From Robertkochia solimangrovi (lineage in GTDB: Bacteria; Bacteroidota; Bacteroidia; Flavobacteriales; Flavobacteriaceae), in contig NZ_QKWN01000010.1 of the NCBI RefSeq assembly GCF_007279655.1, positions 124,001 to 188,000 of the forward strand: a DNA stretch of 64,000 nt, in the 5' to 3' direction. The position numbers and the translations under genes are program-made. The number at the start of each line of letters is the position of its first letter. Position 1 is the first letter of the stretch. Below the pieces are notes generated by a model that had not been told where the DNA came from, did not search any database, and saw only the letters and a program-made list of their open reading frames with translations. Positions 1 through 64,000 of this stretch are shown here, piece by piece.

Positions 1-164
1 TGGTTTAATTTTCGTGTTTTATGTATAATTTCATCAAGAGGATAAAACTGTATATATACACCTACTACCCGGGAACTCTCTAAAGTTCAGGGATAAAAAT
101 TTATAGGCAAATGTCCAAAATAGATTACCTTAATTGTCTTTAGGGTAAACTAAAAACTTTTACG

Positions 165-518
165 ATGAAAAAATTTCTATTACTCTTACATGAAGACCTC
201 GAGCAGATCAATGACTTGTCTCCAAAGGAAATGGAAGCACTGTTCCATGCTCATATGAATTGGGCCAACCAATTGGCTGAGTCAGGAAATCTGATATCCG
301 GTGATGGATTACATGAAAAAGGTAGACTGATCTCCGGCAAGGAAAGCATTGTAAAAGATGGACCTTATGTGGAATCAAAAGAAATGATTGGAGGGTATTA
401 TCTTATACAGGCTTCGGATTTAGAAGCTGCCACCGAGATCGCCATGACCTGTCCGTGCCACTTATGGGGTGGCACCACAGAAATCCGTCAAATTATGGAG
501 ATGGAAGAATATGAGTAA
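165..518 (+). CDS. YCII-related (DGPF) small protein
   Basis: This 117-residue protein has the size and fold signature of the YCII/DGPF family (PF03795). A DGPY tetrad sits near residue 65 where the family carries DGPF, followed by the conserved EMIGGYYLI segment. The biochemical role of the family is unsettled; some YciI-like members are dehalogenase or lactone-isomerase-like. Its stop codon overlaps the start of the sigma-factor gene by 8 bp, so the two are translationally coupled. DGPF genes are the known genomic partners of ECF42-type sigma factors, which supports both calls. A promoter must lie in the 164 bp upstream, but I could not pick a convincing -33/-7 pair. Confidence 0.85.
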   Translation: MKKFLLLLHEDLEQINDLSPKEMEALFHAHMNWANQLAESGNLISGDGLHEKGRLISGKESIVKDGPYVESKEMIGGYYLIQASDLEAATEIAMTCPCHLWGGTTEIRQIMEMEEYE

Positions 519-1722
519 AACTCCACATAATAATATCGAAACCAGTTATCGATCATATTATGGTAGGCTGTTCTCCGCACTTATCGGTCAATTTGGAATG
601 TCTGCTGAACCGGCCATTGAAGATGCGATCCAAAATGCATTTTTGAAGTCGTTAAAAAGCTGGAAACCTGAAAATATGCCTGATAATCCGGAGAACTGGC
701 TTTATATCGTTGCAAAAAACGATCTGATAAATCAATTTAGAAGGCAAAATTCCTGTGACCTGCCTGAAACAATAACCCGTAGTGATCAACAGAATTCTGC
801 AAAAACAGATCTACGTCTTCACACTCTTTTACTTTTAGCATCCTCCAAAATGATTTCAACACAATCCAAAGTATTGTATAGCCTCAAGAATATCTTCGGG
901 TTAAGTATACGTGAGATCAGTGAAAGTACATTGCTAAAACAGGACGCCATCTATAAGAGTATTAAGAGATCCGGGGAAAGTTTACGGCAGGAATTCACAC
1001 ATCTCCAGATTGAAGAACATAACTTATCCTTTAAGCGACAGGCAATAACGACCGTTGAAGAGATGCTATATGCCGTATTCAATATCGGCTTTGATTCCTT
1101 CAATGAAAAAATAGATTCCTTTGTCAATGAAGATCTCTGTCTGGAATCGCTTTCACTTGCACGTTTGTTATCTCAGGAATTCGGCATTGATTCTACCAGC
1201 AACCTTTTGGCCTTATTATGCTTTCACCTCTCCAGAATTCCGGCCAAGACCGAAAATGGCAGTCTTATTACGTTCTTTAAACAGGATCGGACTAAATGGG
1301 ATACCCGACTCATTCATTTAGGAATCCACTATCTGAAACAGCCTGAGAAACAAGACAAATATTATATAGAGGCGCTTATTATCAGTAGTCATATGTCTAC
1401 GGAAACCTATGATACTGCTCATTGGAATTCGATCATAAAGCTCTATTCTCTTTTAATGGTTATGGATGACTCCCCGATTATAAAACTCAATCTGTGTTAC
1501 GCATTAAAGCAGGCAGATCGAAATGAGGAGGCTTTGGAATTACTGGCAGAGATTTCCAAGAAGTTGCCGGATGAACATTTATATTTAAGGCTGGTAAAAG
1601 CGGAACTTCTTAAAGAATTCGATAAGCCTGAATCCGAACAGATCATGAATTCCCTCATCAATAACCTGTCCCATTCCCTGAGAAAGAATTTCCTTATTAA
1701 CCATAATTTTATCGATGCCTGA
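511..1722 (+). CDS. ECF sigma factor of the SigJ/ECF42 type with TPR-like C-terminal extension
   Basis: The first about 180 residues contain the sigma-2 region (a helix ending in WLYIVAKNDLINQFRR) and a sigma-4 helix-turn-helix (SIREISEST...AIYKSIKRS). The remaining about 220 residues are an alpha-helical extension like the DUF6596/TPR region of ECF42 factors, including LYAVFNIGFDS, which corresponds to the family's LYLLFNEGY motif. I chose the ATG at 511 (403 residues) over an upstream in-frame ATG at 469, because 511 gives the usual short overlap with the DGPF gene. No anti-sigma factor is encoded nearby. In ECF42 the extension itself is thought to control activity. The normal target is the neighbouring DGPF gene, so an autoregulatory two-gene unit is inferred. 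Confidence 0.87.
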   Translation: MSKTPHNNIETSYRSYYGRLFSALIGQFGMSAEPAIEDAIQNAFLKSLKSWKPENMPDNPENWLYIVAKNDLINQFRRQNSCDLPETITRSDQQNSAKTDLRLHTLLLLASSKMISTQSKVLYSLKNIFGLSIREISESTLLKQDAIYKSIKRSGESLRQEFTHLQIEEHNLSFKRQAITTVEEMLYAVFNIGFDSFNEKIDSFVNEDLCLESLSLARLLSQEFGIDSTSNLLALLCFHLSRIPAKTENGSLITFFKQDRTKWDTRLIHLGIHYLKQPEKQDKYYIEALIISSHMSTETYDTAHWNSIIKLYSLLMVMDDSPIIKLNLCYALKQADRNEEALELLAEISKKLPDEHLYLRLVKAELLKEFDKPESEQIMNSLINNLSHSLRKNFLINHNFIDA

Positions 1723-1840
1723 ACAGGAACCGGCGGTAATGAAATACATACTGAGTATCCTTATCTGTTTCAGTTTTGTAATTTAATTTCGAAATTAGCA
1801 CCGATCCACTTGGGTCAATAGCCTGAATGTTTCCCAAAAT

Positions 1841-2584
1841 ATGACCAATCAACTTAATTTTCATAAGGATTTCAGTTGGTTTATCGGAAAGTTCGATTCC
1901 AATACCATGCATCGCCATTATGCGATTCAATTGAGCATTCCCATAAAAAGTGATCTCATCTTAAATACAAAAGAGGGTCAAATATCGACCAATGTTCCGA
2001 TTTTGATCAAATCAAATGTTCCCCATCAAATTCTTTCCGTAAAAGAACATTTCCTTCTTTTGGTCAACCCGATATCTTCCATTGGTCATTATTGGAATGG
2101 ACAGACAACCGAGCCTATTCAACCATTGAAGGAGGCTCAGGTCATACAACTTGCCGAGATCGTTAACGATGTTTCTATGACAGACCTTACAAAGACTGAG
2201 AGGATACTTGACACGTTAAGCTCCTGTCAAAGCTATTGTGATGAGCAGTTAAATCAGGGTGATAACCGTGTCGATAAGGCATTTCGCTTTCTTGAGCAAA
2301 ATTATGAACGAGTAGTGCCCGTAGCAGAGATCGCAGCCCATTGTAATTTATCGGTCGGAAGATTTCTTCATCTATTCAAGGATGAAACTGGAATCACCTA
2401 TCGCAGAGCACAACTTTGGCTCAGGATACTTAAAGGGATTCCTCTGACCGGTAAATATACCTTAACAGAGATTGCTCATCTAACGGGTTTCTCTGATAGT
2501 GCACATTTTAGCAGAACCTTCAGGGAAAACTTTGGCTTTAGTCCGAAAGAAATATATAAGATCAGCCGGTTTATTCAAGTTTAA
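1841..2584 (+). CDS. AraC-family transcriptional regulator
   Basis: This 247-residue protein has a C-terminal AraC double helix-turn-helix. The first helix pair is around VAEIAAHCNLSVGRFLHLFK (residues about 165-185). The second is around LTEIAHLTGFSDSAHFSRTF, followed by the signature FGFSPKEIYK. The N-terminal half is a short cupin-like sensor region with no motif I can tie to a ligand. It sits 118 bp after the sigma-factor gene and 45 bp before the transglutaminase-like gene, all on the same strand, so its target may be either neighbour. Family assignment is secure; the inducer is unknown. Confidence 0.88.
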   Translation: MTNQLNFHKDFSWFIGKFDSNTMHRHYAIQLSIPIKSDLILNTKEGQISTNVPILIKSNVPHQILSVKEHFLLLVNPISSIGHYWNGQTTEPIQPLKEAQVIQLAEIVNDVSMTDLTKTERILDTLSSCQSYCDEQLNQGDNRVDKAFRFLEQNYERVVPVAEIAAHCNLSVGRFLHLFKDETGITYRRAQLWLRILKGIPLTGKYTLTEIAHLTGFSDSAHFSRTFRENFGFSPKEIYKISRFIQV

Positions 2585-2629
2585 TAATTTCATTATCGGG
2601 AATTTTGTGCTTCATAACCCGAACAAAAT

Positions 2630-3358
2630 ATGAAAGTAGCTGAAATCCTTCCCCCAAAAACAGAGGAATATCTCAAAGAAACCAGGATTCTGAACTATAC
2701 TCATCCTAGTATACAATTACTCATCAAAGAACAAGGCTGGGATAGCCTGATGCCAGAACAAAAAATTAAAGGCATCTACGAGTTCGTCAGAGATGATATT
2801 AAATTTGGTTATAATGAGGATGATCGTCTATCTGCCTCAGAAATTCTCCAGGATGGCTATGGTCAATGCAATACCAAAGCCACGTTGTTTATGGCACTGC
2901 TTCGGGCATTAGGAATACCCAATAGAATTCACGGATTCACCATAAAGAAAGCTCTACAGAAAGGAGCCATAACCGGCTTGTGGTACCTCCTTTCTCCAGA
3001 TCACATACTACACAGCTGGGTAGAGGTGTATCTGGATAAGGAATGGTTTGAATTGGAAGGATTGATCCTCGACAAACCTTATCTGAAAGCATTACAAAAT
3101 AAATTCCCGGAATGTAAAACTGAATTTTGCGGATATGGAGCCTTCACGGATAATTTACGGGATCCTGAGATTGAATGGAACAGAAATAATACCTATATTC
3201 AAAAGAAGGGTATCGATGAGGATTTCGGACTCTTTGATACTCCGGATGAGTTCTATACATTACACCAGCAAAATATCAGTTTGTTTAAGCGATGGCTTTT
3301 TAAAAACTATGTCCGACACCTCATGAATAGAAATGTGAATGCGATCCGAGAGAAATAG
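2630..3358 (+). CDS. Transglutaminase-like cysteine protein
   Basis: This 242-residue protein carries a transglutaminase-like papain fold (PF01841). The nucleophile Cys lies in GQCNTKATLFMALLRALGIP (residues about 83-102) and the catalytic His in HSWVEVYL. The third position, usually Asp, falls in WFELEGLILD, where a Glu or the later Asp must serve. There is no signal peptide, so it is probably cytoplasmic. Bacterial members are often proteases or peptide amidases rather than cross-linking enzymes. It follows the AraC gene by 45 bp and may be controlled by it. The exact substrate cannot be read from the sequence. Confidence 0.8.
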   Translation: MKVAEILPPKTEEYLKETRILNYTHPSIQLLIKEQGWDSLMPEQKIKGIYEFVRDDIKFGYNEDDRLSASEILQDGYGQCNTKATLFMALLRALGIPNRIHGFTIKKALQKGAITGLWYLLSPDHILHSWVEVYLDKEWFELEGLILDKPYLKALQNKFPECKTEFCGYGAFTDNLRDPEIEWNRNNTYIQKKGIDEDFGLFDTPDEFYTLHQQNISLFKRWLFKNYVRHLMNRNVNAIREK

Positions 3359-3386
3359 CGAATTAATCAATAGCATTTAATACAAT

Positions 3387-3773
3387 TTAAATAAGGGTAC
3401 AATCCCCACAAACTCCGGAAATAACCATATTAAACATTTTAGCCTGATAACCTTTCGGCAGGTCTATTTCAGGAGTACTTTTCAAGCACTCCACCTTTCC
3501 GCATTTCATACAGCGGAAGTGCACATGGTTATGGGTGTGCATTTCTTTTTTTTCACCACAGTTCTCACAAATGGCAAAATACTGCTTACCATCATCTCCG
3601 ATGATTCTGTGAACCATTCCGTCTTCACAAAATCGGTTCAGTACTCTGTAAATCGTGGCACGATCGATAGTGGTACCGAGTGTTGACTGTAACATATCGT
3701 GGCTCAATGCCCCTCCTGACGTTTTTAAAGCAGCAAGGATCTCCGATTTTGATTGTGTTTTCCTTCTTTTCAT
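3387..3773 (-). CDS. Fur-family metalloregulator
   Basis: The 128-residue protein has an N-terminal winged helix (ATIYRVLNRFCEDGMV, residues 39-54) and a C-terminal metal-binding part. The latter has CMKC (C88, C91) and CGDC (C122, C125), the structural zinc site of Fur/Zur/PerR proteins, a His-rich stretch HTHNHVH before it, and a further CENC pair at C69/C72. The frame stays open upstream to 3890, but that N-terminal part is uncharacteristic, so I place the start at the ATG at 3773. Which metal or signal it senses (Fe, Zn or peroxide) is not decided; the many Cys and His residues lean towards zinc. It is divergent from the flavoprotein gene, with two near-identical operator-like repeats between them. 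Confidence 0.85.
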   Translation of the reverse strand: MKRRKTQSKSEILAALKTSGGALSHDMLQSTLGTTIDRATIYRVLNRFCEDGMVHRIIGDDGKQYFAICENCGEKKEMHTHNHVHFRCMKCGKVECLKSTPEIDLPKGYQAKMFNMVISGVCGDCTLI

Positions 3774-3778
3774 TTTAA

Positions 3779-3793
3779 TGCGACTATGTTGCA
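3779..3793. promoter_or_regulatory. Candidate Fur-family operator, copy 1
   Basis: TGCGACTATGTTGCA is an inverted repeat (TGCRA-N5-TTGCA) 6 bp from the regulator's start codon. A second copy with the same TGCGAC-N3-GTTGC core lies 55 bp away. The 5-N5-5 layout resembles operators of Fur-superfamily proteins such as Nur. It overlaps the possible -33 region of the divergent flavoprotein promoter. Autoregulation is inferred. Confidence 0.55.
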
Positions 3794-3812
3794 ATAATAC
3801 AAAAAATATGAA

Positions 3813-3820
3813 TATGTTTG
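3813..3820 (+). promoter_or_regulatory. Candidate Bacteroidota -7 box for the flavoprotein gene
   Basis: TATGTTTG matches the Bacteroidota -7 consensus TAnnTTTG exactly. TTGC, a weak -33 match, ends 19 bp upstream at 3793. The predicted start site falls between the two operator copies, so both could block transcription of the gene starting at 3873. Confidence 0.4.
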
Positions 3821-3833
3821 TAATATGTTTTAA

Positions 3834-3848
3834 TGCGACATAGTTGCG
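3834..3848. promoter_or_regulatory. Candidate Fur-family operator, copy 2
   Basis: TGCGACATAGTTGCG shares the TAATGCGAC-N3-GTTGC core with the copy at 3779. The centre-to-centre distance is 55 bp, about five helical turns, so proteins bound at the two sites would face the same side of the DNA. It lies 24 bp before the flavoprotein start codon. Confidence 0.52.
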
Positions 3849-3872
3849 TTTATAATTTTTTAAATTTAATGT

Positions 3873-4781
3873 ATGACTGAAAATCAGCAATTTGAAGTAA
3901 TCATCATCGGCGGCAGTTATGCCGGACTTTCTGCAGCCATGTCGCTGGGACGATCGATGAGAAAGGTTTTAATACTCGATAATAACCTGCCATGTAACCG
4001 GCAGACTCCCTACTCCCATAACTTCATTACCCAGGATGGTATACCTCCGGCAAAAATCGCAGCACAAGCAAAAGAACAAGTCCTTCGATATCCCACCATT
4101 ACCTTTGTAAGCGATACGGCCATTTCAGGAACAAAGACGAATGGTAGTTTTTTGATAGCCACCCGATCCGGTAAGGAATACTATTCTGCCAAACTCATCT
4201 TTGCTACCGGAATCAAAGATCAGCTACCCGATATTCCCGGATTTGCAGATTGTTGGGGTATTTCCGTGATCCATTGCCCCTACTGTCATGGTTATGAATT
4301 CAAGGGTCAGCGTACCGGGATCTTTGCCGATGTAGCAAAGGCTTTTCATCTGGCTACACTGGTGAACAACCTAACTTCCGATCTGACCCTGATCATTCCA
4401 GAAGGCGCATCTATTGATACGGTTCAGGCGGAAAAACTAACGCGAAATGGTATAAAGATCCTTCAGAAAGAAATAAAGGCAGTCGTTCATGTCAACGGAC
4501 AGCTCTCGGAGATCGTCTTTATTGATGACCACAGGATACCCCTGGATGCGCTCTATGCAGCGATTCCATTTATACAAAGCTCAAAAATACCGGAGAACCT
4601 GGGTTGTGCACTCACTGAATCAGGACACCTTGATATCGATGAATTTCATCGAACTAATACAGATGGAATCTTCGCCTGTGGCGATAATACTTCCCCCATG
4701 CGATCTGTTGCCAATGCTGTATATTCCGGAAATTTCACAGGAGCGATCGTCAATAAATTACTTTCAGATGAATCTTTCTGA
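3873..4781 (+). CDS. Thioredoxin-reductase-like FAD oxidoreductase
   Basis: This 302-residue flavoprotein has an N-terminal FAD-binding GGSYAG motif, a redox-active CPYCHGYE motif (residues about 134-141) and the C-terminal FAD motif GIFACGDNT. This is the layout of low-molecular-weight thioredoxin reductases. The second Rossmann motif, normally GGGxSA for NADPH binding, is replaced by GIFADVAKAFH. The CxxCHGYE active site resembles GliT-type dithiol oxidases, so it could be an oxidase or use another donor rather than NADPH. It is divergent from the Fur-family gene and probably controlled by it, suggesting a role in metal or thiol stress. Confidence 0.8.
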   Translation: MTENQQFEVIIIGGSYAGLSAAMSLGRSMRKVLILDNNLPCNRQTPYSHNFITQDGIPPAKIAAQAKEQVLRYPTITFVSDTAISGTKTNGSFLIATRSGKEYYSAKLIFATGIKDQLPDIPGFADCWGISVIHCPYCHGYEFKGQRTGIFADVAKAFHLATLVNNLTSDLTLIIPEGASIDTVQAEKLTRNGIKILQKEIKAVVHVNGQLSEIVFIDDHRIPLDALYAAIPFIQSSKIPENLGCALTESGHLDIDEFHRTNTDGIFACGDNTSPMRSVANAVYSGNFTGAIVNKLLSDESF

Positions 4782-4933
4782 TTTCCCGTACTTTATCATA
4801 AATAATTTTTAGTTGCATTAAAATTCTATAGGTTTCCTCATTAAAAATCTTTTGGATGGAATTTCATAAGAAAATTTTCTATTTTAGATTTCAAATTCAT
4901 GCTTTAACATACTAACCATTAAATTTTTAGCCT

Positions 4934-5365
4934 ATGGGATTTCTCAAAGACTTTAAGGCCTTCCTGATGAAAGGCGACATCGTAAATCTGGCAACCGCTG
5001 TAATTATCGGTGGGGCATTTGGAAACATCGTAAAATCATTTACAAACGATATCCTGATGCCGCCCATAGGTATGCTTCTTAACGGTGTTGATTTCAAAGA
5101 CCTCAAACTTGTCCTGAAAGACGCCGTTCCTGAAAGTATCGTAGACGGTGTAACTGTTCCCGCTGCCGAGGCAGTAACCATTAACTATGGCAATTTCATA
5201 CAGATCACGCTGGACTTTATCATCATCGGATTCTGTATCTTCCTGGTTCTTAAAATGTATGAAAGAACTCAGAAAAAAGAAGACGCAGCTACTCCTCCTC
5301 CGGCTCCCTCGAACGAAGAAAAATTGCTTACTGAGATCAGAGATCTGCTCAAAAGCAAGGCCTGA
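4934..5365 (+). CDS. mscL: Large-conductance mechanosensitive channel MscL
   Basis: At 143 residues it matches the usual MscL length of about 136. The N-terminal amphipathic helix and TM1 are visible (GFLKDFKAFLMKGDIVNLAT then AVIIGGAFGNIVKSF), then a periplasmic loop, TM2 (FIQITLDFIIIGFCIFLVLK) and a charged cytoplasmic helix ending in EEKLLTEIRDLL. It is an inner-membrane homopentamer that opens under membrane tension during hypo-osmotic shock. It is monocistronic, with its own upstream gap of about 150 bp and a strong terminator 25 bp after the stop. Confidence 0.97.
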   Translation: MGFLKDFKAFLMKGDIVNLATAVIIGGAFGNIVKSFTNDILMPPIGMLLNGVDFKDLKLVLKDAVPESIVDGVTVPAAEAVTINYGNFIQITLDFIIIGFCIFLVLKMYERTQKKEDAATPPPAPSNEEKLLTEIRDLLKSKA

Positions 5366-5390
5366 TATCCTAAAATATTTCAATACTAAA

Positions 5391-5427
5391 AGCCAACTAC
5401 ATTACGATACGTAGTTGGCTTTTTTTA
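5391..5427 (+). terminator. Intrinsic terminator of mscL
   Basis: AGCCAACTAC and GTAGTTGGCT form a perfect 10-bp stem with a 10-nt loop, followed directly by a run of seven T. It is 25 bp downstream of the mscL stop. Confidence 0.9.
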
Positions 5428-5523
5428 TTTCTGTCCGTGGAAAATCCCTAAACATATAACTTTAGTAAGAAACAAGAATAAAAGCCGCCCCTAAGTTTTC
5501 ACACCTAAAGAACACTCTCAAAA

Positions 5524-5580
5524 CCTGAGCCAGCGAAGAACACTATCACCACAGGTCACTCTGGCAATTAAGGCTAAAGG
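5524..5580. repeat. Dispersed intergenic repeat, copy A
   Basis: The stretch starting CCTGAGCCAGCGAAGA and running through CACCACAGGTCACTCT to GCTAAAGG is nearly identical to 24349-24406, with about six substitutions in 57 bp. The flanking DNA (5581-5660) is also repeat-like, with ACGGCAGGAG matching the flank of copy B. It lies in the 280-bp gap between the mscL terminator and the convergent GH2 gene, which holds no gene. Confidence 0.75.
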
Positions 5581-5707
5581 CCCCGACACATGACGCCGCC
5601 AACGGCAGGAGCCTGCCTGCGGTATGCGGTATCGACATTCTGCTGTGCACCAGCAGTCCAGAAGATTTTAACCGGACACCAATATCTTATTTCGTTACTT
5701 TGTAGGG

Positions 5708-8125
5708 TCATTTCAATGCATTTATGATGACTTCCTGTGATTTTAAACCTTCTGTTCTCGCTTGTAACCTGATCGCTCCGGCCTCCGTTCCGGATCGAAC
5801 TATTACCATCGCCTTCCCATTCCAGGTTTTTCGGGAATGAGCCGCATACGGATCCGTATCCCTCAAATTCCCATTATCAACGGCAATAATCTCCCCCGGT
5901 CCATCTATCGTGAAGTTGATCTCATATTCCTGTTCCGGATTGATTCGTCCTTTACTGTCAATCATAGCTACACTTACAAAAACGAGGTCCTGTCCATTTG
6001 CAGCGAATGATTTACGGTCGGCATTCAATTGAATCTTCTTTACTTTTTTCGCTGTTTCCAAGGTAAAAGATTCCATTTCTTTACCCTCCTGATATGCCTT
6101 CGCAACGAGTCTGCCAGTCGTATAGATCACTTCAAATTCAGCTTTGAATTCTGTTGCTATCGATACTGATTTCTCACCGATCAATTTATTGTTCAGGTAT
6201 AATTTAACCTGAGGATATTTGGTATAAACCTCCACGTTCAGCGGTTTCCCTTCATACCCATTCCAATTCCATCGTTCCCAGGTCGGCCAAACCGCCCACA
6301 TGGTTTGTTTGATCGGTCCGGCTTCCGGATTAGGCTCCTTAACCGCCATATAAAGCTTCTCATCATTATTCCATAGCATACTTCGATAATGTGAGATCGG
6401 TTTCCGCCACCCGAGAAGATCGATGTCTCCACAATAGGCTCCATGCCATGGGAAAAGATCTGTCTCCCAGTGTTCTCCATCGGGCTCTCCCGGATAATAA
6501 TAACGACCGATTCCGGATTCTCCCAGATAATCCATGGCAGTCCATACAAAATCTCCGATGATATAAGAATGTTTTTGAGTCATATCCCAACAAAAAAATG
6601 CATCCTTTGGATAAGATTCGGTTTGCATGATTACCCGCTCAGGAACCCGTTGATGATCGGCCTCGGCATGATGTAGCTGATAATTATAACCTCCCACATC
6701 ATGAACGGCGAACAACGGATCAAAGATCTCCCAGTCATTGTCCCAGGTAGTCATAGCCGAGGTCACAGGACGTGTGGTGTCCAGTTCCAGTATCGCTTCT
6801 TTTAAAAGCCGCGCAGTCACCACCGCTTCCGGGTCTTTACGTTCTATGATCTCATTACCAATACTCCAGAAAACAATGGAAGGATGATTTCTGTCTCTGG
6901 TTACCATTGACTGTATATCTCTTTTATACCAATGGTCAAAATACAGGGAATAATCATAAGGATTCTTTTGCGTACGCCAGCCATCAAAGGACTCATCGAT
7001 GACGAGTAACCCAATACTGTCACAGGCTGCCAAAAATGCCTCGGAGGGAGGATTATGTGAAGTCCTCACCGCATTAAATCCGGCTTCTTTAAGAATTTTT
7101 ACCTTTCTTACTTCTGCCCAGTCAAACGCTGCAGCACCAAGGGCACCATTATCATGATGTACATTCCCTCCATTGATCAGAACTGCGGTATCATTTAGCA
7201 GGAATCCTTTCGAAGCACTGTATTCGATCGAACGAATCCCAAAGGTCACTTTGGCTTCATCAAGTATTGAACCGTCCTTTTTAAGAGAAATAGTTGCCAG
7301 ATATAATTGAGGTGATTCCGGAGACCAGAGTTCCGGATCTGTTACGTCGGCTTTAAAGGTCAGGGTTTCGTCTTCACCCTTTTCGAGCATAACCTTCTTG
7401 TCTCCGGATGAAATCAGATTACCTCCCTTAGAGATCGTATAGTTTAATGTGAAATTTTCAGTATTAATAGATTCGTTAATGATTTTGCTTCTCATCTGAA
7501 CCACTGCAGCGGCTTTAGAGACTTCCGGAGTCGTGATAAAAATGCCTTCATGAATAAAATGTAAAGGATTTGATACCGTGATCCAGACATGACGATAGAT
7601 TCCGGATCCGCTGAACCAACGGGAATTAATTTCCTCACTGTTATCTACCTTTACCGAAAGCACATTCTGTTCTCCATATTTCAAATAAGGCGTAAGATCA
7701 TAAGAGAAGGGTGTATATCCGTATGGATGAATCCCCAGGGACCTTCCATTGATAAAAACCTCGGCATTCATATATACGCCTCCAAATTGAATGGAGACCT
7801 TTTTACCTTTCAGATTTTCAGAAACATTAAATTCTTTACGATACCAACCCATACCATTCTTAAAATACCCCCCGGCTCCTGCTGAAGGATTTGAGGCTTC
7901 GATCGGGAATTGCACACTCCAGTCATGTGGAAGTATGATATCCTGCCATTGTTCATCTTCAAAATCATAATTTCTGGCATCCGGATGATCCCCTGGTGAA
8001 AATTTCCAGTCATGGTCGAATAATTGTTTTCTCTGTTCTGTGATCTCCGGTGATTGAGCATTGATCATTCCCGTACATAAAATGGCGATTAGAAGACCAA
8101 CACGTTTCACTTGATGTAGTTTCAT
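5708..8125 (-). CDS. GH2 beta-galactosidase-like glycosidase (orphan)
   Basis: The 805-residue protein begins with a signal peptide (KRVGLLIAILCTGMINA, then QS), so it is exported to the periplasm or outer membrane. It has the GH2 order: sugar-binding jelly roll (residues about 30-190), immunoglobulin-like domain, then a TIM barrel with HNPPSE, RDRNHPS and WSIGNE, giving acid/base E425. The nucleophile is E503 in MQTES. The C-terminal part is DUF4982-like plus an Ig-like domain. I chose the start at 8125 because it places the signal peptide at the N-terminus; the frame is open to 8170. It is a paralogue of the GH2 at 55757 but stands alone without SusC/D. Specificity could be beta-galactosidase, beta-glucuronidase or other. 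Confidence 0.9.
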   Translation of the reverse strand: MKLHQVKRVGLLIAILCTGMINAQSPEITEQRKQLFDHDWKFSPGDHPDARNYDFEDEQWQDIILPHDWSVQFPIEASNPSAGAGGYFKNGMGWYRKEFNVSENLKGKKVSIQFGGVYMNAEVFINGRSLGIHPYGYTPFSYDLTPYLKYGEQNVLSVKVDNSEEINSRWFSGSGIYRHVWITVSNPLHFIHEGIFITTPEVSKAAAVVQMRSKIINESINTENFTLNYTISKGGNLISSGDKKVMLEKGEDETLTFKADVTDPELWSPESPQLYLATISLKKDGSILDEAKVTFGIRSIEYSASKGFLLNDTAVLINGGNVHHDNGALGAAAFDWAEVRKVKILKEAGFNAVRTSHNPPSEAFLAACDSIGLLVIDESFDGWRTQKNPYDYSLYFDHWYKRDIQSMVTRDRNHPSIVFWSIGNEIIERKDPEAVVTARLLKEAILELDTTRPVTSAMTTWDNDWEIFDPLFAVHDVGGYNYQLHHAEADHQRVPERVIMQTESYPKDAFFCWDMTQKHSYIIGDFVWTAMDYLGESGIGRYYYPGEPDGEHWETDLFPWHGAYCGDIDLLGWRKPISHYRSMLWNNDEKLYMAVKEPNPEAGPIKQTMWAVWPTWERWNWNGYEGKPLNVEVYTKYPQVKLYLNNKLIGEKSVSIATEFKAEFEVIYTTGRLVAKAYQEGKEMESFTLETAKKVKKIQLNADRKSFAANGQDLVFVSVAMIDSKGRINPEQEYEINFTIDGPGEIIAVDNGNLRDTDPYAAHSRKTWNGKAMVIVRSGTEAGAIRLQARTEGLKSQEVIINALK

Positions 8126-8433
8126 TATTTTAAGTTTGATGTAGTATTCCACCTTCCTTGCAAGTTTCAAATTTATTCCCTGAAAGACAGTGAAGAAGTT
8201 AATTTATATCCAAATATATCACTCATAAAATTAAAAATGTAAAAAATACACTTATAATTTTTAAAGGGTTAAATGGGTTGGATTTTACAAACTGTTTGAG
8301 TCTTTCTCCAACCCGTTGCTCAAAATTAGGGTATCTTAAATGTTCATTTAACCACCAAAAACCTGAAAATCCATACTTATAGTAGGTGAAAAAAATTCAG
8401 GTATAGCTTCGGTTATCGTAATATTACAACCTT
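8126..8433. promoter_or_regulatory. Divergent intergenic region between GH2 and LytTR genes
   Basis: This 308-bp AT-rich gap must hold promoters for both flanking genes. GGGTTGG (8275-8281) and CCAACCC (8308-8314) form a 7-bp inverted repeat. GTT cores at 8294 and 8315, in ACTGTTTGA and CCCGTTGCT, are 21 bp apart, the spacing of LytTR half-sites. Each half-site has two mismatches to the consensus, so this is only a weak candidate for autoregulation. Confidence 0.35.
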
Positions 8434-9183
8434 ATGAATGTCATTATGGGAAGTTATTTAACTGTAGAACAACACCAGCCCACTGCTGAGCTGATCGCTC
8501 ATAATGCAGCTGGGATTCTCGACTATAATTATTTAGGAAATTATACAAACTATGACGCTGCGGTTTGTACAATCCTTAAGCAGAAACCCGATCTTGTCTT
8601 CTATAATATAGACGGCCCTGATTTTACCATTGACACCTTATTGGGTGACCTTAACCAGTTTGGGGCGAATGATGTCAAACTGATCGCTCTATCAGATTCT
8701 AATGAAAAAGCGATTCAGGCCTTAAACAATGACTTTCTGTATTATTTACTGAAGCCAGCTAAAGAACTGGATATCCTTAAAGCACTGCTAAAATTCAAAC
8801 ACAGAAAAGAAGCCGACTCACAATTATTTCGTCAAAATTGTATTTGCCTCAAATCTTATAAGGACTACCATTACCTGAACACCAGCGAGATTATATATCT
8901 GAAGGCAGACAATAATACCACGGATTTTCACCTCAATGATGGAAGGGTCATTACGGCTTTTAAAACATTAAAAACCTTCGAGGACCTCCTCCCTACCCAT
9001 TTTATTCGATCACATAAAAGCTATATCATAAATTCTCTTTTTGTCAGCAAAATAAGTTTTGGAAAACTCACCTGCTACTTCAATTGTATCAGCACGGCAC
9101 TACCTTTTTCCAACACCTATTTAAAGAGTATCAAAAATCTGAATGCAAAGCTTTTTCAGAATGCGCTACCCTCAGTTTGCTGA
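8434..9183 (+). CDS. LytTR response regulator with degenerate receiver
   Basis: This 249-residue protein has an N-terminal receiver-like domain and a C-terminal LytTR DNA-binding domain (residues about 135-245), recognisable by IIYLKADNNTTDFHLNDG and FIRSHKSYIIN. In the receiver the phospho-acceptor position reads FYNID, so Asn58 stands where Asp is expected, although the switch Lys in LLKPA is kept. It therefore probably is not phosphorylated in the standard way. No histidine kinase is adjacent. It is divergent from the GH2 gene and lies upstream of a small exported-peptide gene. Confidence 0.82.
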   Translation: MNVIMGSYLTVEQHQPTAELIAHNAAGILDYNYLGNYTNYDAAVCTILKQKPDLVFYNIDGPDFTIDTLLGDLNQFGANDVKLIALSDSNEKAIQALNNDFLYYLLKPAKELDILKALLKFKHRKEADSQLFRQNCICLKSYKDYHYLNTSEIIYLKADNNTTDFHLNDGRVITAFKTLKTFEDLLPTHFIRSHKSYIINSLFVSKISFGKLTCYFNCISTALPFSNTYLKSIKNLNAKLFQNALPSVC

Positions 9184-9366
9184 ATCCTCTCAAAACTAAG
9201 GGTTTTACTTACAGAATCGGGGGTTTCACTAAAAGTGACCTATTTCCCTATTTGCGTTAAATCGATTTAACTAATTTAGCCCTGATCAAACGATTCTTAC
9301 GTAAGTTAAAAGTATTCGAGTACGCCTGTTTGACAATAATATATAAACCCATTAAACAGCGAACTT

Positions 9367-9546
9367 ATGAAAAAGCTAAAGTTAATTTTGGCCGGTATAA
9401 TCATGGCAAATTTATTCACTTATTGTACGAAAGAAGACCTGGCGGAGGATCCGCAAAATCTGACCACAGAGATCACTACTCCTGATAATGTATATGCAAC
9501 GGGAGATGAGGGTCATGAGGAACTGGAAAAAGAAAAAGATGAATGA
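9367..9546 (+). CDS. Small exported acidic peptide (59 residues)
   Basis: An ATG at 9367 opens a 59-codon frame. The N-terminus is a signal-peptide-like MKKLKLILAGIIMANLFTYC; the rest is strongly acidic, with about 15 Asp/Glu and no hydrophobic core. Cys20 could be lipidated, but Tyr at -1 is a poor lipobox residue. It has its own upstream gap of 183 bp and an excellent terminator 29 bp after the stop, so it looks like an independent transcript. I recognise no family. It lies directly before the sensor kinase gene at 9650, so a signal or accessory role is possible but unproven. Confidence 0.6.
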   Translation: MKKLKLILAGIIMANLFTYCTKEDLAEDPQNLTTEITTPDNVYATGDEGHEELEKEKDE

Positions 9547-9574
9547 TCTGAACCAGATCAGCACTATAAAAGAC

Positions 9575-9607
9575 AGCCTTAAACATAAAGTTTAGGGCTT
9601 TTTTTTT
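9575..9607 (+). terminator. Intrinsic terminator after the 59-residue peptide gene
   Basis: AGCCTTAAAC and GTTTAGGGCT form a 10-bp stem with one wobble pair and an ATAAA loop, followed by about nine T. It separates the small gene from the kinase operon. Confidence 0.88.
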
Positions 9608-9649
9608 ACATTTGAAGCTACCCGATTAATTGATATTATAGCTGATTAA

Positions 9650-11674
9650 ATGTTTGCAAGAATACTTTTTTCTATTACGCTGACGCTGAGCATTATTTCT
9701 TGTAACAAACAGGTCCAGAAGTCCAGCGATATCCCTGACGGGATCGACTCGCTTTTGAAACTCGCAGAGGATCGGGTTGATAAAACCGTCGATGTTTCCG
9801 AACACTTAAATCAGGCTTATACCTTAAATAAAAAAATAAACAACGACTCGGTATACTGTAGAAAATTACTGGATATAGCCTATTCGGCTTACATGACTAA
9901 TCACCTTAAGATATTTCTTACAACTAATAGCGAAGCTTTAAGCTTCGCTAAATCTATCAAAGACACCTTTGCCATGGGTGATTCTCACTGGAACTTCGGG
10001 AATTATTACGGGGATAATGATAATCTGGATAGTGCTTATTTTCATTATCATGAAGCCGAAAAATATTTCGACGCCATAGATCATAGTAGCTTTTCCGGAA
10101 AAATGCATTACAACATGGCTGTTATTCTGGGTAGGATCAAAGATTATCCGGAAAGTGAAAAAGAAACCTATCAGGCGATCACCGCCTATGGAAAGACCGG
10201 AAATGACCTGAGCCTGTACCGATGCTATAATCATCTCGGACTTATATTTATCGACCTGGAAGAATATGACAACGCTGCAGAATCTTTTGATCAGGCGATG
10301 ACCCATCTGCAAAAAAGAGACGATCAGAATGAAAGAATGCCCGGACTCCTTAACAATATTGGGTTGTTATATGCGAGACAGGGAATGTATGATAAGGGAC
10401 TCGAATATTTTCAGAAAGGACTCGATTTCAAAGATCTTAAATCCAATAACCTGGAGCTCTATGCACGCCTTCTTGATAACCATGCTTACTATAGTTTTTT
10501 AAACGACAATGATCCGGGCTCAGAAGTACATCTGCTCAAATCACTTCAACTTCGGGACAGTACAGGAAATCAGGCCGGAGTTACCATCAGTAAAATACGG
10601 CTTGCCGAATTCTATAACGCTAACGACAATACGGATAAAGCATTGAAATATGCACAGGATGCCTATGAAACAGCTGTTTTGACTGGCTATAACCGTGATA
10701 AACTAAATGCATTGAACCTTTTAGCTGACCTAAACCCATCGAAAGCACGTGACTATTCAAGAGAATATATCTCACTGAGCGATAGTCTCTACAAGCTCGA
10801 AAGAAATGAACGGAATAAATTCGCCCGAATCAGATTTGAAACCGATGAATTCAAAGAACAGAACGTCAAACTTTACAGGGAAAAGAACTGGATCATTATC
10901 CTAAGCTTTTTACTCGTTGCCATCCTGATGCTGATTCATTTTCTGCGACTACAAAAATCGAAGAACAAGGAACTACAATTGGTGAATGAGCAAAAGCTGG
11001 CCAACGAAAAGATCTATGAACTTTTACTTAAACAGCAGTCAGAACATGAAGAAGGTAAGATCGAGGAAAGAAACCGAATTTCACGGGAGTTACATGATGG
11101 TATCTTAGGAAAATTATTCGGATTGCGAATGCGACTTGGATTTGCCGCCTACGAAAACAAAACTGATCTTCAGGAAAAGTCAAAGGAATACATCACAGAA
11201 ATTCAGGAAGTGGAAACCGAGATTCGAAATATCTCCCATGAATTAAATATGAACACCTTTCTGGGTAACCGAAACTTTACGCTGGTATTACAGCACCTTT
11301 TTGAAACCTACCGATTAAACGGAGCTTTCAAAATAGAAGCCGACTTAAAAGAAGATATCGAATGGAATCGTGTAAGTGAAAAAATAAAGGTAAATTTATA
11401 TAGAATTCTGCAGGAATCACTTCAGAATATCAGTAAACATGCGGAAGCAAAGGTTGTCGTTATCAGTCTGTCTCAGAATGGTGATCAACTCGAGGCTTCT
11501 ATCGAAGATAACGGAAGAGGATTTGTGATCTCAAAGAAAAGTAAGGGTATCGGAATCAAAAATTTAAGAGACAGAGTCGCTAACTGTAACGGACATATCG
11601 AGATCGCGTCCAAAGTCAATGAGGGTACTAAAATTGAAATTACGTTACCGCTAAATGATGAAGATGAAAATTAA
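9650..11674 (+). CDS. TPR-containing sensor histidine kinase, lipoprotein-type N-terminus
   Basis: The 674-residue protein starts with a lipoprotein signal (SIISC, Cys18). Several tetratricopeptide repeats follow (residues about 70-400), e.g. YRCYNHLGLIFIDLEEYDNA and LNNIGLLYARQGMYDKGLEY. Next come one transmembrane helix (about 412-432), a coiled coil, a HisKA_3 helix with the phospho-acceptor H482 (SRELHDG) and a HATPase_c domain (NLYRILQESLQNISKHA, then DNGRGF and GIGIKNLRDR). The TPR part is on the outside, so it probably senses a protein or peptide. Its gene overlaps the response-regulator gene by 20 bp, making them a cognate pair. Confidence 0.9.
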   Translation: MFARILFSITLTLSIISCNKQVQKSSDIPDGIDSLLKLAEDRVDKTVDVSEHLNQAYTLNKKINNDSVYCRKLLDIAYSAYMTNHLKIFLTTNSEALSFAKSIKDTFAMGDSHWNFGNYYGDNDNLDSAYFHYHEAEKYFDAIDHSSFSGKMHYNMAVILGRIKDYPESEKETYQAITAYGKTGNDLSLYRCYNHLGLIFIDLEEYDNAAESFDQAMTHLQKRDDQNERMPGLLNNIGLLYARQGMYDKGLEYFQKGLDFKDLKSNNLELYARLLDNHAYYSFLNDNDPGSEVHLLKSLQLRDSTGNQAGVTISKIRLAEFYNANDNTDKALKYAQDAYETAVLTGYNRDKLNALNLLADLNPSKARDYSREYISLSDSLYKLERNERNKFARIRFETDEFKEQNVKLYREKNWIIILSFLLVAILMLIHFLRLQKSKNKELQLVNEQKLANEKIYELLLKQQSEHEEGKIEERNRISRELHDGILGKLFGLRMRLGFAAYENKTDLQEKSKEYITEIQEVETEIRNISHELNMNTFLGNRNFTLVLQHLFETYRLNGAFKIEADLKEDIEWNRVSEKIKVNLYRILQESLQNISKHAEAKVVVISLSQNGDQLEASIEDNGRGFVISKKSKGIGIKNLRDRVANCNGHIEIASKVNEGTKIEITLPLNDEDEN

Positions 11675-12335
11675 TGTAGTAATTGTAGAAGATCATCCAT
11701 TGATCGTAGACGCATATAAAAATGCTTTAAGAATTATCCAGAGTGAAGATTCTGAAAAGGAATTTTCTGTGAATATATATAATAACTGTGATGCAGCTAT
11801 TACCGGAATTTCGTCTTTTCGTGATAAGGAGGAGATCGATATGGCAATCCTCGATATTCAGGTTCCTCCTTCTGCCGACGGAAAATATTTATCCGGAGAA
11901 GATATCGGAATGTATCTTAAGAGACTCTTTCCTGAAGTTAAAATCATCATCAGTACCTCTTTTAATGATAATTTTAGAATTCATAGCATCCTAAAGAATC
12001 TAGACCCGGATGGCTTTATGATCAAAAGTGAGATCACCCCGGAGGAACTCATCAACGGTTTTAAAACAGTATTGGATTCACCCCCATTCTATAACGCCTC
12101 CGTATTGCAATTACTTCGTAAACAGAATACCATCGATTTTATGGTAGATCATATCGATCGAAAATTGCTTTATGAACTATCACAGGGAGCTAAACTCAAA
12201 GAACTCCCCGAACTACTCCCCCTTTCCATCGCAGGAGTGGAAAAAAGACGTCGTAGATTAAAGGAACTTTTCGGCACCAAATCGTCTTCTGATAAAGAAT
12301 TGATTTCCATCGCAAAAGAAAAAGGGTTTCTATAG
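11655..12335 (+). CDS. NarL/FixJ-like response regulator
   Basis: The 226-residue protein has a receiver domain with the acidic pocket VVIVEDHP, phospho-acceptor Asp in MAILDIQVPP and Lys in FMIKSE. The C-terminal effector is a helix-turn-helix of LuxR-like size (ELSQGAKLKELPELLPLSIAGVEKRRRRLKELFG) that departs from the usual LuxR signature. Its start codon lies within the last codons of the kinase gene; ATGs at 11655, 11658 and 11664 are all usable. Paired with the TPR kinase. No target is indicated in the window. Confidence 0.88.
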   Translation: MMKMKINVVIVEDHPLIVDAYKNALRIIQSEDSEKEFSVNIYNNCDAAITGISSFRDKEEIDMAILDIQVPPSADGKYLSGEDIGMYLKRLFPEVKIIISTSFNDNFRIHSILKNLDPDGFMIKSEITPEELINGFKTVLDSPPFYNASVLQLLRKQNTIDFMVDHIDRKLLYELSQGAKLKELPELLPLSIAGVEKRRRRLKELFGTKSSSDKELISIAKEKGFL

Positions 12336-12671
12336 CACATTTTTTATGTGCGACGGTACAATATCCGAATTTCTTTAGCGTTATAGAGTAAATTTATATT
12401 CTTCGATTTTTTTATACGTGTCATCTTCACACTAATTACCTGAATTCCAATTCTTTAATTTTAAATTCTATTTAGTAAGGTTTTTTCCTTACCATTAGTA
12501 ATGATTATCCATCAATTATTAGATTCCTTATCTCTAATTTTCCCTCGGAATTAAGGTAAGATAGCCTCAAAAATCTTTGAGAAACAATCCGGTTTTTTCC
12601 GATTATGGTCAAAGATTTAAAAAATCAAATCTTCCTGGTTCGCCCCTAACTATTAAATTTACTGCATCCCT

Positions 12672-12773
12672 ATGGATAAAATCTACCCCCTCAAACGACG
12701 GTTACTGTTGATTCTGGTAATTATTGTCTACAGCTCTCTTTGCTATCTACTTAAATCATTTCATGCGATATAA
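12672..12773 (+). CDS. Possible small single-helix membrane peptide (33 residues)
   Basis: An ATG-initiated frame encodes MDKIYPLKRR followed by a hydrophobic helix (LLLILVIIVYSSLCYLL) and a short polar tail. This is a positive-inside, single-pass topology typical of small membrane proteins. There is no family match and no clear promoter, and chance frames of this length are common, so confidence is low. Confidence 0.25.
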   Translation: MDKIYPLKRRLLLILVIIVYSSLCYLLKSFHAI

Positions 12774-12836
12774 AAACCTGATTTATTTAAGGAAGCAATC
12801 CGCTTAAGAAGAAAATTATCGACCCATTCAGTAAGG

Positions 12837-12990
12837 CTAAAGAAAAAAGCTAGTTCCGGAAGTCCAGAACTAGCTTTACATAAACAAACCTAACTAACAA
12901 CCTTGCTTTTTAGCATAGTGATTTTACAATCACCTAACATTTACATTTTCATGTTAGAATTCCCCCCAGAACCTATAATGTTTTGTAAAA
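12837..12990 (-). ncRNA. Candidate structured RNA or UTR element (three hairpins with minus-strand terminator)
   Basis: Three hairpins follow each other in about 115 bp. A perfect 11-bp stem lies at 12846-12856/12867-12877, a 6-bp stem is GTGATT/AATCAC, and a 7-bp stem is CTAACAT/ATGTTAG. Read on the minus strand the 11-bp hairpin is followed by TTTTTTCTTT, a good intrinsic terminator, while on the plus strand no T tract follows. The only minus-strand gene upstream, the glycosyltransferase, ends 580 bp away, so this may terminate a separate short transcript. I do not recognise an RNA family. Confidence 0.35.
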
Positions 12991-13458
12991 GTCAATGCAA
13001 GGCGAGACGCTAAATCCGAGGTTAATTCGAAGAAAAAGGGACAATAAGTTTTTCATCATTACTTTTTGAATCATTTGGCGGTTTTAAGACCAATGCAATT
13101 TCCTATTTCAAAAACCACAACCGAACCTGAGTCCGCTAGAAATCGCCTGGCTTACTAACCGATTCGAATTTATGATACTTTATTTTTATCAGGTATTTAT
13201 TTCACTTACTATTGATAAGGCAAATCCATACACCCCTTATTTTATGGCTATTCTGGCCTAAATATTTCCACTAAGCCTCTCACCAACAATGGGTCATAAC
13301 GTATGTATTCAGAATAGTGTCGAAATATTAAATTTATATGGAATACCAATAAATTTTTAATAGAACCAACACCAATACTTTTGTAAGATATATCGGTATC
13401 GTATATATAGAAAAGTATAAACGATTCGGCTCAACAGTATTTAAATCCAATTCTGGCG

Positions 13459-14385
13459 TCAATCCTGTAAAATCACCTGTTTAAATTTCATGGAATCAGA
13501 AATTGGCATCCCTTTTAATAAAGCAAGAAATAAAGGAAAGTATTTAGGCTTTATCAGGATTGTTAATCCATACCGCAATAGCATATAGATACGCGCGATC
13601 TGATAGGCGATATATCCATCGTGCTTCCGTAAGACATACAACATTGCTGTCTTTAATTCGATCTTCTTACGAATGTTATTCTGCTGACTCTTTCCTTCAA
13701 AATGATGATAGCTCACATTCGGAAGGTAATACGTGTTTCTGCCTTTTCTTTTTAATCGGGTACAAATATCACTCTCCTCAAAGAAAAGAAAAAGATTGGT
13801 ATCAAAACCTCCGGTATTATCAAAATCATTAGCTCTGAAAAACATAAAACTGCCATTGACATAATCAACTTTCAAAGGTGCTGCGTAATCTTTCATTCTT
13901 CGGGGTTTTCTTCCCGGCATTAAAAATTCCATGCCTCCACTCCCTAAGATTATCTTTCCCAATGAAAGGAAGTGGTCGAAACTTTTTGACTGATACTTGT
14001 GTTCAATAATTATCTTAGGACCACAGACTCCTGCATCTTCTTGAAGCTCCATAAAATTAAAGCAATGTTCCAGACAATCTTCTTCAAATAAGGTATCATT
14101 GTTCACAAAAGCATAATATCGTGCATTTGAGAATTGCACACCCGTCATATTACCACCACCAAACCCAGTATTTATACGACTACGAAAAAGGGTGATATGC
14201 TCGTTATCAATTGTGCTTAAAAACTCTTTAATCCTTAAATAATCAGACTTTTGGGAAGCATTATCAACGATTATGATTTGCATCGATAATCCGGGAGATG
14301 TTTTGTCTAAAATACTTTTTATACAATCGATCGTATATCCGGAAGTATTAAAATTGATTATAATAACGGCAATATCGTATTTCAT
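13459..14385 (-). CDS. Family 2 glycosyltransferase (rhamnosyltransferase-like)
   Basis: This 308-residue protein has a GT-A fold. It has the N-terminal IIINFNTSGYTIDCIKSIL, the nucleotide-sugar segment IIIVDNASQ, NTGFGGGNM, and NNDT in place of DxD. A later FEESDICTRLKRKG motif is typical of rhamnosyltransferase-like GT2 enzymes (WbbL type). It is probably cytoplasmic or membrane-associated and adds a sugar to a cell-surface glycan. It is an orphan: no other glycan assembly gene lies nearby, and it is bounded by long AT-rich gaps. The donor sugar is unknown. Confidence 0.87.
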   Translation of the reverse strand: MKYDIAVIIINFNTSGYTIDCIKSILDKTSPGLSMQIIIVDNASQKSDYLRIKEFLSTIDNEHITLFRSRINTGFGGGNMTGVQFSNARYYAFVNNDTLFEEDCLEHCFNFMELQEDAGVCGPKIIIEHKYQSKSFDHFLSLGKIILGSGGMEFLMPGRKPRRMKDYAAPLKVDYVNGSFMFFRANDFDNTGGFDTNLFLFFEESDICTRLKRKGRNTYYLPNVSYHHFEGKSQQNNIRKKIELKTAMLYVLRKHDGYIAYQIARIYMLLRYGLTILIKPKYFPLFLALLKGMPISDSMKFKQVILQD

Positions 14386-14562
14386 CTGATCAGTTCGGAA
14401 CTTTTCTTAATGCGTATTTTCTAATAATGAACAAGTCGCACAAATTTAAAATTAACGCCCTATTTCTTCTGTAAAATACGATAAAATAATCCGAAACCTT
14501 ACGATCCGTTTTAACATACTGAACAACACTATTTTAAAAACACCATGTTCTTAAACTTGGAT

Positions 14563-15387
14563 CTAAAAAGTAAGATCGTTCAAGGTAGCCCATTCTGTCC
14601 ACGAACCGTCATAGATGCGTCTGGCCGGTCCAAATGCGATTTCCCAGGCCATCATAAGAATACAGGCCGTCACTCCGGAGCCGCAACTGAATACCGGAGT
14701 TTTGTGTGTGTTTAAAATAACAGTGAAAATCTCGACCAATTCCGCTTTCGATTTGAACACTCCATCGGAAAGCACCTCTTTAAACGGTATATTCAGAGAT
14801 CCCGGAATCATTCCACTTTGCAGATCCTTTCTGGGTTCCGGACCTGAGCCTGAAAATCGTGCAGCAGATCGTGCATCCGCAATAACAAATTTCCCGGATT
14901 GTAAATTTTCAATGACTTCCTCATAAAGCACCAGATAACCGGGTTGTATCGATGCTGAATATGCCCCAGGTTCATAGGTTGAACCCGATGATACTTCGAA
15001 AGTTCCAAAACCATTCCTGATCCATTCAGGCAATCCACCGTCTAGTACCGTAACCTCCTCATGTCCCATGGCTTTGAACAGCCACCATAACCTTGGGCTT
15101 GTATATATCCCCAGGTTGTCAAAGATGACGATTCTTGAATTATTTCGAATTCCAAGTCTGCAACAAGTTTGCTCAAAAAATTCCAAAGCGGGAAAAGTAT
15201 TAGGAAATGCACTGTTCAAATCTGAAAAATCCTTTTGCAAATCAATTTTTCGTGCACCTCGAATGCTGACCCCATCAAACGCTGAACGTTCTCCAACAGC
15301 GGTCATTTCAGAACTAACATCCAACAGAATAAGATCATCATCATCTATATGTGCAGAAAGCCAAGCAACGCTTACAATAGGTTCCAC
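14563..15387 (-). CDS. Sulfurtransferase (two rhodanese domains)
   Basis: The 274-residue protein has an inactive N-terminal rhodanese domain (LLDVSSEM...; RIVIFDNLGIYTSPRLWWLF) and an active C-terminal one (VIADARSAARF...). The catalytic loop is CGSGVTA with Cys235. CGSGVTA is the loop of 3-mercaptopyruvate sulfurtransferase-type enzymes (as in E. coli SseA), rather than the CRKGVTA loop of thiosulfate sulfurtransferase. It transfers sulfane sulfur to cyanide, thiols or other acceptors in the cytoplasm. Transcribed away from the glycosyltransferase, probably alone. Confidence 0.9.
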   Translation of the reverse strand: MEPIVSVAWLSAHIDDDDLILLDVSSEMTAVGERSAFDGVSIRGARKIDLQKDFSDLNSAFPNTFPALEFFEQTCCRLGIRNNSRIVIFDNLGIYTSPRLWWLFKAMGHEEVTVLDGGLPEWIRNGFGTFEVSSGSTYEPGAYSASIQPGYLVLYEEVIENLQSGKFVIADARSAARFSGSGPEPRKDLQSGMIPGSLNIPFKEVLSDGVFKSKAELVEIFTVILNTHKTPVFSCGSGVTACILMMAWEIAFGPARRIYDGSWTEWATLNDLTF

Positions 15388-15463
15388 TATGCTTATATTA
15401 CATGATTAATATTGACGTAATCCGGACAAAACCGTTTCCATTCGAACTCAATCCCAATTTATA

Positions 15464-15493
15464 AAAAACCCTGCAGCTTTCTGCAGGGTTTTT
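15464..15493. terminator. Bidirectional-looking intrinsic terminator
   Basis: AAAAACCCTGCAG and CTGCAGGGTTTTT pair perfectly around a CTTT loop. The flanking A and T runs make it usable in both directions; its main use is to end the minus-strand gene whose stop lies 3 bp away. Confidence 0.88.
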
Positions 15494-15495
15494 CA

Positions 15496-15990
15496 TTACT
15501 TCTTGATATTTCGAATTTGTTCATTGATTTTCCGGGTCCAGACCTCGGCAAAGGGTATTTCTCCATTTCCCTGCAAGCTAATATCAGCATTGAACAATTC
15601 AAAGGTTGTTTCCCGCTGTTCCTTTCCTTCAGGAAGGAATAAAATTTCAATTCGGTCAACCAGTGATTGTATCTTTCCACGCTCCTTAAAGGTCCGGCTG
15701 ATACTATTCACTTTGCACAGGGATACATTTGTCAGATCCACAAATTGCTCTGTGACCGTATCCTTAACCGCATTATAAAAAAACACCTTGTTATTCTGTT
15801 TGTCAATACCTAATGCATAATGCCCGTTAACTTCCTTCTCATCGATATTTCCATTATACTTTGCTGCAACTGCCTCCAATGCACGCGCTGTATTTTTTTT
15901 CTTTTTCTGGGTGTTCAGACTTACCAAAATAAAGGGCCCAAAACAAAGGACTGCCACAACAGCCCCAATAAACATAGTTCCTAAGTCCAT
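15496..15990 (-). CDS. Hypothetical protein with one N-terminal membrane helix
   Basis: The 164-residue protein has a single transmembrane helix (MFIGAVVAVLCFGPFILVSL), a Lys-rich stop-transfer segment (KKKKN) and a soluble cytoplasmic domain of about 130 residues with alternating beta strands and helices. I recognise no catalytic motif or named family. The reading frame ends at a strong terminator, its start is the first ATG, and codon use matches the neighbours, so it is a real gene of unknown function. Confidence 0.7.
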   Translation of the reverse strand: MDLGTMFIGAVVAVLCFGPFILVSLNTQKKKKNTARALEAVAAKYNGNIDEKEVNGHYALGIDKQNNKVFFYNAVKDTVTEQFVDLTNVSLCKVNSISRTFKERGKIQSLVDRIEILFLPEGKEQRETTFELFNADISLQGNGEIPFAEVWTRKINEQIRNIKK

Positions 15991-16092
15991 TTCTGTGTAT
16001 TATATATTAATAATTCCTTCCTATCCTTATTTAAACAAGATCGAAGAAGGCTATAACTCTAAAAAGAGTGATCGATTAAAAATGGAAAGGTT

Positions 16093-16452
16093 TCAAAAGA
16101 AGTTATGAAACGGAAAGATGATATCCGTACTTTGAAAACGGATCATCAAACTCCTTGCAAAATTAAAATAGCGGATATCCGAAGATCGTAACGATAGTTC
16201 CCGAACCTGATTACAGGGAACATAGGTATCCATGGTTGTCTGATCGGTTTGATCTGAAGACATACTCAGAATATCGACCGAACTTTCGAAAAGAGCCAGG
16301 GGTTCATTTTTCTGAAACTTCGATATAACACCATGATCGGAATGATCAACGGATAAGGGAATCGTTACCCTAAGATCATGATTGTTGCCTGCAGCAATCC
16401 ATAATATTGCACAGACTAAAACATTCCATAATATACCTAAGGGCTTATTCAC
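16093..16452 (-). CDS. Hypothetical small exported protein
   Basis: This 119-codon frame starts with GTG at 16452 and begins with a hydrophobic signal-like segment (GILWNVLVCAILWIAAG). The rest is polar with no motif I recognise. It fills the gap between the membrane-helix protein and the divergent nitroreductase gene. No competing frame is better there. It may be secreted or periplasmic; lack of a family match and the GTG start keep confidence moderate. Confidence 0.5.
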   Translation of the reverse strand: MNKPLGILWNVLVCAILWIAAGNNHDLRVTIPLSVDHSDHGVISKFQKNEPLALFESSVDILSMSSDQTDQTTMDTYVPCNQVRELSLRSSDIRYFNFARSLMIRFQSTDIIFPFHNFF

Positions 16453-16643
16453 GTGACAAAGATATATGAAAAGTGGATTTAAACCACTGCTATTTGGAGA
16501 TTCCTTAACATAGAAACCATATTATCGCTTCCCGAAAGAGAAAAACATGCCATCCTGAAACCAGGATCACTTTGTCTCTAAAAAATCACTGCTCCGAGGG
16601 TTATTGGTTCTGAAAACTTTATTTTTGCGATAAACTAAGAACA

Positions 16644-17273
16644 ATGAATGTTATTGATGCGCTGGAATGGCGATACGCCACTAAAAAATTCGATCCCGAT
16701 AAAGAATTGAGCCCTGAGAAGATCGATATTCTGAAAAAGGCCTTCAATCTTACAGCGACCTCTTATGGCCTGCAACCAATAAAGCTATTAGTGATCAAGG
16801 ATCGCGAGGTACGCACGAAGTTGCGTTCTCATTCCTGGAATCAGGCTCAGGTTTCCGATGCTTCACACTTGTTGGTGTTCTGTATCGAGACCGTGATCGA
16901 TAAAGATTATATCGTGAACTATTTCAATCGTGTCAGAGAAATACGCGATACCCCTGAAAAGATCCTTGACCCCTTCAAGAATGCTCTCGTCAAAGATTTT
17001 GAGAAAAAATCTGATGAGGAGATCAAATCATGGGCAGCTAATCAGGCCTATCTTTGTATGGGTAACCTGCTCACCGTATGCGCCGTAGAAGGAATCGATG
17101 CCTGTCCGATGGAAGGCTTCTCAGCCGATGGCTATGATCAAGTTCTGAATCTCAGTACAAAGGGATTGCGTCCTGTATTGGTGATGCCTGTTGGTCACCG
17201 AGCTGATGATGATTTTTTTGCAGCGTTTAAAAAAGTTCGAAAAACACTGGATGAGTGTATAATCGAACTATAG
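16644..17273 (+). CDS. NAD(P)H-dependent nitroreductase-family oxidoreductase
   Basis: At 209 residues it fits the NfsB-like nitroreductase family. The FMN-contacting N-terminal motif is WRYATKKFDP, followed by TSYGLQPIKLLVI, then the C-terminal GIDACPMEGFS and LRPVLVMPVGHRADDD. These proteins are FMN homodimers that reduce nitro compounds or quinones with NAD(P)H in the cytoplasm. It starts 35 bp upstream of the aminotransferase gene and may share its transcript. The physiological substrate is not shown by the sequence. Confidence 0.9.
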   Translation: MNVIDALEWRYATKKFDPDKELSPEKIDILKKAFNLTATSYGLQPIKLLVIKDREVRTKLRSHSWNQAQVSDASHLLVFCIETVIDKDYIVNYFNRVREIRDTPEKILDPFKNALVKDFEKKSDEEIKSWAANQAYLCMGNLLTVCAVEGIDACPMEGFSADGYDQVLNLSTKGLRPVLVMPVGHRADDDFFAAFKKVRKTLDECIIEL

Positions 17274-17308
17274 ATCTAAACAACACTTTATAAAACTTAA
17301 AATAAATT

Positions 17309-18505
17309 ATGCCTGGATTTGAATTATTCGGAGATCTGGAAAGAAAAGAAGTAAATGAAGTACTTGATACCGGAGTCTTAATGCGCTACGGCTTTGATGC
17401 CATGCGAAAAGACCGGTGGAAAGCCCGCGAAATGGAAGCTGCCCTGGCAGATCGAATGCAGACAGAACACGCACAGCTGGTAAGCAGTGGCACCGCTGCA
17501 CTTACCATTGCTCTGGCAAGTGCTGGGGTTGGTGCAGGTGATGAAGTGATCATGCCGTGTTTCACTTTTGTCGCTAGTTTTGAATCCATCCTTGCTCTCG
17601 GAGCCATCCCTGTACTGGTCGATATCGATGATACCCTTACACTTGATCCGGATGCCGTAGAAAAAGCCATTACCCCCAATACCAAAGTGATCATGCCGGT
17701 TCATATGTGTGGTTCAATGGCAGACCTGAATGCATTGCGTATGATCTGTGACAAACACGGACTGCTTTTATTAGAAGATGCATGTCAGGCGATTGGCGGA
17801 AGTTATAAGGGGAAACCTCTGGGAAGTATCGGCGATCTGGGATGTTTTTCCTTTGATTATGTAAAAACCATCACTTGCGGAGAGGGGGGTGCGATCATCA
17901 CCAATAATCCGGAATATAAAAAGAATGCCGACCACTATTCAGATCATGGTCATGATCATATTGGAAAGGACCGGGGAGCAGAAACGCATCCTTTTTTGGG
18001 TTATAATTTCAGGATCTCAGAACTGAATGCAGCGGTCGGCCTTGCTCAATTGGCCAGACTGGATGAATTCCTGGCGATACAAAAACGAAATTACACCAAG
18101 ATCAGAGAAGCGATCACCGACATACCGGGAGTTACCTTCAGACGTGTTCCGGAAGGTGGAGAAGAGAATTACTCCTTCCTCAGTTTTTTCCTGGAAGATT
18201 TCGAAACGGCTAAAGCCGTACAGAAAGCGCTTGATGAATCGGGAGTAGATGGTTGCATGCACTGGTTGGATAACAACTGGCATTATATCAAGAAATGGGA
18301 ACATTTGAAAAACAAAACCTCCCTTGGGAAACTGCCCCAGGAAGTAATCGAAAAGTTACCTGATTATCACCAGGCTGATTTCTCGGCCTCAGACCACTGG
18401 ATGGGCAGAACACTCTCTTTATTGATCAAAATAGGTTGGTCTGAGGAGGAATTACAATCCCGAGCAGAAAAAATAAGAGCTGTCGTACAAGGAGTAATGG
18501 CATAA
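17309..18505 (+). CDS. DegT/DnrJ/EryC1/StrS-family PLP aminotransferase
   Basis: The 398-residue protein has the family order. SSGTAALTIAL (residues about 63-73) binds the phosphate, EVIMPCFTFVAS follows, and LLLEDACQAIGGSYKG contains the PLP-contacting Asp. K186 in FDYVKTITCGEGG is the Schiff-base lysine. These enzymes aminate keto-sugars on nucleotide or free sugars. It has the unusual N-terminal start GFELFGDLERKEV, common to a subgroup found outside O-antigen clusters. The neighbours are a nitroreductase and a PmoA-like protein rather than sugar-nucleotide genes, so the substrate may not be a nucleotide sugar. Confidence 0.88.
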   Translation: MPGFELFGDLERKEVNEVLDTGVLMRYGFDAMRKDRWKAREMEAALADRMQTEHAQLVSSGTAALTIALASAGVGAGDEVIMPCFTFVASFESILALGAIPVLVDIDDTLTLDPDAVEKAITPNTKVIMPVHMCGSMADLNALRMICDKHGLLLLEDACQAIGGSYKGKPLGSIGDLGCFSFDYVKTITCGEGGAIITNNPEYKKNADHYSDHGHDHIGKDRGAETHPFLGYNFRISELNAAVGLAQLARLDEFLAIQKRNYTKIREAITDIPGVTFRRVPEGGEENYSFLSFFLEDFETAKAVQKALDESGVDGCMHWLDNNWHYIKKWEHLKNKTSLGKLPQEVIEKLPDYHQADFSASDHWMGRTLSLLIKIGWSEEELQSRAEKIRAVVQGVMA

Positions 18506-18542
18506 TCTGCGAAAATTAGTACTTTAAGGGTCCGTAAAAATA

Positions 18543-19481
18543 ATGACCCGAACAATTTCAAATACTAAGATCCCGTATTCCACAATATTATTGTGGATTA
18601 TGGGATTTCTTTTTACTTCATTTCAGGCTTATGCTCAACGTCTGGAATTTCAACAAACCGACAGTACGTTAGTCTTATTGGAAAATAGTAATCCGCGTTT
18701 TACCTATCATATAAAAACTACTTCCGATTCCGGAAAATATCCAAGAACGAATTATATACATCCTTTATTCGATGAAAATGGCCTTGCAGTCACTGAGGAT
18801 TTTCCGGAAGACCACCCACATCATCGCGGAATCTTCTGGACTTGGCACCAACTTTATCTGAACGATGAAAGACTGGCAGACCCTTGGTTTTGTGAAGGGA
18901 TCACCTGGGAGGTTAACGTTATTGAGACAACTATTTCCGATTCCACAGCTACGTTAAAGGCCAGGGTGATCTGGACCATCGATTCTAAAAATAATATGCC
19001 TGTGATCAGGGAAGACTTAAGCATTACCTTCAAACGAATCGAAGCAGGAATCTTCTCGGTAGCTTTTGATATTCAAATACTCGCCCTGATTGAAGGAATC
19101 AGTCTTGGAGGGTCTGAAGATGCCAAAGGCTATGGTGGTTTTTCTGTTAGAATGAACCTCCCGGAAAACCCAGTCTTTACTGGAATATCAGGAAAGGTAA
19201 TCCCTGAGAATCTACCGGTTGAGGCAGGTGACTGGATTGCAATCGGGCCTTTGAAAAATAACAGCCAGGATTCGGGTCTGATCATTAAAGCCTGTCCTGA
19301 AAGTATACCCGGATTTCTGGGCTGGATCCTGAGGGACAAAAACAGCATGCAAAATGCAGCCTTTCCGGGACGAGACCCCATTCTAATAAGCAAGACCATT
19401 CCGCTCGTTTTAAAGAATAAGGTCATTATTTATCAAAACACAGAACTTTCTAAAATCATTGCTTCAGGTCTACTTGACTAA
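18543..19481 (+). CDS. Exported PmoA-like protein (DUF6807)
   Basis: This 312-residue protein starts with a signal peptide (LLWIMGFLFTSFQAYA, then QR). It is a beta-rich domain with the conserved DHPHHRGIFWTWH segment (residues about 92-104), characteristic of the PmoA/DUF6807 family seen in Bacteroidota and Planctomycetota. Its function is unknown; members often lie near sugar-catabolism genes. It starts 37 bp after the aminotransferase stop and is likely in the same operon. The His cluster suggests metal or sugar binding, which is inference. Confidence 0.78.
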   Translation: MTRTISNTKIPYSTILLWIMGFLFTSFQAYAQRLEFQQTDSTLVLLENSNPRFTYHIKTTSDSGKYPRTNYIHPLFDENGLAVTEDFPEDHPHHRGIFWTWHQLYLNDERLADPWFCEGITWEVNVIETTISDSTATLKARVIWTIDSKNNMPVIREDLSITFKRIEAGIFSVAFDIQILALIEGISLGGSEDAKGYGGFSVRMNLPENPVFTGISGKVIPENLPVEAGDWIAIGPLKNNSQDSGLIIKACPESIPGFLGWILRDKNSMQNAAFPGRDPILISKTIPLVLKNKVIIYQNTELSKIIASGLLD

Positions 19482-19544
19482 ATTTCAGTGCATTTTCATC
19501 CATTTATGGAATTAGTTCTTATCTTTTGGTAAGAAATCCTGTGC

Positions 19545-20282
19545 ATGAACCGAACCTGTAAAAATTGTGGTACACTATTGAATGGCGCGTATTGCCATCA
19601 TTGCGGACAGGCAGCGTCAACAAATAGATTGAATTTTAAGTATCTCCTTGAGGATATTCGAAACGGTCTCCTACAGTTCGACCATGGACTATTGTATACC
19701 CTGAAGGAACTGATACTACGACCGGGTGATTGTATCCGTAATTTTATCAAAGGCAAACGGGTTCGGTATTTCAAACCGATATCCACCTTATTATTGATAG
19801 CTACAATTTATGGGATAATGAAACATTACATTGAAACTGATCTGGGACTTGAAGTTATTGACGAAACAGGTCAGAGTATCATGACATGGATGGAAAATCA
19901 TTATGCCCTTACCAATTTAATACTACTTCCCATCTCTACCTTTTGCTCCTTTGTGTTATTTAAAAAACAAGGTTATAATATGGCTGAGCATTTTGTATTA
20001 AACGCATATAGCGCTTCCTTACAACTTTGTATTCACATTTTTATACTGCCGATTCTATTTCTTTTTGGGTATCATGGTAAACCGAATTTCTTTGTAACTT
20101 ATATCGTCCCAACCCTTGACCTCTTCATACTGGGATGGTGTTTCACTCAATTCTTCAATACCATTAGAATTACCAAAACGATCTTACTAATCCTATTGAT
20201 GCAAATTTTGCGATACATGATATTACTCCTGTTAATAGCATTGGTCTATTTGATCCTAACATATTTAAAGCCAACACTATAA
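19545..20282 (+). CDS. DUF3667 membrane protein with zinc ribbon
   Basis: The 245-residue protein begins with a zinc ribbon (CKNCGTLLNGAYCHHCGQ: two CxxC knuckles in residues 5-22). The DUF3667 core follows (LEDIRNGLLQFDHGLLYTLKELILRPG), and then about five hydrophobic helices make up the C-terminal two thirds. This family is common in Bacteroidota and uncharacterised. It is an inner-membrane protein with its cytoplasmic zinc ribbon at the N-terminus. It precedes the carotenoid operon but is separated from it by 122 bp with an operator-like repeat. Confidence 0.82.
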   Translation: MNRTCKNCGTLLNGAYCHHCGQAASTNRLNFKYLLEDIRNGLLQFDHGLLYTLKELILRPGDCIRNFIKGKRVRYFKPISTLLLIATIYGIMKHYIETDLGLEVIDETGQSIMTWMENHYALTNLILLPISTFCSFVLFKKQGYNMAEHFVLNAYSASLQLCIHIFILPILFLFGYHGKPNFFVTYIVPTLDLFILGWCFTQFFNTIRITKTILLILLMQILRYMILLLLIALVYLILTYLKPTL

Positions 20283-20333
20283 ATAAGTATCAGATGCCAT
20301 GCAAAGGTTAAAGTTGAAAATTGATGTAAATTT

Positions 20334-20363
20334 TGTTTAACTTTTTTATTTATTTGTTAAACA
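20334..20363. promoter_or_regulatory. Inverted repeat upstream of the carotenoid operon
   Basis: TGTTTAAC (20334-20341) and GTTAAACA (20356-20363) are perfect 8-bp arms separated by 14 bp, 41 bp before the crtI start codon. The arms sit within the likely promoter. MerR-type light regulators (CarH/LitR) often control carotenoid genes through such sites, but no such regulator is encoded in the window. Confidence 0.45.
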
Positions 20364-20404
20364 TTTTAGTAATTTAGATTCCTTAAATTGTTGGATATTA
20401 GTTT

Positions 20405-21880
20405 ATGTCAAAAGCAGACACATCCGTAATCATCATTGGATCAGGATTTTCATCCCTCTCAGCCGCCTGTTACCTCGCAAAAGCGGGGTATAAAGTTACC
20501 GTGCTAGAAAAACAGGGCACTACCGGGGGAAGAGCCCGTCAATTGCATAAAGACGGATTCACTTTCGATATGGGTCCTACCTTCTACTGGATGCCGGATG
20601 TATTTGAAAGTTTTTTCGCTGATTTCGATAAACGACCTTCTGACTATTACCATCTTGAAAAGCTTAATCCTGCCTATCGCGTATTCTTTGGAAAGGATGA
20701 CTATCTGGACATCGCAGATGAATTTGAAAAGATTTGTGAAACCTTTGAGGCTACGGAGAAAGGCAGTAGTAAAAAACTGAATAATTTCATCAACAAGGCC
20801 AAAGAGAACTATGATATAGCGATCAGGGATCTCGTTTACAAACCAGGTGAAAATTTATTGGAACTGGTTACTCCAAAAACGATCAGCAGGTTATCAGGCT
20901 TTATTACCAGTATTAAAAAACAAGTATCAGGATATGTAACCGACTCCAGATTACGAAAAATACTGGAATTCCCCGTCTTGTTTTTAGGAGCAAAACCTGA
21001 AAACACTCCTGCTTTCTACAATTTTATGAATTATGCCGATCTTAAACTCGGCACATGGCATCCTCTTGGCGGTATGTATGAAGTGGTAAAAGGCATACAG
21101 GAACTCGCTGAAAGTTTAGGTGTTTTCTTTTATACGCATTGCGATGTTCAGGGGTTTGAATTTTCCGGCAATAAAATAACTGCAGTTAAGACTTCAGGTG
21201 GACGTTTCACTGCTGACCTGATACTGAGCGGTGCCGATTATCACTTTACCGAGACCCTATTACCTTCTCAATATCGCCAGTATTCCGAATTATACTGGGA
21301 TAGCAGAACATTCGCACCTTCTGCCCTGTTATTCTATGTCGGTTTTGATAAACCTGTTGCTGAAGTAACACATCATACCTTGTTCTTCGATTCAGACTTT
21401 GACCTCCATGCCAGGGCGATCTATGATACGAAACAATGGGCGGAAGATCCATTATTCTATGCCAGTTTTCCGGGTAAGACAGACCGATCAGTTGTACCGG
21501 AAGGAAAAGAATCAGGGATATTCCTCATCCCAATTGCTCCGGGCATTGAAGATACAGAGAAGCTTCGGGAAAAATATTTCAGGATTGTGATGGAAAGACT
21601 TGAAAAGATCACAGGAATTCAGGTAAGCAAACATATCCTTTTTAAAGAATCTTTTTGTGTGAATGATTTCACCAAAGATTATAATGCCTATAAAGGCAAT
21701 GCCTATGGATTAGCAAATACCCTGATGCAAACCCATATTCTCAGACCCAGATTAAAGAGTAAAAAAGTGGATAATTTATATTTCTGCGGTCAGCTTACCT
21801 TACCCGGGCCCGGAGTTCCCCCCGCTCTTATATCCGGAAAAATCGTCAGTCAACTCATCCGAAAATACCACAAACTATGA
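20405..21880 (+). CDS. crtI: Phytoene desaturase CrtI
   Basis: The 491-residue protein has an N-terminal FAD-binding motif (IIIGSGFSSLSAACYLAKAGYKV... LEK) and the CrtI hallmark TTGGRARQL. The C-terminal FAD motif is NLYFCGQLTLPGPGVPPALISGK. It dehydrogenates phytoene to lycopene at the membrane. It is the first gene of a five-gene operon; its stop overlaps the crtB start (ATGA). The GGPP synthase gene needed upstream of this pathway is not in the window. Confidence 0.95.
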   Translation: MSKADTSVIIIGSGFSSLSAACYLAKAGYKVTVLEKQGTTGGRARQLHKDGFTFDMGPTFYWMPDVFESFFADFDKRPSDYYHLEKLNPAYRVFFGKDDYLDIADEFEKICETFEATEKGSSKKLNNFINKAKENYDIAIRDLVYKPGENLLELVTPKTISRLSGFITSIKKQVSGYVTDSRLRKILEFPVLFLGAKPENTPAFYNFMNYADLKLGTWHPLGGMYEVVKGIQELAESLGVFFYTHCDVQGFEFSGNKITAVKTSGGRFTADLILSGADYHFTETLLPSQYRQYSELYWDSRTFAPSALLFYVGFDKPVAEVTHHTLFFDSDFDLHARAIYDTKQWAEDPLFYASFPGKTDRSVVPEGKESGIFLIPIAPGIEDTEKLREKYFRIVMERLEKITGIQVSKHILFKESFCVNDFTKDYNAYKGNAYGLANTLMQTHILRPRLKSKKVDNLYFCGQLTLPGPGVPPALISGKIVSQLIRKYHKL

Positions 21881-22713
21881 AAGCGTTATTCGATCAGACA
21901 AGTTTCAAATGCAGTAAGCTGGTAACTCATGCTTACAGCACCTCCTTTTCGTTAGGGATCAGGCTATTCTCCCCTACCATCCGACCGGAAATCTATGCGA
22001 TATACGGATTTGTACGTTTTGCGGACGAAATTGTCGACACCTTTCATGACCAAAATCAGGAAGCGTTGTTAAACGAATTTGAGGAACAATACCATCAGGC
22101 GCTGGAACGACGCTTTAGTATGAATCCAATTTTAAATTCCTTTCAAAAGGTGGTACATGAGTATGAGATCTATGAATATGTGGAGGCCTTCATGAAAAGT
22201 ATGCGTGCTGATCTTGACAAATCCATCTATAAATCGGTCAAAGAACTCAAAGAATATATCTACGGATCTGCCGAAGTGGTCGGATTGATGTGTTTAAAAG
22301 TATTCGTAAACAATGATATTGAGAAGTTCGAACATTTGAAACCGGCGGCGATCCGGCTTGGATCTGCGTTTCAAAAGGTCAATTTCATAAGAGACCTAAA
22401 AGATGATCTCAATGAACTCGGACGTTCTTATTTCCCGGAACTGGCAGGCAATCAACTTACCGATGCCGTTAAAAAATGTATTATTGAGGATATTGAAAAG
22501 GATTTCGAAATCGCCTATAAGGGACTCATCCAATTACCCATGGAAAGCAGGCTCGGAGTTTTCGTTGCTTATAAATATTATTACAACCTCCTGAAGAAGA
22601 TAAAAGCGAGTCAGCCGGAAGTAATTCTTGAAAACCGAATACGTATTTCTAATCCGATCAAATTGTATATATTGACAAAAGCTTATATCAGACTTAAGTT
22701 CAATATAATATGA
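21877..22713 (+). CDS. crtB: Phytoene synthase CrtB
   Basis: This 278-residue trans-isoprenyl-diphosphate synthase has the first Asp-rich motif YGFVRFADEIVD (residues about 47-58) and the second around KVNFIRDLKDDLNELGRSYFP (about 167-187). It condenses two GGPP to phytoene. The ATG overlaps the crtI stop and its own stop overlaps the next gene start, both as ATGA, so the operon is translationally coupled. Squalene synthase relatives are excluded by the CrtI neighbour. Confidence 0.95.
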   Translation: MKALFDQTSFKCSKLVTHAYSTSFSLGIRLFSPTIRPEIYAIYGFVRFADEIVDTFHDQNQEALLNEFEEQYHQALERRFSMNPILNSFQKVVHEYEIYEYVEAFMKSMRADLDKSIYKSVKELKEYIYGSAEVVGLMCLKVFVNNDIEKFEHLKPAAIRLGSAFQKVNFIRDLKDDLNELGRSYFPELAGNQLTDAVKKCIIEDIEKDFEIAYKGLIQLPMESRLGVFVAYKYYYNLLKKIKASQPEVILENRIRISNPIKLYILTKAYIRLKFNII

Positions 22714-23171
22714 TCGCCTATATTTGTAGTATCGCCCTTCAGGTCTCGACCCAGCTAACCTGCCCGAATATGCCTTTGGTTCGTGATGATTTTCACAAGA
22801 TCAACAGTTTAGAGGATACTGAAAAATTTATTAAATTATATCGTTCAGAATTTTGTGACCGTTATACCATTTATATCGCCTCAGCGGTAATGAGGCAGGC
22901 CGAATATGTTAGCTGGCCGTTTACTAAACTTAAATTTTTCAAAGAAGGTAAATCTGAACTCGAAGACTATATCGAAACCCATCCGGATGATGTAGAAGCG
23001 CGCTATGCCAGATATATGATACAAAGTCACGTCCCAGAAATTCTGGGTTATCATAAAGAGATGAAAACAGACAAAGAGTTTATACTGAAAAACCTTGATA
23101 AAAGTGATATTCCAGCAGCTTATCAAGCGTTTATGAAGGAAAATATTTTAAAAATAAATCAAAAGCATTAG
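22710..23171 (+). CDS. Conserved hypothetical protein within the carotenoid operon
   Basis: The 153-residue protein has a short hydrophobic N-terminus (MIAYICSIALQVSTQLTC), so it may be exported or anchored. The mainly helical body includes KSELEDYIETHPDDVEARYARYMIQ, which has a TPR-like helix character. It overlaps crtB by 4 bp and ends 1 bp before crtZ, so it must be co-translated with the pathway enzymes. I cannot name a family. A scaffold, chaperone or localisation role for the pathway is suggested only by context. Confidence 0.75.
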   Translation: MIAYICSIALQVSTQLTCPNMPLVRDDFHKINSLEDTEKFIKLYRSEFCDRYTIYIASAVMRQAEYVSWPFTKLKFFKEGKSELEDYIETHPDDVEARYARYMIQSHVPEILGYHKEMKTDKEFILKNLDKSDIPAAYQAFMKENILKINQKH

Positions 23172-23172
23172 C

Positions 23173-23637
23173 ATGACAGCTTTGTTATTTATACTGATCA
23201 CACTAGTAACCTTCTGCCTTATGGAAGTGGTTACATGGCTTACCCATAAATATGTTATGCATGGGTTTCTGTGGATATTACATGAAGATCATCATCAACC
23301 AAGATACCAGCATACCTTTGAAAAGAATGATGCCTTTTTTGTGATCTTTGCGATACCCAGTATCCTGTTGTTCTATTTTGGAATCCGTCCCGAGCTGAAC
23401 TTTATGTTCTTTATCGGCCTAGGAATCCTGTTCTATGGGGTCACCTATTTCCTGGTACATGACGTTCTGATCCATCAAAGGTTCAAATGGTTCAGGCATA
23501 CCAAAAACCCTTATCTGAAAGCCTTGAGAAAAGCCCACAAAATGCATCATAAGCATCTTGGAAAAGAAGATGGAGAATGTTTCGGAATGTTGCTGGTACC
23601 TTTTAAATATTACCGACAATACCTTCAAACTACATGA
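23173..23637 (+). CDS. crtZ: Beta-carotene hydroxylase CrtZ
   Basis: The 154-residue membrane protein has all histidine boxes of the fatty-acid-hydroxylase superfamily. These are HKYVMH (HX4H), HEDHH, HDVLIH and HKMHHKH, which bind a di-iron centre. Four hydrophobic helices are visible. It hydroxylates both beta-ionone rings of beta-carotene to give zeaxanthin. Its stop overlaps the next gene (ATGA). No CrtW ketolase is in the operon, so zeaxanthin is the likely end product of this operon. Confidence 0.95.
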   Translation: MTALLFILITLVTFCLMEVVTWLTHKYVMHGFLWILHEDHHQPRYQHTFEKNDAFFVIFAIPSILLFYFGIRPELNFMFFIGLGILFYGVTYFLVHDVLIHQRFKWFRHTKNPYLKALRKAHKMHHKHLGKEDGECFGMLLVPFKYYRQYLQTT

Positions 23638-24323
23638 AACAATACTATTACCTGCTGGTTGATCTGGCTTGCATAATCGTTCCTTTCCTTTGTAGTTTTT
23701 ACCCGAAACATGCATTTTATAAGGAATGGAAAAGTTTCTTTAAAGCGAACTTCCTGGTTGCCCTTATATTTCTGATCTGGGATTATTTCTTTACGTATTG
23801 GGAAGTATGGGGATTCAACCCGGAATATCTCATCAAACTGAACATCGCAGACCTCCCACTGGAAGAGATTCTATTTTTCATTTGCATCCCTTATGCCTGT
23901 GTTTTTACCTATTTTGCAATGCAATATCTGTTTCCACTCAAAAGACCTTCAAAAACCGTAATATGGTTTAACCGGGCTCTTTATATGGTGTTTTTACTTC
24001 TTGGACTCTTCTATTTCGATAAGTGGTATACAGCTACCACTTTCCTGGGCACCTTTGCCTTCCTATTGTTTCTCGATCTGAAAAAGATCGATTTACAGCA
24101 TTATTATACGAGTTATTTCCTGATTCTTCCATTCTTCTTTATGAGCAACGGACTACTGACCGGAAGTTTTATCGAACGTCCGATCGTTTGGTATAACGAT
24201 GCTGAAAATCTGGGTCTAAGAATCGGAACTATTCCTGTCGAAGACACTATCTATGGATTACTTCTCATCTTTATGAATATCTACCTCTTTAATTTTTTCG
24301 GAATCAGAGCCGCTAATAAATAA
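23634..24323 (+). CDS. crtY: Lycopene beta-cyclase of the CrtYcd fused type
   Basis: The 229-residue protein has six to seven membrane helices and two pseudo-repeats of the heterodimeric (CrtYc/CrtYd) cyclase family. Each half carries the catalytic P-x-E-[ED] motif: LPLEEILFF near residue 76 and IPVEDTIYG near residue 203. It is unrelated to the FAD-dependent CrtY of proteobacteria. It converts lycopene to beta-carotene, the substrate of CrtZ. It is the last gene of the operon. Confidence 0.93.
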   Translation: MKQYYYLLVDLACIIVPFLCSFYPKHAFYKEWKSFFKANFLVALIFLIWDYFFTYWEVWGFNPEYLIKLNIADLPLEEILFFICIPYACVFTYFAMQYLFPLKRPSKTVIWFNRALYMVFLLLGLFYFDKWYTATTFLGTFAFLLFLDLKKIDLQHYYTSYFLILPFFFMSNGLLTGSFIERPIVWYNDAENLGLRIGTIPVEDTIYGLLLIFMNIYLFNFFGIRAANK

Positions 24324-24324
24324 T

Positions 24325-24470
24325 TGAGCCAGCGAAGACCCAAAAAACCCTGAGCCAGCGAAGATCACTTTCACCACAGGTCACTCTAGCATTTAGAGCT
24401 AAAGGCTTTAAATAGCGACGACACTCGACACAGCCGAAGGCAGGAGTCCCGATTGCTATCGGGAGACACT
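24325..24470. repeat. Dispersed intergenic repeat, copy B
   Basis: 24349-24406 is about 90% identical to 5524-5580. A truncated extra copy of its first part (TGAGCCAGCGAAGA) lies 26 bp upstream at 24325. The downstream flank has the hairpin CCCGAT-TGCT-ATCGGG (about 24449-24464) and CGAAGGCAGGAG, like the flank of copy A. The whole gap between the carotenoid operon and the convergent EcsC gene holds no coding frame. Confidence 0.72.
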
Positions 24471-24585
24471 CCCCCTTCGCCGAAGGCTAAAGGCGGGATC
24501 GTCACTTCTCAGTGCGCCGGCTGACGATTAGATTTAAGCATCTAATCTTACTTATTTTCAATCAAGCAAGATCAGTGTTCGCTTA

Positions 24586-25410
24586 TTACACCAACTCATA
24601 AGCTTTTTTCACGGTTTCAAACCCATAACTGCGTTCAAGTCTTCTGATCACAAAGTGAGCCCGTGCCATTTTCTGAAAATGTTGAATAAAAACGAAATTC
24701 ACCGTACCGCCACCCACCGCTCCGGCAACCGGTACCGCCTGAGCCATGAATTTCTCGGAGACCTGAACAGAAAACCGCGAGGCGATAATAGCCACCACTT
24801 TTACCAGTGGATTGGTAGATGAGATCAATAATTTACCTATTTCGCTGATTCCGTTTTTTGCTACAAAATCGGCTGCCTGCCTTATTCCAGCATTCAGAGC
24901 AAGACGCGTGGCATAATACCCCGTCTCAAGTCCGTCATCATCAGGAGATCTACCTCCTAAGGCGAAGACCTCCAGACAGGATAATTGGGTTTCCGGATCA
25001 TAGATATCCTCCCCTTCACTTCGGGCTATATCGATGATACTGCGCATCATAAACTTAGTTGCGATCGTGAGGTCTGCAGCAAACGCCGCAGGACCGAATA
25101 CACCGCCAAGCACACCACTCGTCGTGACCAAAGCTCTATAGGTATTATCGGATGGTTTCCGGAACTCCTGTCCTTTTTTCATGGTCTTCAAATTACTCTT
25201 GAGAACGAACATCAGCGCCTTATGAACCTGGGCATTCAACCATGCCTGTTTGGATTCCGGAAGTTTACTCAATCCGAATTCGATCGTACTGCCGATTTTA
25301 TTGAGCGTTCTCATGACGCCACTGATATTTTCCATTTGATGTTTTGCTCGCGCCAGCGCAATCGTATCTTCAGTCTTCAATCCGGTATTAACTACGGGTC
25401 TTTCTAACAT
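24586..25410 (-). CDS. EcsC-family protein
   Basis: This 274-residue protein matches the EcsC family (PF12787) in size. It has GVLGGVFGPAAFAADLTIATKFMMRSI (residues about 100-126) and a Gly/Ala-rich C-terminal region, VPVAGAVGGGTVNFVFI. These segments are amphipathic or membrane-interacting. Despite the name, the function is not established; homologues are widespread single genes. It is transcribed towards the carotenoid operon and divergently from the formate-tetrahydrofolate ligase gene, with 290 bp between the starts. Confidence 0.85.
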   Translation of the reverse strand: MLERPVVNTGLKTEDTIALARAKHQMENISGVMRTLNKIGSTIEFGLSKLPESKQAWLNAQVHKALMFVLKSNLKTMKKGQEFRKPSDNTYRALVTTSGVLGGVFGPAAFAADLTIATKFMMRSIIDIARSEGEDIYDPETQLSCLEVFALGGRSPDDDGLETGYYATRLALNAGIRQAADFVAKNGISEIGKLLISSTNPLVKVVAIIASRFSVQVSEKFMAQAVPVAGAVGGGTVNFVFIQHFQKMARAHFVIRRLERSYGFETVKKAYELV

Positions 25411-25700
25411 ATTTACTTTTTATATAGAATCGGTTTAGCGATTCTTTTACTCCTGTAAATTAAGAAATGCCCGGATGATATTCAGTTAAAATTTTGTTTA
25501 AGCTTAATTTCTACTGCCACAAGATCTGGCCTGTTCCTGACCGAGACTCTGAACCAATTTATGAAAATACAGTTGCCTTAGTCTTTCAGGACGGAGGTTC
25601 ACAGATTGACAATTATCATTAAAAGTGAGCCAGAGAACCCGTAAATTCGTATCACCCGATTAAACAAAGCGAAACACAATCTTAAACCGCATTCAACACT

Positions 25701-27371
25701 ATGCACACTGATATTGAAATAGCAACAGCCGCCGACATAAAACCTATTGAAAACATCGCCCAAAAACTGGGTATTTTAAAAGATGATCTGGAGTGCTACG
25801 GCAAATACAAAGCTAAACTTCCCCTCTCGTTAACCGAGAGTAAAAAGGTGGATGAAAGCAATTTAATTTTGGTCACTGCCATCACTCCTACACCGGCAGG
25901 TGAAGGTAAAACCACCATTTCGATCGGACTCGCAGACGGATTGTCTGCACTGGGTAAAAAAACCGTGGCCGTATTACGGGAACCCTCTCTGGGACCTGTA
26001 TTCGGAATTAAAGGAGGAGCGGCCGGAGGAGGCTATTCACAAGTGATTCCTATGGAAGATATAAACCTTCATTTTACGGGTGATTTCAATGCGATCGAAA
26101 AAGCGAACAATCTGCTGGCAGCACTTATCGACAATAATATTCAAAGCAAGACCAGAAATCTCGGAATCGACCCAAGAACGGTATTATGGAAGCGATGTAT
26201 CGACATGAACGACCGGTCACTCCGAAACATCATCAGCAGCTTGGGGGGTAAAGGTGGAGGAATGCCAAGAGAAACCGGTTTCAATATAACCGCAGCCTCC
26301 GAGATCATGGCTATTCTTTGTATGTCTAAGGATCCTGATGATCTTAAAGAGCGTTTTGGCAACATTTATATAGGAGACACCTTTCAGGGTAAACCCGTTT
26401 ATGCCCGCGATCTCAATGCTGAAGGAGCTATGGCAATTCTCATGAATGATGCGATCAAGCCAAATCTGGTTCAAACACTCGAAGGTACACCGGTGCTGAT
26501 CCATGGTGGTCCTTTCGCCAACATAGCACAGGGCACCAATAGTATCATCGCTACCCGTATGGGGATGTCGCTGGCAGATTATGTAGTGACTGAAGCTGGA
26601 TTTGGAGCCGATCTGGGAGCCGAAAAGTTCCTGAACATAAAAAGCCGGTATGCGGGAATATCGCCGAAAGCTGTTGTGATCGTTGCCACTATCCGTGCCT
26701 TGAAATATCACGGAGGAAAACCATTAAAGACATTAGGCGAAGAAGATGCTCAAGCAGTAACCGCAGGAATGAGCAATCTGGAAAGACATGTAGAAACGAT
26801 TCAGAAATTCGGACTCCCGGTTATCGTAAGTATCAATAAATTTACAAGTGACACCACCGATGAGATCGCTGCATTGCAGGCAGGCTGTAAAAGAATGGGG
26901 GTTGAATTTTCCGTAAGTAATGGATTTGCCGAAGGTAGCAAGGGAACCCTGGAACTGGCAGAAAAGGTTAAAGATATTTGCGAAGGCTTGAAAAAGCCAT
27001 TTGTACCGACCTATGATCTTGAAGACAGTATCGAAGAAAAGATCAACAAAATAGCCACTGGGATCTATGGCGCTTCCGGAGTTAATTTTACCGACAAGGC
27101 TCGACAACAATTGAAAAAATTTGAAAGCATGGGTTATGGTAATTACCCGGTTTGTATGGCTAAAACACAAAAATCATTGTCAGACAATGAGAAATTACCC
27201 GGCCGTCCTGAAAATTTCACGGTTACGATACGGGAATTCGAGATTGCAGCCGGTGCCGGATTTCTGATTCCGATTCTTGGAAATATGTTACGAATGCCCG
27301 GACTTCCTGAAACCCCTGCAGCTGAAAATATGGATATGGATAATAACGGCTCCATTACCGGATTATCCTGA
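25701..27371 (+). CDS. fhs: Formate-tetrahydrofolate ligase
   Basis: The 556-residue enzyme matches family length. The P-loop-like ATP site is TPTPAGEGKTT (residues about 60-70), followed by LREPSLGPVFGIKGGAAGGGYSQV, the family signature. It makes 10-formyl-tetrahydrofolate from formate, THF and ATP in the cytoplasm, feeding one-carbon metabolism. It is monocistronic, with a strong terminator 7 bp after the stop. Confidence 0.97.
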   Translation: MHTDIEIATAADIKPIENIAQKLGILKDDLECYGKYKAKLPLSLTESKKVDESNLILVTAITPTPAGEGKTTISIGLADGLSALGKKTVAVLREPSLGPVFGIKGGAAGGGYSQVIPMEDINLHFTGDFNAIEKANNLLAALIDNNIQSKTRNLGIDPRTVLWKRCIDMNDRSLRNIISSLGGKGGGMPRETGFNITAASEIMAILCMSKDPDDLKERFGNIYIGDTFQGKPVYARDLNAEGAMAILMNDAIKPNLVQTLEGTPVLIHGGPFANIAQGTNSIIATRMGMSLADYVVTEAGFGADLGAEKFLNIKSRYAGISPKAVVIVATIRALKYHGGKPLKTLGEEDAQAVTAGMSNLERHVETIQKFGLPVIVSINKFTSDTTDEIAALQAGCKRMGVEFSVSNGFAEGSKGTLELAEKVKDICEGLKKPFVPTYDLEDSIEEKINKIATGIYGASGVNFTDKARQQLKKFESMGYGNYPVCMAKTQKSLSDNEKLPGRPENFTVTIREFEIAAGAGFLIPILGNMLRMPGLPETPAAENMDMDNNGSITGLS

Positions 27372-27377
27372 TAAAAC

Positions 27378-27415
27378 AAACGCTTCCGAAACTTCAGGTG
27401 TTCGGAAGCGTTTTT
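27378..27415 (+). terminator. Intrinsic terminator of fhs
   Basis: AAACGCTTCCGAA and TTCGGAAGCGTTT form a perfect 13-bp stem with a 10-nt loop, followed by further T residues. Confidence 0.9.
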
Positions 27416-27442
27416 AAATGCTATACATTTCGTTGCTTCCGT

Positions 27443-28225
27443 TTACAAAAAACCAGCATCTATCCATTCTTTGATGGTTTGCTGGTAACTACGTCCAGAG
27501 GTCAGCACCTGCTGTAAGCGATCATTCAATGTGAATCGGTATCGGCTATTGAAATAACTTTCCACTATCCGAATATGTTCCGTATTGATAATAATTGAGA
27601 AATGAATCCTTCTAAAGGCTGATGGAAGTTCCGTTTCCAACGAAACCAATGATTGTTCGATAAGGTATTCCGAACCGTTATCACAACATATAATGACATA
27701 TTTCTCCTGAGCTTTAAAATGAGTTATTTCCTTAAGCTTGACAAATATTATCTAATTTCCCTTTTTAACTGCCAGCGAAGTTCGTTCAGGGGCTTTGACC
27801 ACAGTGTTCTGAAGATCTTTCAATAAAGCCACCGATGCTTTGTTTTCATCAGAACCCTTTAGTTGTTGTTAACGATCCATTGTTAGTGCTAACCTTTCTT
27901 CAGAATCCGGTTTTAAAAGATAATCGATACTGTTCGTTTCAAATGCCTTAACCGCATAGTGATCGAATGCGGTGCAAAAAACGACTTCCGGCATGAATGT
28001 GAGTGAACGTAACATTTCGAATCCGTTCAACCCCGGCATTTCAATATCCAGAAAAATACAATCCGGTTTCAATGACTCGATCATCTCCCTACCTTTGTTG
28101 CCATTGGATGCCTCACCAAGAGTACGGATCAGTTTATTATGAGTTAACAACTGCCTTTGTTACCGATCTCTTGCCAGCTTCTCATCGTCGAGGATAATTG
28201 CGGTTAGTTTTTTAGTTGTGTTCAT
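27443..28225 (-). pseudogene. Decayed LytTR response regulator
   Basis: Reading from the ATG at 28225, one unbroken frame encodes a receiver (LTAIILDDEKLARDR; CIFLDIEMPGLNG; SIDYLLKP) and a LytTR domain (KYVIICCDNG; RRIHFSIIINTEHIRIVE). It is interrupted by three in-frame stops: TAA at 28160-28162, TAA at 27869-27871 and TAG at 27752-27754. There is no frameshift across about 780 bp. Full-length translation is therefore impossible without readthrough; it is most simply a young pseudogene. It starts 2 bp after the end of the equally damaged kinase gene. Confidence 0.85.
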
Positions 28226-28227
28226 TT

Positions 28228-29017
28228 TTAGGAAAGCGTTGTTTCAAGGTTTTCAATTTGGATGATAATACTTTTTTCCGGATTATTTTCCCACTCAAGC
28301 CAGGCTTGTTCACCGCAGGTCAATTTCAAAATATCATGTACACTTTGTAATCCGTATCCACTTCCCAGTCCTTCGGGAAAATTCGGACCATTATCCGCAA
28401 CAATGATCTGTAATCCCTGCCCGATTTCTTTTATCACAATCCTGATAAACACAGGATCAATCGATCTGGCTACCGAATGCTTAATGGCATTTTCAACTAA
28501 CGGTTGTAACAGATTCCTCGGAATGGATTTCTAATTCAGATCCTTCGATGAAATGATTTCAAACTGAAAACGGTCTCCAAACCTGATCTTTTCAATTTCC
28601 AGATAATGGCGGATACTTTCCAATTCATCACTTATGGATATAACATTCGTATTTTCTCTATTCGTATTCTTACGGAAATATGACGCCAGTGACATGGCCA
28701 TATGCTCTGTTTTAACCGGATCTGTTTTAGACAACGAGGTAATTGAATTTAATGAATTATATAGAAAATGAGGATTAAATCTTCCATTGATTGCGGCAAG
28801 AGACGCATTGGCATGTAAAGCTCTGCGTTCACTTAACTCGAGATCTTTTTCGTATAATCTAAACTCGGTACTTTCCCGATACCCGATAAAAACGATCCTG
28901 AACAGCACCACTGCTAACCTAATGCTCAGCATTAGAAAATCACCGGCATTAATGACTGATCCTCCAAAAAGAACTTTATAAAAAAGTAAATAACAGAATG
29001 GGAAGGCGTTTCATCAT
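28228..29017 (-). pseudogene. Decayed LytS-type sensor histidine kinase
   Basis: The frame carries hydrophobic N-terminal segments, then the phospho-acceptor motif FNPHFLYNSLNSI, and after a TAG at 28531-28533 continues in the same frame with PRNLLQPLVENAIKH and the ATP-binding DNGPNFPEGLGSGYGL. A start at ATG 29017 (MMKRLPILLF) is put out of frame by a run of six T near 28981; removing one T joins it to YKVLFGG. The gene thus has one nonsense codon and a probable one-base insertion. The membrane part is also shorter than in intact LytS kinases. It pairs with the broken regulator at 27443. Confidence 0.82.
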
Positions 29018-29156
29018 GTAAAAATATTTATTTGGATAACATGCGCAAAGTAATATTGAACACACCAGGCTTGAAAGACCTATCTGACGAACTGCAAAAT
29101 GGGATGACGAAAGCTGGAACTCCTATTTAAAGCGTTTGAAACTATTACATTCTAGT

Positions 29157-30692
29157 TTAAGGATTCTGGCAATTCCCGGTGTCAACCTCTCTGGATACTT
29201 TGGACAACCATTGCAATTTGTGTGAAGGTATTTTAATCTTCACTATGACGAACATTAACAAGAATACACAAAATACGATGAAACTATCTCCAATCATGGA
29301 ATAAATTGTCTTTGTACCTTTCATTGGTAATTGTGTTATCAAAACTTTGCTTTTAGTTTTGAAATCGCTCATTTCACTAAGTATCTTTCCCGTATAATCT
29401 ACTCCTGTTGAGAGGCCTGAACCCGTTTGTCTGATCAAATTAAAGCCTTGTTCCAAAGCTCTGAATTTAGCCATATTGCTATGCAATTGTTCAATTTCCA
29501 TATAATCATTACTGGGGGCCAATAATATATCAGCTCCTTTGGCTTGCTTCAAATATTGCGGGAAATCCAGATCAAAGCAAATCGCTCCGGCAATGGTTCC
29601 ATATGCAGTTTCTACTTTTTGTATCCCCGTAATTTTATTGTTACTGATTGGGGCTTCTGCGCCCGGCACTGATATGCCCTTCCAATAATCCATAACCTTA
29701 TTACCAGTCGGGTCAAATAAGACAAATTTGTTTTCCAGGTACTTACTATTTGTGGGATCAACCACCGCAACCCCCAAACCTAAATATATATTTTGCTTAG
29801 AAGCGATCTGACCCGCTTGTGCATACAGGCCATTCTCATCTTCTTTTAATATGATACTACTGCCTTCTGCCCATAAAACAATTTTTGCACCGGCTGCTGC
29901 TTCTGCAATACTTCTTTTAAATAAGTCCTGGTTTAACGCAGAGGACTTTCTTCTGGTTTCCATTTTTACCTGATTACTGGTTTCTGAATTTTTCAATCCC
30001 TGAACATCAATAAATATTCTCAGACTATCCAAAGCAGAAACTGAAGCTACTCGAATAGTTTTGGAATCCGGTCTTTGAAACTGAACACGATATCCTCCAT
30101 AGATCAATGTTAATCCTAAAACAAAAGCATATATACATACACCCCTTCTTATCATTCCCCATGCATTTCTATACTCAAAGACCCAATTACAAACGGAAGC
30201 AAACCATGCGATCAAAAAGGTAATATACCCCATCCCAAATACAGAGACGGATTGAAGTAATAGCATTTGTGAATGCTGTGTGTATGCAACATGCCACCAA
30301 CTTCCAAACGGATCGACCTGATGATACGCATATTCAATTAGGACTGCAGTCGTGGGAAAAATAAATGTACTGAGAAAAGAACTCCTGTGTTTTGGAAAAA
30401 AGGAATCGATTAAATACGGTAACGTTGTGAGTAAACTGAAAATTACGGTAATAATGATTGCCATATAAAGCGGTAAAAAGGGTGCCACATCGGTACCTGT
30501 ATAGTAGCCAGTGGCGATCACCATAAATGTCAGTAAAAGCCCTTTCCATCTCGGTAATTTTCTAAATGCAAAAAGTTGCATAGCAGTGAAAATCCAAATG
30601 GCGAAAAAGATGGCGTATTGTCCATTGGAAATTATAGAGAGTAATACTAAAATCAATACATACGATAATTTTTTGATCCATGAAGTTTTCAT
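29157..30692 (-). CDS. Nitrilase-superfamily membrane protein, Lnt-like
   Basis: The 511-residue protein has about six N-terminal membrane helices (to residue about 205), a periplasmic carbon-nitrogen hydrolase domain and a C-terminal helix (about 470-490). The catalytic triad is visible: E276 in LWAEGSS, K338 in DYWKG and C372 in GAICFD. This is the layout of apolipoprotein N-acyltransferase, but the sequence is divergent, so it may be a second acyltransferase or amidase acting at the outer face of the inner membrane. Two LytTR-type half-sites lie 69-98 bp before its start, tying it to the adjacent LytS/LytTR pair. Confidence 0.82.
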   Translation of the reverse strand: MKTSWIKKLSYVLILVLLSIISNGQYAIFFAIWIFTAMQLFAFRKLPRWKGLLLTFMVIATGYYTGTDVAPFLPLYMAIIITVIFSLLTTLPYLIDSFFPKHRSSFLSTFIFPTTAVLIEYAYHQVDPFGSWWHVAYTQHSQMLLLQSVSVFGMGYITFLIAWFASVCNWVFEYRNAWGMIRRGVCIYAFVLGLTLIYGGYRVQFQRPDSKTIRVASVSALDSLRIFIDVQGLKNSETSNQVKMETRRKSSALNQDLFKRSIAEAAAGAKIVLWAEGSSIILKEDENGLYAQAGQIASKQNIYLGLGVAVVDPTNSKYLENKFVLFDPTGNKVMDYWKGISVPGAEAPISNNKITGIQKVETAYGTIAGAICFDLDFPQYLKQAKGADILLAPSNDYMEIEQLHSNMAKFRALEQGFNLIRQTGSGLSTGVDYTGKILSEMSDFKTKSKVLITQLPMKGTKTIYSMIGDSFIVFCVFLLMFVIVKIKIPSHKLQWLSKVSREVDTGNCQNP

Positions 30693-30760
30693 AATAAATG
30701 GTTTTAGATGATTATGCGTGCAATATCATGGATTCCATAGATCCTATGAAGCTAAAAACA

Positions 30761-30790
30761 TTGAACTATCGTAAAGGGAAGTTGAACTGT
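30761..30790 (-). promoter_or_regulatory. LytTR-type direct repeat before the Lnt-like gene
   Basis: On the minus strand ACAGTTCAA and ATAGTTCAA are repeated exactly 21 bp apart (9 + 12 bp spacer). This fits the LytTR half-site consensus [TA][AC][CA]GTTN[AG][TG] and its usual two-turn spacing. The same element occurs before the kinase gene at 32722-32751. Confidence 0.62.
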
Positions 30791-30801
30791 AACCGATTGT
30801 A

Positions 30802-31554
30802 TCACTGGTTCATCCAAGACTTAAAATCGCTTGTCTTTGGTCTGCTAACAATAAATTCCTGATCCCTTGGTTCAGTTATTGAAAGTTTAACACGATGATT
30901 GAAATAAGGGTCAATTTTAAGTATGGCGGTTTTGGCTACGATTTGTCCTCGGTTTATTCTATAAAACTTGGATTGATCTAAGGAATTGAAAAGATCGTCT
31001 ATAGATTCGTCTATTATGAAGCGCTTGTGTGCGGTAACACCAAAGGTAATACTGTCCTCAGAATAACAGTAAAGCAACGCAGAAATTCTGATCTGTATGA
31101 ACCCTTTTCCCTCTTTTACCAGTAAACCTTCCCGCTTTTGAATTACTTTTAGGCTACCTAATAATTCCTTTAATACGCTGGGTTCAACGACATTCGAATT
31201 GTTCGACTTCATAAATTTGTCAAGAGCCAGGCGTAAGTCATCTTTTTGAATGGGTTTTAAGAGGTAATCAATACTATTCACTTTAAAGGCCTGAATAGCA
31301 TATTGATCAAAGGCTGTGGTAAAAATAATCGGAATCTCAATCGTCGTTTTTTGAAAAATCTCAAAACTCAATCCATCGGCCAATTGAATATCCATAAACA
31401 CCAGATCAGGATGAGAATGTTCTTCAAACCATATTACGGCATCTTCCACGGTATCGATGATATCCAAAAATTGAAAATCGAAATTACAGGTGTTTAGCAT
31501 CCGTTGTAATTGGCTGGCTGCTCTTGGTTCGTCTTCAATAATCAATATTTGCAT
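30802..31554 (-). CDS. LytTR-family response regulator
   Basis: The 250-residue protein has an intact receiver (ILIIEDEP; phospho-acceptor Asp in LVFMDIQLADG; SIDYLLKP). The C-terminal LytTR domain (about 140-250) has GKGFIQIRISALLYCYSEDS and KFYRINRGQIV. Its start lies 2 bp after the kinase stop, so they form a two-component operon. Its likely operators lie before the kinase gene and before the Lnt-like gene. Confidence 0.92.
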   Translation of the reverse strand: MQILIIEDEPRAASQLQRMLNTCNFDFQFLDIIDTVEDAVIWFEEHSHPDLVFMDIQLADGLSFEIFQKTTIEIPIIFTTAFDQYAIQAFKVNSIDYLLKPIQKDDLRLALDKFMKSNNSNVVEPSVLKELLGSLKVIQKREGLLVKEGKGFIQIRISALLYCYSEDSITFGVTAHKRFIIDESIDDLFNSLDQSKFYRINRGQIVAKTAILKIDPYFNHRVKLSITEPRDQEFIVSRPKTSDFKSWMNQ

Positions 31555-31556
31555 GG

Positions 31557-32636
31557 TTAATCTCTTTTATCTGATACTGTTAATAGTGGTAGCCAAACTC
31601 TAAATCGATTCCCTTCATTTTCGAATTCAATCGATTTACCGGAAATCAAGGTATAGCGTTTTTCTATATTGATAAGCCCCACCTTTGTCGATGGTAATTG
31701 TGTAGATTTTGGTTCCAGTTTATTGGCAACGACCAATTTATTATCCTGGATACTCACATTTATCAATAAGGGTTTTGCTTTGGATACCACATTGTGCTTG
31801 ATAGCATTTTCGAGTAAAGGCTGAAGCGACATAGGTACAATCATGGAATCCAGTGAAGTTTCTGGAATATCCCAATTCAATTTCAGATTTTCACCAAACC
31901 GCTCTGACTGTATATGGATATAAGCCTTGGCAAATCTCAACTCCTTCATTAGCGGGATCAAATCGTCATTACCAAGCTCTAATAAAAAACGATACATTTC
32001 AGATAACTTGTCTACAAATTCCTTAGCCTCCTCCCTTGAATTTTGATCGATTAAATCACGAAGTGTATTTAAGGTATTAAAGAAAAAATGGGGTTGTGTC
32101 TGATTTTGCAATGCATCCAATTGTGCCTGTACTAAGGCTTTATTGGCTTGTTCCTCTTCCCTTACAGATTTTTTAAATCGAATATTATAGTAAATGGCTT
32201 CATAGATCGCCATTATCATGATCGTTAATAAAATGATTATCACTAATACCTCAATTTGCGATTTAAAATCAATAACGTTCACGCCCGGAATTAGCGATAG
32301 TAGTCTGGTTCCTAAAAAATTGACTGATATTACCGAACAAACTATCGCCAGGAAAAAAAAAATGATACGCTTTATATCCGCTGAAAAAGAGGGAAATTTT
32401 ATCCGTAAATAAATCATGATCAATCGGTTGATGAACCAGTCTATACTCGTAAAAAATAATGCGACAATCCAATTTAAAACCATAATGGTTGCCGAAGGTG
32501 CCTCATTGATAATATTCAAAAGATAAGTGGTTACTATACTTATTACTAAAATTCCAATTATGGAAAACCAAGTATCATTAAACCCTACATATTCGAAACG
32601 TTTTTGCTTATTGAGTTGCATTTTAAATTGGTTCAA
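31557..32636 (-). CDS. LytS-type sensor histidine kinase
   Basis: The 359-residue protein has four membrane helices in the first about 150 residues. The His_kinase domain follows, with the phospho-acceptor in QPHFFFNTLNTLRDLI, and then a HATPase_c part (LQPLLENAIKHNVVSKAKP; VGLINIEKRYTLI). There is no extracytoplasmic sensor domain, so it probably senses a membrane or lipid signal through its helices. It is co-transcribed with the LytTR regulator. Confidence 0.92.
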   Translation of the reverse strand: MNQFKMQLNKQKRFEYVGFNDTWFSIIGILVISIVTTYLLNIINEAPSATIMVLNWIVALFFTSIDWFINRLIMIYLRIKFPSFSADIKRIIFFFLAIVCSVISVNFLGTRLLSLIPGVNVIDFKSQIEVLVIIILLTIMIMAIYEAIYYNIRFKKSVREEEQANKALVQAQLDALQNQTQPHFFFNTLNTLRDLIDQNSREEAKEFVDKLSEMYRFLLELGNDDLIPLMKELRFAKAYIHIQSERFGENLKLNWDIPETSLDSMIVPMSLQPLLENAIKHNVVSKAKPLLINVSIQDNKLVVANKLEPKSTQLPSTKVGLINIEKRYTLISGKSIEFENEGNRFRVWLPLLTVSDKRD

Positions 32637-33018
32637 AGGTTTCCTTCCATCTCAGAATTCTGATTTGTAGAAATTTTGATTAAATATTAGACCATTGTTT
32701 GAATTATGAAATGACTTCAGGCTCAATGGTCGTTTCGAAGGGTTGAACTGTTACATTACTCAATAATTTGAACGACTCAATGAACTTTAAAGTTAAATAA
32801 ATACAATTGAAGGCAGTATTAATTTTTATAAAGTTGATTTTCAAAAATTTCAAAGTCACCTTTTTAAACATAAGAAATAGTGGACGTAAAACCATTGTCA
32901 GCAAACGAAACACCATGAAATTTAAGAAATATAAGCATTAAAAACCAAGGTGACGAACAACAAAACGCTTTGACGTAAGCCTAACTATCTATACCCGGAA
33001 AAACAGATATCCTTTCGA
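32637..33018. other. Intergenic region with kinase promoter
   Basis: The 382-bp gap lies between the LytS kinase start and the end of the DUF7009 gene, both read leftwards. It holds the LytTR-type repeat at 32722-32751. Apart from that I see only AT-rich DNA and no convincing gene; a 70-codon minus-strand frame inside it lacks coding character. Confidence 0.5.
32722..32751 (-). promoter_or_regulatory. LytTR-type direct repeat before the kinase-regulator operon
   Basis: On the minus strand ACAGTTCAA and ACCATTGAG are 21 bp apart. The first half-site is identical to one before the Lnt-like gene; the second has one extra mismatch to the consensus. It lies 86-115 bp before the kinase start codon, which suggests autoregulation. 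Confidence 0.55.
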
Positions 33019-33393
33019 TCAGGCTAAAGGATTTGGAAAATTATCAGTTTCATCCTCATTCGGACGTTTGTGAAGACATTGAAAATCCTTTTCAACCAAA
33101 ATATGCAACTCAAACTCCTCTCCCGGAATCTCTTCATTCTGAAATCCCACCTGTTCGGTAGTTGCCCATTCTTCTGCTATGCCTGGAGGTACATTTACCT
33201 GAATACGTCCCTCTTTATAGACAGCCGAAACCACCCGGGTATCGCGATCATAACGTAATTCATAGGTTAATCCATACTGTGTGATCGGATCGAATACGGT
33301 AAAATCACTTACAGAACCCTGGTCCCAAAATGTATGAACCTCACCCTGGGATAATCTCAAACGGATCGTATTTCCTTTTATTCTCAGTTTCAT
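33019..33393 (-). CDS. DUF7009-type small protein of the nitrate cluster
   Basis: The 124-residue, beta-rich, probably cytoplasmic protein starts MKLRIKGNTIRLRLSQ and contains LTYELRYDRD and INVPPG-like segments. Its makeup fits the DUF7009 family, which I recall from nitrate-assimilation neighbourhoods in Bacteroidota. Its function is unknown. It is divergent from nirB and shares the 359-bp control region with the nitrate palindrome, so co-regulation is likely. A maturation or stability factor for the reductases is a guess from context only. Confidence 0.65.
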   Translation of the reverse strand: MKLRIKGNTIRLRLSQGEVHTFWDQGSVSDFTVFDPITQYGLTYELRYDRDTRVVSAVYKEGRIQVNVPPGIAEEWATTEQVGFQNEEIPGEEFELHILVEKDFQCLHKRPNEDETDNFPNPLA

Positions 33394-33752
33394 AGCGAAA
33401 GAATTTCCATTTACTAAATTAGTTCATTTTATGCGTATTATAAAGCAGAAATACCGGAATTCCATTGAATTCCACACCAAATCCACCCATCTTTCTTACA
33501 ATCCTTTATTTCATTTATCTCAAAATCATAAATCATTCTTTACAGGAAATTTAAAATTCAATTATCCTATTCAAATAAATGCAAAATTTAGACAACTACG
33601 TAATTTTTATCCCTAAATAGTAGATTGAATTAAGTATTATTACTTATTTTTGATAAAAATTATACGTAGAAATCGTTATAATACGGTATTTTGAACCTTA
33701 CCGGTATCCCGCCGGAGATGCTGAAACTTTAAAAAAATCAAAATCACAACCT
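33394..33752. promoter_or_regulatory. Divergent control region DUF7009 / nirB
   Basis: This AT-rich region holds the palindrome at 33631-33646, overlapping a perfect TAnnTTTG -7 box (TATTTTTG, 33645-33652). TACGTA elements on both sides (33597 and 33662) repeat the half-site core. No gene fits inside it. Confidence 0.6.
33631..33647. promoter_or_regulatory. Nitrate-regulon palindrome before nirB
   Basis: TAAGTATTATTACTTA is a near-perfect palindrome, and with the next base TACTTAT matches the NarL heptamer TACYYMT. It corresponds to the palindrome before the transporter (40134) and the tandem copies before the porin (47720). It lies 106 bp before the nirB start codon and overlaps the -7 box. 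Confidence 0.65.
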
Positions 33753-36260
33753 ATGAAAAAGGTGATCGTAATTGGAAATGGAATGGTAGGATACAAGTTT
33801 TGCGAAAAACTGGTAAGCCGTTCTGAATTTAAAGAGATCCGGCTAACGGTATTCGGAGAAGAACCCCGCCCTGCCTATGACCGTGTTCACCTCAGTGAAT
33901 ATTTTAATGAGACCGGGGCTGATGATCTGCAGTTGGCATCACGTAGCTGGTATGAATCACATAATATCGATCTGAAAACAACTACTATGATCAGTACGAT
34001 CGACAGTATTCACAGAACGGTCACCGATCATAAAGGTAACACGTATTGCTATGATAAGCTGGTACTCGCCACTGGGTCTTACCCTTTTGTCCCTCCAATT
34101 CCCGGAGCTGACAAAAAAGGAGTTTTTGTATACCGTACCATCGAAGATCTCGATGCGATAAAATCCTACGCTCTTAAGTTAAAGGAAAATGGAAGAAGTA
34201 CAGCTGCGGTTCTTGGTGGTGGTTTACTCGGACTTGAAGCGGCGAATGCAGGTAAAGAACTCGGGCTCGAAACACATGTAGTGGAATTCGCTCCCCGTCT
34301 AATGCCGAGACAGCTGGATGATAATGCAAGTTCCATGCTAGCCGATAAGATTACTGGTATGGGACTAGGAATTCATCTGAATAAGGCTACTAAACACATC
34401 GCAGGTGATGATGCCATCACAGGACTTGCTTTTGCCGATGACACTTTCCTTTCCACAGATATGCTTATCATTTCTGCAGGTATTCGTCCGAGAGACCAAC
34501 TCGCCGTTTCAGCCGGATTGCTCATCGGTGAACGCGGAGGAATTACCGTAGATAATAAAATGCAAACCTCTAATCCTGATATCTATGCCATTGGCGAAGT
34601 TGCACTCTACAACAACATGGTTTACGGACTCGTAGCTCCGGGATATGAAATGGCTGAAGTTGCAGCAGACCAGATCTGCGGTGGAGACAAACGGATGTCG
34701 CCATCGATCGATATGTCGACGCAGTTAAAACTTATAGGTACCGAAGTAGCCAGCTTCGGGGATCCCTTCATCGAAAATGAAAGTGTTTCAGTGATCACTT
34801 ATGAGAATAAGCAAAAAGGGATCTATAAAAGAATCAACATCAGCAAAGACGGCAGCAAACTTCTGGGTGGCATTCTCGTGGGCGATTCTTCAGATTACAA
34901 CACGTTATTCCAACTTTACCTCAACGAAATGAAGCTTCCTGAAGACCCTGAAGTTCTTATTCTGGGGAGTCGGGACGGAGCAGGTTCTGCTTTAGGAAAT
35001 GTACTTGATCTGCCGGAAACCGCACAGATATGTTCCTGTGAAAGTGTCAGTAAAGGAAGTATTTGCGGAGCCATTCTCGAAGGAAATTGTTGCTCGGTAA
35101 AGGATGTGATCACCAGCACAAAGGCCACCACCGGATGTGGAGGATGTAAACCTATGGTTAGCGACCTGGTCACGGAAACCCTGAAATCAATGGGGAAAAC
35201 GGTCAAAGAAACCATCTGTGAACACTTCGAACTGAATCGTCAGGAATTATATGACCTCGTCAAAGTAAAAAATATACAAGACTACGACACTGCATTGAAT
35301 GAATTTGGAAAAGGTCATGGATGTGAAATTTGCAAACCGGTGCTCGCCTCAATCTTTGCGAGTATTCATGCCGAAACAGCAAACCGTCAACCGGCCATTC
35401 AGGATTCCAATGATAAATTCCTGGCCAATATTCAGCGAAATGGTACTTACTCAGTTGTACCCCGGGTCCCCGGCGGTGAAATAACACCCGATAAACTTAT
35501 GGTTCTGGGAGCGATCGCTAAAAAATATGACCTGTATACCAAAATTACAGGGGGGCAGCGAATCGACCTTTTCGGTGCACAATTATATGAACTTCCCCTG
35601 ATCTGGAAAGAACTTATCGATGCAGGGTTTGAAAGCGGGCACGCATATGGAAAAGCACTGCGTACCGTAAAAAGTTGCGTAGGCTCTACCTGGTGTCGAT
35701 ATGGAATGCACGAAAGCGTAACCTTCGCCATCAACATCGAAAACCGATATCGAGGTATCCGGTCACCACATAAATTAAAAGGAGGTGTTTCCGGATGTAT
35801 CCGTGAATGTGCAGAGGCAAGAGGTAAGGACTTCGGTATTATCGCTGTAGATGGCGGATGGAATCTATATGTCTGTGGAAACGGTGGTGCCAACCCTAAA
35901 CACGCCATATTACTTGCAGAACAATTAGATGATGAGACCTGTATTAGATATCTAGATCGTTTTCTGATGTTCTATATCCGTACCGCTGCACCCCTGATGC
36001 GTACGGCTCCATGGCTGGAGAAGCTGGATGGAGGTATCGAATATCTGAAAGATGTAATCATCAGGGATTCCCTGGGAATTGCCGGAGAACTTGAGGAAGA
36101 AATGGAATCACTTGTAGATCGCTACACCTGTGAATGGAAACAGGCGATCGAAGATCCGGAAATAGCAAAACGATTCCGACACTTTATCAACGCGGAAGAT
36201 CCCGATGAAAATATAAGCTACGTGCCGTTACGCGATCAAAAAATGCCTAAACCCTGGTAA
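33753..36260 (+). CDS. nirB: Assimilatory nitrite reductase, large subunit NirB
   Basis: The 835-residue protein has an N-terminal FAD/NAD(P)H reductase (IGNGMVGYKFCEKL; VLGGGLLGLEAANAGKELGL), a BFD-like [2Fe-2S] domain (CSCESVSKG to GCGGCKP, about 427-475) and a C-terminal siroheme/[4Fe-4S] reductase. The cluster ligands are C642-x5-C648 and C682-x3-C686. It reduces nitrite to ammonium in the cytoplasm with six electrons from NAD(P)H. It is the first gene of nirB-nirD-DUF4202-sensor-regulator, all within 12 bp of each other up to the sensor. Confidence 0.96.
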   Translation: MKKVIVIGNGMVGYKFCEKLVSRSEFKEIRLTVFGEEPRPAYDRVHLSEYFNETGADDLQLASRSWYESHNIDLKTTTMISTIDSIHRTVTDHKGNTYCYDKLVLATGSYPFVPPIPGADKKGVFVYRTIEDLDAIKSYALKLKENGRSTAAVLGGGLLGLEAANAGKELGLETHVVEFAPRLMPRQLDDNASSMLADKITGMGLGIHLNKATKHIAGDDAITGLAFADDTFLSTDMLIISAGIRPRDQLAVSAGLLIGERGGITVDNKMQTSNPDIYAIGEVALYNNMVYGLVAPGYEMAEVAADQICGGDKRMSPSIDMSTQLKLIGTEVASFGDPFIENESVSVITYENKQKGIYKRINISKDGSKLLGGILVGDSSDYNTLFQLYLNEMKLPEDPEVLILGSRDGAGSALGNVLDLPETAQICSCESVSKGSICGAILEGNCCSVKDVITSTKATTGCGGCKPMVSDLVTETLKSMGKTVKETICEHFELNRQELYDLVKVKNIQDYDTALNEFGKGHGCEICKPVLASIFASIHAETANRQPAIQDSNDKFLANIQRNGTYSVVPRVPGGEITPDKLMVLGAIAKKYDLYTKITGGQRIDLFGAQLYELPLIWKELIDAGFESGHAYGKALRTVKSCVGSTWCRYGMHESVTFAINIENRYRGIRSPHKLKGGVSGCIRECAEARGKDFGIIAVDGGWNLYVCGNGGANPKHAILLAEQLDDETCIRYLDRFLMFYIRTAAPLMRTAPWLEKLDGGIEYLKDVIIRDSLGIAGELEEEMESLVDRYTCEWKQAIEDPEIAKRFRHFINAEDPDENISYVPLRDQKMPKPW

Positions 36261-36271
36261 AATCAATCATC

Positions 36272-36649
36272 ATGCAGGAACTTTTAAAAAAATACAACAG
36301 CGTCAAGACCTTCGAAGTGAAGAACTGGTTCAGGGCAGGTACCATCGATCAATTCCCAAGTGATAGTGGAGCCTGCGTTAAATATAATGACAAGCAAATC
36401 GCGGTCTTTAATTTTACCCGAACCAATACCTGGTACGCATGTCAGAATCTTTGTCCGCACAGACTCGAAATGGTTCTTTCCAGAGGAATGACCGGCGATC
36501 TGAATGATATTCCAAAAATCGCTTGTCCGCTTCACAAAAAGACGTTTTCACTTATTGATGGTAAAAGTCTCGGTGGGGATGACCTAAGTATTAGTGTGTA
36601 TCCGGTTAAAATTGAGGATGAAAATGTGTATATTGGCTTTACAGACTAA
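36272..36649 (+). CDS. nirD: Nitrite reductase small subunit NirD with Rieske ligands
   Basis: The 125-residue Rieske-fold protein follows nirB by 11 bp. Unlike E. coli NirD, which has lost the cluster, it keeps both halves of the Rieske motif: C-x-H in NLCPHR and C-x2-H in CPLHKKTF. A [2Fe-2S] cluster is therefore likely. It partners NirB in electron transfer to the siroheme site. Confidence 0.9.
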   Translation: MQELLKKYNSVKTFEVKNWFRAGTIDQFPSDSGACVKYNDKQIAVFNFTRTNTWYACQNLCPHRLEMVLSRGMTGDLNDIPKIACPLHKKTFSLIDGKSLGGDDLSISVYPVKIEDENVYIGFTD

Positions 36650-36655
36650 TATAAC

Positions 36656-37234
36656 ATGACATCTTTCGAAAAAGCGATCAGTAAAATTGACGAATACAAT
36701 GCTCAGGACCCCCATAAGGAGGTTTGGAGTGGAATTTCTTATCCAAAGGAGGTACTCTATGCCGAACGTATGACGCAAAAATTATCGGAGTTTAATCCAA
36801 ATGCATCAGAAGCTTTACGCCTGGCAGCCCGTGCTCAGCATATTGGCAGATGGGAAATCCCACGGGAAGAATATCCCGATAACCGCTCCGGATATTTACG
36901 CTGGAGAGAGGCATTGAAAAAATTCCATGCAAATACCACTGAAGCGATATTGCAAAGTGCGGGATATGAACCTGATTTTATCGCTAGGGTGACCACTCTG
37001 ATTCGTAAAAAAGGACTGAAGAACGATCCTGGCGTACAAACACTTGAGGATGTGATCTGCCTGGTGTTTCTTGAATTCTACTTTGAAGATTTCGCGGGTA
37101 AACATCCGGAAGATAAAATAGTCGATATCATTCAAAAAACCTGGAATAAAATGTCTGAAGATGGAAGAAACGCGGCTTTGTCCCTTCCCTTGTCTGAATC
37201 AAGTCTACACCTAATCCAAAAAGCTATCGGCTAA
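36656..37234 (+). CDS. DUF4202 protein
   Basis: This 192-residue, all-helical protein matches DUF4202. It has RAQHIGRWEIPREEYPDNR (residues about 60-78), with His and acidic residues, and LEDVICLVFLEFYFEDF (about 130-146). The His/Asp arrangement recalls HD-type metal sites, but this is inference. It sits between nirD and the nitrate sensor with 6-bp gaps on both sides, so it is made together with nitrite reductase. Its role is unknown; cofactor handling or nitrogen-status signalling are possibilities. Confidence 0.82.
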   Translation: MTSFEKAISKIDEYNAQDPHKEVWSGISYPKEVLYAERMTQKLSEFNPNASEALRLAARAQHIGRWEIPREEYPDNRSGYLRWREALKKFHANTTEAILQSAGYEPDFIARVTTLIRKKGLKNDPGVQTLEDVICLVFLEFYFEDFAGKHPEDKIVDIIQKTWNKMSEDGRNAALSLPLSESSLHLIQKAIG

Positions 37235-37240
37235 ACAAGT

Positions 37241-39052
37241 ATGACGCGAACGATAGATCAGCAGACCTTCAGCAGACTCAGAAGGATGTATATCATTGCC
37301 CTGAGCGTTATCGCCCTGTCCATTATTACAAGTCAGATTTTAATCCGTGGATTCCTCAGCGATCAGGAAGGTGATTCCAGGGTCATCAATACTGCAGGAA
37401 GACAGCGAATGTTAAGTCAGAAAATCACCAAAGAAGCCTTGCTGTTGTCCGCTACTACAGACTCTTATGAACGTATTCCGGTACAGGAAGCGCTCGAATC
37501 TTCATTGAATGAATGGGAATCTGCACATCTCGCCTTACAACAAGGCAATGTTGAAATGGGACTTCCGGGAAATAACAGCAAGATTATTGCTGAAGAATTC
37601 AAAGCGATCAATCCTGTGTTCGAAGCCATAAGTAATGCCGTTCACAATATCCTTAAAAAATTAAAAACCGATCCCAACAGTGACCCCGCAACCTTTGATA
37701 CAGAATTAAGCGTCATTCTCGGAAAAGAAGGTGTTTTCCTGAACAACATGGATGACATTGTAAATCAATATGATAAAGAAGCCAAAGCCAAGGTCGATCG
37801 TTTGAAAAAGATAGAGATCCTGATTCTCGGACTAACGCTTGCCGTGTTATTATGTGAATTTATTTTTATTTTCTGGCCTACTGCCAGAGCTGTAAAATTG
37901 AGTATGCAACAACTGATATCCGCTGAAAATAAATCAAGGAAAATGGCCGTTGAAGCTGATAAACACAGTCAGGCCAAGGAGCGTTCAGTCCAACAACTCA
38001 AGAGTCTTTACCGGGTAATGGACCAAACCCTGCTCTTTGCCCGGATCAATCCTGAAGGAAATCTGATCCATCTCGGCGAACGATTTCTGAAGTTGTTCAA
38101 TTTCCGTCTCCTCAGTGACCATACAAATATAACAGAGATACTGACCACTGATACCAGTGACCGGGAAGCGATCAGTAACCTTATCTACACCCATCAAAAA
38201 ACAGGTTGGCAGGGTGAAATCAGGGCTAAAGACAGTGAAGGAAATATAATCTGGCTTGATATGAGTCTAATTCCCTTCACCGCTTCAGGAGGAGAACCGG
38301 AACTTTTGGTAATTTGTCTCGACATCACCAAAAGAGTCGAAGCACAACAGAAGTTCGAGAACCTTACCAAAACAACCTTTGAAGAGAAGATCCTTCACCA
38401 GAAGGATATATCAAAACAGATCATCGAAAACCAGGAACAGGAACAAAACAGAATCGCAAAGGATCTGCATGACGGTATCGGACAAATGCTTACCGGACTG
38501 AAGTTCAATCTTGAAAGTATCGATATGCAAAAGCCGGAAAGAGCTATCCAAAAGATCGAGCAACTGAAAGAGATCACGACCAACATCATCAAGGGAGTCC
38601 GTACCGCAACCTTTAACCTGACTCCTCCGGAGCTGAGCGATCATGGTATCGGTCCGGCACTTGCCAAACTTACAGACGAACTTTCCAGACTTACGGGAAA
38701 AACCATCATCTTTTTAAATAAGACCCAATTCAATCTCCGCCTGGATTCCCTGATCGAAATAAACATCTACAGAATTACTCAGGAAGCGATCAACAATGCC
38801 ATAAAATACTCCGGTTCAGATCATATTGCAGTGATCATCGCACATAGTAAAGAAGTGTTAAGTATTAATATTGAGGATAATGGAACAGGATTTAAACCGG
38901 ATAAGATAGAAAGACGATCAGGTGACGGAGGTATGGGACTTACCTTTATGCAAGAGCGAACAAGTTTTATAAATGGTCGCTTATTCATTGAAAGTGAACC
39001 GGGTAAAGGCACACATATCACACTAAACATTCCACTAAGCAGGTTTACGTAA
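37241..39052 (+). CDS. NarX-like nitrate/nitrite sensor histidine kinase
   Basis: The 603-residue protein has TM1 (about 12-33) and a periplasmic PilJ/type-IV-pilus-like domain with NTAGRQRMLSQKI (about 46-58), which corresponds to the nitrate-binding P-box of NarX/NarQ. TM2 follows (about 190-212), then a coiled coil and a PAS domain (about 255-370). A HisKA_3 helix carries H410 (IAKDLHDG), and the HATPase_c domain has DNGTGF and GMGLTFMQER. It lies in the nitrite-reductase operon and 43 bp before its cognate regulator. Confidence 0.93.
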   Translation: MTRTIDQQTFSRLRRMYIIALSVIALSIITSQILIRGFLSDQEGDSRVINTAGRQRMLSQKITKEALLLSATTDSYERIPVQEALESSLNEWESAHLALQQGNVEMGLPGNNSKIIAEEFKAINPVFEAISNAVHNILKKLKTDPNSDPATFDTELSVILGKEGVFLNNMDDIVNQYDKEAKAKVDRLKKIEILILGLTLAVLLCEFIFIFWPTARAVKLSMQQLISAENKSRKMAVEADKHSQAKERSVQQLKSLYRVMDQTLLFARINPEGNLIHLGERFLKLFNFRLLSDHTNITEILTTDTSDREAISNLIYTHQKTGWQGEIRAKDSEGNIIWLDMSLIPFTASGGEPELLVICLDITKRVEAQQKFENLTKTTFEEKILHQKDISKQIIENQEQEQNRIAKDLHDGIGQMLTGLKFNLESIDMQKPERAIQKIEQLKEITTNIIKGVRTATFNLTPPELSDHGIGPALAKLTDELSRLTGKTIIFLNKTQFNLRLDSLIEINIYRITQEAINNAIKYSGSDHIAVIIAHSKEVLSINIEDNGTGFKPDKIERRSGDGGMGLTFMQERTSFINGRLFIESEPGKGTHITLNIPLSRFT

Positions 39053-39095
39053 TTTTACTTATTTTTACAGTTCTGATCCGAAAGCGACAGCTACC

Positions 39096-39749
39096 ATGGA
39101 AAAAATCAATATCATACTTGCCGATGACCATGCCCTGGTCAGGGATGGAATAAAATCACTACTCGAAGATGAAACCGATGTTCAGGTGATCGGAGAGGCT
39201 GCAAACGGTCTCGAAGCATTGACCGCTATCGGTGAACATGAACCGGATCTGTTGATCGTGGATATCCGTATGCCAGAGATGAACGGCATACAGGTAGTGG
39301 AAAAAGTAACCAGAGATTTTCCGGAAGTACGTACCCTTGTGCTATCGATGCACGACTCAGAGGAATATGTGGTACAATCGATCAATGCCGGTGCAGATGG
39401 ATATATCTTAAAGGGAGCGAGTAAAGATGAATTTATGAAAGCCCTCCACACCGTTGCATCCGGACAAAAGTACTATGCCGGAGATGTCTCCTCCTTTATC
39501 ATCAAAAACTTTGTTCAGGGAACACCTGTCTCCCCTTTAAAGTCGGTTGTAACAACCGATATCAAACTCACAAGAAGAGAGAAACAAATACTGGACCTTG
39601 TCCTCGAAGGACTCAGTAACAAGGATATTGCAGAAAAGCTCAATATCAGTAAACGAACTGCAGAGGTACATCGCTTCAACCTCATGAAAAAGATGGACGT
39701 CAAAAATCAAATGGAACTTGCGAATAAAGCCCGTGAGGCTGGCCTTTAG
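39096..39749 (+). CDS. NarL-family response regulator
   Basis: This 217-residue protein has a receiver domain (IILADDHALVRDG; phospho-acceptor Asp in LLIVDIRMPEMNG; YILKGAS). The C-terminal LuxR-type helix-turn-helix (LTRREKQILDLVLEGLSNKDIAEKL...KRTAEVHRFNLMKKM) binds DNA. It is the expected partner of the NarX-like kinase. The heptamer TACTTAT, found in the shared palindromes, matches the NarL consensus TACYYMT, so it is the main candidate to bind them. Confidence 0.94.
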   Translation: MEKINIILADDHALVRDGIKSLLEDETDVQVIGEAANGLEALTAIGEHEPDLLIVDIRMPEMNGIQVVEKVTRDFPEVRTLVLSMHDSEEYVVQSINAGADGYILKGASKDEFMKALHTVASGQKYYAGDVSSFIIKNFVQGTPVSPLKSVVTTDIKLTRREKQILDLVLEGLSNKDIAEKLNISKRTAEVHRFNLMKKMDVKNQMELANKAREAGL

Positions 39750-40249
39750 ACTGAAGACACAGCCCTAGCGGCAGGCTCTTTTGATTTGCATTCATCGCAT
39801 GTCTGCCGATAGAAATCGGGACACCTGTCTGTGGTGAAAAGGATATGAATGCAATCATTAAGTGATTCAGAAAATCTGTCCTGTACTAACTGGAATTAAG
39901 GTTTTCTCACTTCGTCGCCTTTAATTTCCTCCGGCAATTATCATTAAAACACTGGTACCACAAGGTCACCCAAGTATCATCGTTCAAATGTACGATGAAC
40001 GATACGGTACGCAACGCAGTCGTAGACAGCATCGTCATTTTCTTTAATCATGGGGTGTAAATATTTAAAAATCTGCACATTCTACCCTTTCGAATTAAAA
40101 ATACCATAAAACTACGTATACTTATTTCTTATATAAGTATTTATACTTACTTTTACATACCGCCTTTTCTAAGTATTGATTATCAATGGTATTATAATGA
40201 GTGTTGATGATCGATCTGACTGAAATAATAACCATTTAAAACAAAACCG
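39750..40249. other. 500-bp intergenic region with inverted repeats
   Basis: No gene is visible. TTGCATTCAT (39787) and ATGAATGCAA (39846) are inverted 10-bp repeats enclosing CCGATAGAAATCGG. Further on, ATCGTTCA and TGAACGAT pair around 39975-40005. The first part resembles the ends of the dispersed intergenic repeats at 5.5 and 24.3 kb. The last 130 bp hold the transporter promoter. Confidence 0.5.
40119..40150. promoter_or_regulatory. Nitrate-regulon operator before the nitrate transporter
   Basis: TAAGTATTTATACTTA (40134-40149) is a perfect 7-2-7 palindrome. TACTTAT (40119-40125) and ATAAGTA (40133-40139) add a convergent pair of perfect NarL-type heptamers. TACTTTTA directly at its right edge is a one-mismatch -7 box. 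The palindrome ends 101 bp before the start codon, as before nirB (107 bp). Confidence 0.68.
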
Positions 40250-41671
40250 ATGAAAACTATCACTTCACAAAAGTCGACCCGGCTAAACCTAACCGACCTA
40301 AGATCATTACCGATCAGAACATTCTGGATTACTTCCATCGCTTTTTTCCTGTGCTTTTTCTCTTGGTTTGGGATCGTACCCTTTATGCCGGATGTTGTTC
40401 GAGAACTGGGACTTACTCCGGATCAGAAATGGAACTCCGTTATTCTGGCGGTTACAGGAACAGTATTTGCCCGATTACTGATCGGGAAACTCTGTGACAA
40501 ATATGGTCCAAGACTATGCTACACCTGGCTCCTGATCCTGGGATCCATTCCTGTGATCCTTTGCGGACTCGCACAAACGCCTTTCCAGTTCCTGGTTTGC
40601 AGACTTTTCATAGGGTTTATCGGAGCTTCTTTCGTAATTACACAGGTACATACCTCCCTCATGTTTGCGTCGAATATCGTTGGAACCGCTAATGCAACCT
40701 CTGCAGGATGGGGGAATCTCGGAGGGGGTGCAAACCGTTTGGGAATGCCATTGATCGCAGCTGCAGTGGTTAGTTTTGGCGTAGCTGAATCCGATGCATG
40801 GCGCTATTCGATGATCATTGCAGGTATCGTTTGTTTTTTAATGGGTTTAGTATATTATAAGTTTACAAAAGACACTCCGGAAGGTAATTTCTCAGAGCTT
40901 CGTGACCAAGGCATTGATGTAACTACTAAAAAAGATAGTGCCAGCTTTACAGAAGCGATAAAAGATTATCGCGTTTGGATACTTTTCCTTGTATATGCTG
41001 CCTGTTTCGGTATCGAACTGACCGTATATGGAACCATGGATGATTACTTACAGAATACCTTTCAGCTGGAACGGCTAACCGCAGGAAATATCGTGCTTTC
41101 ATTTGCTCTTATGAATATCTTCGCCCGAACCCTGGGCGGCTATTTCGGAGATCGCTACGGAAATCTGAAAGGATTAAAGGGAAGAGTACTGTTTCTTAGC
41201 TTTATCCTGGTAATAGAGGGGATTATGCTGGCTACCTTTTCAACCATGACCAGTCTTATTGCCGGTATCACCCTTCTGATACTTTTTAGCTTGTCCGTAC
41301 AAATGGCAGAAGGAGCAACCTTCTCCGTAGTACCCTTTATCAATAAGAAGGCTATCGGTTCCATATCAGGAATCGTCGGAGCGGGAGGTAATGTCGGGGC
41401 ATTTCTGGCTGCCCTTTTGTTGAAATCCAAATCTGCAGTCGCCGAAAAGGCAGCGATCGCGGCAAATGCCGGTGAAGCTGAATCCGTTGTAAAAGCGGCC
41501 CAGAGTGCCGCCTCCTCCTTAGCGGTTTCCAGTGGCTATCTACTCATCGGAATCGTTGTACTGGTTGCCGGAGTTGCTGCACTGGCCATACGATTCTCCA
41601 CCGCCGACGAAGAAGCAGCAGCCATCGAAAAAGAAACACAGTTCGCTCAATTGAGTCCTGCAAATAATTGA
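40250..41671 (+). CDS. narK: Nitrate/nitrite transporter, NarK/NRT type (MFS)
   Basis: The 473-residue protein has twelve membrane helices. The nitrate signature AGWGNLGGGANRLGMP lies near residue 150-165, and the second signature region GSISGIVGAGGNVGAF is near 370-385. This matches the NarK/NrtP family. It imports nitrate across the inner membrane (symport or nitrate/nitrite exchange). The C-terminal tail of about 30 residues is Ala/Glu-rich and cytoplasmic. It is followed after 130 bp by the nitrate reductase gene. Confidence 0.94.
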   Translation: MKTITSQKSTRLNLTDLRSLPIRTFWITSIAFFLCFFSWFGIVPFMPDVVRELGLTPDQKWNSVILAVTGTVFARLLIGKLCDKYGPRLCYTWLLILGSIPVILCGLAQTPFQFLVCRLFIGFIGASFVITQVHTSLMFASNIVGTANATSAGWGNLGGGANRLGMPLIAAAVVSFGVAESDAWRYSMIIAGIVCFLMGLVYYKFTKDTPEGNFSELRDQGIDVTTKKDSASFTEAIKDYRVWILFLVYAACFGIELTVYGTMDDYLQNTFQLERLTAGNIVLSFALMNIFARTLGGYFGDRYGNLKGLKGRVLFLSFILVIEGIMLATFSTMTSLIAGITLLILFSLSVQMAEGATFSVVPFINKKAIGSISGIVGAGGNVGAFLAALLLKSKSAVAEKAAIAANAGEAESVVKAAQSAASSLAVSSGYLLIGIVVLVAGVAALAIRFSTADEEAAAIEKETQFAQLSPANN

Positions 41672-41801
41672 TTTATTTCAGAAAGAGTTAAAATTTAAAG
41701 GAGCTGAATTGAATATTTAATAATAAATAACGAATAATCGGCAATTCCCTTTTAATTGACGTTGAAATAGTTGAATTTAGAATGTCTTTACTACGACCGA
41801 T

Positions 41802-44800
41802 ATGCTGGAAAAAGAAATAAAAACAACCTGCTCCTATTGCGGAGTAGGTTGTGGTATTATCGCTAAAAAAGACCATCAGGGCAAATTGCGGGTGAAAGGT
41901 GATCCTGATCACCCCGTAAACCGGGGTATGCTCTGTTCTAAAGGTATGAACCTGCATTATGTCGCCAATGACATTTCAGACCGATTGCTGTATCCGGAAA
42001 TGCGATGGAGCCGGTCACACCCCAGAGTGCGTGTCTCCTGGGAGCAGGCGATGCAAAGAGCTTCAGGGGTTTTCAGATCCCTGATCCAAAAATACGGTTC
42101 CGACAGTGTAGGTCTCTATGTTTCCGGGCAGTGCCTGACCGAAGAATATTACATCGCCAATAAACTCACCAAAGGATACCTCGGAACCAATAACATCGAT
42201 ACCAACAGCCGGCTATGCATGAGTTCTGCCGTGGTAGGTTATAAAAAGACCTTTGGAGAAGACTCTGTTCCCATTGCCTACGCAGATATTGAACTAGCCG
42301 ATTGTTTTCTCATCACCGGTGCTAACCCTTCCTGGTGTCACCCCATTCTGTTCAGAAGGATAGAACAGCATAAGGAAAAGAATCCGGATGTAAAGATCGT
42401 GGTAATCGACCCGAGAAAAACGGATACTGCGAATTTTGCCGATTTGCACCTGCAACTGATTCCCGGAACAGATATCGTGCTTTACAATGCTATCGGCCGG
42501 AGGTTGATGGAAAAAGGATTTGCCGATAAGGAATTCATCAAAAACAATACGGAGGGATATACAAAATATCGGGAACAATTGCTTTCTATGTCCTATAAGG
42601 AAGCTTCCCGCATCTGTGGGATACCTAAAGAAGCTATTTTCAAAGCAGCAGAATATATCGGTAAAGCAAAAGGATTTATCAGTATGTGGGCCATGGGTCT
42701 CAATCAAAGTGTCGTAGGAACCGATAAGAACTTCGCTCTTCTGAATCTGTCTCTTCTTACCGGACAAGTTGGAAAACCGGGTTCCGGACCTTTCTCGCTG
42801 ACCGGACAGCCAAATGCCATGGGTGGACGTGAAGTTGGCGGTATGGCAAATCTGCTGGCAGTTCATAAAGATCTTCTCAATCCTGATCACAGGGAAGAAG
42901 TCGCAAGATTCTGGGGAGTGGAAAGCATTTCACCACGACCGGGATATACCGCAACAGAAATGTTTGACGCACTCGAAAACGGTGACCTTAAAGCGGTTTG
43001 GATCATCTGTACAAATCCAATGGTGAGCCTGCCCAATAGCAATCGAATTCAAAAAGCCTTAAAGAATGCCCGATTTGTCATCGTTCAGGATATTTCAAAC
43101 CGGTCCGATACACTGGAATATGCAGATCTGGTGCTTCCTGCTGCCGCCTGGATGGAAAAAGAAGGTACGATGACGAATTCTGAAAGAAGGATCAGTTATC
43201 TGCCCAAAGGCATCAATCCACCCGGAGAAGCCCGTCCGGATGTGGAAATTCTCTGTGATTTTGCAAAACATATGGGGTATCGCGGCTTCGATTATCAATT
43301 TACAGAGGATATCTACCGGGAATATTGTAGTATGACCAAGGGGACCAATATCGATATCTCCCATCTAAGTTATGACCGACTTAAAAATGAAGGTTCGCTT
43401 CAATGGCCTGTTCCATCCTACCGCCATACTGGAACTCCACGATTATTTGAGGATAAACAGTTCTACACTCCATCGAAAAAAGCCATTTTCAATGTACCCT
43501 ATAGTGTAAAGAATGCATCAGTAAGTACAGATCAGCATTTCCCGTTGATCCTAACCACAGGAAGAGTAAGAGACCAATGGCATACCATGACCAAAACCGG
43601 AAAAGTAGCCCGCCTGAATTCCCATTATCCCAAACCTGTGGTAGAGATAAATCCGGTGGATGCCCACCTTAGCAAATGCAGGGACGGAGATGTGGTGGTT
43701 GTTTCCAGCAGAAATGGTGTTGTACGGGTAAAAGCCAAGGTTACCGAAAATATGCGCCCGGGAGTGGTATTCCTTCCTATGCATTGGGGTAAACAGCTCC
43801 AAAGTACACTGAACCGCGCCAATAATCTGACGAACACCATTATCGATCCGCAATCAAAAGAACCGGATTTTAAGTACACCGCTGTACAAGTACGAAAGTA
43901 CGAAAAACCAAAGGAAAACATCCTTGTGGTAGGTGCCGGTGCTGCAGCATTCAGATTTGTACAGAATTATCGCGATATGAATGACATCGATACGATCTGT
44001 GTCTTCTCAAGAGAAGCGAATCCCTTCTATAACCGCGTACTTCTACCGGAATACATCACGGAAGAACTGACTTGGGAGCAGTTGCTAAAGATCAAAGAAA
44101 GAGAACTAAGAAAACTTGAAATATCGCTGTATCCGGAAACCTTTATAACCGCAATCGATCGTGAACAGAAAATAGCAACCGACAATCATGGCAAACCACA
44201 TCGGTATGACAAATTGATTATGGCAACTGGTAGCAGTGCCTTTATTCCTCGGGATGCCCAATTGAAATTACCGGGACGCTTTACGATGCGTACCAAAACC
44301 GATGCCGATAATTTTAAAGAATATCTGGAAAATACCGGCCTCCCGCCTGAACAGCAACACGTGGTCATCGTCGGTGGCGGACTCCTGGGACTCGAGCTTG
44401 CAGCAGCGCTGAAACACAACAATCTTAAGGTTACTATCGTACAACGATCCAGCAGATTGATGGAGCGCCAACTGGACCCAACTTCAAGCCGGCTGCTAGC
44501 ACTCGATGTCCAGGAACGCGGTATCTCCATTTATTTTGATAATGAAGTAAGTACCGTATTCAATGATGAGGAATCCGGACAACTGGAAATAACCTTACGA
44601 AGTGGAAAAGTGCTGGAGGCTCATGCCATCGTTTATGCTATAGGAACCCGTCCGAATATCGGACTTGCCCGGGAAAGCGGACTCGTTTGTTCCAGAGGGG
44701 TAAAAGTAAATGAGTTCATGCAGACTTCGGATCCTGATATCTTTGCTATCGGAGAGATTGCAGAGTTTAGAGACCAGCTCTTTGGAATTACCGCAGCTGC

Positions 44801-45329
44801 AGAACAGCAGGCTAATATCCTTGCTTCCTACCTCGCCGGAGACATCAGCGAAAAGTATGAAGGTTCAGTGCTGATGAACATCCTCAAATTCAATGATCTC
44901 AATCTGTGTAGCATTGGAAATATTCATTATCAGGAAAACGATCCGGAGATCGAAGAAATCATCTTTACCGATATCAGTAAACGCTACTATAAAAAATGTA
45001 TCGTCAAGAACGATATGCTTATCGGTGCTATACTGATGGGGGACAAAAATGAATTTGCCGAATATAAAGCCTTGATTGAATCGGGAACAGAACTGGCCGA
45101 TAAACGGGAAAAACTGTTACGAGGCAGCGGTGGCGGTGGTAAACCAGTAAAGGGTAAGCTGATATGCTCCTGTAGTCAGGTTGGAAAAGGCAACCTTATC
45201 GAGATGATCTCAGCCGGGCAAAGTGATTTTACAGGGCTTTGCAATGAAAGCGGTGCCGGACTTGGATGCGGAAGTTGTAAAACAGAAGTCAGATCGATAC
45301 TGGAAGAACAAAAAGCACTGATCTCATGA
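41802..45329 (+). CDS. nasA: Assimilatory nitrate reductase fused to FAD and [2Fe-2S] domains
   Basis: The 1175-residue protein has three parts. Residues 1-about 700 form the molybdopterin reductase, with [4Fe-4S] ligands C10, C13, C17 and C45 (CSYCGVGC, CSKG). About 705-1100 is a NirB-like FAD/NAD(P)-binding reductase (VVGAGAAAFRFVQNY; IVGGGLLGLELAAALKHNN). The C-terminus is a BFD-like [2Fe-2S] domain with C1122, C1124, C1156 and C1159. It reduces nitrate to nitrite with two electrons and could take them directly from NAD(P)H, replacing a separate NasC. Its stop overlaps the next gene by 4 bp (ATGA). Confidence 0.93.
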   Translation: MLEKEIKTTCSYCGVGCGIIAKKDHQGKLRVKGDPDHPVNRGMLCSKGMNLHYVANDISDRLLYPEMRWSRSHPRVRVSWEQAMQRASGVFRSLIQKYGSDSVGLYVSGQCLTEEYYIANKLTKGYLGTNNIDTNSRLCMSSAVVGYKKTFGEDSVPIAYADIELADCFLITGANPSWCHPILFRRIEQHKEKNPDVKIVVIDPRKTDTANFADLHLQLIPGTDIVLYNAIGRRLMEKGFADKEFIKNNTEGYTKYREQLLSMSYKEASRICGIPKEAIFKAAEYIGKAKGFISMWAMGLNQSVVGTDKNFALLNLSLLTGQVGKPGSGPFSLTGQPNAMGGREVGGMANLLAVHKDLLNPDHREEVARFWGVESISPRPGYTATEMFDALENGDLKAVWIICTNPMVSLPNSNRIQKALKNARFVIVQDISNRSDTLEYADLVLPAAAWMEKEGTMTNSERRISYLPKGINPPGEARPDVEILCDFAKHMGYRGFDYQFTEDIYREYCSMTKGTNIDISHLSYDRLKNEGSLQWPVPSYRHTGTPRLFEDKQFYTPSKKAIFNVPYSVKNASVSTDQHFPLILTTGRVRDQWHTMTKTGKVARLNSHYPKPVVEINPVDAHLSKCRDGDVVVVSSRNGVVRVKAKVTENMRPGVVFLPMHWGKQLQSTLNRANNLTNTIIDPQSKEPDFKYTAVQVRKYEKPKENILVVGAGAAAFRFVQNYRDMNDIDTICVFSREANPFYNRVLLPEYITEELTWEQLLKIKERELRKLEISLYPETFITAIDREQKIATDNHGKPHRYDKLIMATGSSAFIPRDAQLKLPGRFTMRTKTDADNFKEYLENTGLPPEQQHVVIVGGGLLGLELAAALKHNNLKVTIVQRSSRLMERQLDPTSSRLLALDVQERGISIYFDNEVSTVFNDEESGQLEITLRSGKVLEAHAIVYAIGTRPNIGLARESGLVCSRGVKVNEFMQTSDPDIFAIGEIAEFRDQLFGITAAAEQQANILASYLAGDISEKYEGSVLMNILKFNDLNLCSIGNIHYQENDPEIEEIIFTDISKRYYKKCIVKNDMLIGAILMGDKNEFAEYKALIESGTELADKREKLLRGSGGGGKPVKGKLICSCSQVGKGNLIEMISAGQSDFTGLCNESGAGLGCGSCKTEVRSILEEQKALIS

Positions 45330-46768
45330 GTAAATTAACCCGTATCATCATAAAAGGTGGCGTTATAGCTCCGGCAGAACTTCGATCCATTGCGGAACAG
45401 GCAGGTGATGCAGGATTAAAAGCGATTTCTTTCGGCAGTCGTCAGGATATACTTTTTCCAAGAAAACTCAGTAAAGAACAATTAAATAACTTCCACGGCA
45501 TCGACATTATACCCGAAAACGAATCCGGTACTGAGAATATCGTCTCCTCTTATGTAAGTGCCGGCATCTTCAATGGTATTCCGTGGCTTACCGGAGATAC
45601 CTATCTCTATATTCTGGAACAATTTCGCTATAATCCAAAACTCAAGATCAATATTACCGACCCGAAACAACGACTGGTTCCCTTATTTACAGGGCATCTT
45701 AACTTTCTGGCATGCGAACAGGAAGATTACTGGTATCTCTATGTAAAACTACCGGGCTGGAAACAAGCTGAACTTTACCCGGTATTGATCTATAGTTGGG
45801 ATATTTCTAAAGTATCCCAGATGGCTGAATCCTTGCTATCGGAAGAACCCGAAGATATCGAAACCCTTTTTCAATTGTTATCCGATTCCCTGGAAACCAA
45901 CAGTAGAAATTTAAAAGATATTCCAGAGATTCCCTTCCACCCTTTTCCCTATTATGAAGGGATGAATCGAGTTGATGAAGGGAACTATTGGCTTGGTCTT
46001 TATTGGAGAAACAATCTTTACGATATCGATTTTTTACTCGAAATGTGTGATCTCTGTGCAGAATGTAAAATAGGTAAAATCGCCATCACCCCGTGGAAAT
46101 CATTCATCATTAAAGGCATTCCATCCCGATTTAAATTAAAATGGGAAAAATTCCTCGGACTTCGGGGAATCAATGTTCGCCATTCCATGCTCGAATTGAA
46201 CTGGCATATTCCGGTTTCGGATAAAGATGCACTGAAGCTTAAAAAATTCCTCGTTCGCAAATTTGATGAAAAGGACATCAGTACTTACGGATTGACCTTT
46301 GCTATTGCAGACCATGATTATCAGCCTGATTATTTTACTTCCGTAGTGATCCGTAAAAATCCGGTTCAGCAGATCGAAGGCGTGACGCTAAATGCAACTT
46401 ACAACCTACTATATGCCAAAAATTTCGATCCCAATTCCCGTAGTTATCTCACCCATGTTCAGGAAATCAGTCGTGAACACCTGCCTGATCTTCTGATCGA
46501 ACTCAGCAAAAAATATTTCAAGGAGTTGAAAGAATTCAGGCCGGGAGAACAACCTGTTACCCATAATAAGGAAAAGGAGCCTGTGAGCATAAAGGTGATG
46601 CAATGTTCCTCATGCCTGACGGTATATGATCCCAAATATGGCGATCCGGACAATGGAATACCCCGGAACACAGCCTTTGCAGATCTACCCGAAACCTGGA
46701 GTTGCCCAGTTTGTGATTCTTCAAAATCAGACTTTACCGAAACCGAATTAAAAAGTATACTGAAATAA
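45326..46768 (+). CDS. Siroheme-reductase-like scaffold without metal ligands, fused to rubredoxin
   Basis: The 480-residue protein begins with a nitrite/sulfite-reductase ferredoxin-like half-domain (IIIKGGVIAPAELRSIAEQ...; SRQDILFPR). A second one lies at about 240-300 (LCAECKIGKIAITPWKSFIIKGI). The usual CX5C and CX3C ligands of the siroheme/[4Fe-4S] site are absent. The C-terminus (about 425-480) is a rubredoxin, with CSSC and CPVCD knuckles. It overlaps the nitrate reductase gene by 4 bp. I infer an electron-transfer or assembly partner of that reductase; it is not a functional nitrite reductase by motif. Confidence 0.8.
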   Translation: MSKLTRIIIKGGVIAPAELRSIAEQAGDAGLKAISFGSRQDILFPRKLSKEQLNNFHGIDIIPENESGTENIVSSYVSAGIFNGIPWLTGDTYLYILEQFRYNPKLKINITDPKQRLVPLFTGHLNFLACEQEDYWYLYVKLPGWKQAELYPVLIYSWDISKVSQMAESLLSEEPEDIETLFQLLSDSLETNSRNLKDIPEIPFHPFPYYEGMNRVDEGNYWLGLYWRNNLYDIDFLLEMCDLCAECKIGKIAITPWKSFIIKGIPSRFKLKWEKFLGLRGINVRHSMLELNWHIPVSDKDALKLKKFLVRKFDEKDISTYGLTFAIADHDYQPDYFTSVVIRKNPVQQIEGVTLNATYNLLYAKNFDPNSRSYLTHVQEISREHLPDLLIELSKKYFKELKEFRPGEQPVTHNKEKEPVSIKVMQCSSCLTVYDPKYGDPDNGIPRNTAFADLPETWSCPVCDSSKSDFTETELKSILK

Positions 46769-46873
46769 GAATTATGGATTATGAATTAAGGATTATGGAT
46801 TAAGAATTGATTTATTCAATTCTCAATTATCAATTATCAACTCATATCTTACCTATCGTACTCACTCTAGAAA
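46769..46873. terminator. Convergent gap with hairpin and short repeats
   Basis: AGAATTGA and TCAATTCT (46803-46823) form an 8-bp stem between the convergent rubredoxin-fusion and cobA genes. ATTATGGATTA occurs twice just before it (46771-46801). Such AT-rich tandem pieces are common at flavobacterial gene ends; the hairpin may act as a weak terminator, since no long T tract follows. Confidence 0.45.
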
Positions 46874-47641
46874 TCAAAGGCTTTCCAAACTCCCTGAAGT
46901 CTGATAAAGTTCGAACATAATCTTTCTATGGTAAACTACTTCTCCAATGATAATCACTGCCGGGTTTTTGAGATTCTTATTAATAACGATCTGCTCAATA
47001 CAATCGATCGTTCCGATCCCAATGCGCTCATTAGCGCAAGTTCCATTCTCTATTACCGCTATAGGCATACGATCCTTTCCTGCATCCCTATAGGTTTGTA
47101 CGATCTCATGGAGTTTATGCATTCCCATCAAAATTACTACGGTTGCTGAAGAAGCGGCCGCTAGTTTGATATCTGGTGACATTCGATGACTACGTGTAGT
47201 ACCGGTAATCACCCAGAAACTATTAGAAATTCCCCGCTTGGTAAGTGGGATATGCTGGGTTCCAGGCACTCCTACGGAGGAAGAGATTCCGGGAATATAG
47301 GAACAGGCAATACCAAAGGAAGCCGCATACTGCATTTCTTCTGCCCCTCTTCCAAATACAAAGGGGTCTCCCCCTTTCAATCGAACCACATGTCCCTTTG
47401 AAAAAGCACGCTGTACAATCAGTTCATTGATCTGATCCTGCATATAAGTGTGACACCCTTTACGCTTTCCGACAAATATCTTTTCTGCACGATCCGCAAA
47501 TTTTAATAGCTCCGGATTTACCAATGCATCGTATAGCACTACATCCGCATCTTTAATGGCGGATACCGCTTTGAGTGTCAGCAATTCCGGATCACCCGGT
47601 CCTGCACCTACCAATGTGAGTTTTGCAGTATCTGAAATCAT
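46874..47641 (-). CDS. cobA: Uroporphyrinogen-III C-methyltransferase
   Basis: The 255-residue SAM-dependent enzyme has the family motifs VGAGPGDPELLTLKAV (residues about 11-26), VVLYDALVNPELL, VRLKGGDPFVFGRG and GISSSVGVPGTQHIPLTKRG. It makes precorrin-2 for siroheme, the cofactor of NirB. It has no CysG-type dehydrogenase/ferrochelatase domain, so another enzyme must finish siroheme. It is divergent from the porin gene across the tandem nitrate palindromes. Confidence 0.96.
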   Translation of the reverse strand: MISDTAKLTLVGAGPGDPELLTLKAVSAIKDADVVLYDALVNPELLKFADRAEKIFVGKRKGCHTYMQDQINELIVQRAFSKGHVVRLKGGDPFVFGRGAEEMQYAASFGIACSYIPGISSSVGVPGTQHIPLTKRGISNSFWVITGTTRSHRMSPDIKLAAASSATVVILMGMHKLHEIVQTYRDAGKDRMPIAVIENGTCANERIGIGTIDCIEQIVINKNLKNPAVIIIGEVVYHRKIMFELYQTSGSLESL

Positions 47642-47719
47642 AATTTCTGTGGTGTTTTAGTTAAAAATTTCCATAATTCCATCCGCTGTATTAAGGATGT
47701 CATAATTCGGTAAGCAATA

Positions 47720-47759
47720 TACGTATTTATACTTATTTATTACGTATTTATACTTATTT
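47720..47759. promoter_or_regulatory. Tandem nitrate-regulon operators between cobA and the porin gene
   Basis: TACGTATTTATACTTATTT occurs twice without a mismatch, 21 bp apart (47720-47738 and 47741-47759), so both copies face the same side of the helix. Each is the nirB/narK palindrome with one changed base in the left arm, and each contains TACTTAT. The second runs into TATTTTTA, a one-mismatch -7 box for the porin gene. Confidence 0.68.
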
Positions 47760-47784
47760 TTAAGAAACATTAAAAACCATACCA

Positions 47785-49065
47785 ATGAAAACATCAATAC
47801 GTAAACTCATTGTCTTATTCATAACATTGAGTACTCCACTACTCCATGCCCAGGAATTTAAAGCCAGTCTTGACTTTCGTGACCGATTCGAATATCGTCA
47901 TGGTTTTGGAAATCTATTTCCCGACGATGCCGATCCCGCAGCCTTTGTCCGTCAAAGAGCGCGTATTAACCTTGGTTATACCTCCGACCGCATAGAGGCG
48001 ATGTTCAGTATTCAGGATATAAGCACCTGGGGCGACACCCGGCAGATACTCCCTGCCGACGATAATAACTCACTCATGCTCTTCCAGGCATGGGTTGCAT
48101 TAAAACTAAATACGTCCTGGAAGATCAAGGTTGGAAGGCAACCGATATCCTATGATAATCAACGTATTCTGGGAGGATTGGATTGGGCGATGCAGGGTCG
48201 TACTCATGACGCGGCACTGTTGCAATATAAAGGTGAGCGCTGGGGAACAGATCTGGCGTTCGCCTTCAGTCAATCCGGTGAGCCCATTACAGGTAATTCC
48301 TATGATATCACCGGCTTTTTTAGTTACAAGACCATGCAATATGCCTACCTGTATAAAGATTGGAATGGCTCGAGGTTCAGTTTCCTCTTCATGAATAATG
48401 GTTTCCAGAGTTACAATGCGGATCAGGAAGCAGACGGCACCTATAACCGCCAAACCACCGGAGCTTATTTTAAATTTCCAGCCGGGAAATTCAACTTCGA
48501 AGGAAACTTCTATTACCAATTCGGAAAAGCAAATGCCAATAGTGATCTTAGTGCTTACGACTTCATTCTCGAAGCGATCTATAAACCCGGAAAAACAGCT
48601 TTTGGAATAGGACTTGAAATTCTAAGTGGTACGGATCAGGATGGAGATTCAAAGAACCACTCCTTCTTCCCATTGTATGGAACTAACCATAAGTTCAATG
48701 GATTCATGGATTATTTTTATGTCGGAAACCATGCTAACAATGTGGGGCTAAACGATATCAATGCCAAAGTGAACGTTAAGACCGGGGATAACAGCAGCCT
48801 TCTGATCAAAGGACATTACTTTGCAGCCAATGGTAAACTAACCAATGATGCTGATCCCTATTTAGGGACAGAGATCGATATCGTATACTCCAATAAATTC
48901 TGGAACGTTGCTACAGTCAATGCAGGATATTCACAAATGTTCGCCTCAGAAGGTATGAGTCTTATTAAAGGTGACCTTCCACATGATAATCTCAATAACT
49001 GGTTTTGGATACAATTAATCGTAGATCCGGTGCTGTTCACACATAAATTCAACGGAACAGATTAA
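47785..49065 (+). CDS. Alginate-export-family outer-membrane porin, likely for nitrate
   Basis: The 426-residue protein has a signal peptide (LIVLFITLSTPLLHA, then QE) and a beta-barrel pattern of alternating strands with aromatic ends (FRDRFEYRHGFGN; WKIKVGRQPISYDNQRILGGLDW; GRTHDAALLQYKG). This matches the alginate_exp/OprD-like porins of Bacteroidota. Neither alginate lyase nor alginate biosynthesis genes are near. Position and promoter tie it to nitrate uptake, so passive nitrate entry through the outer membrane is inferred. Confidence 0.85.
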   Translation: MKTSIRKLIVLFITLSTPLLHAQEFKASLDFRDRFEYRHGFGNLFPDDADPAAFVRQRARINLGYTSDRIEAMFSIQDISTWGDTRQILPADDNNSLMLFQAWVALKLNTSWKIKVGRQPISYDNQRILGGLDWAMQGRTHDAALLQYKGERWGTDLAFAFSQSGEPITGNSYDITGFFSYKTMQYAYLYKDWNGSRFSFLFMNNGFQSYNADQEADGTYNRQTTGAYFKFPAGKFNFEGNFYYQFGKANANSDLSAYDFILEAIYKPGKTAFGIGLEILSGTDQDGDSKNHSFFPLYGTNHKFNGFMDYFYVGNHANNVGLNDINAKVNVKTGDNSSLLIKGHYFAANGKLTNDADPYLGTEIDIVYSNKFWNVATVNAGYSQMFASEGMSLIKGDLPHDNLNNWFWIQLIVDPVLFTHKFNGTD

Positions 49066-49113
49066 TAAAGATTAAGGAAACGATCATACTACCAACCGAT
49101 GCCCCGGACACAC

Positions 49114-49153
49114 AACACCGGCAAGTTCTATTCATCACGAACCTGCCGGTGTT
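49114..49153 (+). terminator. Hairpin after the porin gene
   Basis: AACACCGGCAAGTTC and GAACCTGCCGGTGTT pair with one mismatch (15-bp stem, 10-nt loop). The following DNA has only short T runs, so it is a probable but not textbook terminator. Confidence 0.65.
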
Positions 49154-49495
49154 ATTCGTTAAAATATTTAAACAAATAGTATTAGTATTTATAATTATTT
49201 AATACTCATATTAACATATTAAATTAATTTTAATAAAATAATGCAAAAATAATACTACCTATTGCAAAATAATCGTTAGTGCATCCTTTCAAACCACCAT
49301 ATTTTTGATATAAAATGAATATACGGCAATATAAACAGGGTTAAAAAGAGAATTAGTCAATTAAAAAGGGGTAAAAGTCCACAAAATTTACAAATTCGTG
49401 ACATTTAACCTAATTCTAACACTTCTCAAGATCCATTTTCATTACCGGTATTCGCTAACTACTTAACAAACATATTTAAACTTAAATCATCAAGT
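49154..49495 (+). promoter_or_regulatory. AT-rich leader region of the polysaccharide utilisation locus
   Basis: 342 bp without a gene separate the porin hairpin from SusC. TTAGTATTTATAATTATTT (49182-49200) differs from the nitrate palindrome by two bases and may be a chance or relic match. No SusR/HTCS or sigma/anti-sigma gene for this locus lies in the window, and I could not pin down its promoter. Confidence 0.4.
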
Positions 49496-52400
49496 ATGGT
49501 AAAATTACACCTCAAAAGGTTACATGCTGAGAAGGGCTATCTAATGATACTTTTCTGCATACTGGGTGCTTTTTATGGTTTTGCACAGGAGCTTCAGGTT
49601 TCTGGTACGGTAACATCTTCAGCAGATAATATGCCTTTACCGGGAGCCAGTGTGACTGTGGTGGGAACCACTAATGGTACCATGACGGATTTTGACGGAA
49701 ATTACAATTTAACTGTTGACGCTAACGACAAACTAGTGATCAGTTATGTTGGATTTCTTTCGAAAACGATTGAAGTAAATGGACGTACCAGGATCGACAT
49801 CGATCTTCAGGAAGATGTACAAAGTCTGAGTGAAGTGGTCGTGATCGGTTACGGTGTACAAAAGAAGGAACTTGTTACCGGGGCGAATGTTCAGGTAGAA
49901 GGAGACCAGTTACAGAAGCAAAGTACCACCAACGCTTTACAGGCAATGCAAGGGCAAACCGCCGGGGTTCAGATCACCTCTACCTCAGGTCAGCCCGGTT
50001 CAAACCTGAACGTTGTGATTCGCGGATTAGGATCAACGGGGAGCAGTGCTCCACTTTATGTCGTTGATGGAGTACTGACCGGAGACATTTCTTATTTGAA
50101 CAATGCTGACATCGAATCGATATCAGTTCTTAAGGATGCAGCATCTGCCGCTATCTACGGATCACAGGCTTCAAACGGGGTTGTTCTCGTAACCACTCGC
50201 GGTGGTAAAAAAGGTAAGGCTCAGATCACTTTCGATCAATACTACGGACTCCAAACGGTAGCCAATAAGATCGATATGCTCAATGGCTACGAATATGCAA
50301 CCATTCTGAACGAGGCAGCAGTTAACTCTGGTAAACTTCCTTATTTCTCCAATGAAGAAGTAGCTGCTTTCGGAGCCGGAACTGACTGGATGGATTATAT
50401 GTTCAAGGATGATGCAATAACACAGAACTATACCCTTGGTGTAACCGGGGGATCTGAAACTTCAACATACTCTTCTTCCTTGTCATACACCCAACAGGAA
50501 GGGGTTGTAGGCGGAAAGGATCTTTCCAACTATGAAAGATATAACTTCCGTATAAACTCCGAACACAAGCTTTATAATGACCGTATCAAGTTTGGTGAAA
50601 ATCTGAGTTTTGCGTATATTAAGAACAATGGTATCGCAGTTGGAAACCAATACAGTAACTCGTTGAGAGGTGCCTTCAACACCAATCCTTTGGTTCCTTT
50701 CTATGACGAGAACGGCAATTTTTATAATACTGCCGATGATAGTGAGCCTTGGCTGGCAGGACAAAATAATCCCTATGCATCGATGTTGTACGGGAATCAG
50801 AACGAAAATAATTCCCAGAAATTACTCGGGAATGTTTATATGGAATTTGAGCTGCTTAAAGATCTTAAATTCCGTACCAGTCTGGGATTGGACTATTATG
50901 CCAGTGAAGGTCATTCGTTTAGTCCGATCTACCAGCTTTCCATCTATAGTTTCAGCGAATTCACCAGAGCTTCCCAATATATGAATAAGGGGTATTCTCT
51001 TCTTTGGGATAACCTGTTAACCTATACGTTCGACCTCAACGAAGAGCACAATTTCGAAGTGATGGCAGGTACCTCCTCCTATAAATTCGAGGGATCCTAT
51101 CTAAGCGGCAGTAATGTGAACCTGGTCTTCGATGATCTCAAACACGCCTGGCTCGACAATGCGACCAATACTGATGGTGCGCAGATAGACCTGAGCGGCG
51201 GTCCTAATAATATCAATAAAAGGATGTCCTATTTTGGTCGTCTGAACTATAACTATAAGAATAAATATATCCTCAATGCTACTTTCAGAGCAGATGGTTC
51301 TTCTCAATTCTACGAAGAGAACCGATGGGGATATTTCCCTTCTGTATCTGCAGGATGGGTGGCTACTAATGAACAATTTCTTGAAGGTTCAGACTGGCTA
51401 AGCTTTCTTAAGCTCAGAGCCAGCTGGGGTCAGGTAGGTAATCAGAATGCCGGAAACTTCCAGTATCTGGCACCGATAACCTTCGCAAATACCAATTACA
51501 TCTTTGGACCGGATGAAGGCGTACTTACCCCCGGCGCATATCCTAGCCGTCTTTCGAATCCGGATCTGAAATGGGAAACCTCTGAACAGATCGATATCGG
51601 ATTTGATGCCAGATTCTTCATGAACAGATTCACCGTTAACTTCGACTGGTATAAGAAAACAAATAAAGACTGGCTTATCAAAGCACCAATCCTTGCAACG
51701 GCAGGGGCAGATTCCCCATGGATCAATGGTGGTAATGTGGTCAATAAGGGTGTTGAACTCGCATTGAACTATGCTGACAACATCGGGGAACTCAATTTCA
51801 GCGTAAGTGTCAATGGTGCTTATAATGAAAATGAAGTTGGTGATATTCCTACTCAGGATGGAATCATTCACGGTGAAACCAACCAATTATTTGATAACTC
51901 ACCTGAATTTTACCGTGCACAAAGCGGTTATGCGCTGGGTTATTTCTGGGGACTTGAAACTGCCGGAATCTTCCAGTCTGAACAGGATGTTCTGGATCAT
52001 ACTTCCAACGGTACTCTGATTCAACCAGGTGCAGCACCTGGAGATGTGATTTATGTAGATCAGAATGGTGATGGGGTAATCAACGATCTTGATAAAGTGA
52101 ACATCGGGGATCCGAATCCGAATCTCACTTACGGTTTCAATCTTTCACTCGATTACAGGGGATTTGATTTTTCTCTTCAAGCCAATGGAGTTGCGGGAAA
52201 TCAGATCGTTCAATCCTACAGAAACAATGCGAACATATATGCAAACTATACCACTGCCGTACTGGACAGATGGTACGGTCCCGGTTCATCTAATACGGTT
52301 CCCCGTGTTACCGAAGATAACAGAAACCTCACTCAATTTTCAGACCTATATGTTCAGGATGGTGATTTCCTGAGAATCAGTAATGTAACCATAGGGTATG

Positions 52401-52618
52401 ATTTTGCGAATCTTTTCTCGGAGGAGAAAGCATTTGCAAGTCAATGCCGTCTGTACTTCTCTGCACTGAACCTCGTAACTTTTACCAGTTATAACGGTAT
52501 GGACCCGGAGATCGGTTATGGTATCTCCAATAACGACTACGGATTTTCTTCCGGAGTTGACCTTGGATATTACCCTAGACCAAGAACATTTATGATGGGA
52601 TTAAATGTTAAATTCTAA
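49496..52618 (+). CDS. SusC-family TonB-dependent outer-membrane transporter
   Basis: The 1040-residue protein has a signal peptide, a carboxypeptidase-D-like N-terminal domain (SGTVTSSADNMPLPGASVTV to about 105), the TonB box SEVVVIGYG, a plug (ALQAMQGQTAGVQI; GLGSTGSSAPLYVVDGV; ISVLKDAASAAIYGSQASNG) and a 22-strand barrel ending in aromatic MGLNVKF. It imports oligosaccharides with SusD as lid. It starts the polysaccharide locus; susD begins 5 bp after its stop. Confidence 0.96.
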   Translation: MVKLHLKRLHAEKGYLMILFCILGAFYGFAQELQVSGTVTSSADNMPLPGASVTVVGTTNGTMTDFDGNYNLTVDANDKLVISYVGFLSKTIEVNGRTRIDIDLQEDVQSLSEVVVIGYGVQKKELVTGANVQVEGDQLQKQSTTNALQAMQGQTAGVQITSTSGQPGSNLNVVIRGLGSTGSSAPLYVVDGVLTGDISYLNNADIESISVLKDAASAAIYGSQASNGVVLVTTRGGKKGKAQITFDQYYGLQTVANKIDMLNGYEYATILNEAAVNSGKLPYFSNEEVAAFGAGTDWMDYMFKDDAITQNYTLGVTGGSETSTYSSSLSYTQQEGVVGGKDLSNYERYNFRINSEHKLYNDRIKFGENLSFAYIKNNGIAVGNQYSNSLRGAFNTNPLVPFYDENGNFYNTADDSEPWLAGQNNPYASMLYGNQNENNSQKLLGNVYMEFELLKDLKFRTSLGLDYYASEGHSFSPIYQLSIYSFSEFTRASQYMNKGYSLLWDNLLTYTFDLNEEHNFEVMAGTSSYKFEGSYLSGSNVNLVFDDLKHAWLDNATNTDGAQIDLSGGPNNINKRMSYFGRLNYNYKNKYILNATFRADGSSQFYEENRWGYFPSVSAGWVATNEQFLEGSDWLSFLKLRASWGQVGNQNAGNFQYLAPITFANTNYIFGPDEGVLTPGAYPSRLSNPDLKWETSEQIDIGFDARFFMNRFTVNFDWYKKTNKDWLIKAPILATAGADSPWINGGNVVNKGVELALNYADNIGELNFSVSVNGAYNENEVGDIPTQDGIIHGETNQLFDNSPEFYRAQSGYALGYFWGLETAGIFQSEQDVLDHTSNGTLIQPGAAPGDVIYVDQNGDGVINDLDKVNIGDPNPNLTYGFNLSLDYRGFDFSLQANGVAGNQIVQSYRNNANIYANYTTAVLDRWYGPGSSNTVPRVTEDNRNLTQFSDLYVQDGDFLRISNVTIGYDFANLFSEEKAFASQCRLYFSALNLVTFTSYNGMDPEIGYGISNNDYGFSSGVDLGYYPRPRTFMMGLNVKF

Positions 52619-52623
52619 AAAAG

Positions 52624-54222
52624 ATGAAAATGAAAAATATACATATATGCTTACTAGTGGCAGGTCTGTTGACACTGGGATCTTGTTCTAAGGATTTCCT
52701 GGATTCAGAGCCTATTACTGATGTAACAGATACCAATTTTTACAAAACACCCGAGGATGCTTATGATGCACTGATCGGATGTTACGACGGGATGCAGATC
52801 GCTTCCGGTGGAATCGGTGGCCTGAGTTTTCCGGTGGCCAGTGAAGTACTCTCCGACGATTGCTTTGGAGGTGTTGGAAATTCTGACGGTTTCGGTTTCC
52901 AGGCAGTCGATGAATTTGATAAATCTCGATCTCCCGCAGATGTGAATCTCTTCTCCAATAACTGGACGCAATATTACCGTGCAATATATCGGGTTAATGT
53001 ATTGCTTCAGAAAATGGAGCAGATCGATTGGACCGGTAACGACGACCTTCGTCTTCAATATGAATCTGAAGCACGCTTTATCCGTGCTCATATGTACTTT
53101 GAAATGGTCAGACTTTGGGGGAATATCCCATTACTCACCGAACCGTCTTCCGAAAACCTGCCTCAATCAGCCCCGGAGGAAGTTTATAAGGTGATCGCCG
53201 AAGATCTTGTATACGCCGCAGAAAATCTTCCTGATGCTTCACTGGCAGCTGCAGATTTCGGCAGAGTGACCAAATGGGCTGCGGAGGCCTATGTGGCGAG
53301 AGTATATCTTTATTATACCGGATACTACGGAGCCTCCGATCTTGTGGGGGTGGTAAGTAAAGCTCAGGCACTCTCCTATCTTGAAGATGTTATCGCAAAT
53401 AGCGGACATTCCCTGCTGGATAATTTCGCCTCCTTATGGCCGGCTGCGTCTACTCTGGATGGCACCTATGCGGGTGAAGTAAATCCTGAAATTCTTTTTT
53501 CGGTACGACACACCTATACGAGTGATTACAATGGAAACACCGACGGTAATCATTGGATGGTCATGTTTGGTATGAGAGAATTCACCTATTATCCTTATGC
53601 AACAGGTTGGGGTGTAACCGTAACTCCTTCCCTTTGGGATGCCTATAGTGAAACCGATACCCGAAGAGGTGCGAGTATAATTTCTGTAGATGACGAAGAC
53701 ATTCCCTTCGACAAGATCGGAAGTCAGCGGGAATACACCGGATATTACAACAAAAAGTACTCGCCGATGTCTGATGAAGACGGAAATAGTGTTACCGTAG
53801 GTGTCGGAGGAACCGACTTCCAGATCGGGCAGTTCCAGGACTACGTCGTGATGAGATATTCCGATGTATTGCTGATGGCCGCTGAACTCGGCAGTCCGAA
53901 TGCACAAACCTATTTCAATCAGGTACGCCAGCGGGCATTAAAATCTGATTATGTACAGATTCCTGTGAATACACAGAATATCATGAAGGAACGTCAGCTG
54001 GAATTTGCGCTTGAAGGACTGCGTTACTGGGACCTGCTTCGTCAGGGAGTCAGTACTGCAGCTTCAACTATCGCAGTTTCAACAGAAGTGATGAACGGTG
54101 GCGTAACAGTCAGCAAGACCATCAGTGCCTCTAAAATTCAGGAAACGATGGGACTACAACAGATTCCCAATGACCAGATAACGCTGTCCAATGGTGTTTT
54201 ACAACAAAATGCCGGTTGGTAA
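52624..54222 (+). CDS. SusD-family starch-binding-like lipoprotein
   Basis: The 532-residue protein has a lipobox LGSC (Cys21). The SusD hallmark follows (KDFLDSEPITDVTDTNFYKTPEDAYDAL), then TPR-like helices with EARFIRAHMYFEMVRLWGNIPL. The C-terminal RagB/SusD segment is KERQLEFALEGLRYWDLLRQG. It is on the outer-membrane surface and closes the SusC barrel over the bound glycan. Substrate specificity is not readable from the sequence. Confidence 0.95.
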   Translation: MKMKNIHICLLVAGLLTLGSCSKDFLDSEPITDVTDTNFYKTPEDAYDALIGCYDGMQIASGGIGGLSFPVASEVLSDDCFGGVGNSDGFGFQAVDEFDKSRSPADVNLFSNNWTQYYRAIYRVNVLLQKMEQIDWTGNDDLRLQYESEARFIRAHMYFEMVRLWGNIPLLTEPSSENLPQSAPEEVYKVIAEDLVYAAENLPDASLAAADFGRVTKWAAEAYVARVYLYYTGYYGASDLVGVVSKAQALSYLEDVIANSGHSLLDNFASLWPAASTLDGTYAGEVNPEILFSVRHTYTSDYNGNTDGNHWMVMFGMREFTYYPYATGWGVTVTPSLWDAYSETDTRRGASIISVDDEDIPFDKIGSQREYTGYYNKKYSPMSDEDGNSVTVGVGGTDFQIGQFQDYVVMRYSDVLLMAAELGSPNAQTYFNQVRQRALKSDYVQIPVNTQNIMKERQLEFALEGLRYWDLLRQGVSTAASTIAVSTEVMNGGVTVSKTISASKIQETMGLQQIPNDQITLSNGVLQQNAGW

Positions 54223-54243
54223 ACTAAACTTAAAATCAGACAA

Positions 54244-55647
54244 ATGAAAACAATCAAATATATCTTTTCGATCTTGTTGCTCGCTGGCCTGATATTGGCT
54301 TCCTGTGAGAAAGAAGACTATGAATTGGGACGCATGCTGGATGCATCAGAGATCGAGTACGAAGTAGTACAGGATCTGCAGGCTGATGCGGGAGGAAATA
54401 CAGTGATCCTACGAAACCTGACACCGAAGACCACGTCTATCTGGGATTACGGAACCGGGCGATCCAACAGAATGATCGATACCATCAGATTTGCTTTTAA
54501 AGGTGAATATACAATCAAGTTCTCTGCGCTGACCGCAGGAGGTGTGGTGGAACTCGACCCTGTAACCGTTAGTGTTACCGATGACAACCTGAATTATGTG
54601 AACGACCCATTATGGGATGCGCTTTCCGGAGGTGTAGGAAATTCAAAAACATGGTATCTCGACCTTAACGCAGAAGGTATCTCCAAATACTTCGTCGGTC
54701 CTCAGTACTTTTATGGTACAGACAACGGTTGGTTAGAAGGTGGTGATAACGGTTGCTACGGAGATGACTGCTGGAACTGGAATCCGGATTGGGCAGGTAA
54801 TTCCTGGTTGATGCCTGCTGCCGATTACGGAAGTATTACCTTCAGTCTGCAGGGTGGACCCTTTGTTACCAGTGAACATTTAACGATCCCGGGACGAGGT
54901 ACCGAGAACGGAACCTATTTCCTGGATGCAGATGCTAAAACGCTTACCATGACCGATGCTACGATCCTGCATCCCGTAGGCATAGAATCCTGCGTTGACA
55001 ACTGGGCAAATATGAGGATCTTTTCTTTAACTGAAGAAAGTTTACAGTTAGGGGTCCTTCGTAAAGGATCATGTGATGGCGCCGCATATCTTGTCTATAA
55101 TTTTATTTCAAAAGAATACAGCGACACCTGGGTTCCGGAAGAGACTATTCCGGAGCCGGATGAAGGCTTCGACCCTACATTTGCGGAAGGAGAGTTACTC
55201 GAAATGCTCACCGGAGGTGTAGGTTCCGGAAGAATCTGGAAACTGGATGGTGACGGAAATGCGGTCGACTGGCTGGCAGGAGGAATCGGATGGACCTCAA
55301 GCTCGGATGATTCAAGAGACTGGGGATGGAATGATGAATGGGCAGCTATTGCATCGAATTCATGGGTACGCTTCGATCAATTCGGAGGAACCCTAAACTA
55401 TACCAGAAATCAAAACGGTGTAGAAACCACCGGTACATTCTCGATCGATGAAGCGTCCAACGAGATCACGCTGAATGGAGAAATGCTGATTCAGGGACCT
55501 GACGGACACTGGATGAATCCCACTACGAATGTAATCACCGTAGTGAAGGCATTCCCCGGTGAGTTCGGTACAAAAGGGATCTGGTTCGGAACTAATTATG
55601 ATGAGTCCAAAGATGAATGGTTCGTATGGCACTACGTCATACCGTAA
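54244..55647 (+). CDS. Surface glycan-binding-like lipoprotein with duplicated Trp-rich module
   Basis: This 467-residue lipoprotein (lipobox LASC, Cys21) has a PKD/Ig-like N-terminal domain (about 35-115) and two related modules. The first starts at about 123 (LWDALSGGVGNSKTWYLD), the second at about 316 (LLEMLTGGVGSGRIWKLD); both contain many Trp residues (e.g. DDCWNWNPDWAGNSW and RDWGWNDEWAAIASNSW). Position after SusD and the aromatic content fit a surface glycan-binding protein (SGBP/SusE-like). I cannot assign a named carbohydrate-binding module. Confidence 0.8.
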   Translation: MKTIKYIFSILLLAGLILASCEKEDYELGRMLDASEIEYEVVQDLQADAGGNTVILRNLTPKTTSIWDYGTGRSNRMIDTIRFAFKGEYTIKFSALTAGGVVELDPVTVSVTDDNLNYVNDPLWDALSGGVGNSKTWYLDLNAEGISKYFVGPQYFYGTDNGWLEGGDNGCYGDDCWNWNPDWAGNSWLMPAADYGSITFSLQGGPFVTSEHLTIPGRGTENGTYFLDADAKTLTMTDATILHPVGIESCVDNWANMRIFSLTEESLQLGVLRKGSCDGAAYLVYNFISKEYSDTWVPEETIPEPDEGFDPTFAEGELLEMLTGGVGSGRIWKLDGDGNAVDWLAGGIGWTSSSDDSRDWGWNDEWAAIASNSWVRFDQFGGTLNYTRNQNGVETTGTFSIDEASNEITLNGEMLIQGPDGHWMNPTTNVITVVKAFPGEFGTKGIWFGTNYDESKDEWFVWHYVIP

Positions 55648-55756
55648 TACATAAAATCTTATAATTGAAGTTCAGGAAGAAGTCAGGAAACCCAGACTTC
55701 TTCCCTTCTTCATATAAAATAAAACCTTTTCCTTTATAAAATTATAAGAGTCGGAT

Positions 55757-58171
55757 ATGATCAGAAAACTGGGAATTTTATGTTTTAGCAGTTTCGCTTT
55801 ACTGTTATTTCTCCATTGTAATACACCCGAAGAAAACCCCTATAACCGAAAGATGGAATTCAATGACAACTGGCAATTTCAGTTGCTTGATTCCACTCAA
55901 AAAGATACAACTGCAACCTGGAGAACACTTTCCTTACCCCATGACTGGAGTATAGAAGGCTCCTTTGATGAAAAGCATCCTGCAACTTTTGGTGGTGGTG
56001 CCCTTCCTGGAGGACTCGCCTTCTACAAGAAAGAATTTAAACTCCCCAGGAATACAGAGAACAAGAAAGTCTATATACAATTCGACGGAGTATATATGAA
56101 CAGTGAAGTCTGGATCAACGACCATCATTTAGGGAAACGGCCTAACGGATATATCAGCTTTGAATATGACCTTACACCATGGCTTAACAGGGAAGTTACA
56201 AACACCCTTGTTGTAAAAGTCGATAATTCACAACAACCAAATTCCCGATGGTATTCCGGATCAGGAATCTACCGTAATGTTTGGTTAAACTTTACAGATA
56301 AACTACATATAAAGAATTGGGGGACCTATGTAACCACCCCTGAAATTACAAACGATCACGCTAAAGTACATGCGGAAATAACAGTTATGAATCACTTCGA
56401 GCATGATCGCAATGCTGTTTTACGTACATCAGTTCTTAAAGATGGTGTGACTCTTGAGCTTTCTGAAATGGAAATACAATTGGCTGCGGGAACTGAAAAA
56501 ACATTCAAAACGGCAATCGAAATTGTTGATCCCGAACTTTGGTCGGTGGAAAATCCTGAAATGTATACGCTGATGAACGAGATTATATCCGAAGGCATAA
56601 CTGAGGATCTCTATGAGACTCCGTTTGGAATCCGTGATTTTAAATTTGACGCAGAAAATGGTTTCCTGCTGAACGGAAAGCAGGTAAAGATCAAAGGAGT
56701 TTGTAATCATCATGATCTGGGAGCTTTAGGTACTGCTATAAATATCCGGGCTCTGGAAAGACAGCTGGAAATTTTGAAAGAGATGGGTGTGAACGGAATC
56801 AGAACCGCACACAACCCTCCTGCCCCGGAATTACTGGAGCTTTGTGATCGTATGGGCTTTATCGTTATGGATGAAGTCTTCGATATGTGGAAGAAAGGTA
56901 AATCAGCATACGATTACCATTTATACTGGGATGAATGGCATGAAAAAGACCTTGTCGATTTTATCAAACGCGACCGTAATCATCCTAGTGTTTTCGTTTG
57001 GAGTATCGGGAACGAAATTCTGGAACAATGGGACTCTACCGGAGTTGCTATTACCAGAGAACTCGCCGCCACGGTAAGAAAACTCGATACCACAAGACCG
57101 ATCACCACAGCAAATAATCCTCCCTCACCCACGAACAGCCTGAATGCTTCAGGGGTATTGGACCTGGTGGGCTATAATTATGCATTGAATTCCTATGAAG
57201 ACCATCTTAAGGTATTTCCTGGAATGCCCTTTATAGCCACTGAGACCACGTCTGCACTTGAAACACGTGGCTATTATGACCAAAGATCAGATACCATAAA
57301 AAGATGGCCTTATAAATGGGATGAATTGTTTCTTGACGGAAATCCGGGAAATACGGTTTCCTCCTATGATCAGGTTAGCGCACCCTGGGGATCTACGCAT
57401 GAAGAAACCTGGAAAGTGATCAAAAAACATGATTATATGTCGGGTATGTATATCTGGACCGGCTTTGATTATATCGGCGAACCAACCCCATATGTTTGGC
57501 CTTCAAAAAGTTCATATTTCGGAATTATCGATCTGGCAGGTTTTCCAAAAGATGTATATTACATGTATCAAAGTGAATGGACCGACAAGGATGTTTTACA
57601 TGTATTTCCTCATTGGAATTGGAAACCTGGCGAGGAGATAGATATCTGGGCCTATTACAATCATGCCGATGAAGTTGAACTCTTTTTAAATGGAGAATCA
57701 CTTGGAATTCGTTCCAAGGCGGGTGATGATCTCCATGTTATGTGGCGGGTTCCCTTTACCCCCGGAACCGTAAGAGCAGTTTCACGAAAAGATGGAAAGA
57801 TCGTTAAGGAACAAGAGATTAAAACCGCAGGAAAGCCTGAAAAGATAGGCCTGCATGCCGACCGCGCTAAGCTGGATGCCGATGGTAAAGATCTTGCATT
57901 CATCACTGTTACCATTCTCGATAAAGAAGGGAATATCGCACCGATAGCCAGCGATACAATCTCTTTTGAGATTGAGGGCCCCGGAAGTATTGCCGGAGTT
58001 GACAATGGAAATCCTGTAAGTCATGAATCGTTTAAAGGAAACCAACGCAAAGCCTTTTATGGAAAATGCCTGGTCATCGTGAAAGCCGGAGAAGTACCGG
58101 GAGGAATCATAACACTAACAGCCAGTGGATCGGGACTGGAATCTCAAACCATTGAAATAACAACCTTATGA
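55757..58171 (+). CDS. GH2 beta-galactosidase-like lipoprotein of the polysaccharide locus
   Basis: The 804-residue enzyme has a lipoprotein signal (LFLHC, Cys21), so it is membrane-anchored. The GH2 sandwich, Ig-like and TIM-barrel domains follow, with HNPPAPE, acid/base E420 in WSIGNE and nucleophile E496 in ATET. DUF4982 and Ig-like domains close it. It is a paralogue of the orphan GH2 at 5708 (shared motifs DNS-x4-NSRW-x-SGSGIYR). Its last codons overlap an open upstream extension of the GH31 frame. Probable activity: exo-beta-galactosidase or related. Confidence 0.93.
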   Translation: MIRKLGILCFSSFALLLFLHCNTPEENPYNRKMEFNDNWQFQLLDSTQKDTTATWRTLSLPHDWSIEGSFDEKHPATFGGGALPGGLAFYKKEFKLPRNTENKKVYIQFDGVYMNSEVWINDHHLGKRPNGYISFEYDLTPWLNREVTNTLVVKVDNSQQPNSRWYSGSGIYRNVWLNFTDKLHIKNWGTYVTTPEITNDHAKVHAEITVMNHFEHDRNAVLRTSVLKDGVTLELSEMEIQLAAGTEKTFKTAIEIVDPELWSVENPEMYTLMNEIISEGITEDLYETPFGIRDFKFDAENGFLLNGKQVKIKGVCNHHDLGALGTAINIRALERQLEILKEMGVNGIRTAHNPPAPELLELCDRMGFIVMDEVFDMWKKGKSAYDYHLYWDEWHEKDLVDFIKRDRNHPSVFVWSIGNEILEQWDSTGVAITRELAATVRKLDTTRPITTANNPPSPTNSLNASGVLDLVGYNYALNSYEDHLKVFPGMPFIATETTSALETRGYYDQRSDTIKRWPYKWDELFLDGNPGNTVSSYDQVSAPWGSTHEETWKVIKKHDYMSGMYIWTGFDYIGEPTPYVWPSKSSYFGIIDLAGFPKDVYYMYQSEWTDKDVLHVFPHWNWKPGEEIDIWAYYNHADEVELFLNGESLGIRSKAGDDLHVMWRVPFTPGTVRAVSRKDGKIVKEQEIKTAGKPEKIGLHADRAKLDADGKDLAFITVTILDKEGNIAPIASDTISFEIEGPGSIAGVDNGNPVSHESFKGNQRKAFYGKCLVIVKAGEVPGGIITLTASGSGLESQTIEITTL

Positions 58172-58254
58172 AATCAGCAGGAAACAGAAGGCTCTGTAGA
58201 CACGACAACAATACCGCCCCTTTTAAGAATGCTGAACAGTATAAAATCAACATT

Positions 58255-60627
58255 ATGAAAAAACTGATATTCCTATTAATGACGATCTTAACAACTCCGG
58301 CTATATTCGGACAATTACAGGGTACCAATGTTCTCAATGAACCCCCCGATATCAGTCAGGATTTTGAAAGCTTCAAAAATACTTTTTATCTGGCAGATGA
58401 GTTGACTTCCTTTGATCCGCAAACCGGAAAAGGAACTATAAAATACCTGAGACATAATCTTGCAACACGTCAGGCATTCAACAATATGCTAAGCAAGCTG
58501 ATACCCGCTGAAGCTAATGAATTTCCAACGACAGAATATGCCGCGTCTCCGGAACTGCCATTCACCATAAGCTTTGTTTCCGACAGAACGATACGTATAC
58601 AAACTTGTTCGGGACCTAAATTCCGGGAAGAAGAACCTTCACTGATGCTGATCGGAGGTCAGGCACCGGATGCCCGTAATTTATGGAAATACAGCAAAAC
58701 AGCCGAAGGTCATCGTTATACCGGACCCCACGGATCGGTTTTGATCACGGAAAAACCCTGGCATGTATACATCTATGATACGAACGGAAAATTATTGACC
58801 GGTACACTACATCTGGATGATGTAAAAGGAACCTATACTCCCGTGACCCCTTTTTCCTTTATCAGAAGAGCGGATGATTATTCCAGATCCTTTGACGCTG
58901 CCTTTTCCATGTCACCTGAAGAAAAGATCTTCGGTTGCGGCGAATCCTTTACACAATTCAATAAGCGTGGCCAAAAGGTTATATTCTGGACCGATGATGC
59001 GAACGGTGTTCAGAACGAAACCATGTATAAACCGATTCCCTTTTATATGAGTAGTCGCGGGTATGGGGTCTTTATGCATCACTCCTCACCCATCACTGCT
59101 GATTTCGGAAAGTACTATAACGCTGCTAATTCAATGATGATCGGTGATGATGAGGCAGACCTGTTCGTTTTTATCGGAGAACCAAAAGATATCCTTGATG
59201 CTTATACAGATCTAACCGGTAAACCAGAACTTCCTCCTTTGTGGTCCTTCGGATTCTGGATGAGCCGGATCACCTATTTTTCAGAGCAGGAAGGTAGAGC
59301 CGTTGCCGAAAATCTGAGAAAAAATAAGATTCCCAGTGATGTGATCCATTTCGATACAGGTTGGTTCGACGTTGACTGGAGAAATAACTATGAATTTTCT
59401 GCAGATCGATTTGAGAATCCGAAGCAGATGATTAGCGACATGAAAGCACAGGGATTCAATGTTTGTTTATGGCAGCTACCCTATTTCACTCCTAAAAACA
59501 CCTTGTTTCCGGAAATCATAGAAAAAGGACTTGCCGTTAAAGATAAAAAGGGGAACATCCCCTATGAAGATGCCGTACTTGATTTTTCCAATCCGGAGAC
59601 CGTTTCCTGGTATCAGGCCAAAATCGCTTCCCTTCTTGAAATGGGTGTGGGGGTGATTAAAGTGGATTTCGGTGAAGCTGCCCCGGCCTCCGGATTGTAT
59701 CATTCCGGTAAAACCGGTTTCTATGAACACAATCTGTATCCGCTACGCTATAATAAAGCTGTTGCTGAGATCACTAAAAAAGTAACAGGAAATACTATAA
59801 TATGGGCGAGAAGTACCTGGGCTGGAAGTCAGCGCTATCCACTTCATTGGGGTGGCGATGCAGCTACGACGAACACCGCCATGGCTTCCACACTCAGAGC
59901 CGGGTTATCCATAGGATTAAGCGGATTCAGTTTTTGGAGTCATGACGTTGGTGGCTTTACTACAAAAAGTCCGGAAGATGTTTATCGCAGATGGACTCCT
60001 TTTGGAATGCTTACCTCCCACGTAAGAAGTCATGGAGAACCTCCCACAGAGCCCTGGGAATACAGTAAAGAATTCTTAAACGGATTCCGCAAAGCAGACA
60101 ACATGAGATATGAATTGATGCCATACATTTATTCAGAAGCCAAGTATGCCACAGAACATGGCTTACCGATGCTTCGAGCATTATTCGTAGAATTTCCGAA
60201 TGATCCGGGCTCATGGCTCATCGATGATCAATATCTTTTCGGATCTTCAATGCTCGTGGCTCCCCTATTTGAGAATATGGAAGAAAGAAACGTCTATCTT
60301 CCACCGGGTACCTGGATAGACTATCAGACCAACAAGGTCTATGAAGGTGGCTGGCATACGATAAAAGCCGGTGAAATCCCGATTGTTGTACTCATAAAGG
60401 ATGGTACCGTGATACCAACGATTAAACTGGCTCAATCAACCAATGACATGGACTGGAGCAAGATCAACCTAAAAGTTTATAAGGAGGAGGCAGGAACTGC
60501 AATTGGAAAGATATTTCTCCCGGGAGCAGATCAAATTAAGGAAGTTGAAGTGACAAGATCCGGAAATAACCTGAAGATCACCAAGGCTCCTTTTGAAAAT
60601 GAAACTACTTTTAAAATCAAGAATTAA
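58255..60627 (+). CDS. GH31 alpha-xylosidase/alpha-glucosidase-like enzyme
   Basis: I start the gene at 58255 rather than at an in-frame upstream ATG (58168), because this places a signal peptide (KKLIFLLMTILTTPAIFG) at the N-terminus; the enzyme is then 790 residues. The nucleophile D471 lies in KVDFGEA and the acid/base D535 in HWGGDAATT, the KxDFGE form typical of alpha-xylosidases such as YicI. A beta-sandwich precedes and follows the barrel. Export suggests a periplasmic exo-acting role on imported oligosaccharides. Confidence 0.9.
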   Translation: MKKLIFLLMTILTTPAIFGQLQGTNVLNEPPDISQDFESFKNTFYLADELTSFDPQTGKGTIKYLRHNLATRQAFNNMLSKLIPAEANEFPTTEYAASPELPFTISFVSDRTIRIQTCSGPKFREEEPSLMLIGGQAPDARNLWKYSKTAEGHRYTGPHGSVLITEKPWHVYIYDTNGKLLTGTLHLDDVKGTYTPVTPFSFIRRADDYSRSFDAAFSMSPEEKIFGCGESFTQFNKRGQKVIFWTDDANGVQNETMYKPIPFYMSSRGYGVFMHHSSPITADFGKYYNAANSMMIGDDEADLFVFIGEPKDILDAYTDLTGKPELPPLWSFGFWMSRITYFSEQEGRAVAENLRKNKIPSDVIHFDTGWFDVDWRNNYEFSADRFENPKQMISDMKAQGFNVCLWQLPYFTPKNTLFPEIIEKGLAVKDKKGNIPYEDAVLDFSNPETVSWYQAKIASLLEMGVGVIKVDFGEAAPASGLYHSGKTGFYEHNLYPLRYNKAVAEITKKVTGNTIIWARSTWAGSQRYPLHWGGDAATTNTAMASTLRAGLSIGLSGFSFWSHDVGGFTTKSPEDVYRRWTPFGMLTSHVRSHGEPPTEPWEYSKEFLNGFRKADNMRYELMPYIYSEAKYATEHGLPMLRALFVEFPNDPGSWLIDDQYLFGSSMLVAPLFENMEERNVYLPPGTWIDYQTNKVYEGGWHTIKAGEIPIVVLIKDGTVIPTIKLAQSTNDMDWSKINLKVYKEEAGTAIGKIFLPGADQIKEVEVTRSGNNLKITKAPFENETTFKIKN

Positions 60628-60694
60628 TAATAATTTACATATAACTAGTAACTATCAACTATTTAACTATACCGTTTAACTGAAAATATAAAAA

Positions 60695-62695
60695 ATGAAA
60701 AAGACTTTATTGAGTTTGTTCGTCTTTGTCGGATTGGTATCCTGTCAACAGGAAGAAGTAAATACTGTGACGGCAACGTCTCCTGATGGACTAAACGCAG
60801 TTACTTTTGAACTTATCGATGGTAAGCCAGTCTATAGCGTAACACACGGAGACAAATCAGTGATCAAACCCTCGGCATTAGGATTTGTATTTCAGGACCA
60901 TGATTCATTGTATTCAGGATTGGAAGTCGAAGATATTGTAGAAACCGAGGTTGATGATGAATGGGAGCAGGTATGGGGTGAAAAACAATTTATAACCGAT
61001 CATTACAAGCAACTGGAAGTGGCACTTAAAGAAAAGAAAGCCCCCTACAGAACTGTAAAATTACAATTCAGAGCCTTTAATGATGGCGTTGCCTTTCGCT
61101 ACCTGTACCCGGGAAATGGCTCCAAAGACAGTTTAAAGATCATGGATGAACTGACTACTTTCGATCTCGGATCAGACGGACAAGCCTGGTGGATCCCTGC
61201 TTATCAGGACAATCGTTATGAATATCTGTTCACAAAAAGTGCGATTAGTACACTGGACACAGTTCACACCCCTTTAACCATCGAAAGTGATAACGGCCTC
61301 TACGTAAGTTTTCATGAAGCAAGGCTTATCGATTTTGCAAGCATGACACTTGCCCATACCACAGGAACAACGCTAAAGGCTGATCTTGTACCGTGGGCTG
61401 ATGGTGTAAAAGTAAAGACCAACGGTAGTTTCACAACTCCCTGGCGAACGATTCAGATAGGTGAGAAACCAGGCGACCTTATCACTTCGTATATGATCCT
61501 GAATCTCAATGACCCTAATGAGCTGGAAGATACAAGCTGGATCAAACCTCATAAATACCTGGGGATTTGGTGGGGAATGCATATCGGAAAATATTCCTTT
61601 TGGGAAAGTCCGATCCAGGGCGCCACTACCAGTAATTCTTTTAAATACATCGATTATTGTAAAGAACTCGGAATCGATCATCTGCTTATCGAAGGTTGGA
61701 ACAAGGGTTGGACACCTCAGTGGTATGAAAATCATATGCATATGTTCAGTTTTACTGAGAATGCCGATAATTTCGATCTTAAAAAAGTAACCGATTATGC
61801 TCGTGAAAACGGGGTTAGCATCATTGGATATCATGAAACCGGTTCCAACATTATCAATTACCGCAAGCAGATAAATGCCGGAATGCAATTATACCATGAT
61901 TATGGTATTCATGACGTGAAAATCGGACAGGTTGGTTCCCGAATGAACATGAAAGAATGGCATCATGGCCAGTTCGGAGTTGCATATTACAGGGAAGTTT
62001 TAAAAACCGCGGCTCAGTATCAACTCACTGTCAACTTTCACGAACCCATCAAAGATACAGGAGAGCGCAGAACCTTTCCAAATATGATGGCGAGAGAAGG
62101 CGCCCGTGGTCAGGAATATAATGCGTGGAGTGAAGGTAACCCACCCTCTCATACCGTTATACTTCCGTTTACGAGAATGCTGGCAGGGCCTATGGACTTT
62201 ACCCCCGGGGTGCTGGATGTTGAAATTAAACAAGGATATGCAGGAAGAGACGTTCATACCACCGCAGCCAAACAACTGGCTCTATATGTGGTCCTCTACT
62301 CTCCTATCCAAATGCTTGCGGATCTCCCTGAGAATTACGTTGGAAATCCTGCCTTTAAATTCCTTCAGGATGTCCCAACCGATTGGTACGACACCAAAGT
62401 ACTGAATGCCGAGATCGGAGCATACATCACCACCGTCAGAAAGGATCGCCATAGTGAAGACTGGTATCTAGGAAGCATCACTAATGAGCAGGAACGTACT
62501 CTGGAAGTTCCGCTGGATTTTCTTGAGGAAGGATCGGTTTATGAAGCGCAGCTCTATGCCGATGCAGCGGGTACCGGTTATGAGACCAATCCTACTGCTG
62601 TAACCATAAGCACCAAAGAGGTTACTTCTAAAGATTCCTTAACGCTGAACCTTGGAAAAAGCGGCGGCACTGCTATACGATTTGCTAAAAAATAA
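60695..62695 (+). CDS. GH97 glycoside hydrolase (SusB-like)
   Basis: The 666-residue protein has a lipobox LVSC (Cys17), an N-terminal beta-sandwich (TATSPDGLNAVTFELIDGKPVYSV), a TIM barrel (WWGMHIGKYSFWES; LIEGWNKGW; DIHDVKIGQVGSR-like core) and the GH97 segment VNFHEPIKDTGERRTFPN followed by REGARGQEYNAW. The HE-x4-TG and RE-ARG-EY Glu residues match the inverting alpha-glucosidase branch (SusB) rather than the retaining alpha-galactosidase branch. It is 67 bp after the GH31 gene in the same operon. Confidence 0.92.
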   Translation: MKKTLLSLFVFVGLVSCQQEEVNTVTATSPDGLNAVTFELIDGKPVYSVTHGDKSVIKPSALGFVFQDHDSLYSGLEVEDIVETEVDDEWEQVWGEKQFITDHYKQLEVALKEKKAPYRTVKLQFRAFNDGVAFRYLYPGNGSKDSLKIMDELTTFDLGSDGQAWWIPAYQDNRYEYLFTKSAISTLDTVHTPLTIESDNGLYVSFHEARLIDFASMTLAHTTGTTLKADLVPWADGVKVKTNGSFTTPWRTIQIGEKPGDLITSYMILNLNDPNELEDTSWIKPHKYLGIWWGMHIGKYSFWESPIQGATTSNSFKYIDYCKELGIDHLLIEGWNKGWTPQWYENHMHMFSFTENADNFDLKKVTDYARENGVSIIGYHETGSNIINYRKQINAGMQLYHDYGIHDVKIGQVGSRMNMKEWHHGQFGVAYYREVLKTAAQYQLTVNFHEPIKDTGERRTFPNMMAREGARGQEYNAWSEGNPPSHTVILPFTRMLAGPMDFTPGVLDVEIKQGYAGRDVHTTAAKQLALYVVLYSPIQMLADLPENYVGNPAFKFLQDVPTDWYDTKVLNAEIGAYITTVRKDRHSEDWYLGSITNEQERTLEVPLDFLEEGSVYEAQLYADAAGTGYETNPTAVTISTKEVTSKDSLTLNLGKSGGTAIRFAKK

Positions 62696-62701
62696 GAATC
62701 A

Positions 62702-64000
62702 ATGTGCAGGTATATTTACATATTCATTCTATTGATCACTTTTCCGTCGGTGGCTCAGGAACGAAAATTTCCGTTTCAGGATCCATCAATTGCAATAGAG
62801 GAGCGCATCAATAACCTGTTATCCCTGATGACCCTCGATGAAAAGGTGGCTGCCTTAAGTACCGATCCTTCAGTTCCAAGATTAGGAGTAACCGGCACAA
62901 AACATGTGGAAGGCCTTCATGGACTTGCACTTGGTGGACCTGCACAATGGGGAGGGAAAAATAAAGATCCGCTTCCGACCACCACCTTCCCTCAGGCTTA
63001 TGGTCTTGGAGAAACCTGGGATCGGGAGCTCCTCCAACAAGTGGCTGCTATCGAAGGTATTGAAACACGATTTGCTTTTCAAAAATATGGAAGAGGCGGC
63101 TTAGTGGTACGTGCACCTAATGCTGATCTGGGAAGAGATCCGAGATGGGGCCGTACCGAGGAATGCTACGGGGAAGACCCTTTCCTCACCGGTTCTCTGA
63201 CGGTTGCTTTCATCAAAGGCCTGCAGGGAGACGATCCGTTTTACTGGCAAACCGCTGCACTTATGAAGCATTTTCTTGCCAATAGCAATGAAGATGGTCG
63301 CACCTATACTTCTTCAGATTTCAATGAACGCTTATGGCACGAATACTATGCGGCTCCTTTCCGTATGGGCATCCTCGAAGGAGGTTCGAGAGCTTATATG
63401 GCTGCTTATAATAAGGTAAATGGTATACCGGCAATGGTACACCCCATGCTTAAAGAGATCACGGTTGAGCAATGGGGACAGAACGGAATCATCTGTACCG
63501 ATGGAGGAGCTTATCGACTGTTGATCTCCGATCATCACTATTACCCTGACAAATATTTAGGAGCTGCGGCTACGATTAAAGCAGGTATCAATCAATTTCT
63601 TGATGACCACACTGAAGGAATCTACGGCGCTATTGCGAACGGGTATTTGACCGAAAAAGATATTGACGACGTATTGAAAGGTGTTTACAGGGTTATGATC
63701 CATCTGGGAATGCTTGATCCCGCTGATAATAATCCGTATGCAACGATCGGTAAACAGGGAGAAACCGATCTCTGGGAAACTGAGATGCACAAAAAAACCG
63801 CATTACTGGCTTCTCAAAAATCGATCGTTCTTCTGAAGAATGATCCTCAGAATTCGCTCCTCCCGCTGCAAAAGGAAAAAATTAAATCCATTGCCATCAT
63901 CGGTAAAAGAGCAGATAATGTTTTAGAAGACTGGTATAGTGGAACTCCACCCTATATGATATCTCCTTTGGAAGGTATAAAAAATCAAGCCGGAGCAAAA
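62702..64000 (+). CDS. GH3 beta-glycosidase (3' end beyond window)
   Basis: An ATG at 62702, 6 bp after the GH97 stop, opens a frame that runs to the window edge (433 codons without a stop). It has a signal peptide (IYIFILLITFPSVA, then QE), the GH3 N-terminal barrel with GRDPRWGRTEECYGEDPFLTG, the KHF motif at 189-191 (MKHFLANS) and nucleophile D267 in IICTDGGA. The second domain begins (SIVLLKNDPQNSLLPL). It resembles beta-xylosidase/beta-glucosidase members. The family part seen is about half to two thirds of a normal GH3. Confidence 0.92.
   Translation, partial: MCRYIYIFILLITFPSVAQERKFPFQDPSIAIEERINNLLSLMTLDEKVAALSTDPSVPRLGVTGTKHVEGLHGLALGGPAQWGGKNKDPLPTTTFPQAYGLGETWDRELLQQVAAIEGIETRFAFQKYGRGGLVVRAPNADLGRDPRWGRTEECYGEDPFLTGSLTVAFIKGLQGDDPFYWQTAALMKHFLANSNEDGRTYTSSDFNERLWHEYYAAPFRMGILEGGSRAYMAAYNKVNGIPAMVHPMLKEITVEQWGQNGIICTDGGAYRLLISDHHYYPDKYLGAAATIKAGINQFLDDHTEGIYGAIANGYLTEKDIDDVLKGVYRVMIHLGMLDPADNNPYATIGKQGETDLWETEMHKKTALLASQKSIVLLKNDPQNSLLPLQKEKIKSIAIIGKRADNVLEDWYSGTPPYMISPLEGIKNQAGAK

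Follow-up and report, generated by a model that had tools for sequence, protein, structure and literature searches.

Background

Bacteroidota are abundant in the sea, and Algoriphagus, one of the groups considered below, belongs to the order Cytophagales. Among the described systems closest to the present locus are NarX/NarL and NarQ/NarP of Escherichia coli, which are like it in having a PilJ-type nitrate sensor kinase, a REC-GerE regulator, a 16-bp 7-2-7 inverted repeat and nitrate/nitrite target genes. Activation by E. coli NarL takes place from position -44.5 or beyond it upstream (PMC7419079), and, as described in PMC4549865, the protein represses frdA from a 7-2-7 site near the start site. 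A system of the same kind is known in Bacteroidetes as narHK/narRR (PMC8199190), with a short kinase that lacks HAMP and GAF, carries a PAS domain in Flavobacteriales and lies beside nitrate genes; the available text of that paper describes the kinases and names the genes, and we found in it neither a binding site nor a regulon nor a promoter layout. In the literature found, as far as its text was available, the output side of this Bacteroidota NarX-like sensor had only names. Rhizobial FixJ, which controls nitrogen-fixation genes, offers a likeness in its half-sites, GTAMGTAG selected in vitro and the fixK site TAAGTAATTTCCCTTA (PMC4999443).

We analysed a window of 64,000 nucleotides from Robertkochia solimangrovi (contig NZ_QKWN01000010.1, positions 124,001 to 188,000, forward strand), to which all coordinates below refer. 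Its palindrome TAMGTAT-NN-ATACKTA is probably the dimer-binding operator of the NarL/FixJ-type regulator encoded at 39096-39749; we put the probability of this identity of site and regulator, the sign of regulation aside, at roughly 0.83. No earlier description of the palindrome or its regulon was found in the literature searched, which comprised open-licence PMC papers.

Genes of the nitrate cluster

The cluster begins on the plus strand with nirB, the nitrite reductase large subunit (33753..36260; NCBIfam NF011565 and TIGR02374 above cut-off), nirD, the small subunit (36272..36649; TIGR02378 above cut-off), a gene for a DUF4202 protein (36656..37234; PF13875) and one for a nitrate-sensor-type histidine kinase (37241..39052; PilJ, PAS, HisKA_3 and HATPase_c). 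The NarL/FixJ-type response regulator (39096..39749; Response_reg and GerE), the proposed binder, is followed on the same strand by a narK-type nitrate/nitrite transporter (40250..41671; PF07690, with TIGR00886 at 305.2 bits slightly under its cut-off of 311.7) and by two genes assigned from their domains, a nasC-type molybdopterin reductase fused to a NirB-like FAD/BFD part (41802..45329) and a nitrite/sulphite reductase half-domain plus rubredoxin protein (45326..46768). The 41802..45329 product is presumably the nitrate reductase, on similarity and context, the NasC and Fdh-alpha models matching below their cut-offs. On the minus strand lies cobA, uroporphyrinogen-III methyltransferase of the sirohaem pathway (46874..47641; TIGR01469 above cut-off), and on the plus strand an outer-membrane barrel protein of the Alginate_exp family, here called the porin (47785..49065; PF13372).

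The kinase contains the motif AGRQRMLSQ, which we take to be the conserved nitrate-binding P-box of NarX and NarQ, a mark also of narHK/narRR, and the motif is present in the kinases of all 75 relatives (75/75). In the Pfam scan PilJ, PAS and HisKA_3 were found and a HAMP or GAF match was absent, in agreement with the narHK description in PMC8199190. The same features, PAS and the lack of a HAMP or GAF match, set the kinase apart from those of the E. coli nitrate regulons, and the window genes are of assimilatory type.

The regulator as a whole has E. coli NarL as its best PDB match, and its DNA-reading domain is nearest to EsrB, SsrB and FixJ. The reading helix EVHRFNLMKK, found in 79 of 80 orthologues, corresponds to EVHRANVMAK in FixJ, with which it shares EVHR, and differs from that of E. 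coli NarL (KVHVK against EVHRF here). The protein scored under the cut-offs of the curated NarL (NF007935; 158.9 bits, cut-off 250), NarP (126.8 bits, cut-off 343) and FixJ (NF006900; 92.5 bits, cut-off 255) models.

A palindrome confined to the cluster

Scanned as TAMGTANNNNTACKTA, the pattern TAMGTA-N4-TACKTA has exactly five exact places in the 4.4-Mb genome, all within the nitrate cluster: before nirB, before narK, twice between cobA and the porin, and before the response-regulator gene (39046). The putative operators, which carry no strand, are TAAGTATTATTACTTA at 33631..33646 for the nirB-nirD-DUF4202-kinase operon, with a similar site in the nirB promoters of relatives; TACGTAATTTTACTTA at 39046..39061 for the regulator gene, which overlaps the kinase gene at its end and stops 34 bp before the regulator ATG; the perfect TAAGTATTTATACTTA at 40134..40149 for narK; and two cobA/porin copies at 47720..47735 and 47741..47756, the second of which lies in the porin promoter. 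A sequence-only reading of the window had already placed the palindrome at three promoter regions. Its coordinates were correct, including the perfect copy at 40134-40149, the copy with two changes at 33631-33646 and the two identical 19-bp copies at 47720-47738 and 47741-47759; what it missed was the fifth site, with its box, at 39046-39067.

The narrower pattern TAMGTATTTATACTTA has three exact places genome-wide, every one in the cluster. Allowing one mismatch to TAMGTANNNNTACKTA adds 25 places, a single one of which lies in the cluster; the control with the reversed pattern yields more (113 per strand), so that these count as background, and one- and two-mismatch matches revealed no additional sites above control level elsewhere in this genome. 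The chance of five out of five exact sites falling in this 15.8-kb stretch is about 6e-13. In the window itself, 12 matches with up to three mismatches (both strands counted) compare with 0.94 expected, and none of 100 shuffles reached 12, the maximum being five. The motif is thus not scattered over the genome, the outcome that would have told against the first proposal.

Half-site layout and conservation in relatives

When each half is read towards the centre, the palindrome takes the form TAMGTAT-NN-ATACKTA, two heptamers that converge on a 2-bp spacer (7-2-7). Among 60 nirB and narK upstream regions of family relatives (the best 30 of 46 nirB loci and 30 of 33 narK-matching genomes), exact sites with spacers of 0 to 6 bp number 0, 0, 31, 1, 4, 1 and 1, so that the 2-bp spacer, with 31 exact and 27 one-mismatch sites, stands out against 0 to 4 exact sites for the others. 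Since the palindrome aligns in this way and the 2-bp spacer is so prominent, the earlier reading of the half-sites as diverging TACTTA[TC] heptamers was a misreading, and the different binding mode it suggested appears unwarranted: the layout is the classic one, and what differs is the letters and the promoter position. The heptamer departs from the NarL consensus TACYYMT mainly at position 4, and the full NarL consensus site TACYYMTNNAKRRGTA occurs exactly in 0/60 regions and with one mismatch in 1/60. The E. coli half-site TACYYMT contrasts with TAMGTAT here, while the FixJ half-site TAMGTA is present in the palindrome; the fixK site, unlike the palindrome, does not consist of two identical converging halves.

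With up to one mismatch, the motif is found in 58 of the 60 regions (56/58 without the window itself), against 0/60 for the reversed control and 0.0027 per region under a Markov null. In the named relatives it precedes nirB in 67/75 and narK in 51/54 (reversed control 1/75 and 0/54), counts that are not independent because some of the sampled genomes are congeners. It also stands before the regulator gene in 58 of 80 relatives (up to two mismatches), and is absent upstream of the internal operon genes nirD, DUF4202 and kinase (0/75 each) and of the 45326-type gene (0/73). Orthologous promoters of nirB, narK and the porin carry it, so the second outcome that would have spoken against the original proposal did not occur either. 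The proposed single nitrate regulon with several promoters is supported by this retention and by the confinement to the cluster, as far as sequence can indicate.

Co-occurrence with the regulator

An orthologue of the regulator is encoded in 46 of 199 family genomes, and at least one exact motif occurs in 45/46 of these versus 19/153 regulator-lacking genomes (Fisher 3e-28). The motif therefore tracks the regulator, which favours the cluster's NarL-like protein as the likely binder, as had been suggested. The family sample cannot part the regulator from its neighbours, because, within the family, the 46 genomes that have the regulator are also the 46 that have nirB. A phylum sample was compared, covering 17 of 28 nirB-bearing Bacteroidota genomes: every one of the 11 lacking a close regulator, and six of the 17 that have one. 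The nirB promoters carry the motif (up to two mismatches) in 0/11 of the former and 5/6 of the latter, a contrast confounded by descent, as the 11 all belong to other families (seven of the same class, four only of the same phylum) and four of the six to the window's own family.

Outside the cluster, 40 stretches were taken from among the matches listed, and contain 50 exact sites, 38 of them in regulator-positive genomes. Of these 38, 28 precede nrtA-like, globin, Crp/Fnr-type/moeA, narK-like or nir/nar/nas/cobA genes. The counts by kind, at least 10 nrtA-like, 8 globin, 6 Crp/Fnr, 3 moeA and 1 narK-like, are lower bounds because other listed sites were left out, and domains were checked in one representative of each. 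The remaining ten are not at nitrate-linked genes (four inside open frames, two before aconitase B and four before others).

Promoter geometry

A -7 box on the plus strand lies in register with four of the palindromes: TATTTTTG at nirB (33645..33652), where the TA is common to the box and the last two bases of the palindrome and the register is fixed in relatives, TATTTTTA at the response-regulator gene (39060..39067), TACTTTTA at narK (40148..40155) and TATTTTTA again at the porin (47755..47762). Palindrome and in-register box occur together in exactly four places genome-wide, all in the cluster, where the sole one-mismatch place also lies. A TAnnTTT[GA] box had been claimed at the right edge of each copy; it is present at nirB, narK and the 47741 copy, whereas the 47720 copy runs into TATTTATT and has an in-register box on neither side.

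In relatives the box is at +14 from the palindrome in 66/70 nirB, 51/53 narK and 6/6 Crp/Fnr promoters, and at -15 to -17 in 10/10 nrtA-like and 8/8 globin promoters. At other named loci the +14 register is seen in only 3/8 porin, 1/4 cobA and 2/11 regulator-gene sites, and overall the order and spacing of box and palindrome vary among genes (+14, +22 to +26, -15 to -17). If the box occupies -12 to -5, as PMC9723704 reports, the palindrome is predicted at about -26 to -11 (centre about -18.5), and its centre at about +11 in nrtA-like and globin genes. By these predicted starts the palindrome does not lie upstream of -35, where activating sites of the NarL regulon are found, and the upstream activation by E. 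coli NarL at nitrate genes is a poor precedent for a core-promoter position. MerR-type activators also bind a dyad between -33/-35 and -7/-10. The likeness is one of position only, as they are an unrelated protein family and their sites are not known to share bases with the -10 box. In the literature examined, as far as its text was available, this core-promoter geometry is not described for the NarL/FixJ family.

Additional half-sites flank the palindromes (also unstranded): TACGTA at 33597..33602 and 33663..33668 at nirB (-34 and +32 from the palindrome start), TACGTA-TACTTA at 40113..40124 upstream of the narK palindrome, and TAAGTA at 40170..40175. Such half-sites are phased at 10.9 bp, or about 11 (R 0.64, n=121); a further R of 0.53, at 9 bp, we read as a side lobe that these positions produce, and the reversed control gave only two hits and is uninformative. 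The long leaders of nirB and narK were searched for an RNA element, and between 33000 and 49500 no Rfam family reached its gathering score.

Proposed regulon and alternative explanations

Confinement to the cluster, conservation, co-occurrence with the regulator, the 7-2-7 layout, the FixJ-like helix, the fixed register and the half-site phasing can all be read from the sequences. From them we infer that the 39096 regulator binds the palindrome, that nitrate is the signal and that the regulator controls its own gene. Paired with the PilJ-type sensor kinase (37241-39052), it would govern a small nitrate-assimilation regulon comprising, in the window, nirB-nirD-DUF4202-kinase, the regulator itself, narK, the porin and perhaps cobA; nasC and the 45326 gene, behind narK, may belong to it. 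In relatives the regulon would also take in nasC, an NrtA-like binding protein, a globin, a Crp/Fnr-type regulator and moeA. The regulator would thereby gain a predicted binding code, gene list and promoter geometry across Flavobacteriaceae and Algoriphagus, the palindrome would serve for finding nitrate-responsive genes in sequenced relatives, and a little-studied nitrate switch becomes directly testable: if the proposal is true, losing one regulator gene should leave the nitrate genes locked on or uninducible.

Three explanations would take the site away from this regulator. A chance likeness in upstream regions that are AT-rich (74%), or inherited sequence without function, is refuted by the nearly empty reversed-pattern controls, Markov null and internal genes and by the location of all five exact genome sites in the cluster, and we give it practically no credence. 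That the palindrome is part of the promoter, the signature of an alternative sigma factor, would suit its tight coupling to the -7 box and is nevertheless very improbable, given that the box is of the ordinary sigma-A type TAnnTTTG (PMC9723704), that order and spacing change among genes, that the element is palindromic with phased half-sites on its flanks, and that the window genome lacks the spread over many unrelated promoters that would favour this reading. Somewhat less remote, though still unlikely, is another regulator travelling with the cluster, such as the Crp/Fnr-type protein of relatives, whose gene has the same site in six of them, or an unlinked factor; the inability of the family sample to separate neighbours leaves room for it, while the 7-2-7 layout and FixJ-like half-sites fit a GerE-type dimer, the site precedes the regulator gene itself, and the nirB site is missing from all 11 genomes without a close regulator.

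With the 39096 regulator as binder, the sign of its action has to be weighed. Because the dimer would cover the -7 box (about -18.5) or lie slightly downstream of the start (about +11), a block of RNA polymerase is the most likely effect, and we consider it an even bet that the dimer acts so and that nitrate relieves the block. The main alternative is that the phosphorylated regulator, bound between -33 and -7, replaces a missing -33 element and turns on nirB, narK, nasC and the porin with nitrate, the same dimer at about +11 restraining nrtA-like and globin genes, a dual regulator like E. coli NarL. This possibility, which we hold tentatively, draws on the fixed +14 register at different genes, on a TTG in the -33 region in only 3/49 class I promoters against 14% expected by composition, on the induction of nitrate genes by NarX/NarL-type systems (PMC4549865), and on single half-sites near -47 in 20/30 narK promoters, near the -44.5 position from which NarL activates (PMC7419079). 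Against it, the literature examined, as far as its text was available, describes no activating NarL position so near the start; the shared letters could by themselves account for the fixed register; and dimer and sigma factor would compete, since the palindrome extends into the TA of the -7 box. The missing -33 TTG was not taken as decisive proof of activation and says little, because the available text of the published flavobacterial start-site map describes the -7 box only and makes no mention of a -33 element. Between the two, occlusion lifted by nitrate has a slight edge in our view. The wider picture, to which we would give equal chances of being right or wrong, is a conserved Bacteroidota nitrate regulon in which NarL/FixJ-type dimers, aligned on one DNA face in steps of about 11 bp across the -7 box and start, would be lifted by nitrate, activation from the spacer being the bolder alternative.

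Sites in individual genomes

In genome G597, which lacks a close regulator, a two-mismatch palindrome precedes nasC, and G393, with a 53% regulator orthologue, has only a three-mismatch palindrome and four TACGTA half-sites. Among the 12 exact sites examined in regulator-lacking family genomes, four are inside open frames and one precedes an unrelated secreted protein. The exact site of G060 was at one point thought, from protein length, to lie before an aconitase gene; a domain scan ruled this out, the adjacent gene encoding a secreted fn3 protein.

The palindrome in the nitrate cluster

The nitrate cluster of the window (G000:C22:124001-188000 in a 4.4-Mb genome) is composed of nirB, nirD, a DUF4202 gene, a PilJ-PAS-HisKA_3 kinase (37241-39052), a REC-GerE response regulator (39096-39749), a narK-type transporter, a nasC-type molybdopterin reductase, a rubredoxin-bearing protein (45326-46768), cobA on the opposite strand and an Alginate_exp-type barrel, here called the porin (47785-49065). 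The transporter and the reductase score under the curated cut-offs of the NarK and NasC models. The regulator has its closest named matches in Galbibacter and Joostella, which points to Flavobacteriaceae as the probable family of the window, and no close match to the regulator was found in four same-genus genomes (best E values 4e-33 to 3e-28); from this absence, the cluster looks accessory within the genus.

The palindromes located by the sequence-only reading all had correct coordinates on re-scan. TAMGTANNNNTACKTA occurs at exactly five places genome-wide, all in the cluster (33631, 39046, 40134, 47720 and 47741), and the random genome-wide spread that had been named as counter-evidence to a regulon was not seen. 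The site at 39046, ahead of the regulator gene, was missing from the earlier list and would predict autoregulation. Allowing one mismatch adds 25 places, fewer than the 113 per strand of a reversed-pattern control, so these matches carry no signal. TAMGTANNNNTACKTANNTTTR, the site with a -7 box (TAnnTTT[GA]) in register at +14 from the palindrome start, occurs at exactly four places: nirB, the regulator gene, narK and the porin. One mismatch adds a single place, 39036, within the cluster, and at two mismatches the 18 and 11 matches per strand fall short of the 28 and 35 in the controls. The proposal that every copy runs into a -7 box holds at nirB, narK and the porin copy, but the first cobA/porin copy (47720) has none in register on either side; the half-sites of that intergenic array stand at positions 0, 10, 21 and 31. 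Between site and ATG lie 106 bp at nirB (33647-33752) and 100 bp at narK (40150-40249); in the comparison set the gap is 23-36 bp in 27/30 nirB loci and, for narK, 25-57 bp in all 29 remaining loci. These long nirB and narK leaders have no Rfam match.

Conservation and link to the regulator

Thirty nirB and 30 narK genes were examined over 450 bp upstream, with the window contributing two of the 60 regions. TAMGTATNNATACKTA is exact in 31 regions, within one change in 58 and within two in all 60; its reversed form gave 0, 0 and 2. An order-1 Markov null reached one change in 0.27% of regions. Column information is high across the palindrome and adjoining box and mostly low elsewhere, save for an A-rich patch just upstream. 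Among 80 named loci (300-bp upstreams, at most one change), the site precedes nirB in 67/75, narK in 51/54, the porin in 8/10 and cobA in 4/6, and thus stands at the orthologous nirB, narK and porin promoters, where its absence had been named as a ground for rejection. It was found before nasC in 14/75 and the regulator gene in 11/80 (58/80 within two changes), and before none of the internal operon genes (nirD, DUF4202 and kinase 0/75 each, rubredoxin protein 0/73). The reversed control matched once at nirB and once at nirD. All seven Algoriphagus loci in this set, which we take to be Cytophagales, carry the site at nirB and narK within one change. The DUF4202 protein (36656-37234), between nirD and the kinase, was scored, as were those two, in 75 of the 80 loci.

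The regulator orthologue is present in 46 of 199 sampled family genomes, and the motif in 45/46 genomes with the regulator versus 19/153 without (Fisher 3e-28). Because nirB occurs in the same 46, a phylum-wide comparison was made. Here nirB was found in 28/395 genomes, of which 17 also encode a close orthologue of the regulator (>=53% identity). None of the 11 others, all from other families, has nirB preceded by a palindrome within two changes. In two of them, G404 and G462, a distant regulator (41% and 40%, respectively) and a kinase (37% and 35%) are encoded on the same stretch, and nirB still lacks the site; the DNA-reading helix EVHRFNLMKK, kept in 79/80 orthologues, differs in both regulators. 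Of six close-orthologue genomes fetched (four from the window's family, two from other families), five have the site before nirB, and the remaining one, G393, shows a palindrome with three mismatches together with four TACGTA half-sites. Counting against the link, G597, which has no close regulator, carries a two-mismatch site ahead of nasC. Two genomes (G498 and G458; loci L295 and L296) still encode the regulator, with matches to DUF4202, the porin and cobA close by; nirB was not found at the search threshold, nor a kinase match in the stretch fetched.

Layout and letters of the site

The site departs from the NarL consensus TACYYMT-NN-AKRRGTA only at position 4, where it has G, and at position 3, which is relaxed. 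TAMGTAT-NN-ATACKTA has the 7-2-7 layout of E. coli NarL, whose dimer binds inverted heptamers two bases apart (excerpts of PMC4549865, PMC7419079). The divergence of half-sites described by the sequence-only reading is only apparent, since TACGTA reads identically on both strands and TAAGTA and TACTTA mirror each other; a 2-bp spacer stands out (as the spacer grows from 0 to 6 bp, the 60 regions hold 0, 0, 31, 1, 4, 1 and 1 exact sites). The half-site equals the core of the selected FixJ site GTAMGTAG (excerpt of PMC4999443). The nearest solved relatives of the regulator's DNA-binding domain are EsrB, SsrB and FixJ, ahead of NarL, and its reading helix has EVHR in common with FixJ. The predicted pair of regulator and operator thus combines NarL-type protein and layout with FixJ-type letters. 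Kinase and regulator are of a type already in print as narHK/narRR (excerpt of PMC8199190), and the listings of open-licence PMC papers searched showed neither a motif nor a regulon or promoter layout for this type. We therefore regard this as a known kind of system, for which the putative binding site, regulon and promoter layout would be new.

Putative regulon in relatives

We analysed 40 stretches around listed sites, holding 50 exact sites, 38 in regulator-positive and 12 in regulator-lacking genomes, with domain scans of one representative per kind as an added check of gene identities. In the former, 28/38 sites precede nrtA-like, globin, Crp/Fnr-type, narK-like or cluster genes: an NMT1_2-family lipoprotein in at least ten cases, which we take to be of the NrtA kind (no NCBIfam match at 1e-20), a single-domain globin in at least eight, a Crp/Fnr-type regulator gene in at least six (moeA on the opposite side in three), a narK-like transporter in at least one, and nirB/cobA, narK and nasC in three. 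The remaining ten comprise two before aconitase B, four within open frames and four before other genes; the acnB sites (L161 and L168, from G196 and G172) lie 143 and 168 bp ahead of the gene. Among the 12 sites of regulator-lacking genomes, four are within open frames, one is followed by a secreted fn3 protein, and no common pattern was evident.

Promoter geometry and sign of control

In class I promoters (nirB, narK, the Crp/Fnr-type gene and most nasC), to which the four boxed promoters of the window all belong, the last TA of the palindrome doubles as the TA of the -7 box. The box is at +14 in 66/70 nirB, 51/53 narK, 6/6 Crp/Fnr-type and 13/14 nasC genes, and in a minority of porins (3/8), cobA (1/4) and regulator genes (2/11). 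In class II (nrtA-like 10/10, globin 8/8) it lies 15-17 bases ahead of the palindrome. A looser pattern, TAMGTAN4TACKTA, is present upstream of 45/80 regulator genes of relatives, with the nearest box at +14 in 13 and at +22 to +26 in 32. By our reasoning, the letters of box and palindrome are compatible in such a way that the box TA can be shared only at the palindrome's end, so a constant register is not in itself proof of functional contact. Extra half-sites within 60 bp follow 10.9-bp steps that keep phase with the palindrome (R 0.64 for n=121, a number that overstates independence because the genomes are related). Counting each gene-position pair once gave R 0.50 at 11 bp (n=38); for a set of look-alike hexamers (n=66), R did not exceed 0.22 at 10 to 11 bp. 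If the -7 box is placed at -12 to -5, following the start-site map of F. psychrophilum (excerpt of PMC9723704), palindrome centres in these three arrangements would lie at about -18.5, +11 and -28.

The kinase would sense nitrate, as suggested by its PilJ domain and the AGRQRMLSQ motif (75/75 kinases of relatives), the regulator would bind the palindrome, and site-bearing genes would respond to nitrate. At class I promoters a bound dimer would lie over the upstream TA of the -7 box, and at nrtA-like and globin genes it would sit just past the start; at nirB and narK, half-sites extend beyond the predicted start. In E. coli, NarL acts as an activator from -44.5, -67.5 and -77.5 (PMC7419079, PMC4549865, in part) and represses frdA from a 7-2-7 site near the start (PMC4549865, in part). 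Activation by the regulator from within the promoter spacer is a somewhat less probable reading, favoured by the fact that NarX/NarL-type nitrate systems normally activate, which counts against repression. Since the nrtA-like, globin, nirB and narK genes should all be needed with nitrate, and the +11 site is difficult to see as an activating one, one common sign would be repression lifted by nitrate, to which we give a probability of about 0.5.

Other features

The nrtA-like (L155, L164, L165, L166 and others) and globin promoters (L157, L159, L160 and others) appear alike for about 60 bp further upstream of the -7 box, with a pattern, judged by eye, like agttttttatatg..aaaaga..cataa; this stretch is perhaps another regulator's site. 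Within 41802-46768, a nitrate-reductase-type protein carries a fused NirB-like flavin/BFD part, and the gene after it combines a nitrite/sulphite reductase half-domain with a rubredoxin, together a predicted unusual electron path. Just ahead of the cluster, on the minus strand (27869-32636), are sensor-kinase and response-regulator genes that appear LytTR-like by eye from the ORF list.
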